Assembly (NCBI GenBank): GCA_030052745.1
Contig: JANBVO010000017.1
Coordinates: 620,001 to 684,000 of the forward strand
Source: Pleurostoma richardsiae
Lineage: Eukaryota > Ascomycota > Sordariomycetes > Calosphaeriales > Pleurostomataceae
DNA length: 64,000 bases
Direction of reading: 5' to 3'
Below, in pieces: positions 1 to 64,000 of this stretch (within the stretch, counting starts at the first letter, position 1; each line of letters starts with the position of its first letter). The notes under the pieces are model-generated. The model did not search any database and was not told where the DNA came from. It saw only the letters and a program-made list of their open reading frames with translations. The position numbers and the translations under genes are program-made.

Positions 1-11
1 GGATCTAGTGA

Positions 12-1210
12 CTATTCAGCTGAACATCCTGTCCATTCTCGTAACATGATTACGCGATGCCTTACCGCTTGTCGTAGTGGAGAGAAGACTGCTTTGGAGA
101 CGATCTTCTCGTCCGCCGCCAGCAATCTCTGCTGCTCAACCTTGTCCTCCCAGTGCCGGATACTAAACTTGTACATTACGTCATGGTAGAACACCCAGTC
201 GAGGATCAGCGCTTGATCTCCTTCGTAGGTGTTGTCCCTTTCGTGGACGGTTCTCGCGATTTTCTTTGTGCCGCAGAAGAAGATGGCCCAGCTCAGTGAC
301 GATCCGTCGAAGTTGAGTGTCTGAATAAGGCAAGTGAGCTCAGCTAACGTCCCAATTGTGATGCTAAGGCGCACTCACTTCGAAAATATTCAGGAGCATG
401 CTCGAAGCCATCATCTGCAGCGCCTTGGTGGCCTGGACCGGACTCTCGATTGCTGTCTGCAGTGCCATCATAGCTCTTGTCTGGTGAGCTATGGCCTGGT
501 CCTGTCTTCCTACGTGCTGATAGGATATCGCGGACAGGGCATGACGTGGCGCTAGAGATGCCGGACTGTCGTCGTTGAGGGATAGTCTGATAAGCAGGCC
601 ATATAGCTCATCCTCAAAAGACGATGTGGTCAGGATGCGTGCTACCGCACTGCGACCTTGAAGCATGTCAGCAACACTGACAACCCCAACACAATCTCGC
701 GCACTGTTCTTACTGTCCACCCAGGAGCGTGGGTCGATGTCCGTCTCCCTCATATGCACGAGCTCCAGTGGCCTTGCTATTGGTACGTTTTGCCCTCTTC
801 CCTGGACACCTGTGACTTGGTCAGAATACCCTTCTATATAGAGTCCGTAAGGCACCGGTAGTAACACACTATTTACGCCCTCCTGGGGGTTTAAGCCCTC
901 GATATCATTGCTCGTGACATTTATGAAATCAAGCGAGGAAGAGCGGATAGGCTCAATGAAGTAGTTGTCTCCTCGCACGGAGCGGCTGGGGTTGTTGCTC
1001 CTCGGCCACGAGAGTTGCAGGCCGTAACCTGAGCATACCTTACCTCTTTGTTTGCATTTGGTACACGATGGCAGCGTCTTGTCACAAGCGATCTTGCGGG
1101 CTTGCGATGTAAGTGGTAATGTAGCGTTTGAGGCCGGGGGTTTCGAGCTTACCACGGCAGTTCCAACACCTCTTCCTACTGCTGGAGCCTGGGCCTGAGT
1201 CTTCCCGCAT
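12..1210 (-). CDS. Zn(II)2Cys6 fungal transcription factor, 3' end probably beyond the left edge
   Basis: Nuclear DNA-binding regulator of the Gal4-type family; target unknown. Exons read 1210-1153, 1100-379 and 320-12. The first intron (1152-1101, 52 nt) falls inside the zinc cluster: exon 1 supplies the first C-x2-C and exon 2 the remaining cysteines, giving C-W-N-C-R-A-R-K-I-A-C-D at about residues 15-26, then C-T-K-C and the last Cys. The second intron is 378-321. The C-terminal part, with an LDWVFYHDV-like segment and a following RHW, resembles the Fungal_trans_2 (DUF3468) domain. As read it is 362 residues, short for this family. A good donor (GTAAGG at 65-60) follows the codon for Ala in SPLRQA, so the stop at 12-14 may lie inside or after a further intron and the gene probably continues outside the window. 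The regulator class is firm, the 3' end is not. Confidence 0.85.
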
Positions 1211-2523
1211 TGTTCACTGGTTTCCGTTTAAGTGGTAAAGATGGTTTCAGGAGTCGCAGCGACAATGAGAGATTACCTAAGTGGATATATATTCGTCCGC
1301 AGCCAAACGCCGAAGGTTACAAATGAGTGCTAAGGTAACCCTCCTTAGAGGCGCTGAATAATCGCTTAGCACCACGTAATCGCCGTTGCTGACCTCCTCT
1401 GTTTTTGGAAGTTCTGCTGCAACTAGCAAACCGACAGGCTCCCGTTAGCGCAGGAGTAGCAAGTGTGGACTGAAAGAGATTGAGAGTTATTTCATCACGG
1501 ATGCTGCTGTTCTTGTGGGATACGAGATGGTGGCTGTACACAATGCAGAGGCTATATGACCACGAGTCAGTCCAACAGCGGACAGTTACAGATCTAAGAT
1601 ATATCACACGACCCAGAGGCATGTCAGCCGCGACGATGAGGAGCACCATTGCTGACGAGCTCTCCTGTCCACTTCTTACACCCTGGCTGGTAATCGCCAT
1701 GCGTCATATCGATTCGAAGCCTGTGGCCGAGTGTCAGAGGTATCAAGACCTGACAGCCTTCCGAGGTTGAATCGCTGTATTGTTGACATAGATTGAGCCT
1801 TGAAAGGAGCCACTCTTGAGCGCACGAGCAAGAACAATGTGCCCTCTAATTGCTCGAGAGAAGGGAGCTGTTTTGAGCTGTCGAGTCGGTGCGGTCTTCG
1901 TGAACGGGAGTTCGACATTCTGAGCCCCGGCAACAAAGGGGTTTGCCCCTTCTCCTAGAGATGGGAAACAGCTCCTTCTCAAAAGTCTGTATTCCTTGAA
2001 AGCATGGAGTTGGCTTTAAACCTGAGGGGCCTTATAATTACGCAAGGGACCACAGGCTTGAATGTAAATTTCCCTGGAGCGGCACTCAACAGAGAGGATA
2101 GCAATACATATGGCAAGGCAACGACAAGAACGTGAGCTCCTATTGAAGAGCTGCATGCCTGCTAGTGCAGCTGCTAGGAGGATTGACAGAACTTCTCTAC
2201 ATGACTAAATCATCTCGGCCACGCATGGGCGATATATATCATCGCAGCGAGCTCTTGCCCCTGGTTGTGCGTATCGAGACTTCAGTTCTCATCGAGATGA
2301 TATGAATAGGTACCTAGGTACTTAGGTACTACTAGAAGTGGGCGAATGGTAGATGCCTGATGAGTCAGCACTGGATGAAAGCCTCACCCAATCACAGGTG
2401 CTGGAGCTGTCCCTGCCAGCTTTGGAAGAAAGAGCTTCGCGACCACTCGAGACCAGCAAGACAAGAATCCTCCACCATAGCCGCACACTACGGCATCGCA
2501 CTCGCTAATCGAGCACTCCGACG
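1211..2523. other. Intergenic, divergent promoters
   Basis: About 1.3 kb between two divergently transcribed genes. It holds an AGGTAC-type repeat near 2306-2330 and an AT-rich GATATATATC at about 2230. The open frames around 1317-1982 show no recognisable protein and no splice pattern, so I call no gene. Confidence 0.6.
2306..2330. repeat. AGGTACCT-type short palindromic repeat
   Basis: Three overlapping copies of AGGTAC(C/T)T in a row, about 200 bp upstream of the FF-domain gene. Related copies lie at 9994-10078 and a partial one at 14295-14314. Confidence 0.6.
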
Positions 2524-4242
2524 ATGCTGAAATCGACGTACAAGCCCTCGGCGCCCCCGCTGCCACCGGGTTGGACCGAGCACAAGGCCCCAAGTGGCCA
2601 TACCTACTACTACCATGCCGCGACCAAGGAATCGACCTACAAGCGCCCTGACGCGGACGCCATGGACCCCTCGGCGAGCTTCCTCCAGCACCAGGCTGTC
2701 CCTCAGATCAACCTGTCCGATCCTCGACTGGCGAACGCCTTCATGGCCCAGTATAATCCCGCCCCCGCGTCCACTGGTCGAGGAGGCTTCGGCGGGGGTG
2801 GCCGGGGCGGTCGAGGCGGAGGGCACGACCGGCCGAGGCCGCAGCCCGTCGACAAGCCGCGATCCAAGGTTTCCATCCCGGGCTGTGAGCCGTGGCTTTT
2901 GGTGTACACAAAATACGGCCGCCGGTTTGCCTACAATCCAGTCAAGAACGCCAGCTACTGGCGTATCCCCGAAAAGCTGAAACCGGGTATTCTAGAGTTG
3001 GACAAGGCGCGCATTCGAGAGAAGGCTGGTCTCGACAAGCAAGACGAAGCGGCCTCGAGTGAGATACAGGCCGCAGATGACCACGAAAACCGGGTACAGG
3101 CGGGCGGCGGCGCCAGCGTCGGAGGCGGCGACACTCAGCCCGACGACGCCGGCCATGACAGCTCCGAGTACGAGGAGGTCGAGGTCACTGACGACGAGGA
3201 TGAGGATGGCGTGGAAGGTGAAGATGGACAAGCATCGAAGCGGCGGCGCACGGCGGAAGCTGGCGAAGAGGAGGAACAGCCCATCGAGTTCAGCGAGGCA
3301 GACATCGCATACCAGCTGCGGGCGATGGGCGAAGAATACGGCCTGGACCCTGGAGAGTACGATGATGGCAACGCAGATGAGTGGCCCGAAGGCGCGGAGG
3401 GTATAGCGCTCTCGGAAGAGGACGCACATGCGCTGTTCAAGGATCTGCTGAATGACTTCAATATCAACCCGTATAGCCCTTGGGAAAAGCTCATCGAGGA
3501 GGGCAAGGTCTTCGATGACTCGCGATATACGGTGCTCACCACGATGAAGGCTCGCAGAGAGGTGTGGGAGGAGTGGTCAAAGGAAAAGATCAAGCTTCTG
3601 AAGGAGCAGAGGGCCAAGGAGGAGAAAAAGGACCCGCGGATACCATATCTCGCCTTCCTGCAAGAGAAGGCAAATCCTAAGCTCTATTGGCCCGAATTCA
3701 AGCGGAAATACAGGAAAGAGGGGCCCATGAAAGACACGTTGCTGTCGGACAAGGACCGGGAGAAGCTGTACCGAGAGCATATAAACCGACTGAAGCTCCC
3801 GCAGTCCACTCTGAAGGCAGACCTGACGGCCCTGCTGAAGTCGATATCCATCTCTAATCTCAACAAACAGACTCTGCCGTCACACCTTCCACCCCAGATT
3901 CTCACCGACATACGCTACATATCTCTGGACCCGAAGATTCGAGACCCCCTGATCGAGGCATACGTTCAGACCCTCCCTCCGCCTCCTGAGGATGGCCAAG
4001 CAGACGAGGAGGATGATGCTACTAAAAAGGCCAAGGGTGACAGGCTGAAGCGGGAGAAGGCGTTGCGGGACCGTGAAAGGGCGGTCGAGGAGGAGAAGCG
4101 GAGGCAGCAGAGGAAGCTCGATCTCAGCAAGGCAATGCTGCGTGAGAATGAACAGGAGCTGGAGAGGGCCTTGCAGGTGGACAAAAGGGGTTTGCAGAGC
4201 CAGCTAGCTGCGAGACCTGCTGAGGGAGAAACTGCACAGTAA
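2524..4242 (+). CDS. WW/FF-domain pre-mRNA splicing factor (Urn1/Dre4 type)
   Basis: Single-exon gene for 572 residues. An N-terminal WW domain (residues about 12-42, LPPGW...) has Tyr where the second signature Trp is expected (STYKRP). A Gly/Arg-rich linker (about 85-105) and a second WW-like segment (about 117-155, ending ASYWRIPE) follow. Next come an acidic stretch with a basic KRRR patch (about 180-245), then two FF domains (about 297-360 and 368-430). The C-terminus is charged and probably coiled-coil. The order matches yeast Urn1, fission-yeast Dre4 and related Prp40/CA150-like proteins, which associate with the spliceosome in the nucleus. The ATG at 2524 lies directly before the WW domain and nothing upstream is better. 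The domain call is firm; exact orthology is inferred. Confidence 0.88.
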   Translation: MLKSTYKPSAPPLPPGWTEHKAPSGHTYYYHAATKESTYKRPDADAMDPSASFLQHQAVPQINLSDPRLANAFMAQYNPAPASTGRGGFGGGGRGGRGGGHDRPRPQPVDKPRSKVSIPGCEPWLLVYTKYGRRFAYNPVKNASYWRIPEKLKPGILELDKARIREKAGLDKQDEAASSEIQAADDHENRVQAGGGASVGGGDTQPDDAGHDSSEYEEVEVTDDEDEDGVEGEDGQASKRRRTAEAGEEEEQPIEFSEADIAYQLRAMGEEYGLDPGEYDDGNADEWPEGAEGIALSEEDAHALFKDLLNDFNINPYSPWEKLIEEGKVFDDSRYTVLTTMKARREVWEEWSKEKIKLLKEQRAKEEKKDPRIPYLAFLQEKANPKLYWPEFKRKYRKEGPMKDTLLSDKDREKLYREHINRLKLPQSTLKADLTALLKSISISNLNKQTLPSHLPPQILTDIRYISLDPKIRDPLIEAYVQTLPPPPEDGQADEEDDATKKAKGDRLKREKALRDRERAVEEEKRRQQRKLDLSKAMLRENEQELERALQVDKRGLQSQLAARPAEGETAQ

Positions 4243-4590
4243 AGTCTCATCACCATAGAGTTGAAAGGGCCCCTAGCAACAACAAATACCCAACTTGTCG
4301 TTACGGCGCCGACCCCGGGCGTTTTGCTGTGCACCACTCGTACTTCCATGCTGTAGACATGATGTGGCTCACAATTCACGGCAGAAGATACGGAGGGTCG
4401 ACTTCCAGTCGCCGTTTTCGCCGAATACATAGCCTGGTTAGCTACGTTTAGACGACGCGCATGGATGGGTATTATTAAATACAAGATAGCAATGGCAGCC
4501 TTGCAGGCCTCGGCCAGCCGGAGCAGGGAGAACACCATGTAAATGCTTCGCAGCAACGCCCGACAGATGCGAACGCAAAGCACCGCGCCG
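4243..4590. other. Intergenic between convergent 3' ends
   Basis: 348 bp shared by the 3' ends of the FF-domain gene and the Tapt1-like gene. AATAAA-like and ATTATTAAATA stretches near 4465-4480 could serve 3'-end formation. Nothing else is seen. Confidence 0.5.
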
Positions 4591-7500
4591 CTACCAGATC
4601 CTCTTCGCGATCATCTCGTAGCGGCTGACAGTACTTAGGTCCCTCTCCTCCCCCCTCGCCGCCTTCTCCTCCGCCCGCCGCTCTTTGTTAACAGCCTTCC
4701 GCAGCCCCTCCTTGTCGTCCTCGTAGATCCAGCGCCTCCTCTCCTCGCCAACCTCCACCTGCCCGTGCCCGCCGATCCGTTTACCCTTGGCGTCGAACAC
4801 CTCCCGCTCCGCCCTACCCGCGGCAACGTCGTGCTCCCTCAGCTTCATGGCCGCGTAGCGGTCACGGCTGAACCGGAGCAACACCATACCCAGGAGCAGC
4901 TTCACGACGAGGAGGGCGAGAAAGGCGATAAAGAAGACGATGAGCATGGTAAGCGCGGCAATGGCGTCATCGCTGGTCCAGGTGAGCCAAAGCCTCTTGG
5001 CCGAGCCGGCGGCAGCGTCATACGGGTAGCCGTACACGGCGCGCCCGAGGGCGTTGCGGATCAGAGAGTCGAAGCGGTCTAGGGCTGCGACCACGGCTGG
5101 GGACGAGGGGATAGCGGACTCGACAGAAAGAGACGTCTGCGTGGACGGAGGCAATGGCGCGGGTACGCGGGTGACGACAAACATCTGATAGACCTGCACA
5201 GTGGCTCGGATGAACAAGCATGAGAGAGGGAGGAGAGGTAGGCCCAGTCGACGGGTCAGAGCAGGAGTGACGAATGCCTGGTAAAGCTCGGTCAGCGAAA
5301 TGTATGGTATAGAAAGAAGGGCGACGGAGGATGGCTGCGAACGTTTGTGTAGTAATCCTTGGCTAGTATATCCAGGATCCGGCTGTAAAAATTGGGCTTG
5401 ATGTTGTTGAACTTGTTGATGTAGGCATGCTTGATCCAGTCCACCAACATCTCGCTGCCGATGACAATGAGAAACGGAGACAGGACCTCGCCGGACCAGA
5501 ACCAGGAAGGTAGGATGGTGAAGCTGAACGGCAGTATGGATGGACTGTGTATGGGCAACGCGCTCGGCCCGCCCTCGTCTCCCAGCTCGCTCCCCGCTCC
5601 TGGGACCGACAGCCCGCCAACCTCGACGACGTTACGAAGCCCGATGATGGTCAGCATAATCCACAGCTCGAAGCGCTCCACCATATCGGCGCAGGTGAGC
5701 TGGAATGTGTTTTCCTTCTCAAAGCGCTTGAACACGCTGCTCTTGATCTCCACAAACTGGTTCGAGAGAAGCAAGCTTAGCAGCGCGTTTGAGTATGAGT
5801 TAACGGCGACATTGAGAGTGATGACCTGGTAGAACAGCGTGATGGAATGTGCAACGGTATAGACGAGGGAGAGAAGGAACATGCCGAACGGCAGCATGAT
5901 CTTGGACCGCCCCGAGCTATTTCGGGAAAGCGTCTCGGAGCTGAAGAGGCACTCGAATATGTCTTGCCCCAGGGCAGAGAACAGGCGATCGCTGACCTGC
6001 AAGGGGGGATATTAGCATCCGCGAGAGATCGTGACGAGTAAGTCCCGCTGGCGGTAGACTCACCTCTAGCAGGTTATAGATGACGTAGAGCTTGATGGCC
6101 GACTGGGCGCGGATGAAGTGGTACATGCGGCTGGCGTCCAGTCTCATGAGGGCCATAGAGCTGAAGATGATGACGGCACCCTGAAGTAGGTCGGCCTTGT
6201 GGAAAGAGTTGAGGTTAGAGGGCATCGACTTGGTCCTGCGATGTCTAAACGCGGACCCATGGGACTTGGAATGGCCCCGAGCGGGATGATGCGTGGCCGC
6301 GCCGTTGCTCTGAGCTCGAGAGGGTTCGGGCCGCCGAGCCGACTCGACCGAGGCGCCTGTCCGGGGAAGCTGGAGCCCCGCGGTTCCATTGCCGACGTCG
6401 CGCGCCCTACTACGGCTGCGAGACTCTGTGCTCCTGCTGCTGTCACAGCTCGCCGACGACAGCGTCCGGCCCCTTGCTTGCCTTCCGCGCCGCCACATTC
6501 GGCCAAGACCTTCCCAAACGAAGCCGATGAGCCACCTTGCCTCCTTCCCGATGACGTAGGCCCACCAGCGAAAGAGAACTCCGAATGCGACGCAGAACCG
6601 CATGGGCAGTATAGTAAAGGTCCACAGGAACGCATCTAGGCAAGCGAGCGCTCCGAATGTCAGGGTTCCCTCGAGGAAGAAGGGAAGGACGAGAAAGTTC
6701 TTGAGCCGTTCGAACTTGACGGCGCTGGACTCGTAGGGAATATCATTCGCGTATGACTGGTGGATGTACAGGGGGCTGGGCCGCTGGGCCGCAAGCTCGA
6801 GCTGCAGGACAGTCGGAACGGACAAGGGCGGCAGGGGAATCGCCGGCGGGATGGGAGACGGCGGGCGGGAAGTGTCGAGCGCGGGATCGGGTCGCGACGA
6901 TGGGGTGACTGTTGCTCGCGGAGTTGTAGTCAAGGGGAAGTTGCTACCTCCTTCGAGGTTGAGGGGAGCAGGCCGTGCAGCAGGGTTGAGAGAGTTGCGA
7001 CGGACAGCTGAGGGCTGCGAGGCAGACTGCTGGCCGCTCGATCTACGGCGACTGGTCGGTGGAGTCGAGAGTGTTCTAGAGGAGAGGACAGGGCGGCTGA
7101 GATTCAGCCCGCCTCGACCGGCCGACGAGGGATCAGGAAGTCTATTGGACCTGAAGCTGTCGCTCCGATCGAGGAAGAGAGGCGGGCCGCTTTCCAGCTG
7201 GCCGCTCACTGAGGGTCGTGCGGGTGCTTCAGCGGCGCTGGCGGATAGAGGGTGATCGGGGAGGGTGGCCACGGGAAGCGACTCCGGCGCCGCCGTCAGC
7301 TCTTGGATCTTGGAGGCCGACAGCCTGCGGACATGCTCGCTGTGGGTGGACGACTTGGTGCCGGAGCGGCTCCGGCTCTTGGCTGGTGCTGCGTCTTCTG
7401 CCAAGTCCTTCGAGCCTGTGTCTGCAGTGCGCGCTTCGCTATGTCCGTCGTGACTGCTTCCATTCTTTGGCGTCGGGGATGGAGAACTTTGGCCGTTTGG

Positions 7501-7779
7501 GGTCGGCATAGGAAGCTCGTCTTCGGCGGAAGTGTCCGGTACGGAGAGGTGAGGCTCAAAAGGATCGGTCGGCGTCAGAGCGGGGGACGGGAGATGGGCG
7601 CCGGCGCTGCTGGCAACAGTCTCTGTGCCTGTATCTCTCCTGCTGGGACCGTTTAAGGATATCTTATGCTGGCTGGCGGCCCTTTCTGGAGCTTCGAAAG
7701 TCGCAATCGCCTGCACAGCGGGTTTGGCTGCAGCCACGAGACGGTGGCCGTTCTGCTGCAGCGCCTCTCCCTCCGCCAT
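4591..7779 (-). CDS. Tapt1/Emp65 family multi-pass membrane protein (DUF747)
   Basis: Three exons, 7779-6064, 5996-5343 and 5277-4591, give about 1018 residues. Introns are 6063-5997 (GTGAGT..TTGCAG) and 5342-5278 (weak GTTCGC donor, ACCAG acceptor); both preserve frame. The first ~340 residues are Ser/Pro-rich and low complexity. Membrane segments start at an FLVLPFFLEG motif near residue 360 and recur through exon 2, which carries the conserved Tapt1 core (QDIFECLFSSETLSRNS, then FVEIKSSVFKRFEKEN and the DMVERFELW block). Exon 3 adds the last membrane spans and a charged C-terminal tail. Homologues act in the ER and early secretory pathway (yeast Emp65 with Slp1 in protein quality control; animal TAPT1 in ciliogenesis). 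The family call is firm; the second intron donor is the least certain point. Confidence 0.85.
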
Positions 7780-8675
7780 CTTGCTGTTTCGCTTGTCGAG
7801 CCGCGAGAGCGGACGCGTCAGACCATCTCTCTGATATGCGTGGATTCCAGCGGCGAAAAGGCCGTGCTCGTGGGCGAGGATGCAGTCGTGGGGGATGTCG
7901 TCGCGGTGTTGAAAGATTGAGGCTGTTTGGGGTTAACTAAACGTTGAGCTGCTTTAGCCTGGACGGAAGCTTAAATCGCTTGGTGTTCGTGGCCCCTCGA
8001 CTCCTCCAGATGGCGCCCAGTTCCTTGCAGATCCCATTGCGGCAATCGCTGTGCGACGGCATCCCGTCCAATAAACGCCACGGAGGCAGAGTCAGGTTGG
8101 ACGCCGGCTCCGTCTTTGTTGTTTCTACGATTATGCCGACTTGAGACCGCAATGCCTTGCGTACAGACGTAGAGGCATGACTTGTCTTGTCTTCCTACAC
8201 TGGGAATCAGTTGCTCTGGCCATGGCTTCCCTGGTGACGAATTCGCTGCTGCAACTGCCTCACATGTCGACTCGCATGTCAAACTCGTAGCCGATTCACC
8301 TACCTAACTCCTAAGGCTTGCTTTTCGGCTGCAACTGTCTGGTAGCAGGAAGAAATCCTGCTTGGCCTCCGCCATTGCGAAAACACCAGCTGAGGCTCTG
8401 CACACGCATGTGTTTGGGGGTCTTATCAGCTTCTCAGTCCCGCTAGAATCTCCGTGTCCGGCTGATGACTGTCCGTCCGTCTTACGGTCGGACGTCTTTG
8501 CTCATAGTAACTATGACTCAACGCCCTCAACATCCTCAGTGTCTTCCGTCGGCACTCAGGCGACACACGCTGGACTCCCTTCTACTTGCCGCTTCCACGT
8601 AACAGCTTAATACGTCCCAACTGCAGACAGAACCCAGAGAGGCCTCGGTCGGAAGAGCGACAAAATACGCCCGAG
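7780..8675. other. Intergenic, divergent promoters
   Basis: About 0.9 kb between the Tapt1-like gene and the acetyltransferase gene. Only short unconvincing open frames; no repeat or RNA gene recognised. Confidence 0.5.
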
Positions 8676-9305
8676 ATGGTTACAGTGGAACAAGCCAGCA
8701 CCGACGCCACATCCAATGCGCCATTCCGGGTTGGGTTCCCAGCCTCGGCCGCGGCTGCAGCGGACGATGCCGACCTGGTCAAGCACTTAACACTGGTGGT
8801 CAACGCCGTCTACGCCGAGGACGAACGCGCCATCTGGGAGCCCGCCACCGCGTTCGTGCGGACGAACGAGGAGCAGGTTGCGCAGTATCTCCGCGACGGG
8901 GAGCTGGCGCTCGCATGGCGCACGGAAGATGGCGAGCCCGCCAGTGCCTCCGTGCCGGGCGCGTCCCGGGTGATGGGCTGCATGCGCCTGCACCGGATGG
9001 ACTCCCGGACGTACCAGATCGGAATGTTGGTCAGCGACCCGCGGTTCCGAGGCGCCGGGGTCGGCCGGGAGCTGATGCGGTTCGCCGAGGCCCACGCGAA
9101 GGAGAACGGGGCGGAGGTCGCCCAGGTCGAGCTGCTGGTCCCGCAGCACTTTGTGCACCCGTTCAAGGTGAGGCTGGAGGCCTGGTACACGCGACTTGGC
9201 TACGAGCTCACCGGGACGGGGGACTTCGCGGTGACGTACCCGCAGCTCGTATCGATCCTATCCGGCCCCACGACCTTCAAGATCATGGAGAAGCCGCTAC
9301 GATGA
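8676..9305 (+). CDS. GNAT-family N-acetyltransferase
   Basis: Single-exon, 209 residues starting at the ATG at 8676. An in-frame extension upstream begins only at a TTG, so it is rejected. The acetyl-CoA binding motif A is clear at about residues 110-128 (MLVSDPRFRGAGVGRELM, with the R-G-x-G-V-G loop). It is followed by a helix and the late strand with an AWYTRLGYE segment typical of motif B. Small-molecule and protein N-acetyltransferases both share this fold, and nothing here fixes the acceptor. No signal peptide, so a cytosolic enzyme is expected. GC content is high (GC-rich third positions), consistent with an expressed coding gene. Confidence 0.85.
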   Translation: MVTVEQASTDATSNAPFRVGFPASAAAAADDADLVKHLTLVVNAVYAEDERAIWEPATAFVRTNEEQVAQYLRDGELALAWRTEDGEPASASVPGASRVMGCMRLHRMDSRTYQIGMLVSDPRFRGAGVGRELMRFAEAHAKENGAEVAQVELLVPQHFVHPFKVRLEAWYTRLGYELTGTGDFAVTYPQLVSILSGPTTFKIMEKPLR

Positions 9306-9590
9306 CGGTTACCCAGCATCTACGGAGGAGGCATGCACACGATTGCCGGGAGCACGAGCGCCCGCTTGGCTCGACTGATGGGAGATAGCGAATTCGGCGT
9401 CGGCACCGAGTCGGAGACATGCTCAATGTGCTCGGCGGGCACCGAGTTGGCCGGACCGGGTTCCGGCAAGCTGCACTTTACGTAAGACGGTCGTAGGCCG
9501 CTCTGATTCCAGGTTCTTCCTCTTTTGACCGGGAGCCTGACTCGGGGCCTCGATGGCCGTCGTCGTCCCCCCATCGATGCTTACGGTTTA

Positions 9591-9630
9591 TCTTAAGTCC
9601 ATAAAGTCCATTAAGTCCCCTTTAGTCCCA
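9591..9630. repeat. Short tandem repeat, ten-base period around AGTCC
   Basis: Four successive ten-base units each carry (A/T)AGTCC in the same phase. Copies are slightly diverged. Confidence 0.6.
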
Positions 9631-9993
9631 GATCCCTCCGTGAAGGATCCGACTCGCTTCAGCCTCCTGCACGCTTACGGTCCAGGCGGCCTCGTGGAGG
9701 CAGGGGCTGGGTGCAATGTGACGCCTTCAGAGCGCAGAGATAGGTAACATTGCTCGACGGAACCGAGGCGTCTTGACCGCCGATGAACGCGCGCTAGTAA
9801 GACTGCCTGCCGCTTCGGTACATCCCCCCGAGACCCGAGGCATCCCTCCTCCGTATGGTCTCTGCAGCCACATCGACAACGATTCAACAGTAAGAGCCTG
9901 GCAGCGAAAATGGACGGTGGGAGTGATTTCCTACGCACGGGGCGCCTCGTCGTGTACGGCCCGGTACCACGACTCGACTGCTCCGCCTAGAAG

Positions 9994-10078
9994 TAGGTAC
10001 CTCTGACTTAGCTGCACTACCGATGTCCCGTAGAGTACCAGACCTTTGCTAAGGTAGGTACCTGACTTAGGTAGGTTC
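9994..10078. repeat. Pair of direct TAGGTACCT..GACTTAG repeats
   Basis: Copies at 9994-10011 and 10055-10072, 61 bp apart. The second is embedded in AAGGTAGGTACCTGACTTAG followed by GTAGG. They lie upstream of the TATA element of the next gene, so a regulatory role is possible but not shown. Confidence 0.6.
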
Positions 10079-10234
10079 CCTGGTTTTGTAGCGTCTGTGA
10101 GGTGGGGCCCGGGAATGTCGACACACCAGCGGCGGCGGGGTTTCATGGTGGGGGTGCGAAGGAGAAGAACCCAGCAGAAAAGGCTCTCGTCTCCTCCGTG
10201 ACGTATCCGAGACGCGCGGGAGCATCTGCCTGAG

Positions 10235-10240
10235 TATAAA
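10235..10240 (+). promoter_or_regulatory. TATA box
   Basis: GAGTATAAAGAC 188 bp upstream of the dienelactone hydrolase start codon, followed by a pyrimidine-rich leader. Position and sequence fit a core promoter. Confidence 0.5.
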
Positions 10241-10427
10241 GACGCCGAAAATCCTTTCGTGAAACACCTCGTCGGCATCCCGCCCACTTTCCTGTGTCTG
10301 TGTTGTGTGTGTGTGCAGTACGTGAGCATCATCTCCAGACTCGGTTCCGCCGCTCGCCCCGTCCCGCGCAGTCGCATCTTCTTGTCCTCCAGCCCAGACC
10401 ACAGATTACCAAGCAGCCCTCTCCACA

Positions 10428-11459
10428 ATGGCGTCCAACCCTCCCGGCCGTTGCTGCACTGTCGGCATCAAGCACGAGTGAGTTATCCTCTGTTGCCCGC
10501 GTCCGAGCCTCTTAGACGGTGGCCTCGGCTCCTCCGGTCGCGGGTGTGCTCCAGCGAGAAGCACGGCCCGCGACAAGGGCGAGGCTTGTTGCTGCTCAGC
10601 AGGTCGTGGCTTCGGCTGACACTCGTGTCCTGTGTAGTGGTGAGCCCACCGGCAAGACGGTCAAGGTCGGCCAGTACGACGCGTACCTGGCGACGCCGCC
10701 GGCCGACAAGGCGCACAAGGACGTAGCCCTCCTGTACATCCCCGACGTCATCGGAATCTGGCAGAACTCGCAGCTGATGGCCGACCAATTCGCCGCCAAC
10801 GGCTACCTGACCCTCATTCCCGATGTCTTCAACGGCGATGCCCTGTCTCTCAACCGTCCCGAGGGCTTCGACATCATGAAGTGGTTGACACAGGGCTCTG
10901 ACGGCCAGAACCCTCACACCAAGGAGTATGTCGACCCCATCGTCGTCCAGGCCATCAAGGCCCTGAAGGAGGAGTATGGCGCCAAGAAGGTCGGGGCCCT
11001 GGGTTACTGCTTCGGCGGCAAGGTATGTTGTCGGCGTAACGCACTCGCCCCTCTTGATCGTCGTCGTCGTCTTTCGTGCACGGCTCCCCCCAGCAAAAGC
11101 AAGCGAGCAGCCGCGCTGACTTGGTCCTCCTTTCGCAGTACGTCTGTCGTCACTACAAGTCGGGCATCGATGTCGGCTACATCGCCCACCCCTCCTTCGT
11201 CGAGGAGGACGAGCTTGCGAGCATCTCTGGCCCGCTGTCCATCGCCGCCGCCGAGACCGACTCCATCTTCCCTGCCGAGAAACGCCACAAATCCGAGGAG
11301 ATCCTGCGCAAGACGGGCCTGCCCTACCAGATCAACCTATTCCAGGGCGTCGAGCACGGCTTCTCCGTCCGCTGTGACCCGTCTGTCAAGATCCAGAGGT
11401 TCGCCAGGGAGCAGGCCTTCCTGCAGGCCGTCGCCTGGTTCGACGAGTTCCTGGTGTAG
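10428..11459 (+). CDS. Dienelactone hydrolase family alpha/beta-hydrolase
   Basis: Three exons: 10428-10477, 10638-11022, 11139-11459, giving 251 residues. Intron 1 is unusually long for this window (160 nt, GTGAGT..GTGTAG); intron 2 is 116 nt (GTATGT..TCGCAG). The protein has the small alpha/beta-hydrolase fold with the family triad visible: nucleophile Cys in G-Y-C-F-G-G-K (about residue 142), Asp in ETDSIF (about 185) and His in EHGFSVR (about 218). A conserved IPDVIG element lies near residue 45. Bacterial relatives open the lactone ring of dienelactone in chlorocatechol breakdown. Fungal members are mostly uncharacterised cytosolic hydrolases, so the substrate is unknown. The first exon codes only MASNPPGRCCTVGIKH plus two bases, matching the usual fungal N-terminus. 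Confidence 0.88.
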
Positions 11460-12390
11460 GCGCTTTCATTTCGCATGGAGCCGCCCGGGCCGTGGGAATG
11501 AGTTTCGCCAGTTCCCATGTGAAGTAGAGTGTTCGAAGACGTTCGGGAAGAGGAGACGGGGGCTGAGATGTGTGTAGTTGTGAAAGCCTCCCGGGTCGGT
11601 GTTAACTCCACCGATATCCGGTCTCATGATCGAAATGAGGCGCTGGTTATTGGAGCTTCGAATATGACAATCTTCTCCCTTAGCCCCAACGTCAAGTAAT
11701 GGCATGCGCCTGCAGATCAGATGACTGGCTAGTAATCCCTACTCGTCCGCCGCCTGCGGGCCATCGGCTGCCCGTCATGTCCGCTCTGCTGCGGCGCTCA
11801 GATGGTTGGTCTATTTTCTTCGCCGCTTCAAAGCCGCTCATGCCCACCGCCGCCGGCGATGCCACACTGTGAAGCGACGGGCGCAGGAGAGCCGCTGTAG
11901 CTACTGCAGTGTTTTGTATCAATTTTCTTCCAGCCAGGAGGGACCGGCCTGTTCTGCAATCGAAGCTCACTGTGTCCCGGTCGGCCTTGCTGATTGCAGT
12001 GCCCCAGGATGTCTAGCAAAATGACTAGTACTGTTTCTTGTCTGTCATGTACATGTCTGGCCGATGCAGACCGCCATTCTTGTGCACATGGCTCCTTGCC
12101 CTTATATTCACAGTCCGGTGAGACATAGGTTAAGCGTGTGTAGGAGTGTACAACAAAAGATTCATTGGCGGAAGTTTCGCCAGGGTACTGAGCTCGGTGA
12201 GCCGCACCTGACAAAAGGACCCTGGACGATCGCTGCCGTTGGCCGTCTGGTGTAAAGTTAGCGGGGAGATAGCTCCTGGGGACCCCGAAGGCCTGATAGT
12301 CGCCTCTCTCACAACGACAGCCCTTCTCTCATCGCTATAATTACATCGCCGTTCCACCAGCAACAGCTCCGGAGACGGCCGGGTAGCACG
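11460..12390. other. Intergenic
   Basis: About 0.9 kb between two genes on the same strand. No gene, repeat or RNA recognised. Confidence 0.5.
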
Positions 12391-14188
12391 ATGACTTCCC
12401 GTCCTGGGCCATTTGTCTTATTCCTCATCTTGGCCTGGCTTGACGCGGCCGTCGCGGTTCTAGCACTGCCGCGCTTCTACGAACCCGCGGACTCAGATGC
12501 GGCTCAAATGAGACTATTACCGGGGGTCCCAGGTAACCCAGATGCCGCAGCCGCAGTCGCAAATAAGGCCGTAGGGAGGCACACGGTCCTGCAACAGAAC
12601 GACAGTCTTTGCGATGCGGGTACCCGCCAGTGGACCGGAACCGTGTCGCTCGGCGCCGGGAGGGACATGTTCTTCTGTGAGTCTCGCCGCGGGCCACGGT
12701 AGAAGGCTGTTCTGCCCAGTCTGACCTCGGTCGTGCTCAGGGTACTACGAAAGCCGGTCAGACCCAGCAGCGGACCCGCTGCTTCTCTGGCTGAATGGGT
12801 GCGTCGCTGCGCGCTTCCTAGCAGGGTGAATGACGAGAACTGACGAATGGCTGTGGGAAAAGAGGCCCGGGAGCATCGTCCATGATCGGAGGCCTGTACG
12901 AAATCGGGCCTTGCATCGTCAACAACGATGCCCAGAGCACGAGGAGAAATGCCCACAGTTGGGCCAACGCGGCAAATCTCTTGGTGATCGAGTCAGTGTT
13001 TTCTCTCCAGCGACTTGCTGAACCCTCTGTCTGGCGTACACGAGTGCTGAGCGGGAGCAGCCAGCCTATCGGAGTCGGTCTCTCATACACGCACGATCCC
13101 AGTCTGTGGGCTGAGTCGCTCAAGGATGCCGGCATTGACTTGGACAAGTTCCTCGACGGCTTCTTCGACATTTTCCCCGACTTGGATGACGGGCGGCCTG
13201 TCCACTTTGCAGGAGAGTCTTTCGGGGGGAAGTACGTGCCCCACTATGCCGACATGACGAGGCGAAGATTCGACTCCATCGTCCTGGTCGACCCCTATAT
13301 CGACCCGGCTCTGACATCTCTTGGACTGTACGAGCATATGTGCAGGCGGGCGGCGCCGTCGGGCCACCCGAGGTTTCTAAACGAGACCATCTGTGAAGCC
13401 ATGGAGCATGGCTATTTGACCTGCGAGACGTTCGGGGATCTCTGCAGGACGACTTATGACGCCCGGGTGTGCCAGCAAGCGATATCTGCCTGTCAACTGT
13501 CCATTGACATGTGGTGGGATATCAAGGACGGGGACCCGGACCCTTACGATGACAGGCGGAATTGCACTTGGCAGGAGGAACCCCCAGTTTGCGGGGGCAT
13601 GGGTAAGTTGTCAAGATCTTGAATCCTGCACCGAAGGCGCGGACCACGAACACATGCTCATATGATGAAGGCATGGACATAGTTACCGACTTTCTCAATG
13701 TACCCCGGGTCAAGGGCGCGCTGGGCATGGCTCATATCAATTACACTATCGTGAACGCTCCGCTGAACGCCAGGTGGTCCGAGCAGCCCGACACGACTGT
13801 CCCGTCCTCCAGAGAGATTGCACACCTGTTAGACGTAAAGGAAACGCGCGTGCTGGTGCTCAACGGGAACAACGATGTCAGCGTGTGAGACTAACCCCAC
13901 ACCAGTCTGACCAACGCTCCGCTGACGAGACACTTCAGAAGCACCGAGACCACTATCAAAGTTCTAGATAAGTTGAAGTGGAGCGGGCATGCGAGGTTTC
14001 TCCAAGAGACCTTACAGCCATGGCTGTATTTCAACGGGTCGTCACTCGTGCGTGGAGGTGAAACCAAGTCACAAGGCGCGTTGACGCTAGTCACGGTTGA
14101 CGACGCCGGCCACCAGAGCCCAGAGAACCAGAGAGAAGCGACGGTGCAAGTGTTCAACAAATGGATACGCCATGAGTCCCTCGTCTAA
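12391..14188 (+). CDS. Secreted serine carboxypeptidase, peptidase family S10
   Basis: Six exons: 12391-12676, 12741-12798, 12863-12991, 13061-13602, 13671-13884, 13939-14188; 492 residues. A hydrophobic signal peptide starts the protein. Family marks: LLLWLNGGPGASS (oxyanion region), the GID-QPIGVGLSY block, nucleophile Ser in GESFGGKYVPHYA (about 208), Asp in LNGNNDVSV (about 406) and His in DAGHQSPENQ (about 467). Cysteines fit the usual disulphides. Intron 3 (12992-13060) is 69 nt and has no in-frame stop, so it is invisible as a frame break; removing it restores the D-Q-P-I-G motif. The last intron (13885-13938, 54 nt) contains stops and its removal gives the normal spacing to KWSG. The enzyme would remove C-terminal residues from peptides at acid pH, outside the cell or in the vacuole. 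Confidence 0.88.
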
Positions 14189-14465
14189 GCGGAAGGAAGA
14201 CGCGAATAAATGCTGCATTTTCAGCTGCTCACCATGCTACCGCCGAGCGGCAATATGAAGCGGATGTCCCGATGAACCTCGATCTGGCGTATGCACCTAC
14301 CTTAAGTCAGGTCTGGTGAAGCCTTGTACAGGCGCTGACTCAATGCGGTGCATAGATAGACGTGTTATGGGTTGTCTGGCCGTCCCATTAAAGATCATGC
14401 TGGCACGTCGGCAATAGCAATCCAATCAAGTCACATAAGATCTCCAAGCAGGTGTCTACAACCCT

Positions 14466-16195
14466 CTAACTCCTCGAGAACAAAGAAGACAATGACCTCG
14501 TCTCGTCCACAGATAACCACACACAACCGCTCAGAACCGAGGCTATCGTGACGGCCGTCAGGATACCTGCACCCACCCTGTCGGCGTTCGTGATCGGCTC
14601 CGGGTCGTGCGCCCAAGACCTGGCATCGTCGTACCCGGCCGCCGCGTTGCCGCCGCTCGTGCCGCCCGTGCTGTTGGTGATGGGGGGGCCACTGCTGCCG
14701 CCGCTCTCACCCTCGCTAATGGGGTCAAAATTTGCCAGGAGACTTGACAGCGCGCCCAGCACGTTCATCTGCTGCCCGGCCCCGGATGTGCCGTCCCAGC
14801 CTATTTCCGACGCCCTCGACCACTGGAAGCCGCACATGCGCTGGTTGTCGCCCCCTGCGCACGACCGCGCCGCCGCCTCGGCGCTCGTGCGCAGCACCGG
14901 CATGATGGTATCCCAGGCAAAGGGTGCGAGCTGCGCCGTTACGGCCATCCATCGGTGCAGATACCCCTTGAAGGAGAGCATGTCGCTCGTGCAAGACATG
15001 CCCTGCTCGCAAGCGACCTCAAAGGCGATGCCGTCGGGGAAGAAAACCCGCAGTGTGCCGTTAAGCAGCCCTCGCACCTCTGCCTCCCAAAAAGCGGCGT
15101 CCTCGGTGTCGTTGCCCGAGCCGGACGTGTAGTTGTACATGAAGGCCGCCCCCTGCAGCAGGATTGCGGCGTTGTACGAGAATTGCGCCTTGTTGATGTC
15201 CGTGCAGTTGTGGTCAACGTGTGCGCCGTCGTAGACATTGTACTCGTCGTCGATGTACCTCACCGACTTGAGCCAGTCGTAGGTCTCGTGCGCCCAGCCA
15301 GCATAGGTCTCGTTGTCCGTGTATCGCGCGAGGCGTGCGCCGATGTTGAAGAAGCATCCGTTCGCGATGCCTATCGCGCCGGCATCTGTCAGTTCCCTGG
15401 AGCGTGCCTCCTTCTGGGAGGGGATACTCACTGTTCTTATAGTTGTATCCGTTATTACTCATGGGGATCTGCCACCGTAGTCCGCCATTGCAGGTATCGT
15501 CATGTCTGTCGGGATGCGCCTGCGTGTTGAAGACGGCCTGCGCCAGAGCCAGCCACTGTCTCGCGTCATCCTCTGGGGGGTCAGGAAAGCGTGTCTCAGC
15601 CGCCAGCATAGCGCTGAGGGCCCAGAAGGCCTGGTCGTCGTTGCCCAGGGACGCTGTCCAGTTCGGCGGCATGTAGTTGTTCTCTGGGCCCGTCTGGAAG
15701 AGGAGAGACTCCTTTGTCGTATTTACGTATGTCGGATCTCCGGTGTAATGATAATAGTCAACGAGTGCTATGGTCTGTGAGCATAGAAAATCGCGACGAT
15801 CCCAAAAGACACAATGGGTCACATACTTCCCCACATGGCTCCCCCCTGCCACCAGTCTTGGAGATCACGCTGTCAGTCGAGTACGCCTCACGTCTTGCCA
15901 GGAGCTCGAGGCTTACAGTAGTCGCCGTCTGGGGGAGGCCCTGGCAGAATACCTGGTGTCATGCCGGATTCGTTCCCATGGTAGAAAGTTAGAAGATCGT
16001 ACGCGACGATGCTCGCGGCATAGCGAATGGACTCTGGCACGTAGTGTTAGTAGGCGTACGGGATAATGATTGAGGACTCTCGAGCTAAGTGATCACGCGA
16101 AAGCGATACTTGCCTGGATCTTCGAAGTCTACCTCGAGAGCGGCAGATGCCACGCTCACCAGCGTCAAAGCACCAAACAACGAGGAAAGGAACAT
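14466..16195 (-). CDS. GH76 mannan endo-1,6-alpha-mannosidase, Dfg5/Dcw1 family
   Basis: Five exons: 16195-16114, 16033-15917, 15856-15827, 15767-15432, 15385-14466; 494 residues. A signal peptide ([18 protein letters not shown]) precedes the GH76 domain: [14 protein letters not shown]-like [46 protein letters not shown] (catalytic Asp pair region) and [14 protein letters not shown]. Intron 1 (16113-16034) uses a GC donor (AG|GCAAGT), and the only in-frame join depends on it. Exon 3 is 30 nt. The last intron (15431-15386) is 46 nt. The Ser/Gly/Asn-rich C-terminus with a hydrophobic end suggests a GPI anchor, although about 13 polar residues follow the hydrophobic run. Dfg5/Dcw1 proteins transfer GPI-linked glycoproteins onto the cell wall glucan. 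It converges with the S10 gene, with only 277 bp between them. Confidence 0.88.
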
Positions 16196-16853
16196 TTTAA
16201 GTGAGGGACATGAAGAGAAGCCAACAGATTGACCGTCAACAAGCAGACAGTCGTCAAGAGACTAGTCGTCGTAGATATTTTGAACGTAGTCGGAGTGGGA
16301 CGGAGAGCTCTGCTATTCTTAAATAGGGGCTTCCCGGAATGGGCCACCTGGTGATACCCAAGGGAGCCTGGTGGTGGCAGTGAGTGCTTGGCTGGACTTG
16401 GCTCATCAACAGTTCAGCGCCTTCTATGTCGTCAACGGTGGCCCGCCAAGCACGACAGCGCAAGAAAACAAATCTTTCAGGCCCATCGCGGGGCCTTGAA
16501 GCCCTGGCATACGCTGAGAAAGAAGCGCGTTCAGACGCCAAGATGCTCGGCGCCAAGCAGGTTGGTCGTATCTGGTCGCCTAGGCAGCGCGCCTACGGAA
16601 GTGCCGGAGGTTAATGTGCTCATCACTTGCAGTATAACATTCCAGCAGCCAATTTCCGACGGTAGGGAGAGACTCTATTGCGGCCACTATCAACTACACC
16701 ACGGGTATGGCCTGTTACGCTGGCAGAGGTTACCTTGGAGCGACTCAGGCCTCTGGATGCGCGTCAACTACTCCGATCGCAGCACGTCAATTCGAGCGGA
16801 GCCAACAGGCTTCGCCTCAACGTGCAGAGAAGAGGAACACAGCCGTCCTGTTC
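16196..16853. other. Intergenic, promoter of the GH76 gene
   Basis: About 0.66 kb. On the minus strand a TATTTAAG element at about 16318-16325 lies roughly 125 bp upstream of the GH76 start codon. Nothing else is recognised. Confidence 0.5.
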
Positions 16854-18447
16854 TCAAATATTGAACCTGTGTGTCGCTGATTTTGTATTAATTCGTCCGG
16901 TGACTGGAGGCGAGTAGGTCGAAGAGACTGCTTCGAGACCCCTTTCGCTGCTAGCTACTTCTTTGCAAGAAAAAATCTCTCCTTCTGCATCGTTGTCACT
17001 GGAAAAAAAAAGCATTGTGCCGGATGGGTCCCAAGCGAGGGCCGCCGGTCTCCAGCAGCTGCTTCTGGTCAGACTCATCGACTGGCATGAATCTGGCGAG
17101 CTGGCCGAGATGATATCCTTCCAGGCCGTCTGGCTGTTGGCCTTCGCGACCGGGTCGTAGGTGCCGTCCACGAGTTGCGTGAAAGGCACCTCGATCACTT
17201 TGTATCCTGTCGCTGGCTGCCGGTCCCACGAGCCATGGAAGGTGACGTACAGGTTCTTGCCCGCGGAGTCAAACACGGACGTTATAGGGGCGCTGTGGGC
17301 CATGAACGACAACCTAGGCGGTGTCGACTTTGTTTTGCAACTTGCGTCGCCGAACGTAGAGTTCGGCGTAACGACAAACTGATCTCCGGTGGCCAGTTGG
17401 GTGTCTCTGATGAGAGACGAACTCCAAACGGTGAAGCACGTCGGATAGCCGTACCACTTGTTATTGGGGACTGCAGGATCGCCAACTGGGGAGACTTTCA
17501 GTAGCCACGAACCACCAGACCGAAATCTACAGGCTTACGATAGTTGAGCTCCTCGGCAGGGTTGTCCTGGTGGATGTCTGTCGACTGGCCGTCTACAGTC
17601 CTCCTGAAATCCTGTAGCGGAGTTAACCAGAGCCCGCGCCTTTTACGGCGGCGTTGGTACTCACGTCTCCGCTGTTTTCAACGCCCCAGACGTGACCGTT
17701 GGGGTCAAAGGCAAGTGCCACCTCGTTTCGCAACCCGTACCCAAGCTGCCATCCTTGTGTGTTGTAGGTGTAACCTCCATCTGGGAGCTTGCTCATGTCA
17801 AAGACCTTGACGCACGCCCTTCCCGCGGACGGGCTGCCAGCTGCGTAGTCCCAGTTGTTGTTACTCCCGACGGACACCACGAGCAGATTAGGATTCTGCG
17901 GCACGACATAAGTAGTCCTTGTGGAGTGGACGCCGGTGCTGATACTCTTGACAACAGTCTTCTGATTCGTGAGCGACTGTGCGACGGGGTCATAAGTCCA
18001 CTGCCAGACCGTGGTCTCCGAGCTTGCATAAAGAGTCTTCCCGTCCGGCGTCAGCGTCAAGCCGTGGTTGAGATTCCTTCCAGAGAAAAGAGTCTTGGTG
18101 CTGTTGACGCAGCCGTTGCTGCCGAATGTGTGGATCGATATGCCAGATGTGGCTTGGAGAACTAGCATTTGGCCCCGAGTATCAAAAAGAATAGTCCGAG
18201 GCTGTTTTAAGCCGCCAGCTACCTTGGTCACCTTCCAGTCATTCGCGATGCTATACTGATATCTTGAAGCTGAGATTCCTGAACAGCTGGTCGGAAATGG
18301 GAGTGTCGCTGCCACGTTTGCATCGCCCCCGCGAACTGTGTATTCGGCATGAAGATGTCAGTGTCAGTTCTCGTTTAAATTAATGTCAGCGTGCGTACCG
18401 AGTCCAAGGAGAGATGACACTCCCGCAGCTAGCTGAACCCAACGCAT
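16854..18447 (-). CDS. AA12-like secreted quinoprotein sugar (sorbosone/pyranose) dehydrogenase
   Basis: Four exons: 18447-18399, 18335-17665, 17611-17539, 17485-16854; 474 residues. Introns of 63, 53 and 53 nt have good signals. A signal peptide is coded by exon 1 and the start of exon 2. The rest is a beta-propeller: LKQPRTILFD, then repeated strand blocks LNHGLTLTPDGKTLYASS, GLRNEVALAFDPNGHVWGVENSGD, DIHQDNPAEELNY and MAHSAPITSVF, and a final RPAALAWDPSGTMLFFSSDNDAEGEI. This matches fungal L-sorbosone-dehydrogenase-like and AA12 pyrroloquinoline-quinone-dependent sugar dehydrogenases, which oxidise sugars outside the cell and pass electrons to acceptors. No CBM1 or cytochrome domain is attached. 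Activity and cofactor are inferred from family only. Confidence 0.85.
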
Positions 18448-19655
18448 CTTGTGCTGGCTCGGCTTCCAGTGGCGAACATTTGAGGTAGTTCCGATCTTTG
18501 TTACGGACTCGTGCACGACTTTCGGGCAAGGGAGGAGGCTGTTGATATAGAACGGCGGTAGAGCGCTCCGAATACTTGCTAATGAGAAACCACATCTTAG
18601 GGAACTAAATGACGGCTTCCCTTGGCGTCATGACAAATTTCATCCGCCGTCTTACCATGAGTGCAGCAACACCGCCGGCGAGGTTTATTAGAAAGGGTGA
18701 CTGTTTGGCTCTTCGTCTTGTGTAATCTACCGGTACGGTTTCTCGGTTGGATTAAGCGTGCTACTCACTCGGCCCTGAGACAACTAGATGAATGAGATTA
18801 GGCGAGACCAAGTCATCAACCAAGGCCGAGCCTCGGGGGGAGCTTGAGCACGAAGTCCATGGCGGCTAAAACCGCAATCTGCCGTAGATTTGCCAAGAGG
18901 GTGATAGTGCGGGACGAAGCAGCCAACGGGGTCTGTGAACAGCTTTGTGGCGAATATGATGCTGCTCGAAGCCTGGCAGGTGGATAAGGCTGCGACTGAA
19001 TCCCAAGAAGCAGTATTCTGTTGGCATTATCTATTCTAGTAGATGATATCGATCGGTTATCTGTCACGAGTCATGCCCACCTCTTGGCATGTGTCCCGCA
19101 CTGCCGACTGTCTCGTCACTGCTCACAGTCACGGATGTACAGATTTGGCTCGAGGTTCTAATCTTCGCTTGAGTTCCTGCAAGGAAGGACTGAAGCCAAC
19201 TCGGTTGTGTTGAGCACACGACATTAAACGACTGGGCTAGCACGTCGTTACACCACTCACCTCACCGTTAATCTCTTGGAGGCGTTAGACGTAGACGTAG
19301 ACGTCGCCTTGAAGAACAAGGCACTGTTTGCTGAGCCCGGAAGACGAGTGACGACCACGTTGTCAGCGCCATACTGGAGAGCATCGAACTCGGGGATGGC
19401 GAAACCCGTACGAGCACTTTCGCTTCACGGCGAATTGCTACCCGTAATGGCACAGGTTTCTCCAGAGGGATCTAGTAATGTTCAATGATATGCGATGTTA
19501 CATAGCAAGCGAGTGATATTCTGGGGGTATCTCTTTCTCTCTGAACTCCGTAGGACAATTCCAGTCATGATCACGGCCCATCGCTAGAAGGCGAGTCTGC
19601 CCATCTAATAAGAGCCCCAGACTGTACCTGGATGGCTCGTAGTGGCCAGCACTGG
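18448..19655. other. Intergenic
   Basis: About 1.2 kb. A small TAGACG repeat (TAGACGTAGACGTAGACG) lies near 19287-19304. No convincing gene. Confidence 0.5.
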
Positions 19656-21853
19656 TCAAAATGCAGCATTGCTCTTTCTCGTGCTGCCCTGGAGCAACAT
19701 GGAGTACTCGGAGCGCTTGCGGATAAGGAACGCCAGGCCCAGCATGAAGTCGGTGTTATATCTCCCTGGGGGGAGGTGCATCAGAGGGTTCAGCACCCTG
19801 GCGGCTAGTCGCTCCGCCGTCATATCGTTCGCATCAGCAGCGTCTGCTATATCACCCCACAGATTCAACAGGAGCTTGAGCAGGCTCCTTGCCGGGCCGC
19901 GTATCCCACCCAGTGCTTCCTCCCAAAAGTCTATGCACTGCTCCAATCGCATCGAGTGAGACCCAGGCAGCGTGGCCTGCTTGGAAAGGGAGATCCATCG
20001 CTTTGCGGTGGATTCGGGGACGAGAGGCTTTGGGAGTTGCGTCAGAAAGATGAGGATAAGATCGGCAGCATCGTGGACGCTGAACCAGTCCTTATCCCAG
20101 TCCACATCTGCGCCGTAGGCAGGGGCCGTGCTGAACATTCCCTTTAGCTTCTTTATACGGTCCGGGTCACCGCCTTCCCCAAAGATATCGGGTGCATGAA
20201 GGCCCTTCTCCTTGATGAAGGAGTAAGACTTCAGGACACACAGGGGAAGGTCCCGTCTGGAAGATCCTGAACTGCCTGTACCGTGGTGCGTCTTGACGGT
20301 TCCGCGGGCGACATTGATGCTCTTCTGCAGAGGGACCCCGAACACGGCGTCTGCTTCGGCTGCCTCCTCTCCTCGAGGATCCTCGGTCTTGCGTAGAGGG
20401 AGTCTGATGAACGAGATCGACATTCGTCGGCTGCGGCTGCGGGCTAAACTGCCCCCCGGGATACCCCGGGCCGGGGCACCCATGTCTGCAGCTGCGGCAG
20501 GTGACGACACAGGGGAGTCCCTGGCTGGATCGGAAAGAACACCGCGCATATGCCCAAAGAATCGCCCTACCCGGCCTGAACCTTTTGCATGAGAGCTGGC
20601 TATCGAAGACTTGCTGTCTGCGCTGACCGTCGTCACCACGGCACAGAGGCCAGCAGGAGGCCTATCGCGGAACTCTGGAGGCGCAGGGGCAGCACTGCCA
20701 AGCGAACTCACCCGGTCGAGCCTCTCGACCGGGCCATCGAAGCTGGGCTGCGTCGCGAGGTTCCGGTGCCCGCGTTCCAGGCTGCTCATGGGACGAGCGA
20801 ACGGCGGCGGCGGCGGAGACACCATTGAACCTCGCACAGAATTTGCTCTCCCCACGGCCTTTGGCGGCGGTGTTGGCGGTCGGCTGGGCATCTCTTGCAG
20901 CTCGTCTAAGAACTCGTCGAACTGCGCGATCGGGGGGCCAAAGTCGCGCGAAGTGGGCATTTTCAGCCTGGTCAGTGGGGTCAGCGTCGCCGCCGCAGGC
21001 TCGTCGTCCATCCCGATGGCGCTGTCCGGCGCATCTCCATCACCAGGTGCGGACTGAGGAAGTCCTGCAGACTCGGCCAATCCCTGTAACGAGTCCAGAA
21101 AGCCCTGAAGGCTTGCAGCGAGACCGTTCCCCTGGAACTCACCTTGCAACGCTGCCGTTAGGTGACGTAACTCGGTCATGACCCTCGAAGTTTCCGTGTC
21201 TGCGCCGACGTCGTTCGAAAGCCGCTGGATGGGAAGATCAGTCTCCACGCCCTTGGCAGAGACATCTGCCTCGCCTGATGCCTGTCTTCCGCTTCTGGAT
21301 CTGAAACGTCTCAGTCGTTTCTGCCATCGTCACCCGGAAACACCTGGCGGATGGGTAAGGTTAACTCACAGTCCTACCACGTCCAAGCCTAGTCCTAGAG
21401 CTGATTTCAGCGCTTCCAAGGTGGATCGCAGCCCATCAAGATGCTGCCGCGTTGCGACCCACCGGTGCTTCTTGTCGACTACCGAGAGCTCCTCGCGGCT
21501 GATGACCGATATGTAGCCCCCAATCTCCTCGACAATGGTGATGCAGGACTGGAGAAGAGCGGGGATTCGGCGGGCCACCGTCGCCGGCAAGGACGACGCG
21601 TCATCTCGGAGGAGGTCGAGGAGTCCGTCCAGGGAGTGCAGCTCGCGCGAGATGAGGTCGATCTCGGATCGCGCCTCGCGCACTTCTCGAACAAACTTGT
21701 GGAGGTCTAGGGTGGTCTCCGCGATGGCATTGCTCAGAGAGCAGCAGTCGGTCGTAATGGTTCTGCTAAAGAACGCCCGCCCGTCAGTCAATCTGCACTG
21801 CAGGCTGTTCGGGGCCCACTATAGGGGCCGAATTAGACCGACCTGCATTCCAT
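19656..21853 (-). CDS. RhoGAP-domain protein lacking the arginine finger
   Basis: Exons 21853-21843 (an 11-nt first exon, inferred), 21792-21370 and 21300-19656; 692 residues. The N-terminal ~140 residues are a helical fungal domain (ETTLDLHKFVREVREARSE..., LDGLLDLLRDDA). A long Pro/Ser/Arg-rich disordered region follows. The C-terminal ~200 residues are RhoGAP-like: LPLCVLKSYSFIKEKGL, DPDRIKKLKGMF, VHDAADLILIFLTQLPKPLVP and LLNLWGDIADAADANDMTAERLAARVLNPLM. Where active RhoGAPs have G-I-F-R this protein has D-I-F-G, so the catalytic arginine is missing. It may therefore bind Rho-family GTPases without stimulating hydrolysis. The two long exons are firm; the start exon is moderate, since the long exon itself opens only with TTG. 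Confidence 0.8.
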
Positions 21854-24800
21854 AGTGTCGTGAGCTCGCGACCGGTGACAAAGGGGAGCCAGCCGCCTTA
21901 ATTCCGCGTATTGATTGCTATCCGCTGCGTATGGAGAACCACCGGTTGACGGTGCCGACCCCGTCGCCGAGAGCTTCCGTGGGAGAAGAGACGAAGGATG
22001 AAGTGCTGCGTGTGGATGGGCCGCTCTCTTTATTGAGCAAGCTGTTCTAGCCCTTCCAAGGGTCCTTGGAGGGGAGCAAGCATCATGAGCAGCGAGCTAC
22101 CCCGCTGCAGACGCAATAGTTTGCAGATCGACTGCCCGCATGGGCCTTTAGGTCGTAACTATGGGAGCTCTCCCCGGCGTTCATTCGTCCATTGGCCCTG
22201 TGATCTTCGGCGAGCTCACGTCTCTTCAGAGTTCAAACAGAGAGAACCCTGCAACAGGTGTTTCGAGAGCAGGGAAGCCGAGGAGTTCTGCTTATCATGT
22301 GCAATTTCCGCATCGTACGGGAGGGTCACCGTCGCGTGGGCATCCCTGTAATACTCCGGGGCCCTATTATGCCTCTGTTTCAATATCACCCTGCAAGCCA
22401 TGGTAGCGCATGCGGGCTACCGCCAAGGGCCCAATAAACAAGCAGCTACAGGCCGGCCTAGACGGAGACGGGAAGAATGATCCGGGTTGCGCCGTGATCA
22501 CGCAGCTGCACGGGCGGTGAAGAACCACGGTTCTTGTCAAAGCCCCATGTTTCCTCCTGCAGCACACACACAGCTCCATCACAAGGGAGGGGCCCGAGGA
22601 TCAATCTGGAGTCCGGTGCAACTCGTCGAAGTGTATCTCGGTGATGTGGATGGTGCAGCGTTCTGCTAGTAAGCACAACGCTCGTCCTGCCCTCAAGCGT
22701 CAAGCCAGTTCCCAATTTCGCCCGTTAGCACGCGGCATGCTAGCGTTCAGAGCGGCCGATCAGAAGGTGGTTCGCTGCTGGATCATCGCAGCCATCCGCA
22801 AGGCGATCACAGCGATGACAATAGCCGGCCTAGCTCCATGGCAACTAAATTTGCCCGCCCCTGTCACCTACAAAACGATGCCGCTCAATAAGTTAGACGC
22901 TACGATGTTTAGTAGAATCTCCTTGGGTTGTTAGCTTTTGGGAAGGATCGTAGAACAAGCCCCCTACTGACCACACACCCCGGTAGATAGCTTGCATCGT
23001 TTTCGCTATAGATCCGTTCGCACGGAACCGTCGACATTCACCCGCAGTATGCAATTTGATATGTGTGCCGTATCATGACGGATACAATCGTGAGAGCGAC
23101 AAAGATCACCCCGTACTCGAAAAGGCGCTTCGTCTCGGTCACCGTTGGCTCGAGGCCACAGCCAAAGAGCACGCATTGCCCTTCTATGATCAGTGTAAAC
23201 TGGACAAAGAGGCAGACACGGCTCATGGTCTCGAAGATGTCGCACCCCCCAAGTCGCATGGCACGTCCAGCATCACCTCCTGTATATTGGCCCGGCGTCG
23301 CCCCAAAACACCAGAGACGTGGATCAGTTCCGTTCATAGGAAAGTCTACTTGCCTGCCAGTGCCTGGAAAGCTAAGGGTTGAGGGCTAGTGAGACAGACG
23401 AGCCGAGGACTGTGAAGTTAAGGCTCTGATACAGAGATATGAATGAGGATGGGGAGCATCCTAACGGCGGGGATCTGCCGGACACATCCTAACCATCAGG
23501 TGATATCCTGCGCCCACGTCTTTCTCGACTTCACCTCTGATGATATCGGAGATGTCTTCTTTATATATGGGAATGCATTGTGTCCGCATTGTCGATGTTG
23601 ATCTAGAATTCAGTCAAGTTTTCGGAGGCTACTCTCCTGGGATTCTGGTCGCTCACATATGTCTTGCGTCGGCCGAGTCAAGAATAGAAGTGCGAAGCAG
23701 CTGAGTGCCCCGATGACGATAGATCCGCGCATGGCTGGTCCAGTCATGTTCCTCCGCCGATGAAATCCATGCAGATGTCCATTTTCGGCCTCTTCTCTTG
23801 TATATGAGGAGTACACGTCATCACCACCAAGGATTCCCACTGAAAAGCCCACGAAAGCGGCCATGCTGTCATTCTTTTTAAAGTAGGTGGGTACCAGAAC
23901 CGGAACGAATTGAAAACATCAGAGGACTGATATCACAGACTACTGCTTGCTGCCATGATATATAGTTAAGCCCAGGCGAAAGAGGTAGGAGAAAGACGTT
24001 GGTGGTACGTCCTAGCATCGTTGATGCCGTGCTACCGCTCAGATATGAATGATGGAGTAATTTATGCGAACACTGATGCTGAACCCTTTTAGAGGACCTT
24101 AAAGGCTTCAGGGGCGTCGACTAGTTCAGACCAATACTACGAGCATGGCCCTCAGTGCAAACTTGAGGTCGAACGTAGTCAATATCATTGTCTCTTCGAC
24201 CAGGGGGCTAGGATACGAGGATGATACCCTTTCCAGGACTCACACCATTGTCGTAATGAGAAGGATAAGCTGTCCAGTTCGAGATTGTATGCGGGTAGCT
24301 AGTCGTGAAGCGCAAACGAGCTCGTCACGATCGTTGCACACAACTCTCTCCAGCATAGAACGGCGGGATATCTCCCAACCTCTCCATATTTACGATATAC
24401 TCTATATAATCCGTGGTCCACCAACAGAGTATGGGGCAAAGACGCGTGAGCCAAAGTCCGCCCGTCATCTGCTCACACGGTGGGAAGGGATAAGTTCTAG
24501 AGCCCTCCCGTCGAGCAATCCCTGCCCTGGGCTCTTGGCATTGATAGCGAGCTATCTCCTATTTTTAGGACTCTTCCCAGGTTGCCGGATCGGTATAAAG
24601 CGCCGTCGGCACGGAACCGAACTGGTTGTGGGGCGTAACGTCAAACGGTCGGGACCTGCGTCGGTCGATTCGGAAGAAGTAAGATTTGCGCTGTCAGAGG
24701 CATGGGGACGTGAAAGCCAAGGAGACTAAGTGGAGTGCTATTAGAGCCCGATCCAACTTGCTTCAATGCGTCTCAGCGAAGACATGCGGTAGCGCATCCT

Positions 24801-25149
24801 TTTGGGATCCGATGAGGAAGGTCGGCCGCTTGTCGGTAACGGCCAATGCGAAAGCCGCCTTGACGTGATCATGGGACATGCAAACCGTGGCTCTCGAACC
24901 TCTCCCTATTCAATCTTTTAGACTTGCTTAGGCAATCTGTAGCAGTAGCGCTATCGCGTCCCTGCTGCCAAGGCTGAAGGGATTATGACTTTCCTATGGG
25001 AGATTGAGGAGCTACATGGCCATGAGGAAGCGCCTCTCTAGGAGGGAAGAAGATGGCCGTGGGGTGGTGTATAAAGTCTATGTGATTCCCGTGGCTTCTT
25101 AAGTGTGCCTCATGCGCAACTGAAGCCCGACATGCTCAGCGCGGACAGA
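21854..25149. other. Gene-poor stretch, 3.3 kb
   Basis: No gene could be supported. Two minus-strand frames look mildly protein-like. Positions 23610-23864 (84 residues) have one hydrophobic segment and a basic NMTGPAMRG lead-in. Positions 23038-23337 (99 residues) have two hydrophobic segments. Neither joins to a recognisable family. A 194-residue plus-strand frame at 24145-24729 has no family features. A TATA element at 25070 belongs to the next gene. Confidence 0.45.
25070..25075 (+). promoter_or_regulatory. TATA box of the subtilase gene
   Basis: TGTATAAAGTC 80 bp upstream of the chosen start codon at 25150. The close spacing supports the downstream start over the ATG at 25132. Confidence 0.5.
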
Positions 25150-28100
25150 ATGAAGCTCGTTAGTCTTTTCGTGACGCTCGGGCTTGCAAGCTGCGCCGTA
25201 GCCGCCGTGCGGCGTGATGAGGCGGATCTCGCTGGAGCTGTCAAAGGCGCCGAGTCGGCGTCCCCTAAGAGATTCATTGTCGAATTCACACAGGTATGGA
25301 GGTCTAGTTCCGCATAGTCACTCTCATCAAGTCCTGATTTAGTCGCGTCAGGGCGCGAACCATGCAGAAGCCGTTAAGGAGATTGGTTCTCGCCGTGCAG
25401 TCAAGGTCGTCAAGATCTTCAATGGCACAGACATCTTCTCCGGCGTCACCGTCGAGGCTCCAGAAGACAATGCGGACTCTCTCCAGATGGCGGAGGCCGT
25501 CGCCCGCGTGTGGCCAGCTAAGAAGATTCAACTCGAGGCGCTCATAGACGCACTCTCCTTCACCGGCGGCCTGTCCGGGGAAAACTACTCTGTGCATGAT
25601 ATAACGGGAGTCGACAAGCTCCACGAAGCTGGCATCTTTGGGAAGGGGGCACTGGTAGCCGTGGTCGATACTGGGATTTACTATGAGCATCCGGACGTGA
25701 GAGCATGCAAGCAAGTCGATGTCTACAGAGCAGTTACTGACGATGGTAGATCGGCGGGGGTTTTGGGCCTGGTTACAAGGTAGCTGGCGGTTATGACTAC
25801 GTCGGTGACGGAGGTACACTACGCGAAGGATCGCTACAGACTTTCGTCACTAACTGCTGCTGAACAGATTGGCCTGCCGGAGAAAAGATTCCGGACAACG
25901 ATCCGCTGGACCACGTTGGCCACGGCACGCACGTCGCGGGCATCATCGCTGCTCAGAGCGAATGGTATACATGCCATATTCCTATGAGTCTTGAAGTTGG
26001 CGCTAAGCGTCGTGTTAGGTTCACGGGAGTAGCCCCCGAGGCAACTCTTCTCGCATACAAGGTGTTTACAGAGCAGGTATCCCCCCCTAAGGCCACATAC
26101 CGTTTGCTGCGGTAGGGAATGACGCTAAGCCAGCTTCAAGGGCACCACCGATGAAGATACTCTGATCGAGGCTTTTATCGATGCGTACAGCGCAGGAGTG
26201 GGTCTCCTGTATTATTGGTTGTTTGCTGGCTTGCTGACGGCGGGCAGGCAGACATCATAACTGCCAGCATTGGCGGCGCCTCGGGGTGGCAAGACAACGC
26301 CTGGGCAATGGTGGCTGACCGCCTGGTCGACGCCGGTGTCGTTGTGACCATCTCAGCGGGAAATAATGGAGAGCTGGGTCCTTTCTTCGGAAGCTCAGGC
26401 TCTTCCGGCAAGAATGTTTTGGCCGTTGCGTCCCTGGAGCCACTGGTGCTGCCTTCGTTGGCCTTCGATGTGGCTTTTAACAAGACCGGGGACTCTGCCA
26501 GAATGGCTTATAACCCCCCTTGGGGACAGTTCCCGTCTACCATCAAGGACTGGCCCATCATCTTTCTTGACCCCTGTTCTCCCCTCCCGGAGAACACGCC
26601 CTCTCTGGCCAGCATGATTCCCGTCGTGGCACTGGGCAAATGCAGCCCATTTACCAAAGAAATGAACCTTTCCGCCTTTGCAGCCCAGTACATTCTGGTG
26701 TACACCCCATCAGAGCCAGACGACGGCTTCTACCTGGACGACTGGACACTCCAGCGTGGAGTATTGCAGACTACGGCTGCCGAGGAACTTGTCGCAGCTC
26801 TGCTGGCCGGCGCGTCAGCTACCGCCACATTCTCCGACAGCCCCGAGTTCGTGTCCATACCGAACGCGAACGCAGGCCGTCCAAGTTACTTCACCAGTTA
26901 TGGTGGCACGTTTGATCTCGCTCTAAAACCCGACATCGCAGCACCCGGGACCAGAATCTTGAGCTTGTACCTCGACAACGGCTACGCCTCCATGAGCGGA
27001 ACGTCGATGGCCTGCCCGTATATCGCGGGGGTTGCAGCCCTATACATCGGTCAATTCGGCGGCCGCTCAACTCATGGAACTGGCTTCGCCAAGAGGTTAT
27101 CGGCGCGTATCCTCTCGTCTGGCCAGGCGGTTCCGTGGGGCTCGGAAGCCGGCAACGGCTCCTGGGCATCCGCCGCGCAGGTTGGCAACGGCGTGGTGAA
27201 TGCTAGCAAGGTTCTGCAGTACGACACAGAGTTAAGCTTTGCCAAGTTTCAGCTCAACGACACGCATCACTACGAGAGATACCATGGGGTCGACGTCACG
27301 AACAATGGAGTGGAATCTGTCGAGTATTCTTTCGAGTTGCAACCCTCTGGTGGCTTCGAGGCTTACTGGCCGAATCCTGGCGACGCGTATCTGGCACCAA
27401 GAATGAAGACATACGACGAGATGGCAAATATTCCCCTCGGGATCATACCAAGTGTTAAGATGCCTAGTGGAAAGTTCGTGGTGAAGCCAGGGGAGACTAA
27501 GAGTGCCGAGTAAGTAGCTCCTCGCCGATCCATATCGAGAAGGAAGGACAGCCCTGGTTTACTGCTGCAGGTTCATATTCAATATCCCCGACGGCCTCAA
27601 CGGCGGGAGGCTTCCGGTGTTCTCTGGCCAAGTTCTCATCAAGGGTAGCAATGGCGAACAGCTCACGGTGCCATACTTCGGTAGGCCATGGTATCCTCAA
27701 ACATGGCGGACGTCCCGCACGATCTCTGACCAGAGCTACATGTACAGGCGTGGGGAGTAACATGAAACACGAGCTAAGGTCCCTGTGGTACGAATCGTAC
27801 AACTACCCTCGGTCGTACTCCACCAACAGCCGCATATCGCTGGCACAGAAGTCATGGTCTGTACAGAGGACTTCTCTTCAAGACCAACGCGATTGGGTGA
27901 CTGACGGCTTACCAGGTTCACCTTCAACCTGTCCTTGGCAGAGCAGGACTTCCCCAAAGTCATCGTCGCCATAACCTACGGGTCAAAGGAGCTCCGCTGG
28001 GATGTCCGTGCCTCCTTTCACTTTCGCCACCATCCCCACCTCTCTTTGTCGCTGTAGGAAGATCGCCTTTGGATGGTCCTGAGTGCTAACAGGACGTTTA

Positions 28101-28502
28101 GATCTTTGAAGAAAGCTGGCGGGAGCGTGCCTGGACATATCCACCAGTTGTCGGCGAGAACGATTACTTAGGTTCTGCAACATCCTACGCCCTCGCTGGA
28201 GACGTGACGACCTTCGACCCTGTAGAAGACGACGAGAACAACCTAGTTGCATTCCCAGTGACAGACCTTGTCCGCGATGTTGCTTACGAGTTTTGGTGGC
28301 TTGGAAAGTTTGCCAATGGCAGCACCATTCCGCCCGGCAAGTACAAGTAAGGCTGATATTTTGGCATCTTAACCCCTTCCATCTCGTCTTCGATTAATAG
28401 TTCTGCAGAATGCGCATTGCCACGCTCCTTCCCTTTGGTAGTCAGGTCCCTTCCGACAACTGGGAAGTCTGGGAGACGCCGACGATTGAAGTCATAGCAT
28501 AA
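25150..28502 (+). CDS. Secreted subtilisin-like serine protease, family S8
   Basis: Twelve exons: 25150-25293, 25343-25696, 25750-25813, 25868-25964, 26019-26076, 26141-26197, 26248-27509, 27571-27680, 27748-27856, 27916-28003, 28102-28346, 28409-28502; 893 residues. The start at 25150 begins a signal peptide ([18 protein letters not shown]). An I9-type propeptide follows (RFIVEFTQ...). Catalytic residues: Asp in [13 protein letters not shown] (about 156), His in GHGTHVAGI (about 209), Asn in ISAGNNG, and Ser in SGTSMACPY (about 510). The ~300-residue His-Ser spacing is large enough for a PA-type insert. A Fn3-like C-terminal part ends in the characteristic [18 protein letters not shown] and [14 protein letters not shown] blocks. 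The end of exon 9 (27856, or 27850) is the only doubtful join. An extracellular protein-degrading role is expected. Confidence 0.87.
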
Positions 28503-29289
28503 CAGTGCTGGGAGGCAGCCAGGCGTGACGCCGTATCTTCGCTGCGGTGAGAGATGAATAATTAATTACAGGCAGACCGCTCGTTGTTGGTGTTCATTTA
28601 ATCTCGTTTGCAGGTGAGTTGTAAATTGCTAGGGTCAAGATCCGACTCCTCAAGGCCATGCGCTTTCAAGGGCGATACGGAACTTGAAGTATCCGTCTGC
28701 GATCAGCTTGAACGTGGTCCTTAACCATGAGACCGGATGTCGGCAATCCTAGTGTCCATGGAGCACCAGGCAAGTTTCTTTATTCGGTGCCGAATATGGT
28801 TCCTCCGCCGAGTCGCAGGATCTTAGATCGCTTGCACCCTCTAGCTGCAATGACAGGGTTTCGAGAAGGACATGGATCTAAGAAGTTCCATGCTGCTCTA
28901 GCTCCGTGCGGTAAACATCACGGAGGGACGGACAGCTACTGTGGTATCCATTTGATCAATCTTATCCAATCATACTCTTCCTTGGCCGTGATCGGAGCCA
29001 GGCCAACCCATGACCCATGCAGAGACGTCCATTATGGGCTGCGAATCTAATCTGATGATCAGATAGTTCACCGCGCTATGCTGTAACGAGTCTTAGCCTT
29101 TCTGGCTGACCTAGCCCCTCCTTACCGACGCGCACGTCAGACAATCCCCTCATCCAACTGGAATCAGGAGGATAATCTATGACCGCCCGTGGTCGTGCTC
29201 GTGCCAAATACGTTATAGGTTGATGTACATCCAGAGTCAGCTCCGGATCTCTGATCAAGACTTAGTTGATCCGTGAGCTGTTCTAGAAA
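28503..29289. other. Intergenic
   Basis: About 0.8 kb between two same-strand genes. A TTCGGTGCCGAA palindrome lies near 28783-28794. It has CGG and CCG arms with a two-base gap, unlike the five-base gap of the cluster motif further right. No gene. Confidence 0.5.
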
Positions 29290-30054
29290 ATGTCTTCCCT
29301 GCCTGATGTGGTCCCCGACTATGACCCTCTGAAGGATGTGCCTGAGCATATCCGCTCGCTGCTGGCGCGTCTCCACGCCGAATCCTCCGAGCAGGAGTCC
29401 GCTATTACCAAGGAAGAGTTTACCGGCCGCTCATTCGACGAGGTCATGCAGGACAAGTTCATCGCCCTCGATGAAGACAAGTCCCAGTACTTGTATGCAC
29501 TGTGCCGTGCCATCAACGCGAAAACTGTCGTGGAGGCTGGCACATCCTACGGAGTCAGCACCATCTACCTTGCGTTAGCTGTCTCGGCAAACGTGGCCGC
29601 CACGAGTAGTACGGGCCGAGTCATCGCGACCGAGCACGAGCCAGCCAAAGCGGACAAGGCGCGCCAGCACTGGCAGCAATGCGGCGACGTGGTTCGCAAC
29701 GTTATCGATCTCCGAGTGGGCGACTTGCGGGAGACGCTCAAGCAGGACCTAGGGGTTGTGGACCTACTACTGCTCGATAGTAAGTATTCTGCAAGACGGG
29801 TCAACTGTAGGTGTGCGAGTTGCTAATATGATCTGGATAATAAAGTCTGGACGCCAATGGCGTTGCCGACACTGAAGCTTGTCCAGCCGAGGATGCGCAA
29901 GGGGGCCGTGGTCATTACTGATAACACTGTTTCATCTGCAAAGTCTTACAAGGAGTTCCTGACCCATATCAGGGATCCCAACAGCGGCTTCATTAATCTG
30001 ACGTTGCCGTACAAGGGAGGCCTAGAGATGAGCGTCTACCTGCCGAGAGAATAG
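29290..30054 (+). CDS. SAM-dependent O-methyltransferase (class I, COMT-like)
   Basis: Two exons, 29290-29779 and 29846-30054 (intron 66 nt, GTAAGT..AAAG), 232 residues. The Rossmann SAM-binding motif I is VVEAGTSYGVSTIYLALAV (about 84-102). An acidic residue follows the next strand (ATEHEPAK) and VVDLLLLD lies at the splice junction. The later MRKGAVVITDN block and the C-terminal strand MSVYLP match predicted cation-dependent-type O-methyltransferases of about 220-240 residues. No signal peptide, so cytosolic. It lies left of the regulator-amidase-dehydrogenase-P450 group but no TCGG-N5-CCGA site was found in its promoter, so membership in that regulon is uncertain. Confidence 0.87.
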
Positions 30055-30337
30055 GACATGTGCCCTGCGCCGGGAGAAGTAGTGTGCTGATTATTGCGGA
30101 CGGTCTTGAACTATGATCTAATAAGCTGCAAGGATCGACTAGCACAGCGATGTTCGTGTTAGAGACTCCCGGGGTACTTCATTCTCGCATCTGACATGCT
30201 ACTCGTCTGGCGCCACGGTTGCCTAAATATAATCAGACCAAAGACCGGGACCAAATTTGATGATGTCGTGACTTAATTCACAATCCTCGATGGAAAGCTA
30301 GAAGCGCCACGTTAACTTGTCATAGGATCAAATTATG

Positions 30338-32619
30338 CTATACACCGCTACAAAGCTCGTTATATCTAGTAACGACCTCCTGGAGCATGGTTCTAATCTT
30401 TTCTACAGTGGGATATTTGATACTCAGCGTACCAAACAGCTCAAGCACTAGATTCAAGTCACCCACTGCCCCGGTTTCCTTCAGCACACTGACAAGGTTG
30501 TCCGGCTGTGCCGTGACGGCGTATATCAGCGACAGTGCCGCTGTGAATACCGACAGCAAGTTGAGCCAGTTGTATGCGAATCGCTTCTGACGATGCATAT
30601 TGATGGCCTGGCGAATGGACATGGCAGCGGCGTCGGCAAGAATCTTGACTCGAGACTGGTCGAGCGTGGGAAAAAGAGGTGACGGGCGGTAGAGCATCGC
30701 TAGGTGCGTGTAAAAGTTGAAGTCATACCAGCTGGTGCTGGAATGAGGTACGCTCGGGTGTATATCAGGAAGTGGAAACGGCACGCTACGGCGCCATTCA
30801 ATGAGCTCATTGTGCAGGCACCGGGTGACCTCGTCTCGGTCTCCAACCTGTGGGGTCTTTGAGTAGACTTGCTTCGCGATCTTACTGGCCAATCTTCGCA
30901 GGGACAGGATGTGAAGCGGAATGGCCATAGTTGAAGGCTGGAGGGAGTTTCGAGGTGGTCGTAATATTCCATCTGGCGTTATGTCAACGTCCATGAAAGG
31001 CTGCCGTCGTCGCGTTAGCCATCACAACATCAAGAACCCGAGTTGGTGTGTCAGGTTGTCGGGTAGATCGAACATCTTACCGTTACGTCTATGTCGTCGT
31101 CGTGGAGGGCAAAGGGCCGACCGAGTGCCATGGACACGACTCTAATAAGGTCCCAATAGTGTGAGGCTCTCGTCCTTGGCAGGAGACACACAAACGCTTT
31201 GCTTACCGATCCATCATGTATATAGAGAAGAACACTCGCTTCCTTCTCTCAGCCAAGTCAGGCGGCATCGAATCGTAGGTACACGCTGCGTGTAGCCCCA
31301 TGCCAACAGCCATACGCGCGGCTAATCCAACCAGAAACCAAGTGTCTGGAGTACAAAAGCATTAGGTCTTCTTTCAGCACGAAGGGTTTAAAAAGAAAAG
31401 GAACATACTGGGCCCCAGCTGGTTGAAGAAAGAATACGATACTTGAAGTGTAATGACTTCTAGCGCCGCCTGGATGTGTATCAGCTTTCATACATGCAAG
31501 ACCACGCTGGCCAGGGTGGCACGGCCTACCATGTCCCCGTACCCCAGCGCCAACTCAAAATACTGCATTGCCTTGTTGTAATAGAGCATCGGCTCGGACT
31601 CTTCCATCAGGGAGACAGAACAATGGGCCGTCGCTCCTATCGCGAGGACAATCCATATCCTGAATAGCCAGAGCGGGGACCGCGCTAGCTGGTCCTGAGG
31701 GTTCTGGTGGATTTGCCGCAGTGCTGCCGTGAACTCGAGCTGGTTGATGATGGGATACAGGGTATGGGAGTGTGCGAAGTAGAACTCGACCAGATGCTGG
31801 AGATGGGCCTCCTCCGGGAGCTCCAAGCTTGCAAGGACGTCTGGAGGTTCGAATATGTCAGACAACGAGAAGTCTCCAAACAACGTCGGATATGCAGTGA
31901 GCGAGTTCTTGAAGTTGTTCATGATGGAGTTCAGGGCATCCGGTATCAGTGGCTGATCCTGTCGGACCTCCTCCTCTTCATGCCGACCCCGGAACACAAA
32001 CTCTGCCCTGTCCGGGGATAGGCGCTGCAGGACCATCTGCGTGAGCCTCGCGAACGACACCCCTGACGTAGAGCCGAGGTACCTCTCTGCTGCCGCCTCC
32101 AGCGAAAGTAGTTTTAGGCCCTCGACGAGGGAGCCGGGGGTTGCCCGGTGAGGGCTCGCTCCAACCCCGGGCACGACGTCAGAGAGTCTAACATCGACGT
32201 CGATGAAGGGATCCGTGTCTATATCCACCCAAGGAGCGGCTTCTAGATCTAGCGGGAGTGGTCCTGCATACTCGGCGTTGTTGCTCGTGCCGTTTGGCGA
32301 CTCCGCCTGATCGTTAGTTGCTGCCCGGGACGCCCCTGAGGCCGAAGCAAGCTCGTGCTCAAGGGCCCGAACCTTTGCCTCCAACCCTCGCACGAATCTA
32401 GGCGATGCAATCAGTCGTGAAGGCAGCGAGCTGGCGGGGCGGGACTCACGCGACAGAATACGAGCCCACCTGGCGGTCATCGTCGAGAAAACTGCAGGAA
32501 ACGTGGGCAAGGCGGCAATTTTCACACTGAGGCAAGGTGCGGTCGCATCTCTTCTTTCTCCGATGGCACCGCTGGCAGGAGAACCTTGCCTGGCCTGTGG
32601 ATAGAGGCGATGATGGCAT
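30338..32619 (-). CDS. Zn(II)2Cys6 transcription factor with Fungal_trans domain; candidate cluster regulator
   Basis: Six exons: 32619-32450, 32397-31530, 31469-31409, 31345-31207, 31141-31081, 31000-30338; 653 residues. The zinc cluster is C-Q-R-C-H-R-R-K-K-R-C-D...C-E-N-C...C near residues 12-40. A short coiled segment follows (GLEAKVRALEHELA). The Fungal_trans middle homology region includes FFNQLGP-NTWFLVGLAARMAVGMGLH, RRKRVFFSIYMMDR, VVSMALGRPFALHDDDIDV and a PDGI motif. The start at 32619 directly precedes the cluster; an in-frame ATG at 32832 would add 71 unconvincing residues. The exon 2/3 border is ambiguous: donors at 31529, 31505 or 31493 all keep frame to the acceptor at 31470. 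Two TCGG-N5-CCGA sites 454 and 501 bp upstream suggest self-regulation and control of the neighbouring genes. Confidence 0.85.
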
Positions 32620-33072
32620 CTCGTGAACAAACAGACCGGTGGTAACTGACAAGATTTCTAGGCCGCAGCCGACGACGACTTCATCCCCCTCCGGCCTCCG
32701 CTGGCCGTGGGCATGTCGAGACCGGCGGAGCCCGCTTATCTGCTGGCCGCTTTCTCGGGAACTACGGGGTTGTCCTATCTCCAGCCAATCACGCCTCGCT
32801 TGTTCTACCAACAAGTGAGCCTTCGGCATCACGGAACGCCCAGCAGTGTCTCTAGCAAGTCAACGCCTCAGACGAGATAGGTTTAGAAATCATTGTGAGT
32901 CGAAAAATAACGGGGAAAAGTTCGGCGCATGAGCCAGCTGGGCTCCGGAGGCCACACGCGTCTTCGACTTTCGGACTCTCCAAGCGTTTTCGCCTCCTCG
33001 GAGAGACGAAGACGCGAAGTTGACGCTATCCACTCTGCTCTTTAAGTCGGCTGCGGATCGACCTGCGCTACT

Positions 33073-33085
33073 TCGGTCGAACCGA
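33073..33085. promoter_or_regulatory. TCGG-N5-CCGA site, regulator promoter (distal pair, copy 1)
   Basis: TCGGTCGAACCGA: inverted CGG/CCG triplets with a five-base spacer, the arrangement bound by dimeric Zn2Cys6 proteins. It lies 454 bp upstream of the regulator start. Confidence 0.65.
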
Positions 33086-33119
33086 CTCAGTGCTGGAAGG
33101 CTTGGAGCTTCGGCGCAAG

Positions 33120-33132
33120 TCGGCTAGTCCGA
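33120..33132. promoter_or_regulatory. TCGG-N5-CCGA site, regulator promoter (copy 2)
   Basis: TCGGCTAGTCCGA, 47 bp from copy 1. Paired sites in the regulator's own promoter fit autoregulation. Confidence 0.65.
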
Positions 33133-33285
33133 CGCGTAACGATATGCATCAACGCCACGCAGTGCCATTTGCCATTCAACCACACACGGAACTACAGAAC
33201 TATCCATTGGTCAGGTCGTAGCACGTGATAGTTGCGACACAGGGCGCAAACAGATCTCTTAGACGTGCACGAGTGTATCTTATAT

Positions 33286-35049
33286 TCAACTATTCAGCTT
33301 CCGGCCGTGCTCAAACACAGCCGCTGCCCTGAGCACTGTCTCATCGGCCCACCGCTTTCCAACTATTTGCATCCCCACGGGAAGACGGACATCCGGATGC
33401 TGCGGAACAGTGGAATATCCACAGGGAGCACTCAGCGCCGGATGGCCCGTGACGTTGAAGGGACACGTGTTGCTCGTCAGACCGACGGCGGCCCGAAGCT
33501 TTTCCATTATCGTTGTTCCATTGCCATCGTCTTCCTTCAGCCGTGGATGGGGCATCGCGACCGTCGGTGCACATGGAGTGACTAACACGTCGACCTCCTG
33601 CAGTGCACGATCGTAGGCTGCCCGTAGTTCAAATACCTTCCGATGCGCTTTGGCCTCCACCGACGATCCGAAGCGCGCTTGGGCGAACTGTCCGCTGAAT
33701 ATAATGTTGACCAGAGCCGGGTTGGTAGAGGTCAGCAGTTCATACATCTCCTGATCCGGCGGCCACCGAGACCGGACATGCGGAGGTAGGAACGAGAGGT
33801 AGCCGCTCGTTTTCCCCTGACAGAGCCAGTCGGACATCGACGGTCTTGTGGACGCAGTCCAGATGACTGGACCCTCGCTGTGCATGGGCACGGAGATATC
33901 GACAACCTCTGCACCTGCAGCCTCAAAATGCCGCTTTGCATTCTGGCGGACAATGTGGCACACTTCTGGCGAAAGCCCTGGCGTGGAAAAGGACTCTGTC
34001 AACAGGCCGATCTTCAGTGCTTGGCCTTCCCCTGGGATTTTTTGTTCAAGTGTGTTCCTGAATTTCACCAGCAGCCGAGGGTAGTCCTTGACCTGATCTG
34101 GTAAAGGTGACTCGGGGCTCATTCGGGAATCTAGACCATCGTATCCGGCCATGACCTTCAGCAGCACGGCAATGTCCTCGAGCGTAGATGCTATCGGACC
34201 CAAGTGATCTATCATTGGAGACATGGAAACAGCACCCGTGTATGGCACTAAGCCGAATGTCGGCTTCAGACCGTAGATGCCGTTGTACGAGGCCGGGATC
34301 CTGATCGAACCGGCCTGGTCTCCCCCGATGGCGAGCTCTGCAGTTTCCCCCAGCCACCGCTCAAGCGAGGGCTGTATAACATGCGACGCAACGAGAACAC
34401 AAGACCCACTGCTGCTCCCTCCGGCCGTGTACCCGTCAAGGAGGGGATTCTGGACGGGACCAGTCGCCGAAGAAAATGACAATGGCGAGGCGCAGTAGTT
34501 CTCACATGTCGATGTCCCTTTCAGAAGCGCACCAGCAGAGAGCACTCGAGCAACAACGGTAGCGTCAATGGGTGAAGTCGGAAGAATTCTGTCTCGTGAT
34601 AGAAGCTGCGGAAACGTCCCGACTGTCGTTGGAAGCCCGCCAACGGAGATGTTATCTTTGATGGCAATCGTGCGGCCCTTCAGCGAGTCACCCCCGAGGT
34701 TTGCAGCTTCGAGCTCACAACGATGGCTCCATCCATTCAGAGGGTTGTCTTTCTGTTCTGGCCGCCAGTACGCGCGGGATGCAACGGTGGGCTGCGGCTG
34801 TAGCAGCGGGTGGATGTAGTCGTCGCTGTCTTCTACGTGCTTCAAGACGGACTCGAGGGATTGCAGAAGCAGCAAGAAATCCTCGGCATCCTGAATATCC
34901 GAGATTTTGATGTTCAATTCTGCTGCCAGACGATGCACGTCATCTATGCGGAGAGTAGATCTGCCCGCATCCTTAGCATTCGAACCACAAGTTGAGAGGT
35001 GCAGTTGAAACACTTACTGCGAACCGCCCGCGAGCGACACGATAGACAT
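33286..35049 (-). CDS. Amidase (amidase-signature family)
   Basis: Two exons, 35049-35018 and 34960-33286; 568 residues. The 57-nt intron (GTAAGT..GGGCAG, GCTAAG branch) joins MSIVSLAGGSQ to STLRIDDVHRLAAELNI. Ser-cisSer-Lys catalytic set: Lys in GRTIAIKDNI, cis-Ser in the TAGGSSSGS glycine/serine loop, nucleophile Ser in GGDQAGSIRIPAS. An insert of about 20 residues between the two serine motifs stays in frame and also occurs in some fungal amidases, so I do not treat it as an intron. The enzyme hydrolyses carboxamides (for example aryl-acetamides) to acid and ammonia. The start codon lies 134 bp from a TCGG-N5-CCGA site. No signal peptide. Confidence 0.9.
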
Positions 35050-35533
35050 CTTGGATCAGCAGTGAAGTTTCCGATGAAGGAGAACAGCTGTGGCACAGGC
35101 GCAGTCGACGCGCAGGTACAATTTGTCTCCCAGGTACGACAGACCTCAAGTTCGTGCGTCCCGCTCTGCTTCTTTCGTAGCGTCGGATGGGCCGACCAGC
35201 CAATGCGTGCGTGCCGGGTCATTCCGGTACGCTGGCTACCTTGACGATGGAGTTGTGATACAATGCGGATGGGTTGTACTTAGTACGCCAAAAATTTTGG
35301 AGCGCAGAGAAAAGCGCGGGGGCTGCGGGGTTTACTATGGCCAGGCGTATGTGAGGGCATGTGAACTTTCAGACGACATTGTCGAAGACTCTGTCTGTTT
35401 TATGGATTATCCGATCATTCTCGATTCTGTTACATTGACCGTTCCAGTTCAGACTGTGCTGGCTCGCCGAGAACGGCGTTGTCACATATGCCGCGCCGTT
35501 TATATCCTTGTCAAAGGCTTGCAAGCTTGTCGG
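35050..35533. other. Intergenic, amidase promoter
   Basis: About 0.48 kb with one TCGG-N5-CCGA site at 35183. Otherwise nothing recognised. Confidence 0.6.
35183..35195. promoter_or_regulatory. TCGG-N5-CCGA site, amidase promoter
   Basis: TCGGATGGGCCGA, 134 bp upstream of the amidase start codon. Same architecture as the sites at 33073, 33120, 36837 and 39014. Confidence 0.68.
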
Positions 35534-36665
35534 CTATTGTTGCCCGTTTGCTAGAAGTATGCGGCCACCATCAACACAAACAGAGATTCCGTTCACGTAC
35601 GCCTAGAAGAAGATCAGCGTGAGATTCGACCTTACAGAACCACTGGAATGTCATGCGACAACTGGGGATCGTCTACGAAGAGCGACTTACGCCTGCGGGG
35701 CTGGCGAGATAAATGACCACGCCGACCATGTCCTCTTCTTTTCCGGCCCTCTTGGCCGGCACTTTGTCAAAGAGGTTGCTGAATATATTACCTTCCTCTC
35801 CAACCGGGTTCATGTTACTGGGGACGACTTTTGGGGCGTTAGCAATGTTTTGATCTCGCCGCTCAGTGACGACCACTCACATCCGGGGTTGATGCCGACT
35901 ACCCTGACGTAGAAGCGGCTGAGCTTGGAAGCGAGCAGCCGGACAAGATGATCCGTGGCAGCCTTACTCGTAGCGTAACTGGTCAGATCCACGTTCGTCA
36001 CGTTATGCATGCTGGCGCAGGAACTCGTCACGACGATGACACCGCGCCCTTGGCTGTTGTCGCTGTCGAGCTGCGAAGCTGCCGCAAGAAGAGGCAGGAA
36101 GGCTACCGCCATGAAATAGTGAGCGGTCGTGTTGACGCTGAACGTGCTCGTCCAGTCCGAGTGCCGCGAAGACCACATTGACGCCTGCAGCTCTGGGATT
36201 GACGCTGTCAGCACGTCGCACTGAACAGGCGGGTCGCGTCTTATGCCGGCATTAGAAACAAGAATGTCGACGTGTGTTTCATGCTCGGCGATATACGCTG
36301 CGAGCTTGCCGATTTCCTCCTTTGAGGAAACATCGCATGGGACCCTGCCCGCTTCATGTCAGCCTTGAAGCGCGGGGAGTATTGACTTGCTACCAACCCA
36401 CGCGCACTTCCCCCTGAAGCTCGGCCAAGCTCGTTCAATTCTGCCACGCGCTCATCGATTGGGTCCGTAGGCAAGGCTACCACGTATAGTTTCGCTCCAT
36501 TTGTAACCAGTCCCTGCAACGTGGCTCATGAGCTGTGATCCGACAACGTCGAATGATGGAGGGACCTACTTTCGAAATCATGAAACCTAGGCCGCTGCTT
36601 CCGCCTGTTACGACAGCTACATAGCCCTTGACGCCGAACAGTTGCGAAACGTCGAGCGAAGACAT
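35534..36665 (-). CDS. Short-chain dehydrogenase/reductase (SDR)
   Basis: Five exons: 36665-36570, 36513-36398, 36344-35881, 35827-35691, 35602-35534; 293 residues. The classical SDR set is present: nucleotide motif TGGSSGLG (about 21-28), NAG in LVSNAGI, active-site Ser in VTSSCAS, and Tyr-x3-Lys in LTSYATSKAA. The C-terminus has the normal PAKRAGKEEDMVGVVIYLASP-AYVNG and VDGGR end. Weakest join is the exon 2 donor (GTTGGT), chosen because it is the only one keeping frame. NAD(P)-dependent oxidation or reduction of an alcohol/ketone is expected, substrate unknown. A TCGG-N5-CCGA site lies 172 bp upstream of the start codon. Confidence 0.88.
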
Positions 36666-37120
36666 GGCTGGATACACGTGTCAGCGGAATGTGACATCCA
36701 GTCAGAAGTTCGTTTGAATTTCCCTAAGCTCGCACGCTCTGTAGTTCTGCTCAAGTTAGATGTGTGGAATGATTAGCGTGGCTTTGAGATAAGGACCGGG
36801 TTCAGTCTAGGCGATCTTTCGCCAGAGGTGCTGCTGTCGGAGCGTCCGATTGAGGCTATAATACACGGTACATTGCCATCCTGAGCGCTAGCTCGACTCA
36901 TCTTGTACACCCAGTCGGCATCTCACCGTTTCGTGGAACAGCCAGTCGACGAGAGGACCCGCATATTGAATACTCTAAAACATATCATTTCTTAGGCGTG
37001 TAGCAATCTTAGTTTGATGGAGAAGTCCTGAATAAGTGAGGCGTGGGACGGGTGAAGATTGAGGCTATCTTTGCTATGTGCACCCAAGTGCTCTGCTTTT
37101 TTGCACCCGAGTGGTCCAGT
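36666..37120. other. Intergenic, dehydrogenase promoter
   Basis: About 0.45 kb. It holds a TCGG-N5-CCGA site at 36837 and an AT-rich stretch near 36960-37000. No gene. Confidence 0.6.
36837..36849. promoter_or_regulatory. TCGG-N5-CCGA site, dehydrogenase promoter
   Basis: TCGGAGCGTCCGA, 172 bp upstream of the start codon. The 16-mer CTGTCGGAGCGTCCGA (36834-36849) is repeated exactly at 39011-39026. Confidence 0.7.
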
Positions 37121-38876
37121 CTATTCCTTGTAGTAGTCCTTTGTCCTCTCCTCTGCAGCTGACAAACATTCGGCATTCATAGAAGCATCGCGCGGTACCA
37201 GCTTGACCTTGAAATCCCTTGGAATAGCCACCAACGCCGTTTTGAATTGATTGTACTCGACGTAATCCGTGTTAGGAGGCTCGCTTTCGCTGGCCACAAT
37301 CTTGTAGGATGCCAAGATGCGGACCAAGGCCGCGTACAAAAGACGGGACGCGATATATTGGCCCGAGCAGGCACGAGCACCCGTCCCGAAACTCAGATGC
37401 GGAAGGCCAGTGGTCTCGGCTTCAACTGGGGGGTCAATACTCTTGAGCCATCTCTCCGGGTCGAACTTTCCGCCGTCCGCGCCGAAATGGTCAACGTCTG
37501 CAAGCAAGTTAGCCCCGTTCCTTCAGTTTGCTGGAAGCTGGCAAGGAGAGGCCTACCGTGGTTGCCGGCCTGTGCATTGATCAGGACCATGGTCTTGGCG
37601 GGAATAATAGCCCCGTTCCAGTTGACGTCCGTTACCGTCTTCCGCGGAAGACTCATCGCGCTCACCGTGTAATATCGTCCTGCCTCCTTGACAATGGCAT
37701 TGACGTATGGAACCTTCTCCTCCACGTAGCTGCTGTTCCAGGCATCGCGGACATCCGGGTAGTATCTCTTGATATCCTCGTACGCGCGGTCTTGCCAAGC
37801 CTGCCCTTCCGGTGTCGATAGAGAACCAATGCAAGACGTCAACGTTCCGGGAATTGTCTCAAACCCACCGGAAACTAGAGACAGGCAGATCGAAGAGACC
37901 TCGACTCCGGTCAACTTTGTCTCCTCGTCTTTCAGGATGGCGGCGGAGATGCACGGCTTATCTGTGCCTGCCTTGATCATCTCTCGGACCTTATCTAGGA
38001 GGTGATTGAGGTACGCGTCTCGCCTGTCGCGCAGTTCCTTCGACCGCGCAGTCTTCTCATTATTAGGCACGTATCGCAGGATTGGCACGTAGTCCTGGTA
38101 GTTCTCGGAGGCGCTCCTCAATAACGAGATTGCAGAACCGACGTACAGGATCTCGCGCAGGAGGGTATCGTAGACCTCGTCCATGCGGATGCCGTAGCAG
38201 AGTGTCAGCGTCGTGTTCAGGGCATACCGCTGGATATAGGGCCGGACATTGAGCTCGATCTCTCCGTTCTTGCTGTCTTTGTGCAGGTCCCTCACGATGC
38301 AGTAGCTCTCTAGGTCGAACATGGGGTAGTAGTTCCTGAGCGCAGGCCGTCCCAGGGCAGTGCCCGCTGCCTTGCGCTTCTTCTTGCATGACTCATCCCA
38401 CGGAGAGGAGCCGATCGTGAAACCTTGGGTGCTGCTAATGACGCCATGGAAGGTGTACAGCTTCGGGCGGTCGATGAGTGCGTTCTGGTTCCCGAGCAGC
38501 ATCTTCTTGCAGTCGTCGAATGAGTTGACCACCACGGCCCGGGTGTTCCCCAGGCGGATCTGAAACACAGATTGCTTATATTGGCGCCACCACTTTTCGC
38601 ACACGGAGGCATGGTCGTCGCCAAGCTTAAGCAGGTGCCCGAAGACAGGAACCGCCCCTGGTATCTCAGGGATGCCTTTAATGTGCGGGATGTCCGTGGC
38701 GAACGCGACCTGGTATTCGGATTAGTGCTGGTTCACGACGAGTCGATCAAGGTGCTCACATGGTAGATGAGGTAAGACACGGCGACAACTGCCACCGCTA
38801 CTAGCACCGGAGTCAAAGGCTGCGCCGCCCTGGCACGCAGCAAGAGAGCATCTATGTCTATCTCGTGCTTCGACAT
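37121..38876 (-). CDS. Cytochrome P450, CYP504-like (phenylacetate/hydroxyphenylacetate hydroxylase type)
   Basis: Three exons, 38876-38760, 38709-37557, 37497-37121; 548 residues. Introns of 50 and 59 nt have clear signals. An N-terminal membrane anchor (PVLVAVAVVAVSYLIYH) is followed by the Pro-rich hinge (IPEIPGAVPVFG). P450 marks: I-helix SGGFETIP, ExxR in KEAGR, FDPERW, and heme loop FGTGARACSG (Cys about 467). The stretches MSLPRKTVTDVNWNGA and INAQAGNHDVDHFGADGGKFDPERW resemble fungal PhacB/CYP504B 3-hydroxyphenylacetate 6-hydroxylases, so aryl-acetate ring hydroxylation is the best guess; this is from memory of the family. It is an ER membrane enzyme needing P450 reductase. A TCGG-N5-CCGA site lies 138 bp upstream. 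Confidence 0.88.
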
Positions 38877-39013
38877 CTTGAGCTGCCAGTATCGGGAGTT
38901 TGGACTCGATGAGTACTCAGGTGAACGGAGTTCACGCAGCCTCCTTGATTTGTTTAAATGTCGGTGATGTCGACCTCAATCAAAACGGCAATGGCCCGAT
39001 GTTCTGTCGCCTG

Positions 39014-39026
39014 TCGGAGCGTCCGA
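39014..39026. promoter_or_regulatory. TCGG-N5-CCGA site, P450 promoter
   Basis: TCGGAGCGTCCGA, 138 bp upstream of the P450 start and identical in all 13 bases to the site at 36837. It could also act on the divergent PrpD-like gene about 790 bp away. Confidence 0.7.
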
Positions 39027-39545
39027 CACCATACCCACCCACAGCTATCACAGATAGTGCTTTGGTAAACAACCGCATTACAAATCTTTTCCAATGGGAT
39101 GATGCAACGTTTGGACGCGAAGGCAGCAAATACGGTTCACGACTATTGTGTGCTCGTCTTTGTCTGGATCTGGCACAACTATATCAAATGATAACCTATA
39201 CCCTTCCGTTAATTCGAACCACAGTCCGTGAAAGCCATCGTTCTTTACGCTTCTTTCAAAGCCAACAAACACCCGTGTCCGTTCTGCATGTAATTTCAGC
39301 TTGGAATCTAGACGTCCAAGTCCGCTCTTGGATCTCCTCTCCTGGTCCCTCAGCACTCCATTGGAAACTCGGATACCGGAAGCACGTGAATGACATCCAA
39401 TAGCGTTCAAGACTTGACGCGGAGTATGGGAGGACTGTTTCGATACGATAGACTTGACCTGAGCCACCTCCGCCGTCTTCACCAAGACAAAGGTACTGCA
39501 ATGTGAATTCTCCTCGGTTTTTGATATCTGACTAGTTGCTGCTGT

Positions 39546-39614
39546 TTCTGCGTCCTTGCCGATATTGACCGGCCTTGCTGGTGTTCTGCGACCTTGCCCA
39601 TATTGACCGACTTG
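39546..39614. repeat. Imperfect 31-bp direct repeat, 38-bp period
   Basis: Copies start at 39546 and 39584; the shared core is CCTTGCC(G/C)ATATTGACCG. It lies about 200-270 bp upstream of the PrpD-like start codon. Confidence 0.6.
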
Positions 39615-39818
39615 TCTACCCAATGAGCAAGTTGCGTCGGCCCGAATCGGCACACTTGGAGGCTTGCACTCTCGCAGAGCTAGATGTTACACGACCGTAA
39701 ATAAATAAACACTTGTAGAAGAAGAGGTAGGCACTGTATCGCCAGCGAGAACTCATCTCACAACTCTGATGCACGTTACACAAACGCAAGAAACTACCCC
39801 ATTGAATACTCGGTGACA

Positions 39819-41338
39819 ATGTCTCCTCTCACTAATACTCAAGTTACTGCCCCCGATGGGGCAACTGGCAAGCTCTGCACTTGGATTAGTAATTTGTCCG
39901 AAGATTCAGCGCCTCCTGAAATACTCGAAAGAGTGAAATACCTTATCCTGGACGGCATCGGCTGTGCCCTCGTGGGTGCCCATCTTCCTTGGTCCGAGAA
40001 GGCTGCCAAAGCTGTTCTCGATATGGAGTCTCTGGGCAACGCCACGGTGTTTGGCTGGCAGACGGTACGCTGACAATCCTGTTCACGATTCTTTGCAAGA
40101 CAAGTCTTGCAGTTCTGACTCGTTAATAGAAAATAAGCCCGGTGTCAGCCGCTCTCATCAACAGCTCTTTCATTCAGGGGTTTGAGCTGGATGATTGGCA
40201 TCTTGATTCTCCATGGCATTCGAGCTCAATCTTGCTACCTGCCCTTCTCGCTGCCGCAGAATATCTCACCAGTCCGCTCGCCGGTTCCGGGGCGGCTCCT
40301 GTTCCTGGAAAGTCGTTTATCCTGGCATATCTCGTTGGTCTCGAGGTGGGACCGCGGGTTGGCAACGCCCTGCGCGGCCGCGACATGCTCACACGAGGCT
40401 GGCACTCCGGTGTTGTATTCGGAGGACCTGCGGCGGCGGCGGCGGTTTCCAAACTCATGTCTCTGTCCTCTGGCGCCACCGAAGACGCGGTCGGGATTGC
40501 ATGCACGCAGGGCTGTGGTCTAATGTCTGCGCAGTTCGAGAGCGAGGTGAAGCGGATGCAGCACGGTTTCGCCGCCCGCAACGGCCTCTTCGCTGCTCTC
40601 TTGGCTCGTGCTGGATACGTCGGCATCAAACAAGTGCTGGAACGCCCCTACGGCGGATATCTTTCCATGTTCAGCGCCGGCACCACAAAGACGCCTCCAT
40701 ATTTGATTGAGGAAGTCACTGCGGGTTTGGGGACCATATGGCAGGCCGATGGGGTTCGACCAAAGGCCTACGCAGCCATGGCTGGAACACACGGATCGGT
40801 CGACTGCATGCGAATTCTGCAGGAACAGTATCCCAACCTCATGGAAAATCTAGACAGTATTCAAAGCATCAATCTGGAAATGACCGAACCTCAGTACCAT
40901 CACGGAGGGTGGAAAGCACGGAGACCTCTGACCGCCACTGGTGCGCAGATGAGCTGTGCATTTGTCGCAGCGACACAACTCATCGACAGAAAGGTTACAC
41001 CAGAAGAGTTCACGACAGAAAAGCTCGATCGAGATGCCATCTGGAAACTGGTCAGTAAGATAACCTGCGTCCAGAATGACAGCATAGAGTGCCAAGCAGC
41101 CGCTGTCTTGTTCACTGATGGCACGAGCTTGACGGTTAAGGTCGACAAGCCTAAAGGCTTCGACCCTGCATTAAGTAATGAAGAAATTGTCGAGAAGTGG
41201 AGGTTAGCAACAGACGGAGTGATTGATGAAAATCGGCGTGATAAACTGGAGGAGCTTTGTCTTAACCTAGATACTATTGGGGATGTAACACAGTTGGCTA
41301 GACTCTTATCGGGCTCAACTATTAACCAAATCGAGTAG
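39819..41338 (+). CDS. MmgE/PrpD family protein, cis-aconitate-decarboxylase-like
   Basis: Two exons, 39819-40064 and 40130-41338 (65-nt intron, GTACGC..TTAATAG), 484 residues. The ATG at 39819 follows an in-frame GTG that is not needed. Typical MmgE/PrpD content: ILDGIGCALVGAHLPWSEKA near the start, an FIQGFELDDWH motif, the ALRGRDMLTRGWHSG segment, SAQFESEVKRMQHGFAARNG, and a long C-terminal lid domain. The family includes 2-methylcitrate dehydratase and cis-aconitate decarboxylase, and the RPLTATGAQMSCAFVAA segment is more like the decarboxylase branch. The substrate cannot be set from sequence. Divergent from the P450 across a shared promoter. Confidence 0.85.
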
Positions 41339-42204
41339 ACATGTATTATAGTTACGTATCCTTATTGGTGCTTGTCTACACCGTGGAGCCCGCCTGTGCC
41401 TAGGACGCTGTTTTCAGGGATGTCAGTGCTGACCCTGCTGAGACTTTTCGAGGTTATTCATGGCAAGCTTAACGGGGAGCTAGCTGCAGACGTTGGGCTC
41501 GCCGCAACGCGCTTTCTGCTCTACAACTAGTTGTGAAAAGGAAGGTCAGGAGGAGAGAACAACAAATACTCTTGCCCCGCTCGCCTAGGCGCTCAACGGT
41601 CCGTGGCGGTCCGGATGCAACATAGATAGCAGTAGCGACCCCGCTGAGATATATGTCGTCTCAGGCTCCGAAGATCGGCATGATCTTGCTGAAATAACAG
41701 GGCCGCAGCGTGTCAATGAGCGACTCCGTGGTCCGGCTATCATCGGACCTTCGAGAAGACTTGGGCAGACCGTCAAGGCTTATCAGGCTGGAAATAGACG
41801 CTGGCTCAGGGATTCCGGCTATCATTTCCAAACTGTTCTAGGGGCTCAGTGGAGTCCAGGGTCAGCGATGATTCCCCACGTGGTGGAAGCGACTATGAAC
41901 CAGGGTTAGCCAAATAGACTTCCGATTCCAATCAGCACCTCGGAATCTACTGCATCGGGGAACGCAGTGATACCACAGGGCGATCAACTGAACAATGATA
42001 AGGATCAGCCACCGGCGCAGGAAGGCGTCCTGCCTCTTTTGGCAACTCAAGATTGTCGATGTATCAAAGTCCGAATAGTAAACGGTGTAGATGAGGTTAT
42101 AAGACTCCAGTCGATGTTGGCATCTGGACGATCTCCATGGTTAACATACGTTCTACGGGCCCGCTTTGCACCATTTTCCATTATACTCCGCCTTCGTTGT
42201 CCTA
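41339..42204. other. Intergenic
   Basis: About 0.87 kb. It has CGG/CCG-rich words near 41600-41620 and 41725-41750 in other spacings than the cluster motif. No gene. Confidence 0.5.
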
Positions 42205-43746
42205 ATGCCAGTGTCGATGTCACTAAAGCACACTCTTGGCCTTCTCCTCGTGCAGGGGCTTGTGGCTGCCGCACAAAACCAATCAATTGTTTTCCGTTCG
42301 GACGGGAACCCAATCCTCGCAGATGGATCGTACTATTCGGCAGATCCTGGGCCGATTGTCGTAAACAACACACTGTATATCGTTGCGGGCCACGATACTG
42401 CGGACCCCAATGAGAATGCGTTTGTCATAAACGACTGGGAGTTGTTTGTTGGAGAATCGCCCGATCCCGGCGGTTCAGAATGGACTCTATATCCTAACAT
42501 CACTCGTCCGGAGGAGATGTTTTCATGGGCGGCCGTGGGAACCGCGTACGCCTCCCAGATTGTCGTTGGGCCGGATGGGAGGTTTTATCTTTATTCGCCG
42601 GTGACGCAGGCAAACTCGTCGGACACTGACAAGTTCGCCATCGGGGTCGCGGTTTCTGACAGTATCCTTGGCCCTTACGAGGATGCCCATCCGGCTGGCC
42701 CCATCATCTCTCAGTCAGTTCCTTCTCCGGGTAACACTATCGAGAATATCGACCCCACGGTCCTGGTAGATGATGACGGAAGAGTTTACATTTATGAGGG
42801 CACATTTGGACAACTTCGAGGCTACGAGCTGGCATCGGACATGGTGACCGTCGTCTCCGAAGCCACCGTCGTCACCAGTCTGACCGGTTACTTCGAGGCC
42901 CCTTGGCTCATGAAGCGTGGAACCACGTACTACATGTTGTATGCGGCCAACAACGCCGGCGTGGACTCGCCGTGCACTCCTACTTCGTACCACGCCTGCA
43001 TCGCGTACGGGACAGCACCCTCGCCTCTGGGTCCGTGGACTTTTCAGGGGGTGATACTGGGCATTGTCTCATCGACCACCTCGCACTCCGGTGCCGTCGA
43101 GCTTGACGGCGTCTGGTATCTCGTCTACCACACCGCCGATGCGGTAGATGGCGGACACTTCCGCCGCAGTGTTGCCTTTGACGAAATGACCTGGGATGAC
43201 AGCCAGTCGCCGCCGCGTATCAACAAAGTCGTGCAAACACACCGGCCCGAGCCAGCCGCTCCGCCAACCCGAAATGTGGCTCTTAAAGCATTAGCTGCTT
43301 CAGCAAATCCCACTCCTATCCAGTACTGGACTGTCTCTCTAAACGACGGCAAGATCCCTGTCAACCCGTTGCCTCCGGACTACTGGTGCTCATATGACAG
43401 CACCGCATCCCCCGAGTTTAACACACTCATCTTGACGTGGAACGACACTGTAATACTGAACGGTACACGGATGGTCTTCTTTGCTGACCAGCCCGCTGGT
43501 GCCAACATTGGTGTGGCACCCCCTGTTCAGTGGACAGTGGAATACCTGGGAAGTGACGGGACCTGGCGACCAGTAATTGCAACTGGAGAGTACCCGCTGG
43601 TTGTTACAGATGATCCGGCCGAAGTCGGATTCTCTGAGTTTAGCACGCGATCAATCCGGGCTAATCTGACAGCGTCGGGAAGCGATGGCCAGTTTGCCGG
43701 AGTCGGCGTCAAGGAATGGGAAGCACTGGCGCCCACGCTGTCGTGA
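42205..43746 (+). CDS. Secreted GH43 glycoside hydrolase (arabinosidase/xylosidase type)
   Basis: Single exon, 513 residues from the ATG at 42205; the ATG at 42217 is an alternative that still gives a full signal peptide (MSLKHTLGLLLVQGLVAAAQ). The five-bladed propeller of GH43 is seen: catalytic Asp in SYYSADPGPIV (about 46), the modulating Asp in IENIDPTVLVDDDG (about 183) and catalytic Glu in GYFEAPWLMKRG (about 229). A SHSGAVELDGVWYLVYHTAD block follows. About 150 extra C-terminal residues form a beta-rich accessory domain. Expected to release arabinose or xylose from plant cell-wall polysaccharides outside the cell. No TCGG-N5-CCGA site was seen upstream, so it may not belong to the neighbouring regulon. 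Confidence 0.88.
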   Translation: MPVSMSLKHTLGLLLVQGLVAAAQNQSIVFRSDGNPILADGSYYSADPGPIVVNNTLYIVAGHDTADPNENAFVINDWELFVGESPDPGGSEWTLYPNITRPEEMFSWAAVGTAYASQIVVGPDGRFYLYSPVTQANSSDTDKFAIGVAVSDSILGPYEDAHPAGPIISQSVPSPGNTIENIDPTVLVDDDGRVYIYEGTFGQLRGYELASDMVTVVSEATVVTSLTGYFEAPWLMKRGTTYYMLYAANNAGVDSPCTPTSYHACIAYGTAPSPLGPWTFQGVILGIVSSTTSHSGAVELDGVWYLVYHTADAVDGGHFRRSVAFDEMTWDDSQSPPRINKVVQTHRPEPAAPPTRNVALKALAASANPTPIQYWTVSLNDGKIPVNPLPPDYWCSYDSTASPEFNTLILTWNDTVILNGTRMVFFADQPAGANIGVAPPVQWTVEYLGSDGTWRPVIATGEYPLVVTDDPAEVGFSEFSTRSIRANLTASGSDGQFAGVGVKEWEALAPTLS

Positions 43747-44349
43747 CGAAGGGTTTCTGTTCCTGCTAGTCCCTAGACATCGGCGAGTCTCTAGAGTTGA
43801 AATACACACTTCCTGGCGACGTTCGAAGATAAAAGTAACGTCATAGACAGAAGTCGTGAACCTCCCATTGCATCTCGTGTGTTGATTTTTGCCCCTTGTT
43901 CCGCCCTTCACGAACATCTGAGAGACGGGTAAAGCGGTGATAGAGATCTGCTGCTGTCTCCCATCGCGGCTTAATGCCTACGAATGTGCGTCAGCAGCCT
44001 TACTTGCTAAGCCGCGGCGCTTGAAGGTTATGCTTATCCGTTATATCTACGTGGCCCCCGCTGCGGGGAACTGTTGTCGCCTCGTTGTCCGAAGATGTCC
44101 GAGCCTGGCATCAACTGTGACGAAGTATCAGAATGTGTTGTCACGCTATTTCGGCTCTCAAACCACGGAGATACGTAATGCTCACGTCAGCTCCGGACTG
44201 GTCAAGTCTTTCGCCTGTAGCCTCGCTATTTCGGCTTTCGGACCAAAGAGATGCAATCTTCATATTAGTACGGCATACAGGTACTATCAACTTTGGAATA
44301 TCCTTTTCAAGTCGCTTTCCAAGTCGCTTTCCGAATCAGTTTACTATCA
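43747..44349. other. Intergenic upstream of the amidohydrolase
   Basis: About 0.6 kb. It holds three 12-base repeats just before the start codon (44305-44340). No gene. Confidence 0.5.
44305..44340. repeat. Twelve-base tandem repeat, three copies
   Basis: TTTCAAGTCGC, TTTCCAAGTCGC and a diverged TTTCCGAATCAG copy lie in the likely 5' leader, ending 10 bp before the ATG. Confidence 0.6.
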
Positions 44350-45948
44350 ATGGCTGCGCAATCGAACTACCGAACGCTCTTGCGGGGCGGGACGCTTCTT
44401 GTGCACGACGATGAGTCGCATGTCCAGCCAACGTGCGCCGATCTTCTCATCGTCGGAAACACTATAGCGAGGATCCAGAAAAACATATTACTAGAGGAGG
44501 AAGATGCTGCGAAGACGACTATTATTGACTGCAGAGGGAAAATCATCTGCCCCGGATTCATCAGCACACACCACCATCTCTACCAAACTCCGATGAAGGG
44601 CCAACACGCCAATCACACACTGTTGGAATACTTCCCGACCGGAAATTTTACCGCGTCGCTATATTCTCTCGCGGATGCCTTCTGGGGCGAGCTAGGCGGT
44701 GCCCTCGAGGCCATTGACGCCGGAACCACAACTGTAGTAGATCACTCGAGCCTCAATCTCTCGCCGGAGTACCGTGAGCTCCTCCTGCGTTGCCTGCAAC
44801 ACTTTATGAACGAAACCGCTAACTTTGGTGCAGCAAAGACTACTCTACGTGCTCTAGCATCGTCAGGTTTGAGGGCAATTTACGCATACTGTTCGCCACG
44901 TATTGTCCAATCCTGGTCTCCTCTTAAGTGGACTGACGACTACTCATCCGACTGGGTGCTTGATTCCTTCAACTCTCTCGCCAAGGACGAGCCAATCGCG
45001 TCTGGGCGAGTCCGTCTCGGATTCGCCGTGGACAATCTGTACCTGCCCGCCGAGGAGATCAGCGCACTATACGCACGAATCCGCTCTGCTGGCGCGAAGG
45101 TGATCACAAGCCACGCAGTTGGCGGCCTGTCGTTCGGTAACCCGCCGTCAGCGGTGCAGATCTTGGCCCAGCACGGCCTGCTAGGACCCGACATCTTGCT
45201 CAGCCACGCAAATTTTCCAAAGGACGGGGATGCTGAGCTGCTGCGTACTGCCGGCGCCTGGGTGTCCAGCACTCCGAACACGGAGCTGCAGATGGGCATG
45301 CCGCCCGTAGCGCTGCAGGCGGGCTTTTCCAGCCAGGCAAGTCTGGGAGTCGACTGCCATTCTTGGGGATCGGGCTTCATTCCGGGGCAGATGAGACTCC
45401 TGCTGCAGTGGGCCAGGTGCCAGAGAGCAGAAGATTTGGCTGCAGCAGGGGAGTGGAGTCGCCACGTCGGGTTCGGCGTGGAAGAGGTGTTTAATCTGGG
45501 CACCGTCGGCGGTGCGAGGGCCGTAGGCATGAGTGACGAGATTGGCCGTATCCAGGAGGGGTTCAAGGCGGACTTGGTCGTGTTCGGGACCCAGAGTCCT
45601 GGGATGCTGGTGGCCGCCGTCGAGAGCCCTGTCGCCGCCGTGGTCCTACATTCGAACGAAAGGGACGTGGAGATGGTCATCGTGGATGGAGTAGTCAGGA
45701 AGCAGGAAGGGCACTTGATAGACGTTGTAACTGCTCCGCCTGTCGGAGGAGGACCTACAGGACTGGGCGTGGAGGAGGGGGAGAGGATTACCTGGGATGA
45801 TGTAGCGGGAGAGGTGCTGAGTAGCAGGGAGAGGTTGAAGCAAAAAATGCTGGGTATCGACTGGGATGCTGCTGAGGAAGTGACGCTGGACAGATTCCAC
45901 TATAATAGGAAGTCGATGGTCGAGGCCGTGAATAGCGGCGATGCATAG
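44350..45948 (+). CDS. Metal-dependent amidohydrolase (deaminase-like)
   Basis: Two exons, 44350-44773 and 44834-45948; 512 residues. The 60-nt intron (GTGAGC..GCTAAC..GTGCAG) has no stop and keeps frame, so it looks like coding sequence; removing it gives SPEYPKTTLRALASSGLRAIYAYC, a normal family spacing. Metal ligands: His cluster in PGFISTHHHLYQTP (about 78-80), His in VITSHAVGG, His in LLSHANFP and Asp in SLGVDCHSWGSG. The family covers deaminases and hydrolases of the MTA/SAH-deaminase and atrazine-chlorohydrolase type acting on cyclic C-N bonds. The substrate is unknown. No signal peptide. The start at 44350 fits the usual lead (YRTLLRGGTLLVHDD). Confidence 0.86.
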   Translation: MAAQSNYRTLLRGGTLLVHDDESHVQPTCADLLIVGNTIARIQKNILLEEEDAAKTTIIDCRGKIICPGFISTHHHLYQTPMKGQHANHTLLEYFPTGNFTASLYSLADAFWGELGGALEAIDAGTTTVVDHSSLNLSPEYRELLLRCLQHFMNETANFGAAKTTLRALASSGLRAIYAYCSPRIVQSWSPLKWTDDYSSDWVLDSFNSLAKDEPIASGRVRLGFAVDNLYLPAEEISALYARIRSAGAKVITSHAVGGLSFGNPPSAVQILAQHGLLGPDILLSHANFPKDGDAELLRTAGAWVSSTPNTELQMGMPPVALQAGFSSQASLGVDCHSWGSGFIPGQMRLLLQWARCQRAEDLAAAGEWSRHVGFGVEEVFNLGTVGGARAVGMSDEIGRIQEGFKADLVVFGTQSPGMLVAAVESPVAAVVLHSNERDVEMVIVDGVVRKQEGHLIDVVTAPPVGGGPTGLGVEEGERITWDDVAGEVLSSRERLKQKMLGIDWDAAEEVTLDRFHYNRKSMVEAVNSGDA

Positions 45949-48200
45949 GTAGTTGATCGCTGTCGTCAATGTATAATAAATCTCCTCTCCGGTTTGAATC
46001 TCATTACCTCCACTGTATCAGTTGACGGTTGTACAGCTCGTTTCGTACAGCCTTGCCGTGGTGTCGTGCGGGAACCTTGGACCGGCTGTCGCACGACTTC
46101 CGACCACCAAACGCACAACTGTCCACCATTCTCACATGTCGCTGAGTCTCGTCAAGAAGCAAGAAGCTCGCATACCCTGGAAATAACCCGACGCAGGTCG
46201 TGTCTAGTGTAGATGGCGGAATGTCCTGGACAGCCGGCCTTCACCACGCAGTGTTCTAAGCAGCTCAAGATATGCACAAGCACGGGGTATTCTCAGTAAC
46301 CCCTGTAAATTATCTCCTCTAGATTACGCCCTTGGAGGCAAACCTGCATGTCTGATGGTCAGCGATCTTACCTCCTGCGCCGCTACACCCGCCACTTGCG
46401 CGCAGCGTCTTCACCAGTGTCAGATAGCATGCGGAGTAGGCAGTGTCACTCGGAAAGGGCCAGGGAACATCTTGGAACAAAGTCGCGCTGTCCTGGGTCA
46501 TTCCAGTCGTCGCGACATACAATCAGCAGTTGCTCAGGGTGCGCTGTGGGCAAAAGTCAAGATAATAGTCATGGCTCCTGTCCTTGATGGTCTTGCGGTG
46601 GCCGGGAGTTACATTGCATAATCCACCTCTAGAGTCGATACCACCGCCCACGACCCACGACACCGATGGGAAGAAGCCGGTCGCGAAACAGACCGTGCTC
46701 CCGGCCATTGTCGGTTGGTACGCTCGCCAGGATTCCACGGAGATTACCTGTATTCAGGACCATGACCGACGCGGTCGTGTAAGTCTCACATCCGTCGTTG
46801 GCGTCGGAGTTGGTGCGAACGCTGCATCACACATCCATCACGCAGTTGCCGGCGAGCACTGACAGGGCTAATAGCTATCGATGGCTCCTCAGAAGCCACG
46901 GTACTCTCACCGACTAGGCTCTGCAGTTCTCACTAGTCGCTAGTATCTAACAATCTCGTCTTCTACTGGCACGCCTTCCGGCCGCAAGCTCCGTCAACTA
47001 GCCGCGTCGCCAGGGAACGATATCATCTCGTTGAAGCAAAGCATGAACTCTCCAATTCTTACTCTTTAGCCCATCCAGACCCGGGGACTACAAAAACTTG
47101 GACAGTCCGCTTCCAGTCACTTAGCGTATCCTGCTGAGGCTAACGCCTCGACGAAACCGTTATATCACCGGCATCTCCATCCAGAAGCACTGGACGTCGT
47201 CCCTCATAACGAGCCGCTCCGATCAGCATCTCTCTCGTCGGGCTTGTGGGACTGCCGCTCGCCTCTGAGGATGGGCAGGGGGCCCAGGAAACCTGCGCAC
47301 GGTTGAGGTTGCCGTAAGGTGCGGGCACCGGCCAGGACGATCTACAGTGGCTCGACATCTTGGACCCTCCGAACACAAGCGGATCTCGTTATACGCGGGA
47401 CCCACTCCAGGTCGAACAAGACACCGAGCTCGACGGCACTGCTATAACCCTCGCGCTGCTAATATCACCTGACGAGACAGTCTTATGTTCTTCGGCGTGG
47501 ACGGCAGGGAGCAGACAGTGGGCCGAATCGGTTTAGTGGCCGTTCCTACGTTTGCTTATTAGCGGTGAAGGCCAAGCCGGAACGGGTCGGAACACACGTC
47601 GCCAATCAACCCGACATGGCGAGGGATGCCCGGATGAGGAACGCCACTGAACTGTATTGCAAACGCATGTTTTCACAACGCCGCTGCTGTGAACGCGGAC
47701 GATTGTGTTTTTTGTTGTTCCATTGCCGGCAGCACATCTCAAGCCGTCTCTGCTGCCTTGTATGGTCGAGCAACCATGGACGCAGATCCCCGGAACATAA
47801 TGCGAAGGGTCAACAACAACGGAGCTAGATCGAGTGGTGCCTGAGTTCCTTCCGTTCCGCCCACTTACCCTCGTGAACAGACCTTGATTTTCAATCCACA
47901 CCCGAGCCGGAACGCCGTCGCCAGTGACTCCGCCCGCTTCTGTGGTCGTTGTCGTTGCTGTCGCAGTGTTGCCTGGTCTTGTCTGGTCTGTTTTGGGGGA
48001 TCTCGTCATCCGGTTTGGTTGCTGTAACCGATGTTACCGCCCGCAACTAACTGCTGCAGTTGGGAGTTATGCCATGGACTGTGCTCGGTCACCATCCACG
48101 ACGTAGTCAACAATCACATAGTCAATAGCTGTCGACCACCCGGGCAGTCCCTGTCAGGCTACACTCTAGAATAAATTCCACGAACTAAACCACCGTAGAA
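45949..48200. other. Gene-poor stretch, left part
   Basis: No supported gene. Minus-strand frames at 46523-46738 and 46319-46522 read as Cys-containing peptides separated by a stop. A GTAAGATCGCTGACC word followed by CATGCAG lies just below them, near 46342-46370. This could be remains of a small secreted protein, but no family is recognised. Confidence 0.4.
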
Positions 48201-51100
48201 ACAGCGCCGAGCCGTTATCCGTTCCGGATGGCTTCAGCGCTGTCCGCTAATTAATGCCAAAGATGCGCGGTGGGCCCCTGAACGCCCGCAGCCAACGATC
48301 AACTCTACGCAGCCAGCCAGCGTGGTCAGCCCAGGGTTGTCTGACATTCTGGAGCCTGCTCTACGCAGTCAGAAATCACAAAAGAAATCCATCTCCCTGA
48401 AGCGACAGATCTTCCAAAGCTCGTTATTCTGGAACAAGGACCCGTAGTTAACGGTGAACTCTGCGCAGCCAACCCTGCGTTGCCAACCGTCTGGGCGCCT
48501 ACCTAGAATCGTCTCCCCACACTCAAGGAATCCAGAAATGAGTATAATTACGCGCGGTCCATCTTTAACTATGGAGTTAGCCCTGCCGGTTCAAGCTAGG
48601 ACGGCCACTAGTAGTCAGCTATTTTGGAGCATCTTCGCATTCGCTTGCTGCCGCACTCGCTTATGTCGCATTGCCGGCATCACCCCACGAACTAGTGGCC
48701 GCGCGGCACGGAAGGACTAACAACGCCGTTGACGGACATTCAGCTAACCATATGACAACTCGACGCGAAAGGAAGCGATAAGTGTCACTTTCGGATCGAT
48801 CCTTGGCTAACCCTTAATGCGTTCGGAGTATATATGTCTTCGAGCTTTTCTGCTGGATTAGAATATTAGGCCACTCGACCAAGAATACCCCGAACTGTTT
48901 AACCATTCTATGCATCTGCTCAACTATTCACCCTCCAAAGATTGAAGGCCCAAAGACGATGTCGGCCCATCTGACGATTCTGATCAAGAAACTTGACCAC
49001 CTCTCACACGAGGAATTCCATAATTAGTTTGTCGAATTTATCCTCATTTCCGATGCAGGTCTAACATGCCAGCAGCTGGTCCAAGAGTCATCCGTCCACC
49101 TTCCTCTCCGTTGGGATAGTCCGCTCCAATGTGAAGAAATACGTTCAGTTCCACATCAACCAAAACGTATCAGCCTCGCTTGCCGAGGCTGGTCTTCCTG
49201 TCTCGGAGTGGGATGGCGGCGTTGAGATGTGGGCGGAGGACCTAGGGGATCTCATGGCTGTAAGTTCACAATGGAATGTGCACCCTTGCGGGAAAAGGCT
49301 TACTGAAGCAGGTCTTTCAAGACGAGGAGTATAACCGTGTGGTTGTTCCCGATGAGCAGAGGTTCTTGAAGAGAAGTGAGGCAAAGATGATGGTCGGCTG
49401 GGACGAGGTGAAGTGGGAAGGACTAGAAGCGAAGAACAAGCTCGAGGATAAAGCCCGATAGTCGTAAGCCTTGTACGGAGGCAGTTACGGGTCGGTGAGG
49501 GCTCCTGTGTGATTAGTACGGCTGAGACTGATATTGGCAAGTAATCAAAGCCACTGCAGCTATTGTCAAAAGTAACACTCGGTCCTCCTCAGTCCTTTTG
49601 TCACACTCTCTGATCTGACGACCGGCGCTGGTTCGCCTCGATTTGCCATGAAGTCTGAATGGCGCGCCAGCCACGCTGTCAACTGGAACCTACAAATTGA
49701 ACGACCAGTCAAGCACAACCGAGCCGGCGTGGGCCAGAGTCCTGTGCGGTTGATCATCTGCGGCCAACGGTTACTATATTCCAGTCAGCCATACGGGAGG
49801 CAACTATTTGCGGCTAACTGTCCACAGCCGACAATGTTAGAGCATTAAAGGCGGTTGTGTATTGTTGAGCAAGCATTCGCTATTAGCAGTCGAATTTGTG
49901 CCGCAACCTACCTATCTTAAACTCACATAATCCCCGTCAGCTCCGCAGAGCCAATCTATCACGGCGTCATCCATCCCAGGGACTACCCCAATGCCAACAA
50001 TATGTCAAAGTTGGCACTTTTGAGGCCGGACCCACAATCTCATGGTTCACTCTACATATTCAACCACTGACGGCGAAACCTGTGAAGCCAAACATCCTGG
50101 CGCGACAGTCACAGACTCGTATTCGCGCGCCCAACGGCGTAAGCTACGATATATCGACTAGTCATTCCGGAACCAGCTATTCAAGAGTCGATTGACTCTG
50201 TTTGTTCAACCATTCTAGGACAATACACTCCAGAATTAAAATTGAGTACTCCAGCGATAGTGACCCAACCGTTCGCAGACGATCACGGACAGCCACAAGT
50301 TGTTCACCACTGCTGAAGTCGGACTCCGGGAGCCTATGCGGCCAACAACATTCTACAATTCCGGTGGCTATGACAACCCCTGTGCAGGCGACATGCACAA
50401 GCAGCCGTCCCAGAGACTACCCTCCAGCGCAGAATCAACTTTGAGTTGGCAACAACGTTGGAGCCGATGGTCCTATCGCCAACTATTCCGGATCAAGGAG
50501 CCACCAGTCGTCAGAAGTTTCTCCCAAAGCCAATTCGGAATCAACCGCTCTCAGCGCAATTTTGGAGTAAGTTATGCGTAACTAATAATGTCAAGGCCAT
50601 CTTTCCAATGAATCAGTCGAGACTGCCCGGCTAACCGTCCTAGGTAAACCTATTCTGGAGTTAGCTGTCCCAACGGCAATTGTTCACAGCTAATGGTCCT
50701 GAAAGATCGACCGTCCTGATGTCAGCTGGTCACAGCAGCCAAAATGCATGAGTGCTGCGCCCTCAACTACCTCTGTCCAACGGTCAGAAACCGCCAGCCA
50801 TTCTGGAGTCTCGGCACGGACTCGGGTTGATTATTCGGCACGGCCAGCATTTCCGGCAGTCAAGGACACTAACACCCACCGCCAGCAGCTTATTGACATC
50901 TCTGAAGTTAGCTCTACCAATTCAGCCGCTCCAGAATCGAACGACTCTGTGCCGCTAGGGGCAGCTGCCGACGCCATACCGCCAACGCTTCTGCAACGCT
51001 ACCGACGAGAACTCTGCGCTGACAACTCTGCATCGCGAGCAATGCGAACGATGCCTGCCTTGGAGGCCTGATGGTAAACGGTACAGATGACGAAAATGTC
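48201..51100. repeat. Region of degenerate dispersed GCCAAC-ATTCTGGAG-like motifs
   Basis: No gene is seen. Variants of ATTC(T/C)GGA, often preceded by CCAAC or CAGCT, recur on both strands, for example at 48346, 48621, 50163, 50211, 50482, 50529, 50651 and 50801. The same style of sequence returns at 62000-63060. I cannot align a single repeat unit by eye. It may be an old, decayed minisatellite or mobile-element tract. Confidence 0.4.
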
Positions 51101-51534
51101 ATGATATCACTTTGTAGTGCGATTTTCTCTGTACAGAAACTTGTTGTCTTAACTAACTTAGACAAGAAATGTTGTAGCCTAATTAAGGCCTGCGGCTTCT
51201 GCTCTGGCTACCCATATTCCAACTGAGGCTATAGCCTAATTTTCCCAGAACAATCAACCAATCTAACAAACTCTACAGCAACAATAACTCATTGAGTAGC
51301 AAATATAACCTTACGCTGGTTCAATTTATATCAAAAATAAACAGGGCGCTAGAAAGATTGACATCCCACGAGGACAGTGGGGAAGTACCCGATGAAGTAC
51401 GCGATGATTACCGCAGTACAAGTGACGTGAGGTTGGGGGGTGTAATCAAGGCGAGCCTTTGAAGCTGCCTCGAACCTTGCAGCAAATTGTGCCATGTCAA
51501 CGGTGCTATTTCCTTATCTAGGGCTAAGGACTAG

Positions 51535-52158
51535 CTAGGCTATTGCGCTAGAGTCGTAGGACTGGGCCCTATGCCGCTTTTCCATGTGCCTCTCGAGGCT
51601 CTGTAACCATGGTGTGCCAACCTTTGCCAACTTGTAGGTACATCCCGGGACCTCGCAGTACCATCGCTTCAGACCATGAACTGCTTGAACGTGACGGTCA
51701 CGGTCGAATTTCCGGCCGAAGGAACGGCCACAGTTGTCGACTTCGCATTCATATAAACGTTCATGTTTTTTGAATGTCTTCTATACCTCTACATTAGTCT
51801 GGTTTTCGATGGCCTTGAGACATCGGATACTTGCGTATAAGGCCGCTTGGTGGGGAAAGTCCTCTGGCAATAGTGGCACTGGAGAGCCCTTGTAGCAGCC
51901 GAATTTCGGTCAGGTTGAGCGCCGTTGCTGGACTGCTGTTGGGGTGTAGGGGCGATAGCTGGCCATATCGCGTCCTCAACTTCATCGTCCTGTCCAGCAG
52001 GTTCGACAGCGCTTGAATTTCCCCAGTCATACTGTGGAAGAGGGCCTTCCGCATTCCCTGACCGAACCCAGTTGGGATCAACGGACTGTAAAGGCTCAAG
52101 ATTCGGTGGATAATGTAGATTCTGATCCCCAAGTCCGGAGGGTCTGCCTGGGTCTTGA
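51535..52158 (-). CDS. C2H2 zinc-finger protein, 5' end not resolved
   Basis: Two exons are clear: 52158-51831 and 51780-51535, about 190 residues. The intron (51830-51781) has GTATCC, a CTAAT branch and TATAG; an alternative acceptor three bases on is possible. A first, incomplete-looking finger LQCHYCQRTF ends exon 1. Exon 2 gives two fingers: YECEVDNCGRSFGRKFDRDRHVQAVH and WYCEVPGC...LERHMEKRH. The segment before the fingers is acidic and Pro/Gln-rich. No ATG is in frame in the first exon, which opens at a CTAG acceptor. The only upstream ATG (52380) sits right beside TATAAAG and gives a Leu-rich peptide with no well-supported join. The start is therefore either a missed exon or lost. Confidence 0.6.
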
Positions 52159-52678
52159 CTAGAAATGAGAAGACTCTAGTACGAAAGAGAAGCTTGAGGG
52201 CCCACTGGCGAGAAGGCGATGAAGAGGAGGAGATGTAATAGCCGCTAAGGAAAATATGTGAAGGAGCGAAACGAGTCGGTTGAAGACAACAAAAGAGCGG
52301 GTGCGGTTGCACCACCAGGGCCGACCGTGGGGAAGAAGGAGGAGAAGGAATAGAACCGACTCAAAGAAGGGACAAGCCATCTTTATACGCGGGAGCAAGG
52401 CCATCACGCCAGAGTGTGGGAACGCCGCGGGTGCAGATGATTGGTGAGACGGAAGGGTACGCAACAAAATCTGCGAGGCGCTTTTAGCTTGATGTGATGC
52501 ATCGGGCGAATCAGGGTTCAAGTTGTAAGATGGTAGATAGCTCGAGCAAGGCCGGCGAGACATATATGATGAGAGTGATGCTCTAGAGTCAAAGTGCATT
52601 TTCATGCAACATCTCTTGTCCAGGGCAGTTTTTTTTCTTTAAACCCATCTCCAAATAGTTGTGTTACCCCTCCTCAAG
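52159..52678. other. Putative leader/promoter of the C2H2 gene and intergenic
   Basis: On the minus strand TATAAAG (52387-52381) is followed by pyrimidine-rich CTTCTCCTCC-type sequence typical of fungal leaders. This fits transcription toward the C2H2 exons. Confidence 0.45.
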
Positions 52679-53204
52679 ATGACTTCACTCTTTTGCTGTG
52701 ACTCTGTCAAACCCTATCGTCCTCAATACTTATCCCATAAGCCCAAATTTAGATCCTTTATGCAATGGGCTTCCTACCCTAGGGAGACAACCCCACGCAG
52801 ACGCGAAGATGGGCAGTCTATTTCTGCAGACTTCAATCCACCCTTTGCCGTGCAACTCGTCCGGCAGGTCAACTACGGACCGCTTGAATCCAAGAGGTAC
52901 TTTATCCCGACTGAGGGTGAAGAGAATGAGTTTGTGGAGGTCGTCGAGGACGAGTTGATTCGGGCCAATTTCCAGAAGCTAAATTCGTGGGTCTATTGCC
53001 TCCACCTTCTTGCGATAATTCCGTTATTTTCTTGCGATAATTTCGTTATAACATGTTTGATATAGGTATAAGAACTACAAGTGCGAGGTCGATAACAAGT
53101 TCTTCGAAGTGAACATCTATCAGAAAGATCCGGTGAACAAGCATCACTGGCGAGTCAACCTTGCTCGTCCATCGGGCTCGATTGACCTGGGAAAGGCAGA
53201 CTAG
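52679..53204 (+). CDS. Hypothetical two-exon protein, possibly decaying
   Basis: Exons 52679-52990 and 53073-53204 (intron 52991-53072) would give 147 residues. The middle part (FAVQLVRQVNYGPLESKRYFIPTE, then an acidic EFVEVVEDELI) and exon 2 (KCEVDNKFFEVNIYQKDPVNKHHWRVNLARPSG) look like real protein, but I recognise no family. Coding-like sequence goes on in the same frame past the TAG at 53202 (IYEPWQSGQWTR), so the gene may once have been longer. The donor (GTCTAT) is weak. A 19-bp direct repeat sits inside the intron. Confidence 0.4.
53009..53049. repeat. 19-bp direct repeat inside an intron
   Basis: CTTGCGATAATTCCGTTAT (53009-53027) and CTTGCGATAATTTCGTTAT (53031-53049) differ by one base. 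Confidence 0.7.
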
Positions 53205-54696
53205 GCGGTCATTTACGAGCCGTGGCAGAGTGGCCAGTGGACTCGGGTAGATAGAGGATCGCTTTCTCCAGAGCCAACGTCGTCGAATTTACACTTTATT
53301 CGTCAGAACCTATGATTCGTGATTGCCCAGAAGTCCCGTCTGCTTGGATGCTACGTAATGCTCGATTGCCAGACTACTACCCCTTAGCTAACGGAAGTGC
53401 ATGCAAGTTGGAGGCTTTAGTGTTCTGGTCGGATCGCATGATTTGTGTCAAAAGGTATGATAACATGGGCTTTGACTCGAAAGCTAGGTAGACGTACTTT
53501 TCGCTGTTAACGCTCGTAACTTGTAATCTGATACAATTACAGCATTTCTAGCCATTTCCAACGTAGCCAGTACGCCGCTCACTTGGAACATCTGTACCTC
53601 TATCTAGATTCGGGGTTTCGACAAGAGAAGAATGCTCTGATACTAGAGCTGCTGCAGCCCGCCAGTTAGTCGATTGCGATGCGACATCTGCTTCTGAGTG
53701 CCGTGCTAATGAACATGGAGAATAAAAAACGCTACACAGCAGTATATAGGCGCCTGAGCCCTTCCCTAGTTACGGTAATTATCACATATTCGATGACGTG
53801 GGTTCACTGACGTGTACATAGTCGAAGACCTGACCATAGACTAACCCTGGGAGCTCCGAAACAAACTCGCCGGGAACCACTAGAAGACAGTGGTCATTCC
53901 TTGGACGCGTTCAACTCGCGCGCCTACAATATGGAGCTTTGCCGGGTAAAAGGGGGGAATAGGATCAGGGCTGACTGGCTTCCAGTCTGTTGCACCACAC
54001 GTGTTAACGCCTCGATGAACCTAGGTCTACACTAGCGTTCTTTAAAAGCATAGGACATTGGGCATAGATTGCAACTCGAGATAGGAGATGCGAGTCTATC
54101 CTCCTAGAGTTACCACTACGAGTTCAGCCCGCGTGGTTATTCATAGTGGCACGAGCAGTTGCAGTGCTACCCGCTCATAGTAGACCCTCTGAGGTCATCA
54201 ATTGTTTTGAGGCCAAGATCCAACAGTCATCAGGAACTTCCAGTCAACCTCCCACGGCCTTGCACAATGGAATTCGTAAATTTCGAGACAACGATTTAAG
54301 AATCAAGTCTGCACAGCCGAAGTTTCCGGGTTAGCTCTTCCTGAGACTAGTCCGACCTCAACAGTGAATGCTCTAGGATTGACTCTAGTAAAGCTAACTA
54401 TCTAAATGCCAACGATCATGGATCCTCCATCGCCTGGGATCGGTTCGTATCTTCGGACGCCTGGAAGGGGAAAGCGATCTGTGACTTGATACAGAAACAG
54501 GGAACTACCCTTGCCAACGTCGTTCTGGCACAGTCTCCTGCTACACCGCATAGGATGGGGGATCTGCTGCGGGGATGCGAATTTAAGGACGAATATGATA
54601 GAGGTTTGACACTACGAATTAGGCGCATGCCTCTTAGGCTTCGATGCTTGGACGACTGCAAAAGCAGACGCCGCTGCGTACCGCGACAAGCACAGT
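53205..54696. other. Gene-poor stretch
   Basis: About 1.5 kb. Positions 53570-53760 read as protein-like blocks (YAAHLEHLYLYLDSGFRQEKN, then HLLLSAVLMNMENKKRY) separated by a stop, suggesting an old gene remnant of unknown family. No intact gene. Confidence 0.4.
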
Positions 54697-56277
54697 TCAT
54701 TCGCTCGTACCCCTAGCCTTCTTGTCAACCAGGTTTTCCTCCTTCTCAGAGGTCTGACTGGGTGATCTGCCATTCACGGCCTTCTCCTCATCCGCAGGCG
54801 GATGCGGCGTCTTATCCCTCAGCGCAAACTTGGACCGCGCCCGGATCGCGGCGCCATACTTGTAGAACACGAAAGGTATGGGCATCAGCAGCACGCCCAC
54901 CCCTCCAATGAGGGAGCCAGCCCCGCCCACGCCGAGCTTGCCAAACATGTATCGCGTGAAGAGGGGGGACGCCGCGGCGCAGGCAGACCGCAGGACAGTG
55001 TTTGCTGCGAGGGCGGACGCAGCGTATACCAGGTACGAGTCGATGATATAGTTGATGAAGACGACGAAGATGAGCAGGATTGACATGGAGAGGAAGGTGC
55101 CCGCCACGGTCGGCACGGCCCAGTGGACCGAGTCGTATTCCGCCGTCCAAGCGAACCAAAATATCGTCACGGCGAACACAACCCCGCCGACCATGGCGCC
55201 GGGCAGGCGATCTTCTGGGACCGACTTGTGGCTGTGGATGGACTTTTTCTGGCCTATTTGGCTATCGATGAACAGCGCCAGGCCGCCGAGACATGCGCCG
55301 ATGACTGTGCCGATCAGTGGCAGTTCACCGACGCCGGCATCCCAACCACGCTTCTGCTGGAAGACAATGGGGTAGATGCTGAAGAGCATGTACAGCAGAG
55401 TATAGACGACTGCGTAGTAGATGGCGACGAAGAAGCTGATTGGGTCGATGAGAAGTCTCCAAGGCCTCGTCAGCGCGACTTTGAAGATGCCTCCGAGGGA
55501 ACGATTCGAGGCCTCGACTGGAGCCTTGACGCTTTCCTTGCCGGCCGTCTTGCGTAGGCGGCGCGCCTTGTTGTGCAGGACCGTTATGGGAAGGGTCTCT
55601 GGGAGAGTGATGAGCAGAAGCTCGGTGGCGCCCGCCATCCAGAGGAGGACGTAGAAAGTCCAACGCCACGTCTTTTTTACTTGGAGGAATCCACTGACCA
55701 CTGGCCCAAGAGCGGGTCCCACGAATGTCATTGTGGCAAACAATATCATGGCATTGCCACGGTCGACGGGCCCCCATATGTCTGCGAGGACGCCAGGTGC
55801 ATTCGTTAGGGCAGCACTGGCGGCGGTGCCAGTCGAAAAACGGCCAATCAAGAGCCCGGTGAAATTGGGCGTAAAGGCGCAGAGGAACCCAAAGGCTAGG
55901 TAGAGGGTGAAGGAGATATAGAAAATCCAGCGACGGCCGTAGAACTCGGACAAAGGCGCCCAGAAGAGCGGGCCGGCGCAGTAGCCCAGGAGGAAGAGGG
56001 TGGTAACGAGGCCGGCGACTTCGACAGAGACGTGAAGGTCGTCGCTGATGCCCTGAAAAGAGCCAGATGGTGCAGATGAGGAGAAGGTGGCATTCATGAC
56101 GAGGGATATGGCGATGGCGGTGATGTAGCACTTCCGTCCAAACGAGTAGTTCTTTGGGTTTTCGGGGTCGTCGGGTGCGAACTCGAGGTAGCCATCCTTG
56201 TCAAAGAAGAGCCTCTCATCCGACCCTACGTTGGGAATCGAGGTCGACCCTAGCAAGTCGCGCCTGACAGAGTCCAT
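54697..56277 (-). CDS. MFS transporter, DHA1 (drug:H+ antiporter) type
   Basis: Single exon, 526 residues, from the ATG at 56277 (an in-frame upstream extension adds 73 unlikely residues). About 12 membrane segments. Motif A reads PLSEFYGRRW between segments 2 and 3, and the antiporter motif C is GPALGPVVSGF in segment 5. The soluble N-terminus (DPENPKNYSFGRK) is typical of fungal DHA1 polyamine/drug exporters. A central cytosolic loop holds RRLRKTAGKE. The C-terminal tail is charged. A plasma-membrane efflux role is inferred. It is divergent from the nitroreductase across a 571-bp shared promoter and near a Zn2Cys6 regulator, which suggests a small detoxification unit. Confidence 0.9.
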   Translation of the reverse strand: MDSVRRDLLGSTSIPNVGSDERLFFDKDGYLEFAPDDPENPKNYSFGRKCYITAIAISLVMNATFSSSAPSGSFQGISDDLHVSVEVAGLVTTLFLLGYCAGPLFWAPLSEFYGRRWIFYISFTLYLAFGFLCAFTPNFTGLLIGRFSTGTAASAALTNAPGVLADIWGPVDRGNAMILFATMTFVGPALGPVVSGFLQVKKTWRWTFYVLLWMAGATELLLITLPETLPITVLHNKARRLRKTAGKESVKAPVEASNRSLGGIFKVALTRPWRLLIDPISFFVAIYYAVVYTLLYMLFSIYPIVFQQKRGWDAGVGELPLIGTVIGACLGGLALFIDSQIGQKKSIHSHKSVPEDRLPGAMVGGVVFAVTIFWFAWTAEYDSVHWAVPTVAGTFLSMSILLIFVVFINYIIDSYLVYAASALAANTVLRSACAAASPLFTRYMFGKLGVGGAGSLIGGVGVLLMPIPFVFYKYGAAIRARSKFALRDKTPHPPADEEKAVNGRSPSQTSEKEENLVDKKARGTSE

Positions 56278-56848
56278 TGCTTGTGCTGGCCGTCGAAAGA
56301 AGTGACAGCTGCAGTCTCGACAAGTCTCGAGCTGCTGAGGACAGATTGTTTCCTGGAGGGACTTTAAAGCGACTCCCTGCCGAACTGTGTAATCTGCTGA
56401 ATCATCTTCATGACAACGGAGCGTCAGCAGGGCAGTGACGCGGCAGTAGAGAAGATTCAAAATCGAGTTGTGAACATTGCTGATCAACCCATTCAAGATT
56501 CTACTACGAGTATTCCGGGTAGCATATTACCGCATCTGGCAATTCTTCTTGCTCGGCCCGCTCGGGTCTGGGATCCACTGTGGGGCCGATGCCCGAATGC
56601 GGGAATTCTTGGCTCGGTTCCGAGACGTTATACAAGGCGGGGCCAATCAATGTCAATGCCTCCTCCCATCACCTACTGTCTATTCCCCTGCTGCCGAATT
56701 CGCAACACGTTTATGAGGTTCTTCTGTCTCGCTTCACGACTGCGGTCGCCTCGAATAGTCATGGTCTTCTCTCGTCCTTCACTCGACTTTTCGAGCCGTG
56801 GCCAAAGCACCAGCACCATCCAGTCTCGCCAGCCTCACCAGTCTCAGA
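56278..56848. promoter_or_regulatory. Shared divergent promoter of MFS transporter and nitroreductase
   Basis: 571 bp between the two start codons. It holds CTCGGTTCCGAG (56613-56624), a 12-bp sequence with CTCGG/CCGAG arms and a two-base gap, and a CCCGAATGCGGG word at about 56591-56602. Both carry CGG/CCG triplets of the kind Zn2Cys6 proteins recognise. The regulator at 58615 is the nearest candidate binder. Confidence 0.5.
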
Positions 56849-57493
56849 ATGGCATCTCCCATCGTCACGATGAGCTTCACCGAGGCGGCTCAGAAGCGCC
56901 GCAGCATCCGCGCCCTCGAATCAAAGACGACGGTCCCCGACAGTACCATTGTCAGGCTGGCCGAGGCCGCCATCCTCACTGTCCCATCGGCCTTTGACAG
57001 CCAGTCGACTCGGCTGACGGTTGTGTTTGGGGATGACCACAAAAAGCTCTGGTCCATCGCTGCTGACGCGCTGCGGGCGAAGATTGGCGAGGAGCGCTGG
57101 AACAAGGGCGTCAAGGACCGTATCGCCGACTTTGCCAACGGCTACGGGACCATCATGTTCTGGGATGACCAGTCGTGCGCGGCCGCGATGAAGGAGCACG
57201 CGCCGGACATATACAAGGACAAGACGGAGGAGTGGGTGCAGCAGAGCAACGGAATGCACCAGTACTACCTGTGGACTGCGCTCGAAGCCCTGGGGCTGGG
57301 GGTCAACCTGCAGCACTACAACCCCCTCATCGATGCCGAGGTGCAAAAGACGTGGAGCGTCCCATGGAACTGGAAGCTGAAGGCACAGATGGTGTTCGGC
57401 GTACCTAAGGAGGGCAGCGCACCGGGAGAGAAGTCGCAGAAACTTCCCTTGGAGCAGAGGCTGCAGGTGTTTGGAGCGAATGCAGAGAAGTGA
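56849..57493 (+). CDS. Nitroreductase family protein (Frm2/Hbn1-like)
   Basis: Single exon, 214 residues from the ATG at 56849 (56870 also possible). FMN-binding start RRSIRALESKTTVPDSTI (R-x-S-x-R), then LAEAAILTVPSAFDSQSTRLTVVFG, a conserved GTIMFWDD strand, and the central helix HQYYLWTALEALGLGVNLQHYNPLID. This matches fungal oxidoreductases of the Frm2/Hbn1 group, which bind FMN and reduce nitroaromatics or quinones with NAD(P)H. Cytosolic. Its place beside an exporter fits a reduction-plus-efflux detoxification role, which is inference. Confidence 0.9.
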   Translation: MASPIVTMSFTEAAQKRRSIRALESKTTVPDSTIVRLAEAAILTVPSAFDSQSTRLTVVFGDDHKKLWSIAADALRAKIGEERWNKGVKDRIADFANGYGTIMFWDDQSCAAAMKEHAPDIYKDKTEEWVQQSNGMHQYYLWTALEALGLGVNLQHYNPLIDAEVQKTWSVPWNWKLKAQMVFGVPKEGSAPGEKSQKLPLEQRLQVFGANAEK

Positions 57494-58614
57494 GGGTAAA
57501 GGTTGAACCCTGGAGAAAGAATCAAGTGAGGAGTGACTGATGGAGGAGAAGGGGAAGTCAATATTGATAGAGGAGTGAATGATTGCTGGAGGGGTTGGAA
57601 GTATCTTTCACATACTAGATCGGATGAACACTAGACGTCGACGATCTTATTAGATCCCCTATATTCGATGGACCGAAATCAGCAGTACAATTATAACGCT
57701 GCTTCATAGGTCAGCGAGGGCATGCCAGAGAACTAGAATCACTAGATCAGCTTTGCAAAGTGAAATTGACAACTGCGAGTAGCTGCTGCGAGCTGTTTCG
57801 AAACGTCACATGAAAAGCCGCGGATGCACGTTTTCTGGATGTAATTAACGCTTCGAAGACACCGACAAGTGGATTAGACACGAAGTTTGGTAGTATACTC
57901 AAGAGGAAGAGCAGTGGCACTGTACTATGGAGAATGCCGACGCCTCGCAATGTGGCGACTTTTGTCTTCGCGACAAACGGCTTCTGCTCTCTCATCTGAA
58001 TCGACGACATGATCTGGAACCGGTACGTGACGAACCTGCTACCTAGCCGATAGACCTTGAACAGGAATTTAGTCTTGAGTCGGACCCTCTTGCCCAAGCC
58101 GATGAGGACTGAGCCCAGATATTGGTGCGGCTTGTGTGGAAAGCTTGCATCTGCGGAATGTATTATAACGTCATGAAAACGAGGAATGTGCATGTTTGTC
58201 AGCACTGGCGGAAAGGTGACGACGTTAATTATTGGGCATGCATAGAGACGAATAAGTGGACATGTTGTCAAAGAGGACGTCTCGACTCTCTTTTGAAGCA
58301 AGGGATTTGGACTGCTGGTAGAGATAAGCCACAAAGCTAAATATAATCAAGAATTAGAAGCGTTTTTTGATGATGTTGCATCCAGCTTAGGATTTACATA
58401 AGATATAACTAATAGGTATCCATATAATTTTGCATAGTGACGGTTACAGTTACGGGCACCCGTACATTTAACTAGTGGATCCCCACATGTCAGGGTGAAT
58501 TATTAAGCTGCCTCAAGAACCGGAAGCCTGACAACAGATTCGCGGACATTAACCGTGGCATCCATCCTCCAGGAGCTTCCTCTCTTAAGCATAGAGACAT
58601 ATAACAGAACCTCC
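57494..58614. other. Intergenic with one long minus-strand frame
   Basis: About 1.1 kb. A 195-codon minus-strand frame (57747-58334) has two hydrophobic segments and basic stretches but no family signature and no clear ATG context, so I leave it uncalled. Confidence 0.4.
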
Positions 58615-60893
58615 ATGTTTTACAGATTCTCTGCAACCCCTGCAAAGGCACGCAACCGGACCAGAGGCTCCGGGTCGGCTCGCGCCAGCAACCCTAGCAA
58701 CAACAAGGGTAGGGAGACAGACGCCAGCTCTCGCCCTGAACATACAGTTCTTCCGCTGGTCAGGCGGCAAAAGATTGCCAGAGCCTGTGACCGCTGCCGC
58801 CGGCACCGCATCAAGTGTGATGAGCAGAAACCGTGCGCACAGTGCGTTGGCATCAAGGCAAAGTGCACCGTGTCCAACGCCCCTTCTCGCTCCTCTCAGC
58901 CCAACAACTGCGACACCGGCCAGACGTGGTGCGAATCGTCGTCAGTACTCCCTCCAAGACCACCTTCTGCCTTCGCCTACTCATAATGCATGTCAGGTCC
59001 TCCGCCCGCCCTCAATCAAATGACGGCCTGAAAGGCTCCAACGGCGCCAGGACCAGCCCGATCAGTCCATCTATCCCTTCCTCTCGCATGAGTATGAGCC
59101 AGGAGAGCCCCTGGGCGACAAGAACCCCGCCGGATAATGCCCTTAAGGAGACTTTAGACCTCGCCTCTCACATCCAGGACTTCTTCACCAGCGGGCAGCC
59201 GGTCTTGTCACATCCCTCTGCCCTCGCTGCCTGCCTCTTCCCCCAGCTCCCGTATCCCGCCATTCCTTCGGGGGAACGCCCTCTAGCGTCGAACGCGCTG
59301 CTCAGGAGCCAGCGGCGCTACTATCTCCGGCTTTTCTGGGATGCTTGCCACCCGCTTCTGCAGATCATGAGCGAGACAGAGTTTGTCGAGCTCGACGCCC
59401 TGCCGCCACCAACCATGTTTAATGAGTATTCGGCAAGGAACGCCCTGGTCGATTCCATGATCGCTCTGGGAATACAGCACAGCCGTGCCACTGGTCTTGC
59501 CGGACGGATATTGGGTCTCCAGCAGCAACCCCCCCGGCAGTACTACCATGCAGCCCCATCACCGGAAACCGCCTGGCCGGGCTTCGAATACTTCCATCGG
59601 TGCCGTGAGTGCATGAGGACCAACACGGAGATGACCTTGGAGGTCCTACGATGTCACGCTCTCATGGCCCTCTATCTCATGAAGGGAAATGATTTCCGCG
59701 ATGCCTACAATCTTCTCGGCATCACTGTCCGCAAGGCCTACATCGCCAAACTCCATCGGCTGCCACCGAGCTATCTGCCCGAGGCGGAAAAGACTGCTCG
59801 CATGCAACTGTGGTGGGTACTCTTCTCCCTGGATCTTCAGTGCTCGCTGCAGCTCGACATGCCCGCGGCCTGCCAGAAGAGCTTCGTCAAATGCCCCTTT
59901 CCTGCCGAGGACGCCCTCGCCCGCTACGTCTCCTCTCCAAGCTATAGCGAGGGAAGCATGAACGCTTACACGTACTCCATTCGTCTGGTCAACCTCGCCG
60001 TTATTGTGACCGATATTGCCGCGTGCGTCTCGACCGCGGATCTCGTCGACGGCGACGGCAATAGCCCAGCAGCTCTTGAACACCACGCCCTCAACCTCTC
60101 CTCAGTCCTCCAGAACCTCGAGGTCTGGCGCGACCAGCTGCCTTCAGAGCTGCTGCTCAGCTGGTGTGGGAATGGGTCCGGCGATACTGAGATGCTCGAC
60201 TTTGACCGCAACCTGACCTTGCCCGCCTGGCTGCAGCGGCAAACGGTGCTTTTGGAGCTTCAATATCACAACGCATACACGCTGATTCAGCGTGCCTTCA
60301 TCCGTCCCCGCTCCTCCTGCTCGCGCGATGCCGGAGGTATGGTCACCTCACCCGACTCCTGGCAACCGCACGTGGAGCTACACATTGCCAGCGCCCTCCA
60401 CCATGCAATCAAAATCGTTGACACGATCTTCACTGTTTGTTCCATGTCCGACGTCCTCTACGGCTGGTCAGAGGTCCTACCGCCGCTCTGGAACGCAACG
60501 CTGACAATCACGGCCTACGTCTACGCCAACTCGCTGAACTCCGTGGTGCCGCGGGCGCTAGACTCCCTCGCGCGCGCCCAGGCCATCTTCGAGTCCTTCT
60601 CCCCCACCTGCCCGACTGCCCTCTCCGCAAAGGGCATTATCCAGTCGCTCGCCGATAGCCTGCAGAGCATGATGGCACAGGTCTCGTGCACAGTTGTCAA
60701 CCATGATCCGATGGGCTGGGACCTCTTCGCGTCGCTGCTCAAGGAGCAGGAGACGTCCCCAGCCGGCCTGGAGAACGCTGCCTCGTCTAATGATCTTTGT
60801 GGCAGCGTGCTCTTCTCACCCATCATACCCTCGGCCTCGCACATCAGCACCCCCAAAGACAACTCGGCGACCATGCAGTTCGGCGACTTGTGA
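58615..60893 (+). CDS. Zn(II)2Cys6 transcription factor with Fungal_trans domain
   Basis: Two exons, 58615-58928 and 58997-60893; 736 residues. The intron (68 nt) has a GTGCGA donor and GTCAG acceptor; another donor at 58938 (GTCGTC) is weaker. The zinc cluster is ARACDRCRRHRIKCDEQKPC followed by C-x2-C-type AQCVGIKAKC, near residues 55-87. The middle homology region includes RYYLRLFWDACHPLLQIMSE, SMIALGIQHSRATG, ALMALYLMKGNDFRDAYNLLGITVRKAYIAKLH and ARMQLWWVLFSLDLQCSLQL, resembling xylanolytic-activator (XlnR-like) Fungal_trans regulators. It lies next to the nitroreductase and MFS genes and could control them. The target set is unknown. Confidence 0.87.
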
Positions 60894-63454
60894 AGCTTGC
60901 ACCTAGCGGCGTGCCTACCACCTCTCGAAGGGCTATATTTAGGGCAAGGAGCGAAGATTACAATTACCACCGCTCATGGCTACTGAAAGGGTTACTGCTA
61001 CAATAAGAACGATCACCACCGCCGAGAGGTTGCGACGACGGGAAGATATGGAATACGATGGGTTCACACAGGCGAAAAGATCAGGGCGGAGAGCTATAAC
61101 CAACAAGTCTTTAGAATAGACACCGATTGAGATCCAGGTCGGCATGCCTGGTGCTACATGCGTCGGCCAGCTAGCCATTCTGCACCCGACTGATGTACGT
61201 CAAGAGGAAGAAGAACAAAAACTCAGAGAAAACTCATCGACGTGACTCGATACGAAGCTGTCGTGAAAGAGAACAGCCCGGAAGGTTGAGCTGGCAGGGT
61301 TGAAAGACCCGGCTGTGCCTGTATAGCCTGCTTGACGGAGGTGTAGTTGAGGTCATCCATACCACTGCCGATTGTGAAGAATTTGTTGCTCTGTTTCTGG
61401 ACGAGTGCAGCGGCTGTGTGGGGCTGCCGGGTTCGGTTATGGCAGTGTTGTCCACCTAGGTGCCATTGAAGTTGCGGATCAAAAGATTAGGATTGATGTG
61501 TGCGGTGTTGTTGGAGCTGAAGAGGAGCACATAATAACCCTCCGTCACAGACATTGAGCAGGAGAGATTCCACTCCCCTTCGGTCAGCTTGCGTCCCTCA
61601 GATTGCCTGGGGGAGTGGAATCGGACTTGCTCTCAGGGTAGTCTGCACCGTGTTCATGTGGTGCTCACCGTCGTGATCTTGTTTGTGATAAGCTTGACGT
61701 CTCCTCGACCACCATCAAAACCCGTTGTGCGCATGACACGGCTGCAATATCACAGGGGTGATCAACATGGGCCGTACAGGAACTCTTCACGCATGGGAAT
61801 TTCACGCATAGGAACAGGAAGGGGCAATACCCGACATACAGGCCATCGGAAAATGACTTGGAGGCGGATATCAGCCCATTGCCGGTCTACTGGTGAACAG
61901 CCATGCCATTGATGTCAGTGAGGGAAAAAGACAAAGTCAGCAGGGAATCGACAAATGGCTTAATAGCCTGAGGGTGCACCAGTGCTAAGAAACACCGCTT
62001 TAACTGAACATTAATGCCTAGCCCCTACAGAAGTCGCTCTCCAGACTTAACCCAGGAAGTCAGCTGTCAAAATTCGACTCTGCACCGTCAACACCCGACA
62101 GCCAAGTCTGTAGAGCTCGTCATCCAGCCTGGCCAAGAGTCCTGGGCGTTATCCCTCGCGGCTAACAAATTTCTGTATTTGCTGTCCGAGATCTGACCCT
62201 GCGCCTCCACCTCCGCTGAACGTAGCCGTCCAAGCCAACGATCTTGGAATCAAATATTCCAGATTCAGCAACTCTACACCGTCACAGATCCCAGTGCCAA
62301 CAATCCCCCGCCAGCGATCCCTCGCCAATCTCCCGTGCATTTAACTGCTCCGAGACAATGAATAACAATCTGTGCCCATTCTCACGTAGTCAATAACCTG
62401 GAGATCGAACCCGCGCAAACCACTGTTCCAGAAGCAATCATCTTGGGACGGCCGTGCGCTCTCCGTCGCGAAGTTGTTTCCTTGACCCAACCAGGCTAGA
62501 TTTGACCATTTGAACCAGCTATGGTCCTGGGCGTCGACCATTGCGGTCGATAATTATGGAATCCACCGTCCAAGAATCAACCCTACCCCTGTGATGTCCC
62601 GGAACGAGACGTTCTGGGACAGCCATCTCGCCGTCAACTGCTTATAACCATTTCGGGCGTTCAACATTACCATGATCTACTCTTCTGGTCGGCCCTGCCG
62701 GGTCAACCGCGGCGAGCAGGCCATAAGAGCTGGCGTGGTCAACCATCGCAGAACCAGACCTGCTTAATCAGCTATTCGGGATTCTAGAGTCAATGGCCAA
62801 TTCGGCGTGCCTCCTGTCCGTCGTTTTTACCATGCCGTAGCCAATTCTGTAGCCAATTCCATCGGAACTCTCTACGAGATCCGCTATCACCTAGTCAGTC
62901 CGGCACGATCAACATTGCTGATAGCGTCCCTGGAACGAATCGCTGGTGCTACTACATTGAACCCATCTGTACAGCTAGCCGCCCCAGCGTCAACCTCCAG
63001 CATTCTTCAGATTCAGCACTGTCATCAAACCTCAACGCTGCGCGTGACAATGGCCGGCCCAGCTCCACCTCGTTGGATAGCTCGTGCCATAATCTGGACC
63101 AAGCTCAAGAGTACCTTGCCTCCGTAACCGTCACGTGTAGTGCCGCGCCTCCAGTCTCGGTGTTGACTGAAGACAAGACGGACCTAGTCCACGATGCAGG
63201 TCGGCCGACGGTCCTCGTTCCGGACAGTGTTAGCAGGTAGTGGCTTCCGGTTTGTCGTGATAGCCTTGAAGGCCACAGTGTGGCTCGGCTTGTCATGTCC
63301 TCGCGTGCCCTGGTGTCTCGTTTGCACATTCAAGTTCTTACAAGTCATACAGTCATTACAGAGCCTCTAGACCTAAAGAACCACAAGCGTCTTAAATTAA
63401 CAGAGTTTCTTTACTGCTTTATAGAGATACTATAGCCTATAAGACTATAAGGTC
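60894..63454. other. Gene-poor stretch with motif-rich part
   Basis: About 2.5 kb without a supported gene. From about 62000 to 63060 the sequence has the same short-word character (GCCAATTC, ATTCGGGATTC, CCGTCAAC) as 48.2-51.1 kb. A GCGGGTTCGATCTCC on the minus strand near 62401 recalls a tRNA T-arm but no cloverleaf forms. Confidence 0.45.
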
Positions 63455-64000
63455 TTACTCAGCAAAAATACCCCCTAGAAACTCCATCTGGATGTCCATG
63501 TTCTTCTTGAAGTTTTCTCCTGTATATAGCTCGAAGTGGCCGACACCCTGAAAGATGTGTAGCTTTTTAGGTTCGAGAGCCTTCTCGTAGGCCGTCAGCT
63601 GGAGGTGGATGGGGGTCGTGACATCTTCGGCCGCGGCGATGATGAGCAACGGGGTTGGGGCGATGCGGTGCATAATAGACAACGGCTCAAGCATAGAGCT
63701 ATACGTTAAGCTCTGGAGCGTAGTCATGGTCTCGTATTCCAGGCCTCGGGATGTCAGCTCAGCGGCGAACTCCGGAGCACCCTTGTCCTTCAGCACTGCC
63801 TTGGTCGTGCCTTTGATGACCTCCTCAGCCGTTTCGGGGAAGATGGGGATCATGGTAGGCTCTCCAGTGTTGGCGCGCTTGGAACGCTCCATGAGCAGAG
63901 CGACGGGATCTCCGCCAGCCGTCAGGGAAATCCACTCGCCAGAGACGAAGGGAACTTGCACAATAACGGCCTTGATACCTTTGTTGATGGACGCTGCGCA
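63455..64000 (-). CDS. Alpha/beta-hydrolase (dienelactone-hydrolase/polyketide-transferase-like), 5' part outside the window
   Basis: The 3' part of a gene, about 181 residues visible and open to the right edge. Visible content: KGIKAVIVQVPFVSGEW just after the expected nucleophile region, a helical cap segment (FPETAEEVIKG), catalytic Asp in LLIIAAAEDVTTP and catalytic His in FQGVGHFELYTGENF. This matches fungal hydrolases of about 300 residues related to Af380-type polyketide transferases and thiohydrolases. The nucleophile is not in view. No intron is seen in the visible part. Confidence 0.8.
   Translation of the reverse strand, partial: CAASINKGIKAVIVQVPFVSGEWISLTAGGDPVALLMERSKRANTGEPTMIPIFPETAEEVIKGTTKAVLKDKGAPEFAAELTSRGLEYETMTTLQSLTYSSMLEPLSIMHRIAPTPLLIIAAAEDVTTPIHLQLTAYEKALEPKKLHIFQGVGHFELYTGENFKKNMDIQMEFLGGIFAE

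What the first reader, a model, noticed from the sequence alone, without database searches (positions are those of the whole stretch)
33073..39026. Five TCGG-N5-CCGA sites mark a regulon of regulator, amidase, SDR and P450
The palindromic 8-base pattern TCGG-N5-CCGA occurs at 33073, 33120, 35183, 36837 and 39014. All five are intergenic. Three lie 134, 172 and 138 bp upstream of the amidase, SDR and P450 start codons, and two lie upstream of the local Zn2Cys6 regulator. Eight fixed bases predict about one hit per 65 kb. Dimeric Zn2Cys6 proteins are known to bind CGG-Nx-CCG, so the 30338-32619 protein is the natural binder and probably controls itself.
Basis: partly seen in the sequence, partly recalled or inferred. 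Interest (0 to 1): 0.85.

Follow-up and report, generated by a model that had tools for sequence, protein, structure and literature searches.

The report
Fungal catabolic cluster with shared operators
A fungal gene cluster (regulator, amidase, dehydrogenase, P450) carries the same rare DNA pattern in front of its enzyme genes and its regulator gene, which most likely lets the regulator switch the pathway, and perhaps itself, on together; binding has not been tested.

Summary
Five TCGG-N5-CCGA sites lie between a Zn2Cys6 regulator, an amidase, an SDR and a P450, at the stated places; a sixth exact match in the window (13359) is inside a carboxypeptidase frame. The clump is unlikely to be chance: of 256 half-sites x 21 spacings this is the only palindrome present in all four gaps; 0 of 1000 shuffles and 1 of 1000 real-sequence draws did as well. 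The 39.4-Mb genome holds 808 sites. The motif extends to GTCGG-N5-CCGAC (62 in the genome, three here). The fungus is Pleurostoma richardsiae. Regulator and P450 relatives share 36 contigs among the 120 rows listed for each; regulator, amidase and P450 share 13, this one included, so the cluster is conserved. The regulator's DNA-binding domain is closest in the PDB to yeast PPR1. A diverged P450 copy elsewhere has a 14-of-15-base copy of the P450-promoter site upstream. Best reading: a pathway-specific, perhaps self-controlling regulator of an amide/aryl-acid catabolic cluster. Binding, expression, substrate and site conservation in other species are untested. New member of a known kind.

The parts
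30338..32619 (-). Zn2Cys6 regulator gene, 6 exons, 665 aa; introns 32449-32398, 31493-31470, 31408-31346, 31206-31142, 31080-31001
   Evidence: spliced; Zn_clus 1.7e-8 in the frame 32446-32859; deposited protein P0125 (653 aa), 98% identical, PF00172 + PF04082
33286..35049 (-). amidase gene (amidase signature family), 568 aa, intron 35017-34961
   Evidence: Pfam Amidase 1.2e-66; spliced model identical to P0245; best PDB relative 3a1k, 2.9e-70
35534..36665 (-). short-chain dehydrogenase/reductase gene, several introns (exact exons not modelled)
   Evidence: adh_short 3.4e-22; start and stop codons checked
37121..38876 (-). cytochrome P450 gene, 548 aa, CYP504-like; introns 38759-38710 and 37556-37498
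   Evidence: p450 2.5e-40; model; P0005 100% identical, named phenylacetate 2-hydroxylase; relative P0105 named CYP504E1, 81%
33072..33086 (.). site 1: TTCGG-TCGAA-CCGAC, in the regulator-amidase gap
33119..33133 (.). site 2: GTCGG-CTAGT-CCGAC, all ten motif bases, 47 bp from site 1
35182..35196 (.). site 3: GTCGG-ATGGG-CCGAC, amidase promoter
36836..36850 (.). site 4: GTCGG-AGCGT-CCGAT, SDR promoter
38960..38974 (.). additional one-mismatch site GTCGG-TGATG-TCGAC, P450 promoter, 53 bp from site 5
39013..39027 (.). site 5: GTCGG-AGCGT-CCGAC, P450 promoter; same N5 and CTG flank as site 4 (16 bases in common)
39819..41338 (+). MmgE/PrpD-family gene, divergent from the P450; possible further target, not shown
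   Evidence: MmgE_PrpD_N 5.8e-51 and _C 6.7e-35; start and stop codons checked

Best explanation
The sites are operators of a pathway-specific regulon. The 665-aa Zn2Cys6 protein encoded at 30338-32619 binds GTCGG-N5-CCGAC as a homodimer, one zinc cluster on each inverted CGG, with its linker and coiled coil setting the 5-base gap. From sites 134-172 bp upstream of their start codons it switches on the amidase, SDR and CYP504-like P450 genes together, and through the site pair at 33072-33133 perhaps its own gene. The enzymes most likely form a catabolic route: the amidase frees an acid (possibly an aryl-acetic acid) from an amide, the P450 hydroxylates the ring, and the SDR makes a redox step. 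Shown: the sites, their clustering beyond chance, the gene and domain identities, and same-contig conservation of the genes across fungi. Inferred: binding, the direction of regulation, autoregulation, and the substrate.
For: Only palindrome of 5376 tested present in all four gaps; 0 of 1000 shuffles, 1 of 1000 real draws. Flanks not used to find the sites agree too: 8 of 10 flanking bases continue the palindrome as G...C, chance 9e-4 at the genome's own rate. Extra one-mismatch site in the P450 promoter. Three of the 62 exact 10-base genome sites are here. The regulator's six zinc cysteines are invariant in the 23 sequences I aligned (of 120 listed) and the linker is 16 residues in 21 of the 23. 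Its closest solved relative is PPR1, 2.8e-5. Best paralogue by E-value 28%. Regulator and P450 share 36 listed contigs, regulator and amidase 24, all three 13. A diverged P450 copy on contig C83, scoring higher with this P450 than with the paralogues on C51, C104, C44 and C48, has GTCGGAGAGTCCGAC, one base from site 5, 253 bp upstream of its first matching stretch, while the rest of the promoter does not align.
Against: No binding or expression data. Site conservation in other species not testable here. The two regulator sites are 454-501 bp from its ATG and might not act on it. One of 1000 real-sequence draws was as extreme. The motif is not favoured genome-wide (808 against 985 for the reversed control; 62 against 128). 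With one mismatch allowed the genome has 2346 sites and a clump of six is expected about 0.1 times per genome, so that grade adds little. The C83 match was noticed after the fact. Short stretches of other Zn2Cys6 proteins reach 43% in the DNA-binding region (C44:623065). The substrate rests on family names only; no listed 10-base site lies within 14 kb of the HgmA matches that phenylacetate breakdown would call for.
Confidence: 0.75

Rival explanations
1. The sites are functional operators, but of a different Zn2Cys6 protein encoded elsewhere; the local regulator binds something else.
For: Zn2Cys6/Fungal_trans proteins are numerous in this genome (71 stretches match the local regulator, 4 of them its own exons), many proteins of this family read CGG repeats (PMC5559640 passages), and no binding was tested.
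Against: The regulator gene shares contigs with the enzyme genes across fungi, has sites in its own upstream gap, and its domain is closest to PPR1, which reads a TCGG inverted repeat (recalled).
Confidence: 0.13
2. The clump is a coincidence or a by-product of base composition, with no regulatory role.
For: The pattern is G+C-rich and occurs 808 times in the genome; 1 of 1000 real-sequence draws had a pattern reach five hits, and 1 of 1000 had a pattern in all four pieces; the pattern was picked by eye.
Against: Testing all patterns at once still leaves 0 of 1000 shuffles; independent flank agreement and the extra site; sites stay at 134-172 bp from three start codons.
Confidence: 0.07
3. The sites mark a wider phenylacetate/homogentisate regulon, of which this cluster is one part.
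For: Many P450 relatives are named phenylacetate 2-hydroxylase.
Against: None of the 60 listed exact sites is within 14 kb of any of the ten HgmA matches (nearest 14.9 kb, on C93); two of the 62 sites are not listed.
Confidence: 0.05

Closest known systems
PPR1 (yeast) and UaY (Aspergillus) Zn2Cys6 regulators
   Same: PPR1 is the best solved relative of the DNA-binding domain (1pyi, 2.8e-5); inverted TCGG/CCGA half-sites (recalled); pathway-specific control of a metabolic route.
   Different: Their gap is 6 bases (recalled; not stated in any passage I saw); here it is 5. Only the zinc cluster region aligned (residues 11-48).
GliZ of the gliotoxin cluster, TCGGN3CCGA
   Same: Cluster-resident Zn2Cys6 regulator with the same half-sites in promoters of its cluster (PMC7022936, passages).
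   Different: Gap of 3, not 5; secondary-metabolite cluster.
AflR, TCG-N5-CGA (recalled)
   Same: Cluster-resident Zn2Cys6 regulator with a palindromic site.
   Different: Here TCG and CGA are 7 apart and the inner bases are G...C.
PhacA-type CYP504 phenylacetate hydroxylases
   Same: The P450 is named after them in public records; a relative is named CYP504E1; CYP504 enzymes take part in phenylacetate breakdown in A. nidulans (PMC10785452, passage).
   Different: A distinct lineage: paralogues in this genome reach at most 53% in the stretches (54.5% for the C83 piece), while the best 120 listed relatives in other organisms are 79-87%. Activity unknown.

Membership tests
Zn2Cys6 (Gal4-type) regulators | Six-cysteine zinc cluster (here CX2CX6CX6CX2CX6C) | tested here: met
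   Sequence; cysteines 15, 18, 25, 32, 35, 42 invariant in 23 aligned sequences; Zn_clus 1.7e-8
Zn2Cys6 (Gal4-type) regulators | Linker and coil after the cluster, Fungal_trans domain | tested here: met
   Linker of 16 residues in 21 of 23, 17 and 18 in the others, followed by a VRGLE...LE segment (coil not predicted by a program); PF04082 precomputed for P0125
Zn2Cys6 (Gal4-type) regulators | Binds CGG repeats as a dimer | not testable with these tools
   No binding data
PPR1/UaY site type | TCGG-N6-CCGA (recalled) | tested here: not met
   No N6 site in the cluster; the two in the window are at 9432 and 59756
GliZ site type | TCGG-N3-CCGA | tested here: not met
   No N3 site in the window
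CYP504 P450s | Sequence identity with named members | tested here: met
   81% over 96% to a protein named CYP504E1 (P0105)
CYP504 P450s | Phenylacetate 2-hydroxylase activity | not testable with these tools
   The name is a database label only
Co-regulated gene cluster | Same sites in promoters of orthologous genes in other species | not testable with these tools
   No fungal DNA besides the window's own genome; empty

The most novel reading that the evidence does not exclude
A so far undescribed catabolic regulon, conserved across filamentous ascomycetes, in which a dedicated PPR1-like regulator reads GTCGG-N5-CCGAC and switches on an amidase, SDR and CYP504E-type P450 for an unknown amide-linked aromatic substrate.
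Probability: 0.55. Interest if true: 0.5.

Novelty: new member of a known kind. Interest (0 to 1): 0.4.

Why it matters
It gives a concrete, testable operator for a regulator that travels with one enzyme set in many filamentous ascomycetes (species names; that they span Sordariomycetes, Eurotiomycetes and Dothideomycetes is recalled). A P450 that stays 79-87% identical among its best 120 listed relatives points to a conserved, unassigned reaction; knowing the operator would let anyone list the regulon in other species and look for the inducer.

Tried and rejected

Link to homogentisate breakdown: the ten HgmA matches in the genome are 14.9 kb or more from the listed sites; not evidence for a phenylacetate regulon.

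Promoter duplication as the source of sites 4 and 5: in the 20 bases shown on each side they share only CTG next to the site, 16 bases in all; rejected.

Sites near other paralogues: apart from the C83 P450 remnant, none of the 60 listed exact 10-base sites is within 2 kb of a listed regulator, P450 or amidase match outside the window (my comparison by eye). The nearest are a P450 stretch on C1 (462045-462632) and a regulator stretch on C56 (302283-303083), each about 2.6 kb from a site, a second P450 stretch on C83, 3.3 kb, and regulator stretches on C44, 5.3 kb; none was followed up. One-mismatch hits in four fetched paralogue loci: one inside the C51 P450, one about 4 kb from the C104 P450, none in the other two.

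Literature (open-licence library only): no paper for TCGGN5CCGA or TCGGNNNNNCCGA; one paper with CGG-N5-CCG, a motif pointed out in a cdr1B promoter without proof of binding there in the passages I saw (PMC5215518). The spelling CGGN5CCG was searched only together with Zn2Cys6 (601 papers hold at least one of the two, none of the 15 listed holds CGGN5CCG). No paper holds CYP504E. The listings showed no title or abstract start about this cluster; of their papers I saw passages of PMC2657799, PMC7022936, PMC10785452, PMC5559640 and PMC5746545, nothing of the rest beyond the listing.
Full report
WHAT IS THERE. The window lies in a 39.4-Mb fungal genome. The P450 and amidase encoded here are identical, and the regulator 98% identical, to proteins deposited for Pleurostoma richardsiae on a contig of 711,114 bases, the length of contig C46 that holds the window. 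On the minus strand are a Zn2Cys6 regulator (30338-32619), an amidase (33286-35049), an SDR (35534-36665) and a P450 (37121-38876); a MmgE/PrpD-family gene starts divergently at 39819.

THE OBSERVATION. TCGG-N5-CCGA occurs six times in the window. Five are in the gaps of this cluster, 134, 172 and 138 bp from the amidase, SDR and P450 start codons and 454 and 501 bp from the regulator's. The sixth, 13359, is inside a carboxypeptidase frame. Genome-wide there are 808, fewer than the 985 of the reversed control, so the word itself is not favoured.

IS IT MORE THAN CHANCE. TCGG at gap 5 has five hits and is the only pattern in all four gaps. The next, GTCG at gap 7 with four hits, is three of the same sites plus the extra site at 38960. 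In 1000 dinucleotide shuffles no pattern reached five or stood in all four. In 1000 draws of real sequence of the same lengths, from the window outside 30-41.4 kb and seven genome stretches, one draw had a pattern reach five and one had a pattern in all four pieces. The bounds used include 20 bp of the SDR's end. At the genome rate these gaps should hold 0.05 sites.

THE MOTIF IS LONGER. The bases next to the eight fixed ones were not used to find the sites. Of ten such bases, eight continue the palindrome to GTCGG-N5-CCGAC, where the genome's own rate predicts 2.8 (probability 9e-4). Three sites are perfect and two have one mismatch. A further one-mismatch site lies at 38960 in the P450 promoter, so that the regulator gap and the P450 promoter hold pairs 47 and 53 bp apart. 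Perfect sites number 62 in the genome, against 128 for the reversed control; 60 are listed, and no other 6-kb stretch of those has three. With one mismatch allowed there are 2346 (reversed control 3115), and six in 6 kb would be expected about 0.1 times per genome, so that grade means little alone. Elsewhere in the window there are four of that grade, at 3118, 10666, 13358 and 48961.

THE BINDER. I aligned 23 of the 120 listed regulator sequences, the window's own included, choosing rows that keep the N-terminus. The six zinc cysteines are invariant and the stretch from the last cysteine to the conserved VRGLE segment is 16 residues in 21 of 23. The closest solved relative of the domain is PPR1, which reads TCGG half-sites with a gap of six (recalled). 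In its own genome the best other match by E-value is 28% identical over residues 257-610; shorter stretches reach 43%, one of them in the DNA-binding region (C44:623065). Only 67 of 180 candidates were scored. No other regulator is therefore an obvious competitor, but none is excluded.

THE CLUSTER IS CONSERVED. The shared lengths are 35 kb or more, so coincidence is unlikely. Same contig is not the same as adjacent, but gene tags are close in cases such as Neonectria ditissima g3844 amidase and g3847 regulator, and Pestalotiopsis fici 13068 regulator, 13071 amidase and 13076 P450. Single predicted proteins that hold SDR and P450 domains (P0034, P0047, P0051, P0058), SDR and amidase (P0287, P0330), regulator and P450 (P0151) and SDR and regulator (P0220) suggest adjacency in those species, probably as merged gene models. 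The P450 is 79-87% identical among the best 120 listed relatives of 687 found.

A SECOND LOCUS. One of the 62 perfect sites, C83:41625, lies 253 bp upstream of a diverged P450 stretch that matches from residue 50 and has a stop and gaps in its next piece; the corresponding distance in the window is 334 bp. The first piece scores 50.1 bits with this P450 (54.5% of 33 residues) against 36.2 and 34.7 for the paralogues on C104 and C51; the second piece scores 36.6 bits with this P450 and at most 16.9 in the four paralogue loci. The site differs from site 5 by one base of the N5, and apart from these 16 bases the two upstream stretches show only trivial matches of 9 bases. I noticed this by comparing lists, so it is support, not a test.

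HOW IT PROBABLY WORKS. The regulator dimer binds GTCGG-N5-CCGAC upstream of the three enzyme genes and, perhaps, of its own gene. An inducer, likely the substrate or a product, would activate it. The amidase's best solved relative is 3a1k, 'Amidase' (a bacterial enzyme of nitrile breakdown, recalled), and the P450 is CYP504-like, a family that takes part in phenylacetate breakdown (PMC10785452 passage). An amide of an aryl-acetic acid is a fair guess for the substrate; I give that about one in three. No listed site lies within 14 kb of the ten HgmA matches, so a broad phenylacetate regulon is not supported.

WHAT IS NOT SHOWN. Binding, transcription, autoregulation, substrate, and site conservation in other species. 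No DNA of related fungi was reached. Whether the other 803 genome sites sit in promoters was not examined.

NOVELTY. Cluster-resident Zn2Cys6 regulators with palindromic CGG sites are well known: GliZ with a gap of 3, AflR and PPR1/UaY recalled. A gap of 5 as a proven site was not found in the searches, a weak negative. This is a new member of a known kind, with a clear prediction.

Noticed in passing
window 39546-39571 and 39584-39609: A 26-nt direct repeat (92% identical, 38 bp apart) upstream of the MmgE/PrpD gene; perhaps a binding site of another regulator.
   Followed up: no
L040:7015-7373 and 7626-7640 (C83:41014-41372 and 41625-41639): Diverged P450 start with a stop and gaps, nearest to the window's P450, with a site one base from the window's P450-promoter site upstream.
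   Followed up: partly
genome: Ten matches to the HgmA (homogentisate dioxygenase) family on nine contigs, two of them neighbouring on C76; that this is many for one fungus is my impression.
   Followed up: no
P0246, P0247, P0249: The closest amidase relatives (72%) come from unnamed metagenome sources, closer than the best named fungus (67%).
   Followed up: no
C56:299709 and C56:302283-303083; C1:465207 and C1:462045-462632: Two exact 10-base genome sites lie about 2.6 kb from a regulator-like and a P450-like stretch.
   Followed up: no
window 54697-60893: An MFS transporter frame, a nitroreductase frame and a second Fungal_trans regulator frame; no GTCGG-N5-CCGAC site with one mismatch or fewer there.
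   Followed up: no
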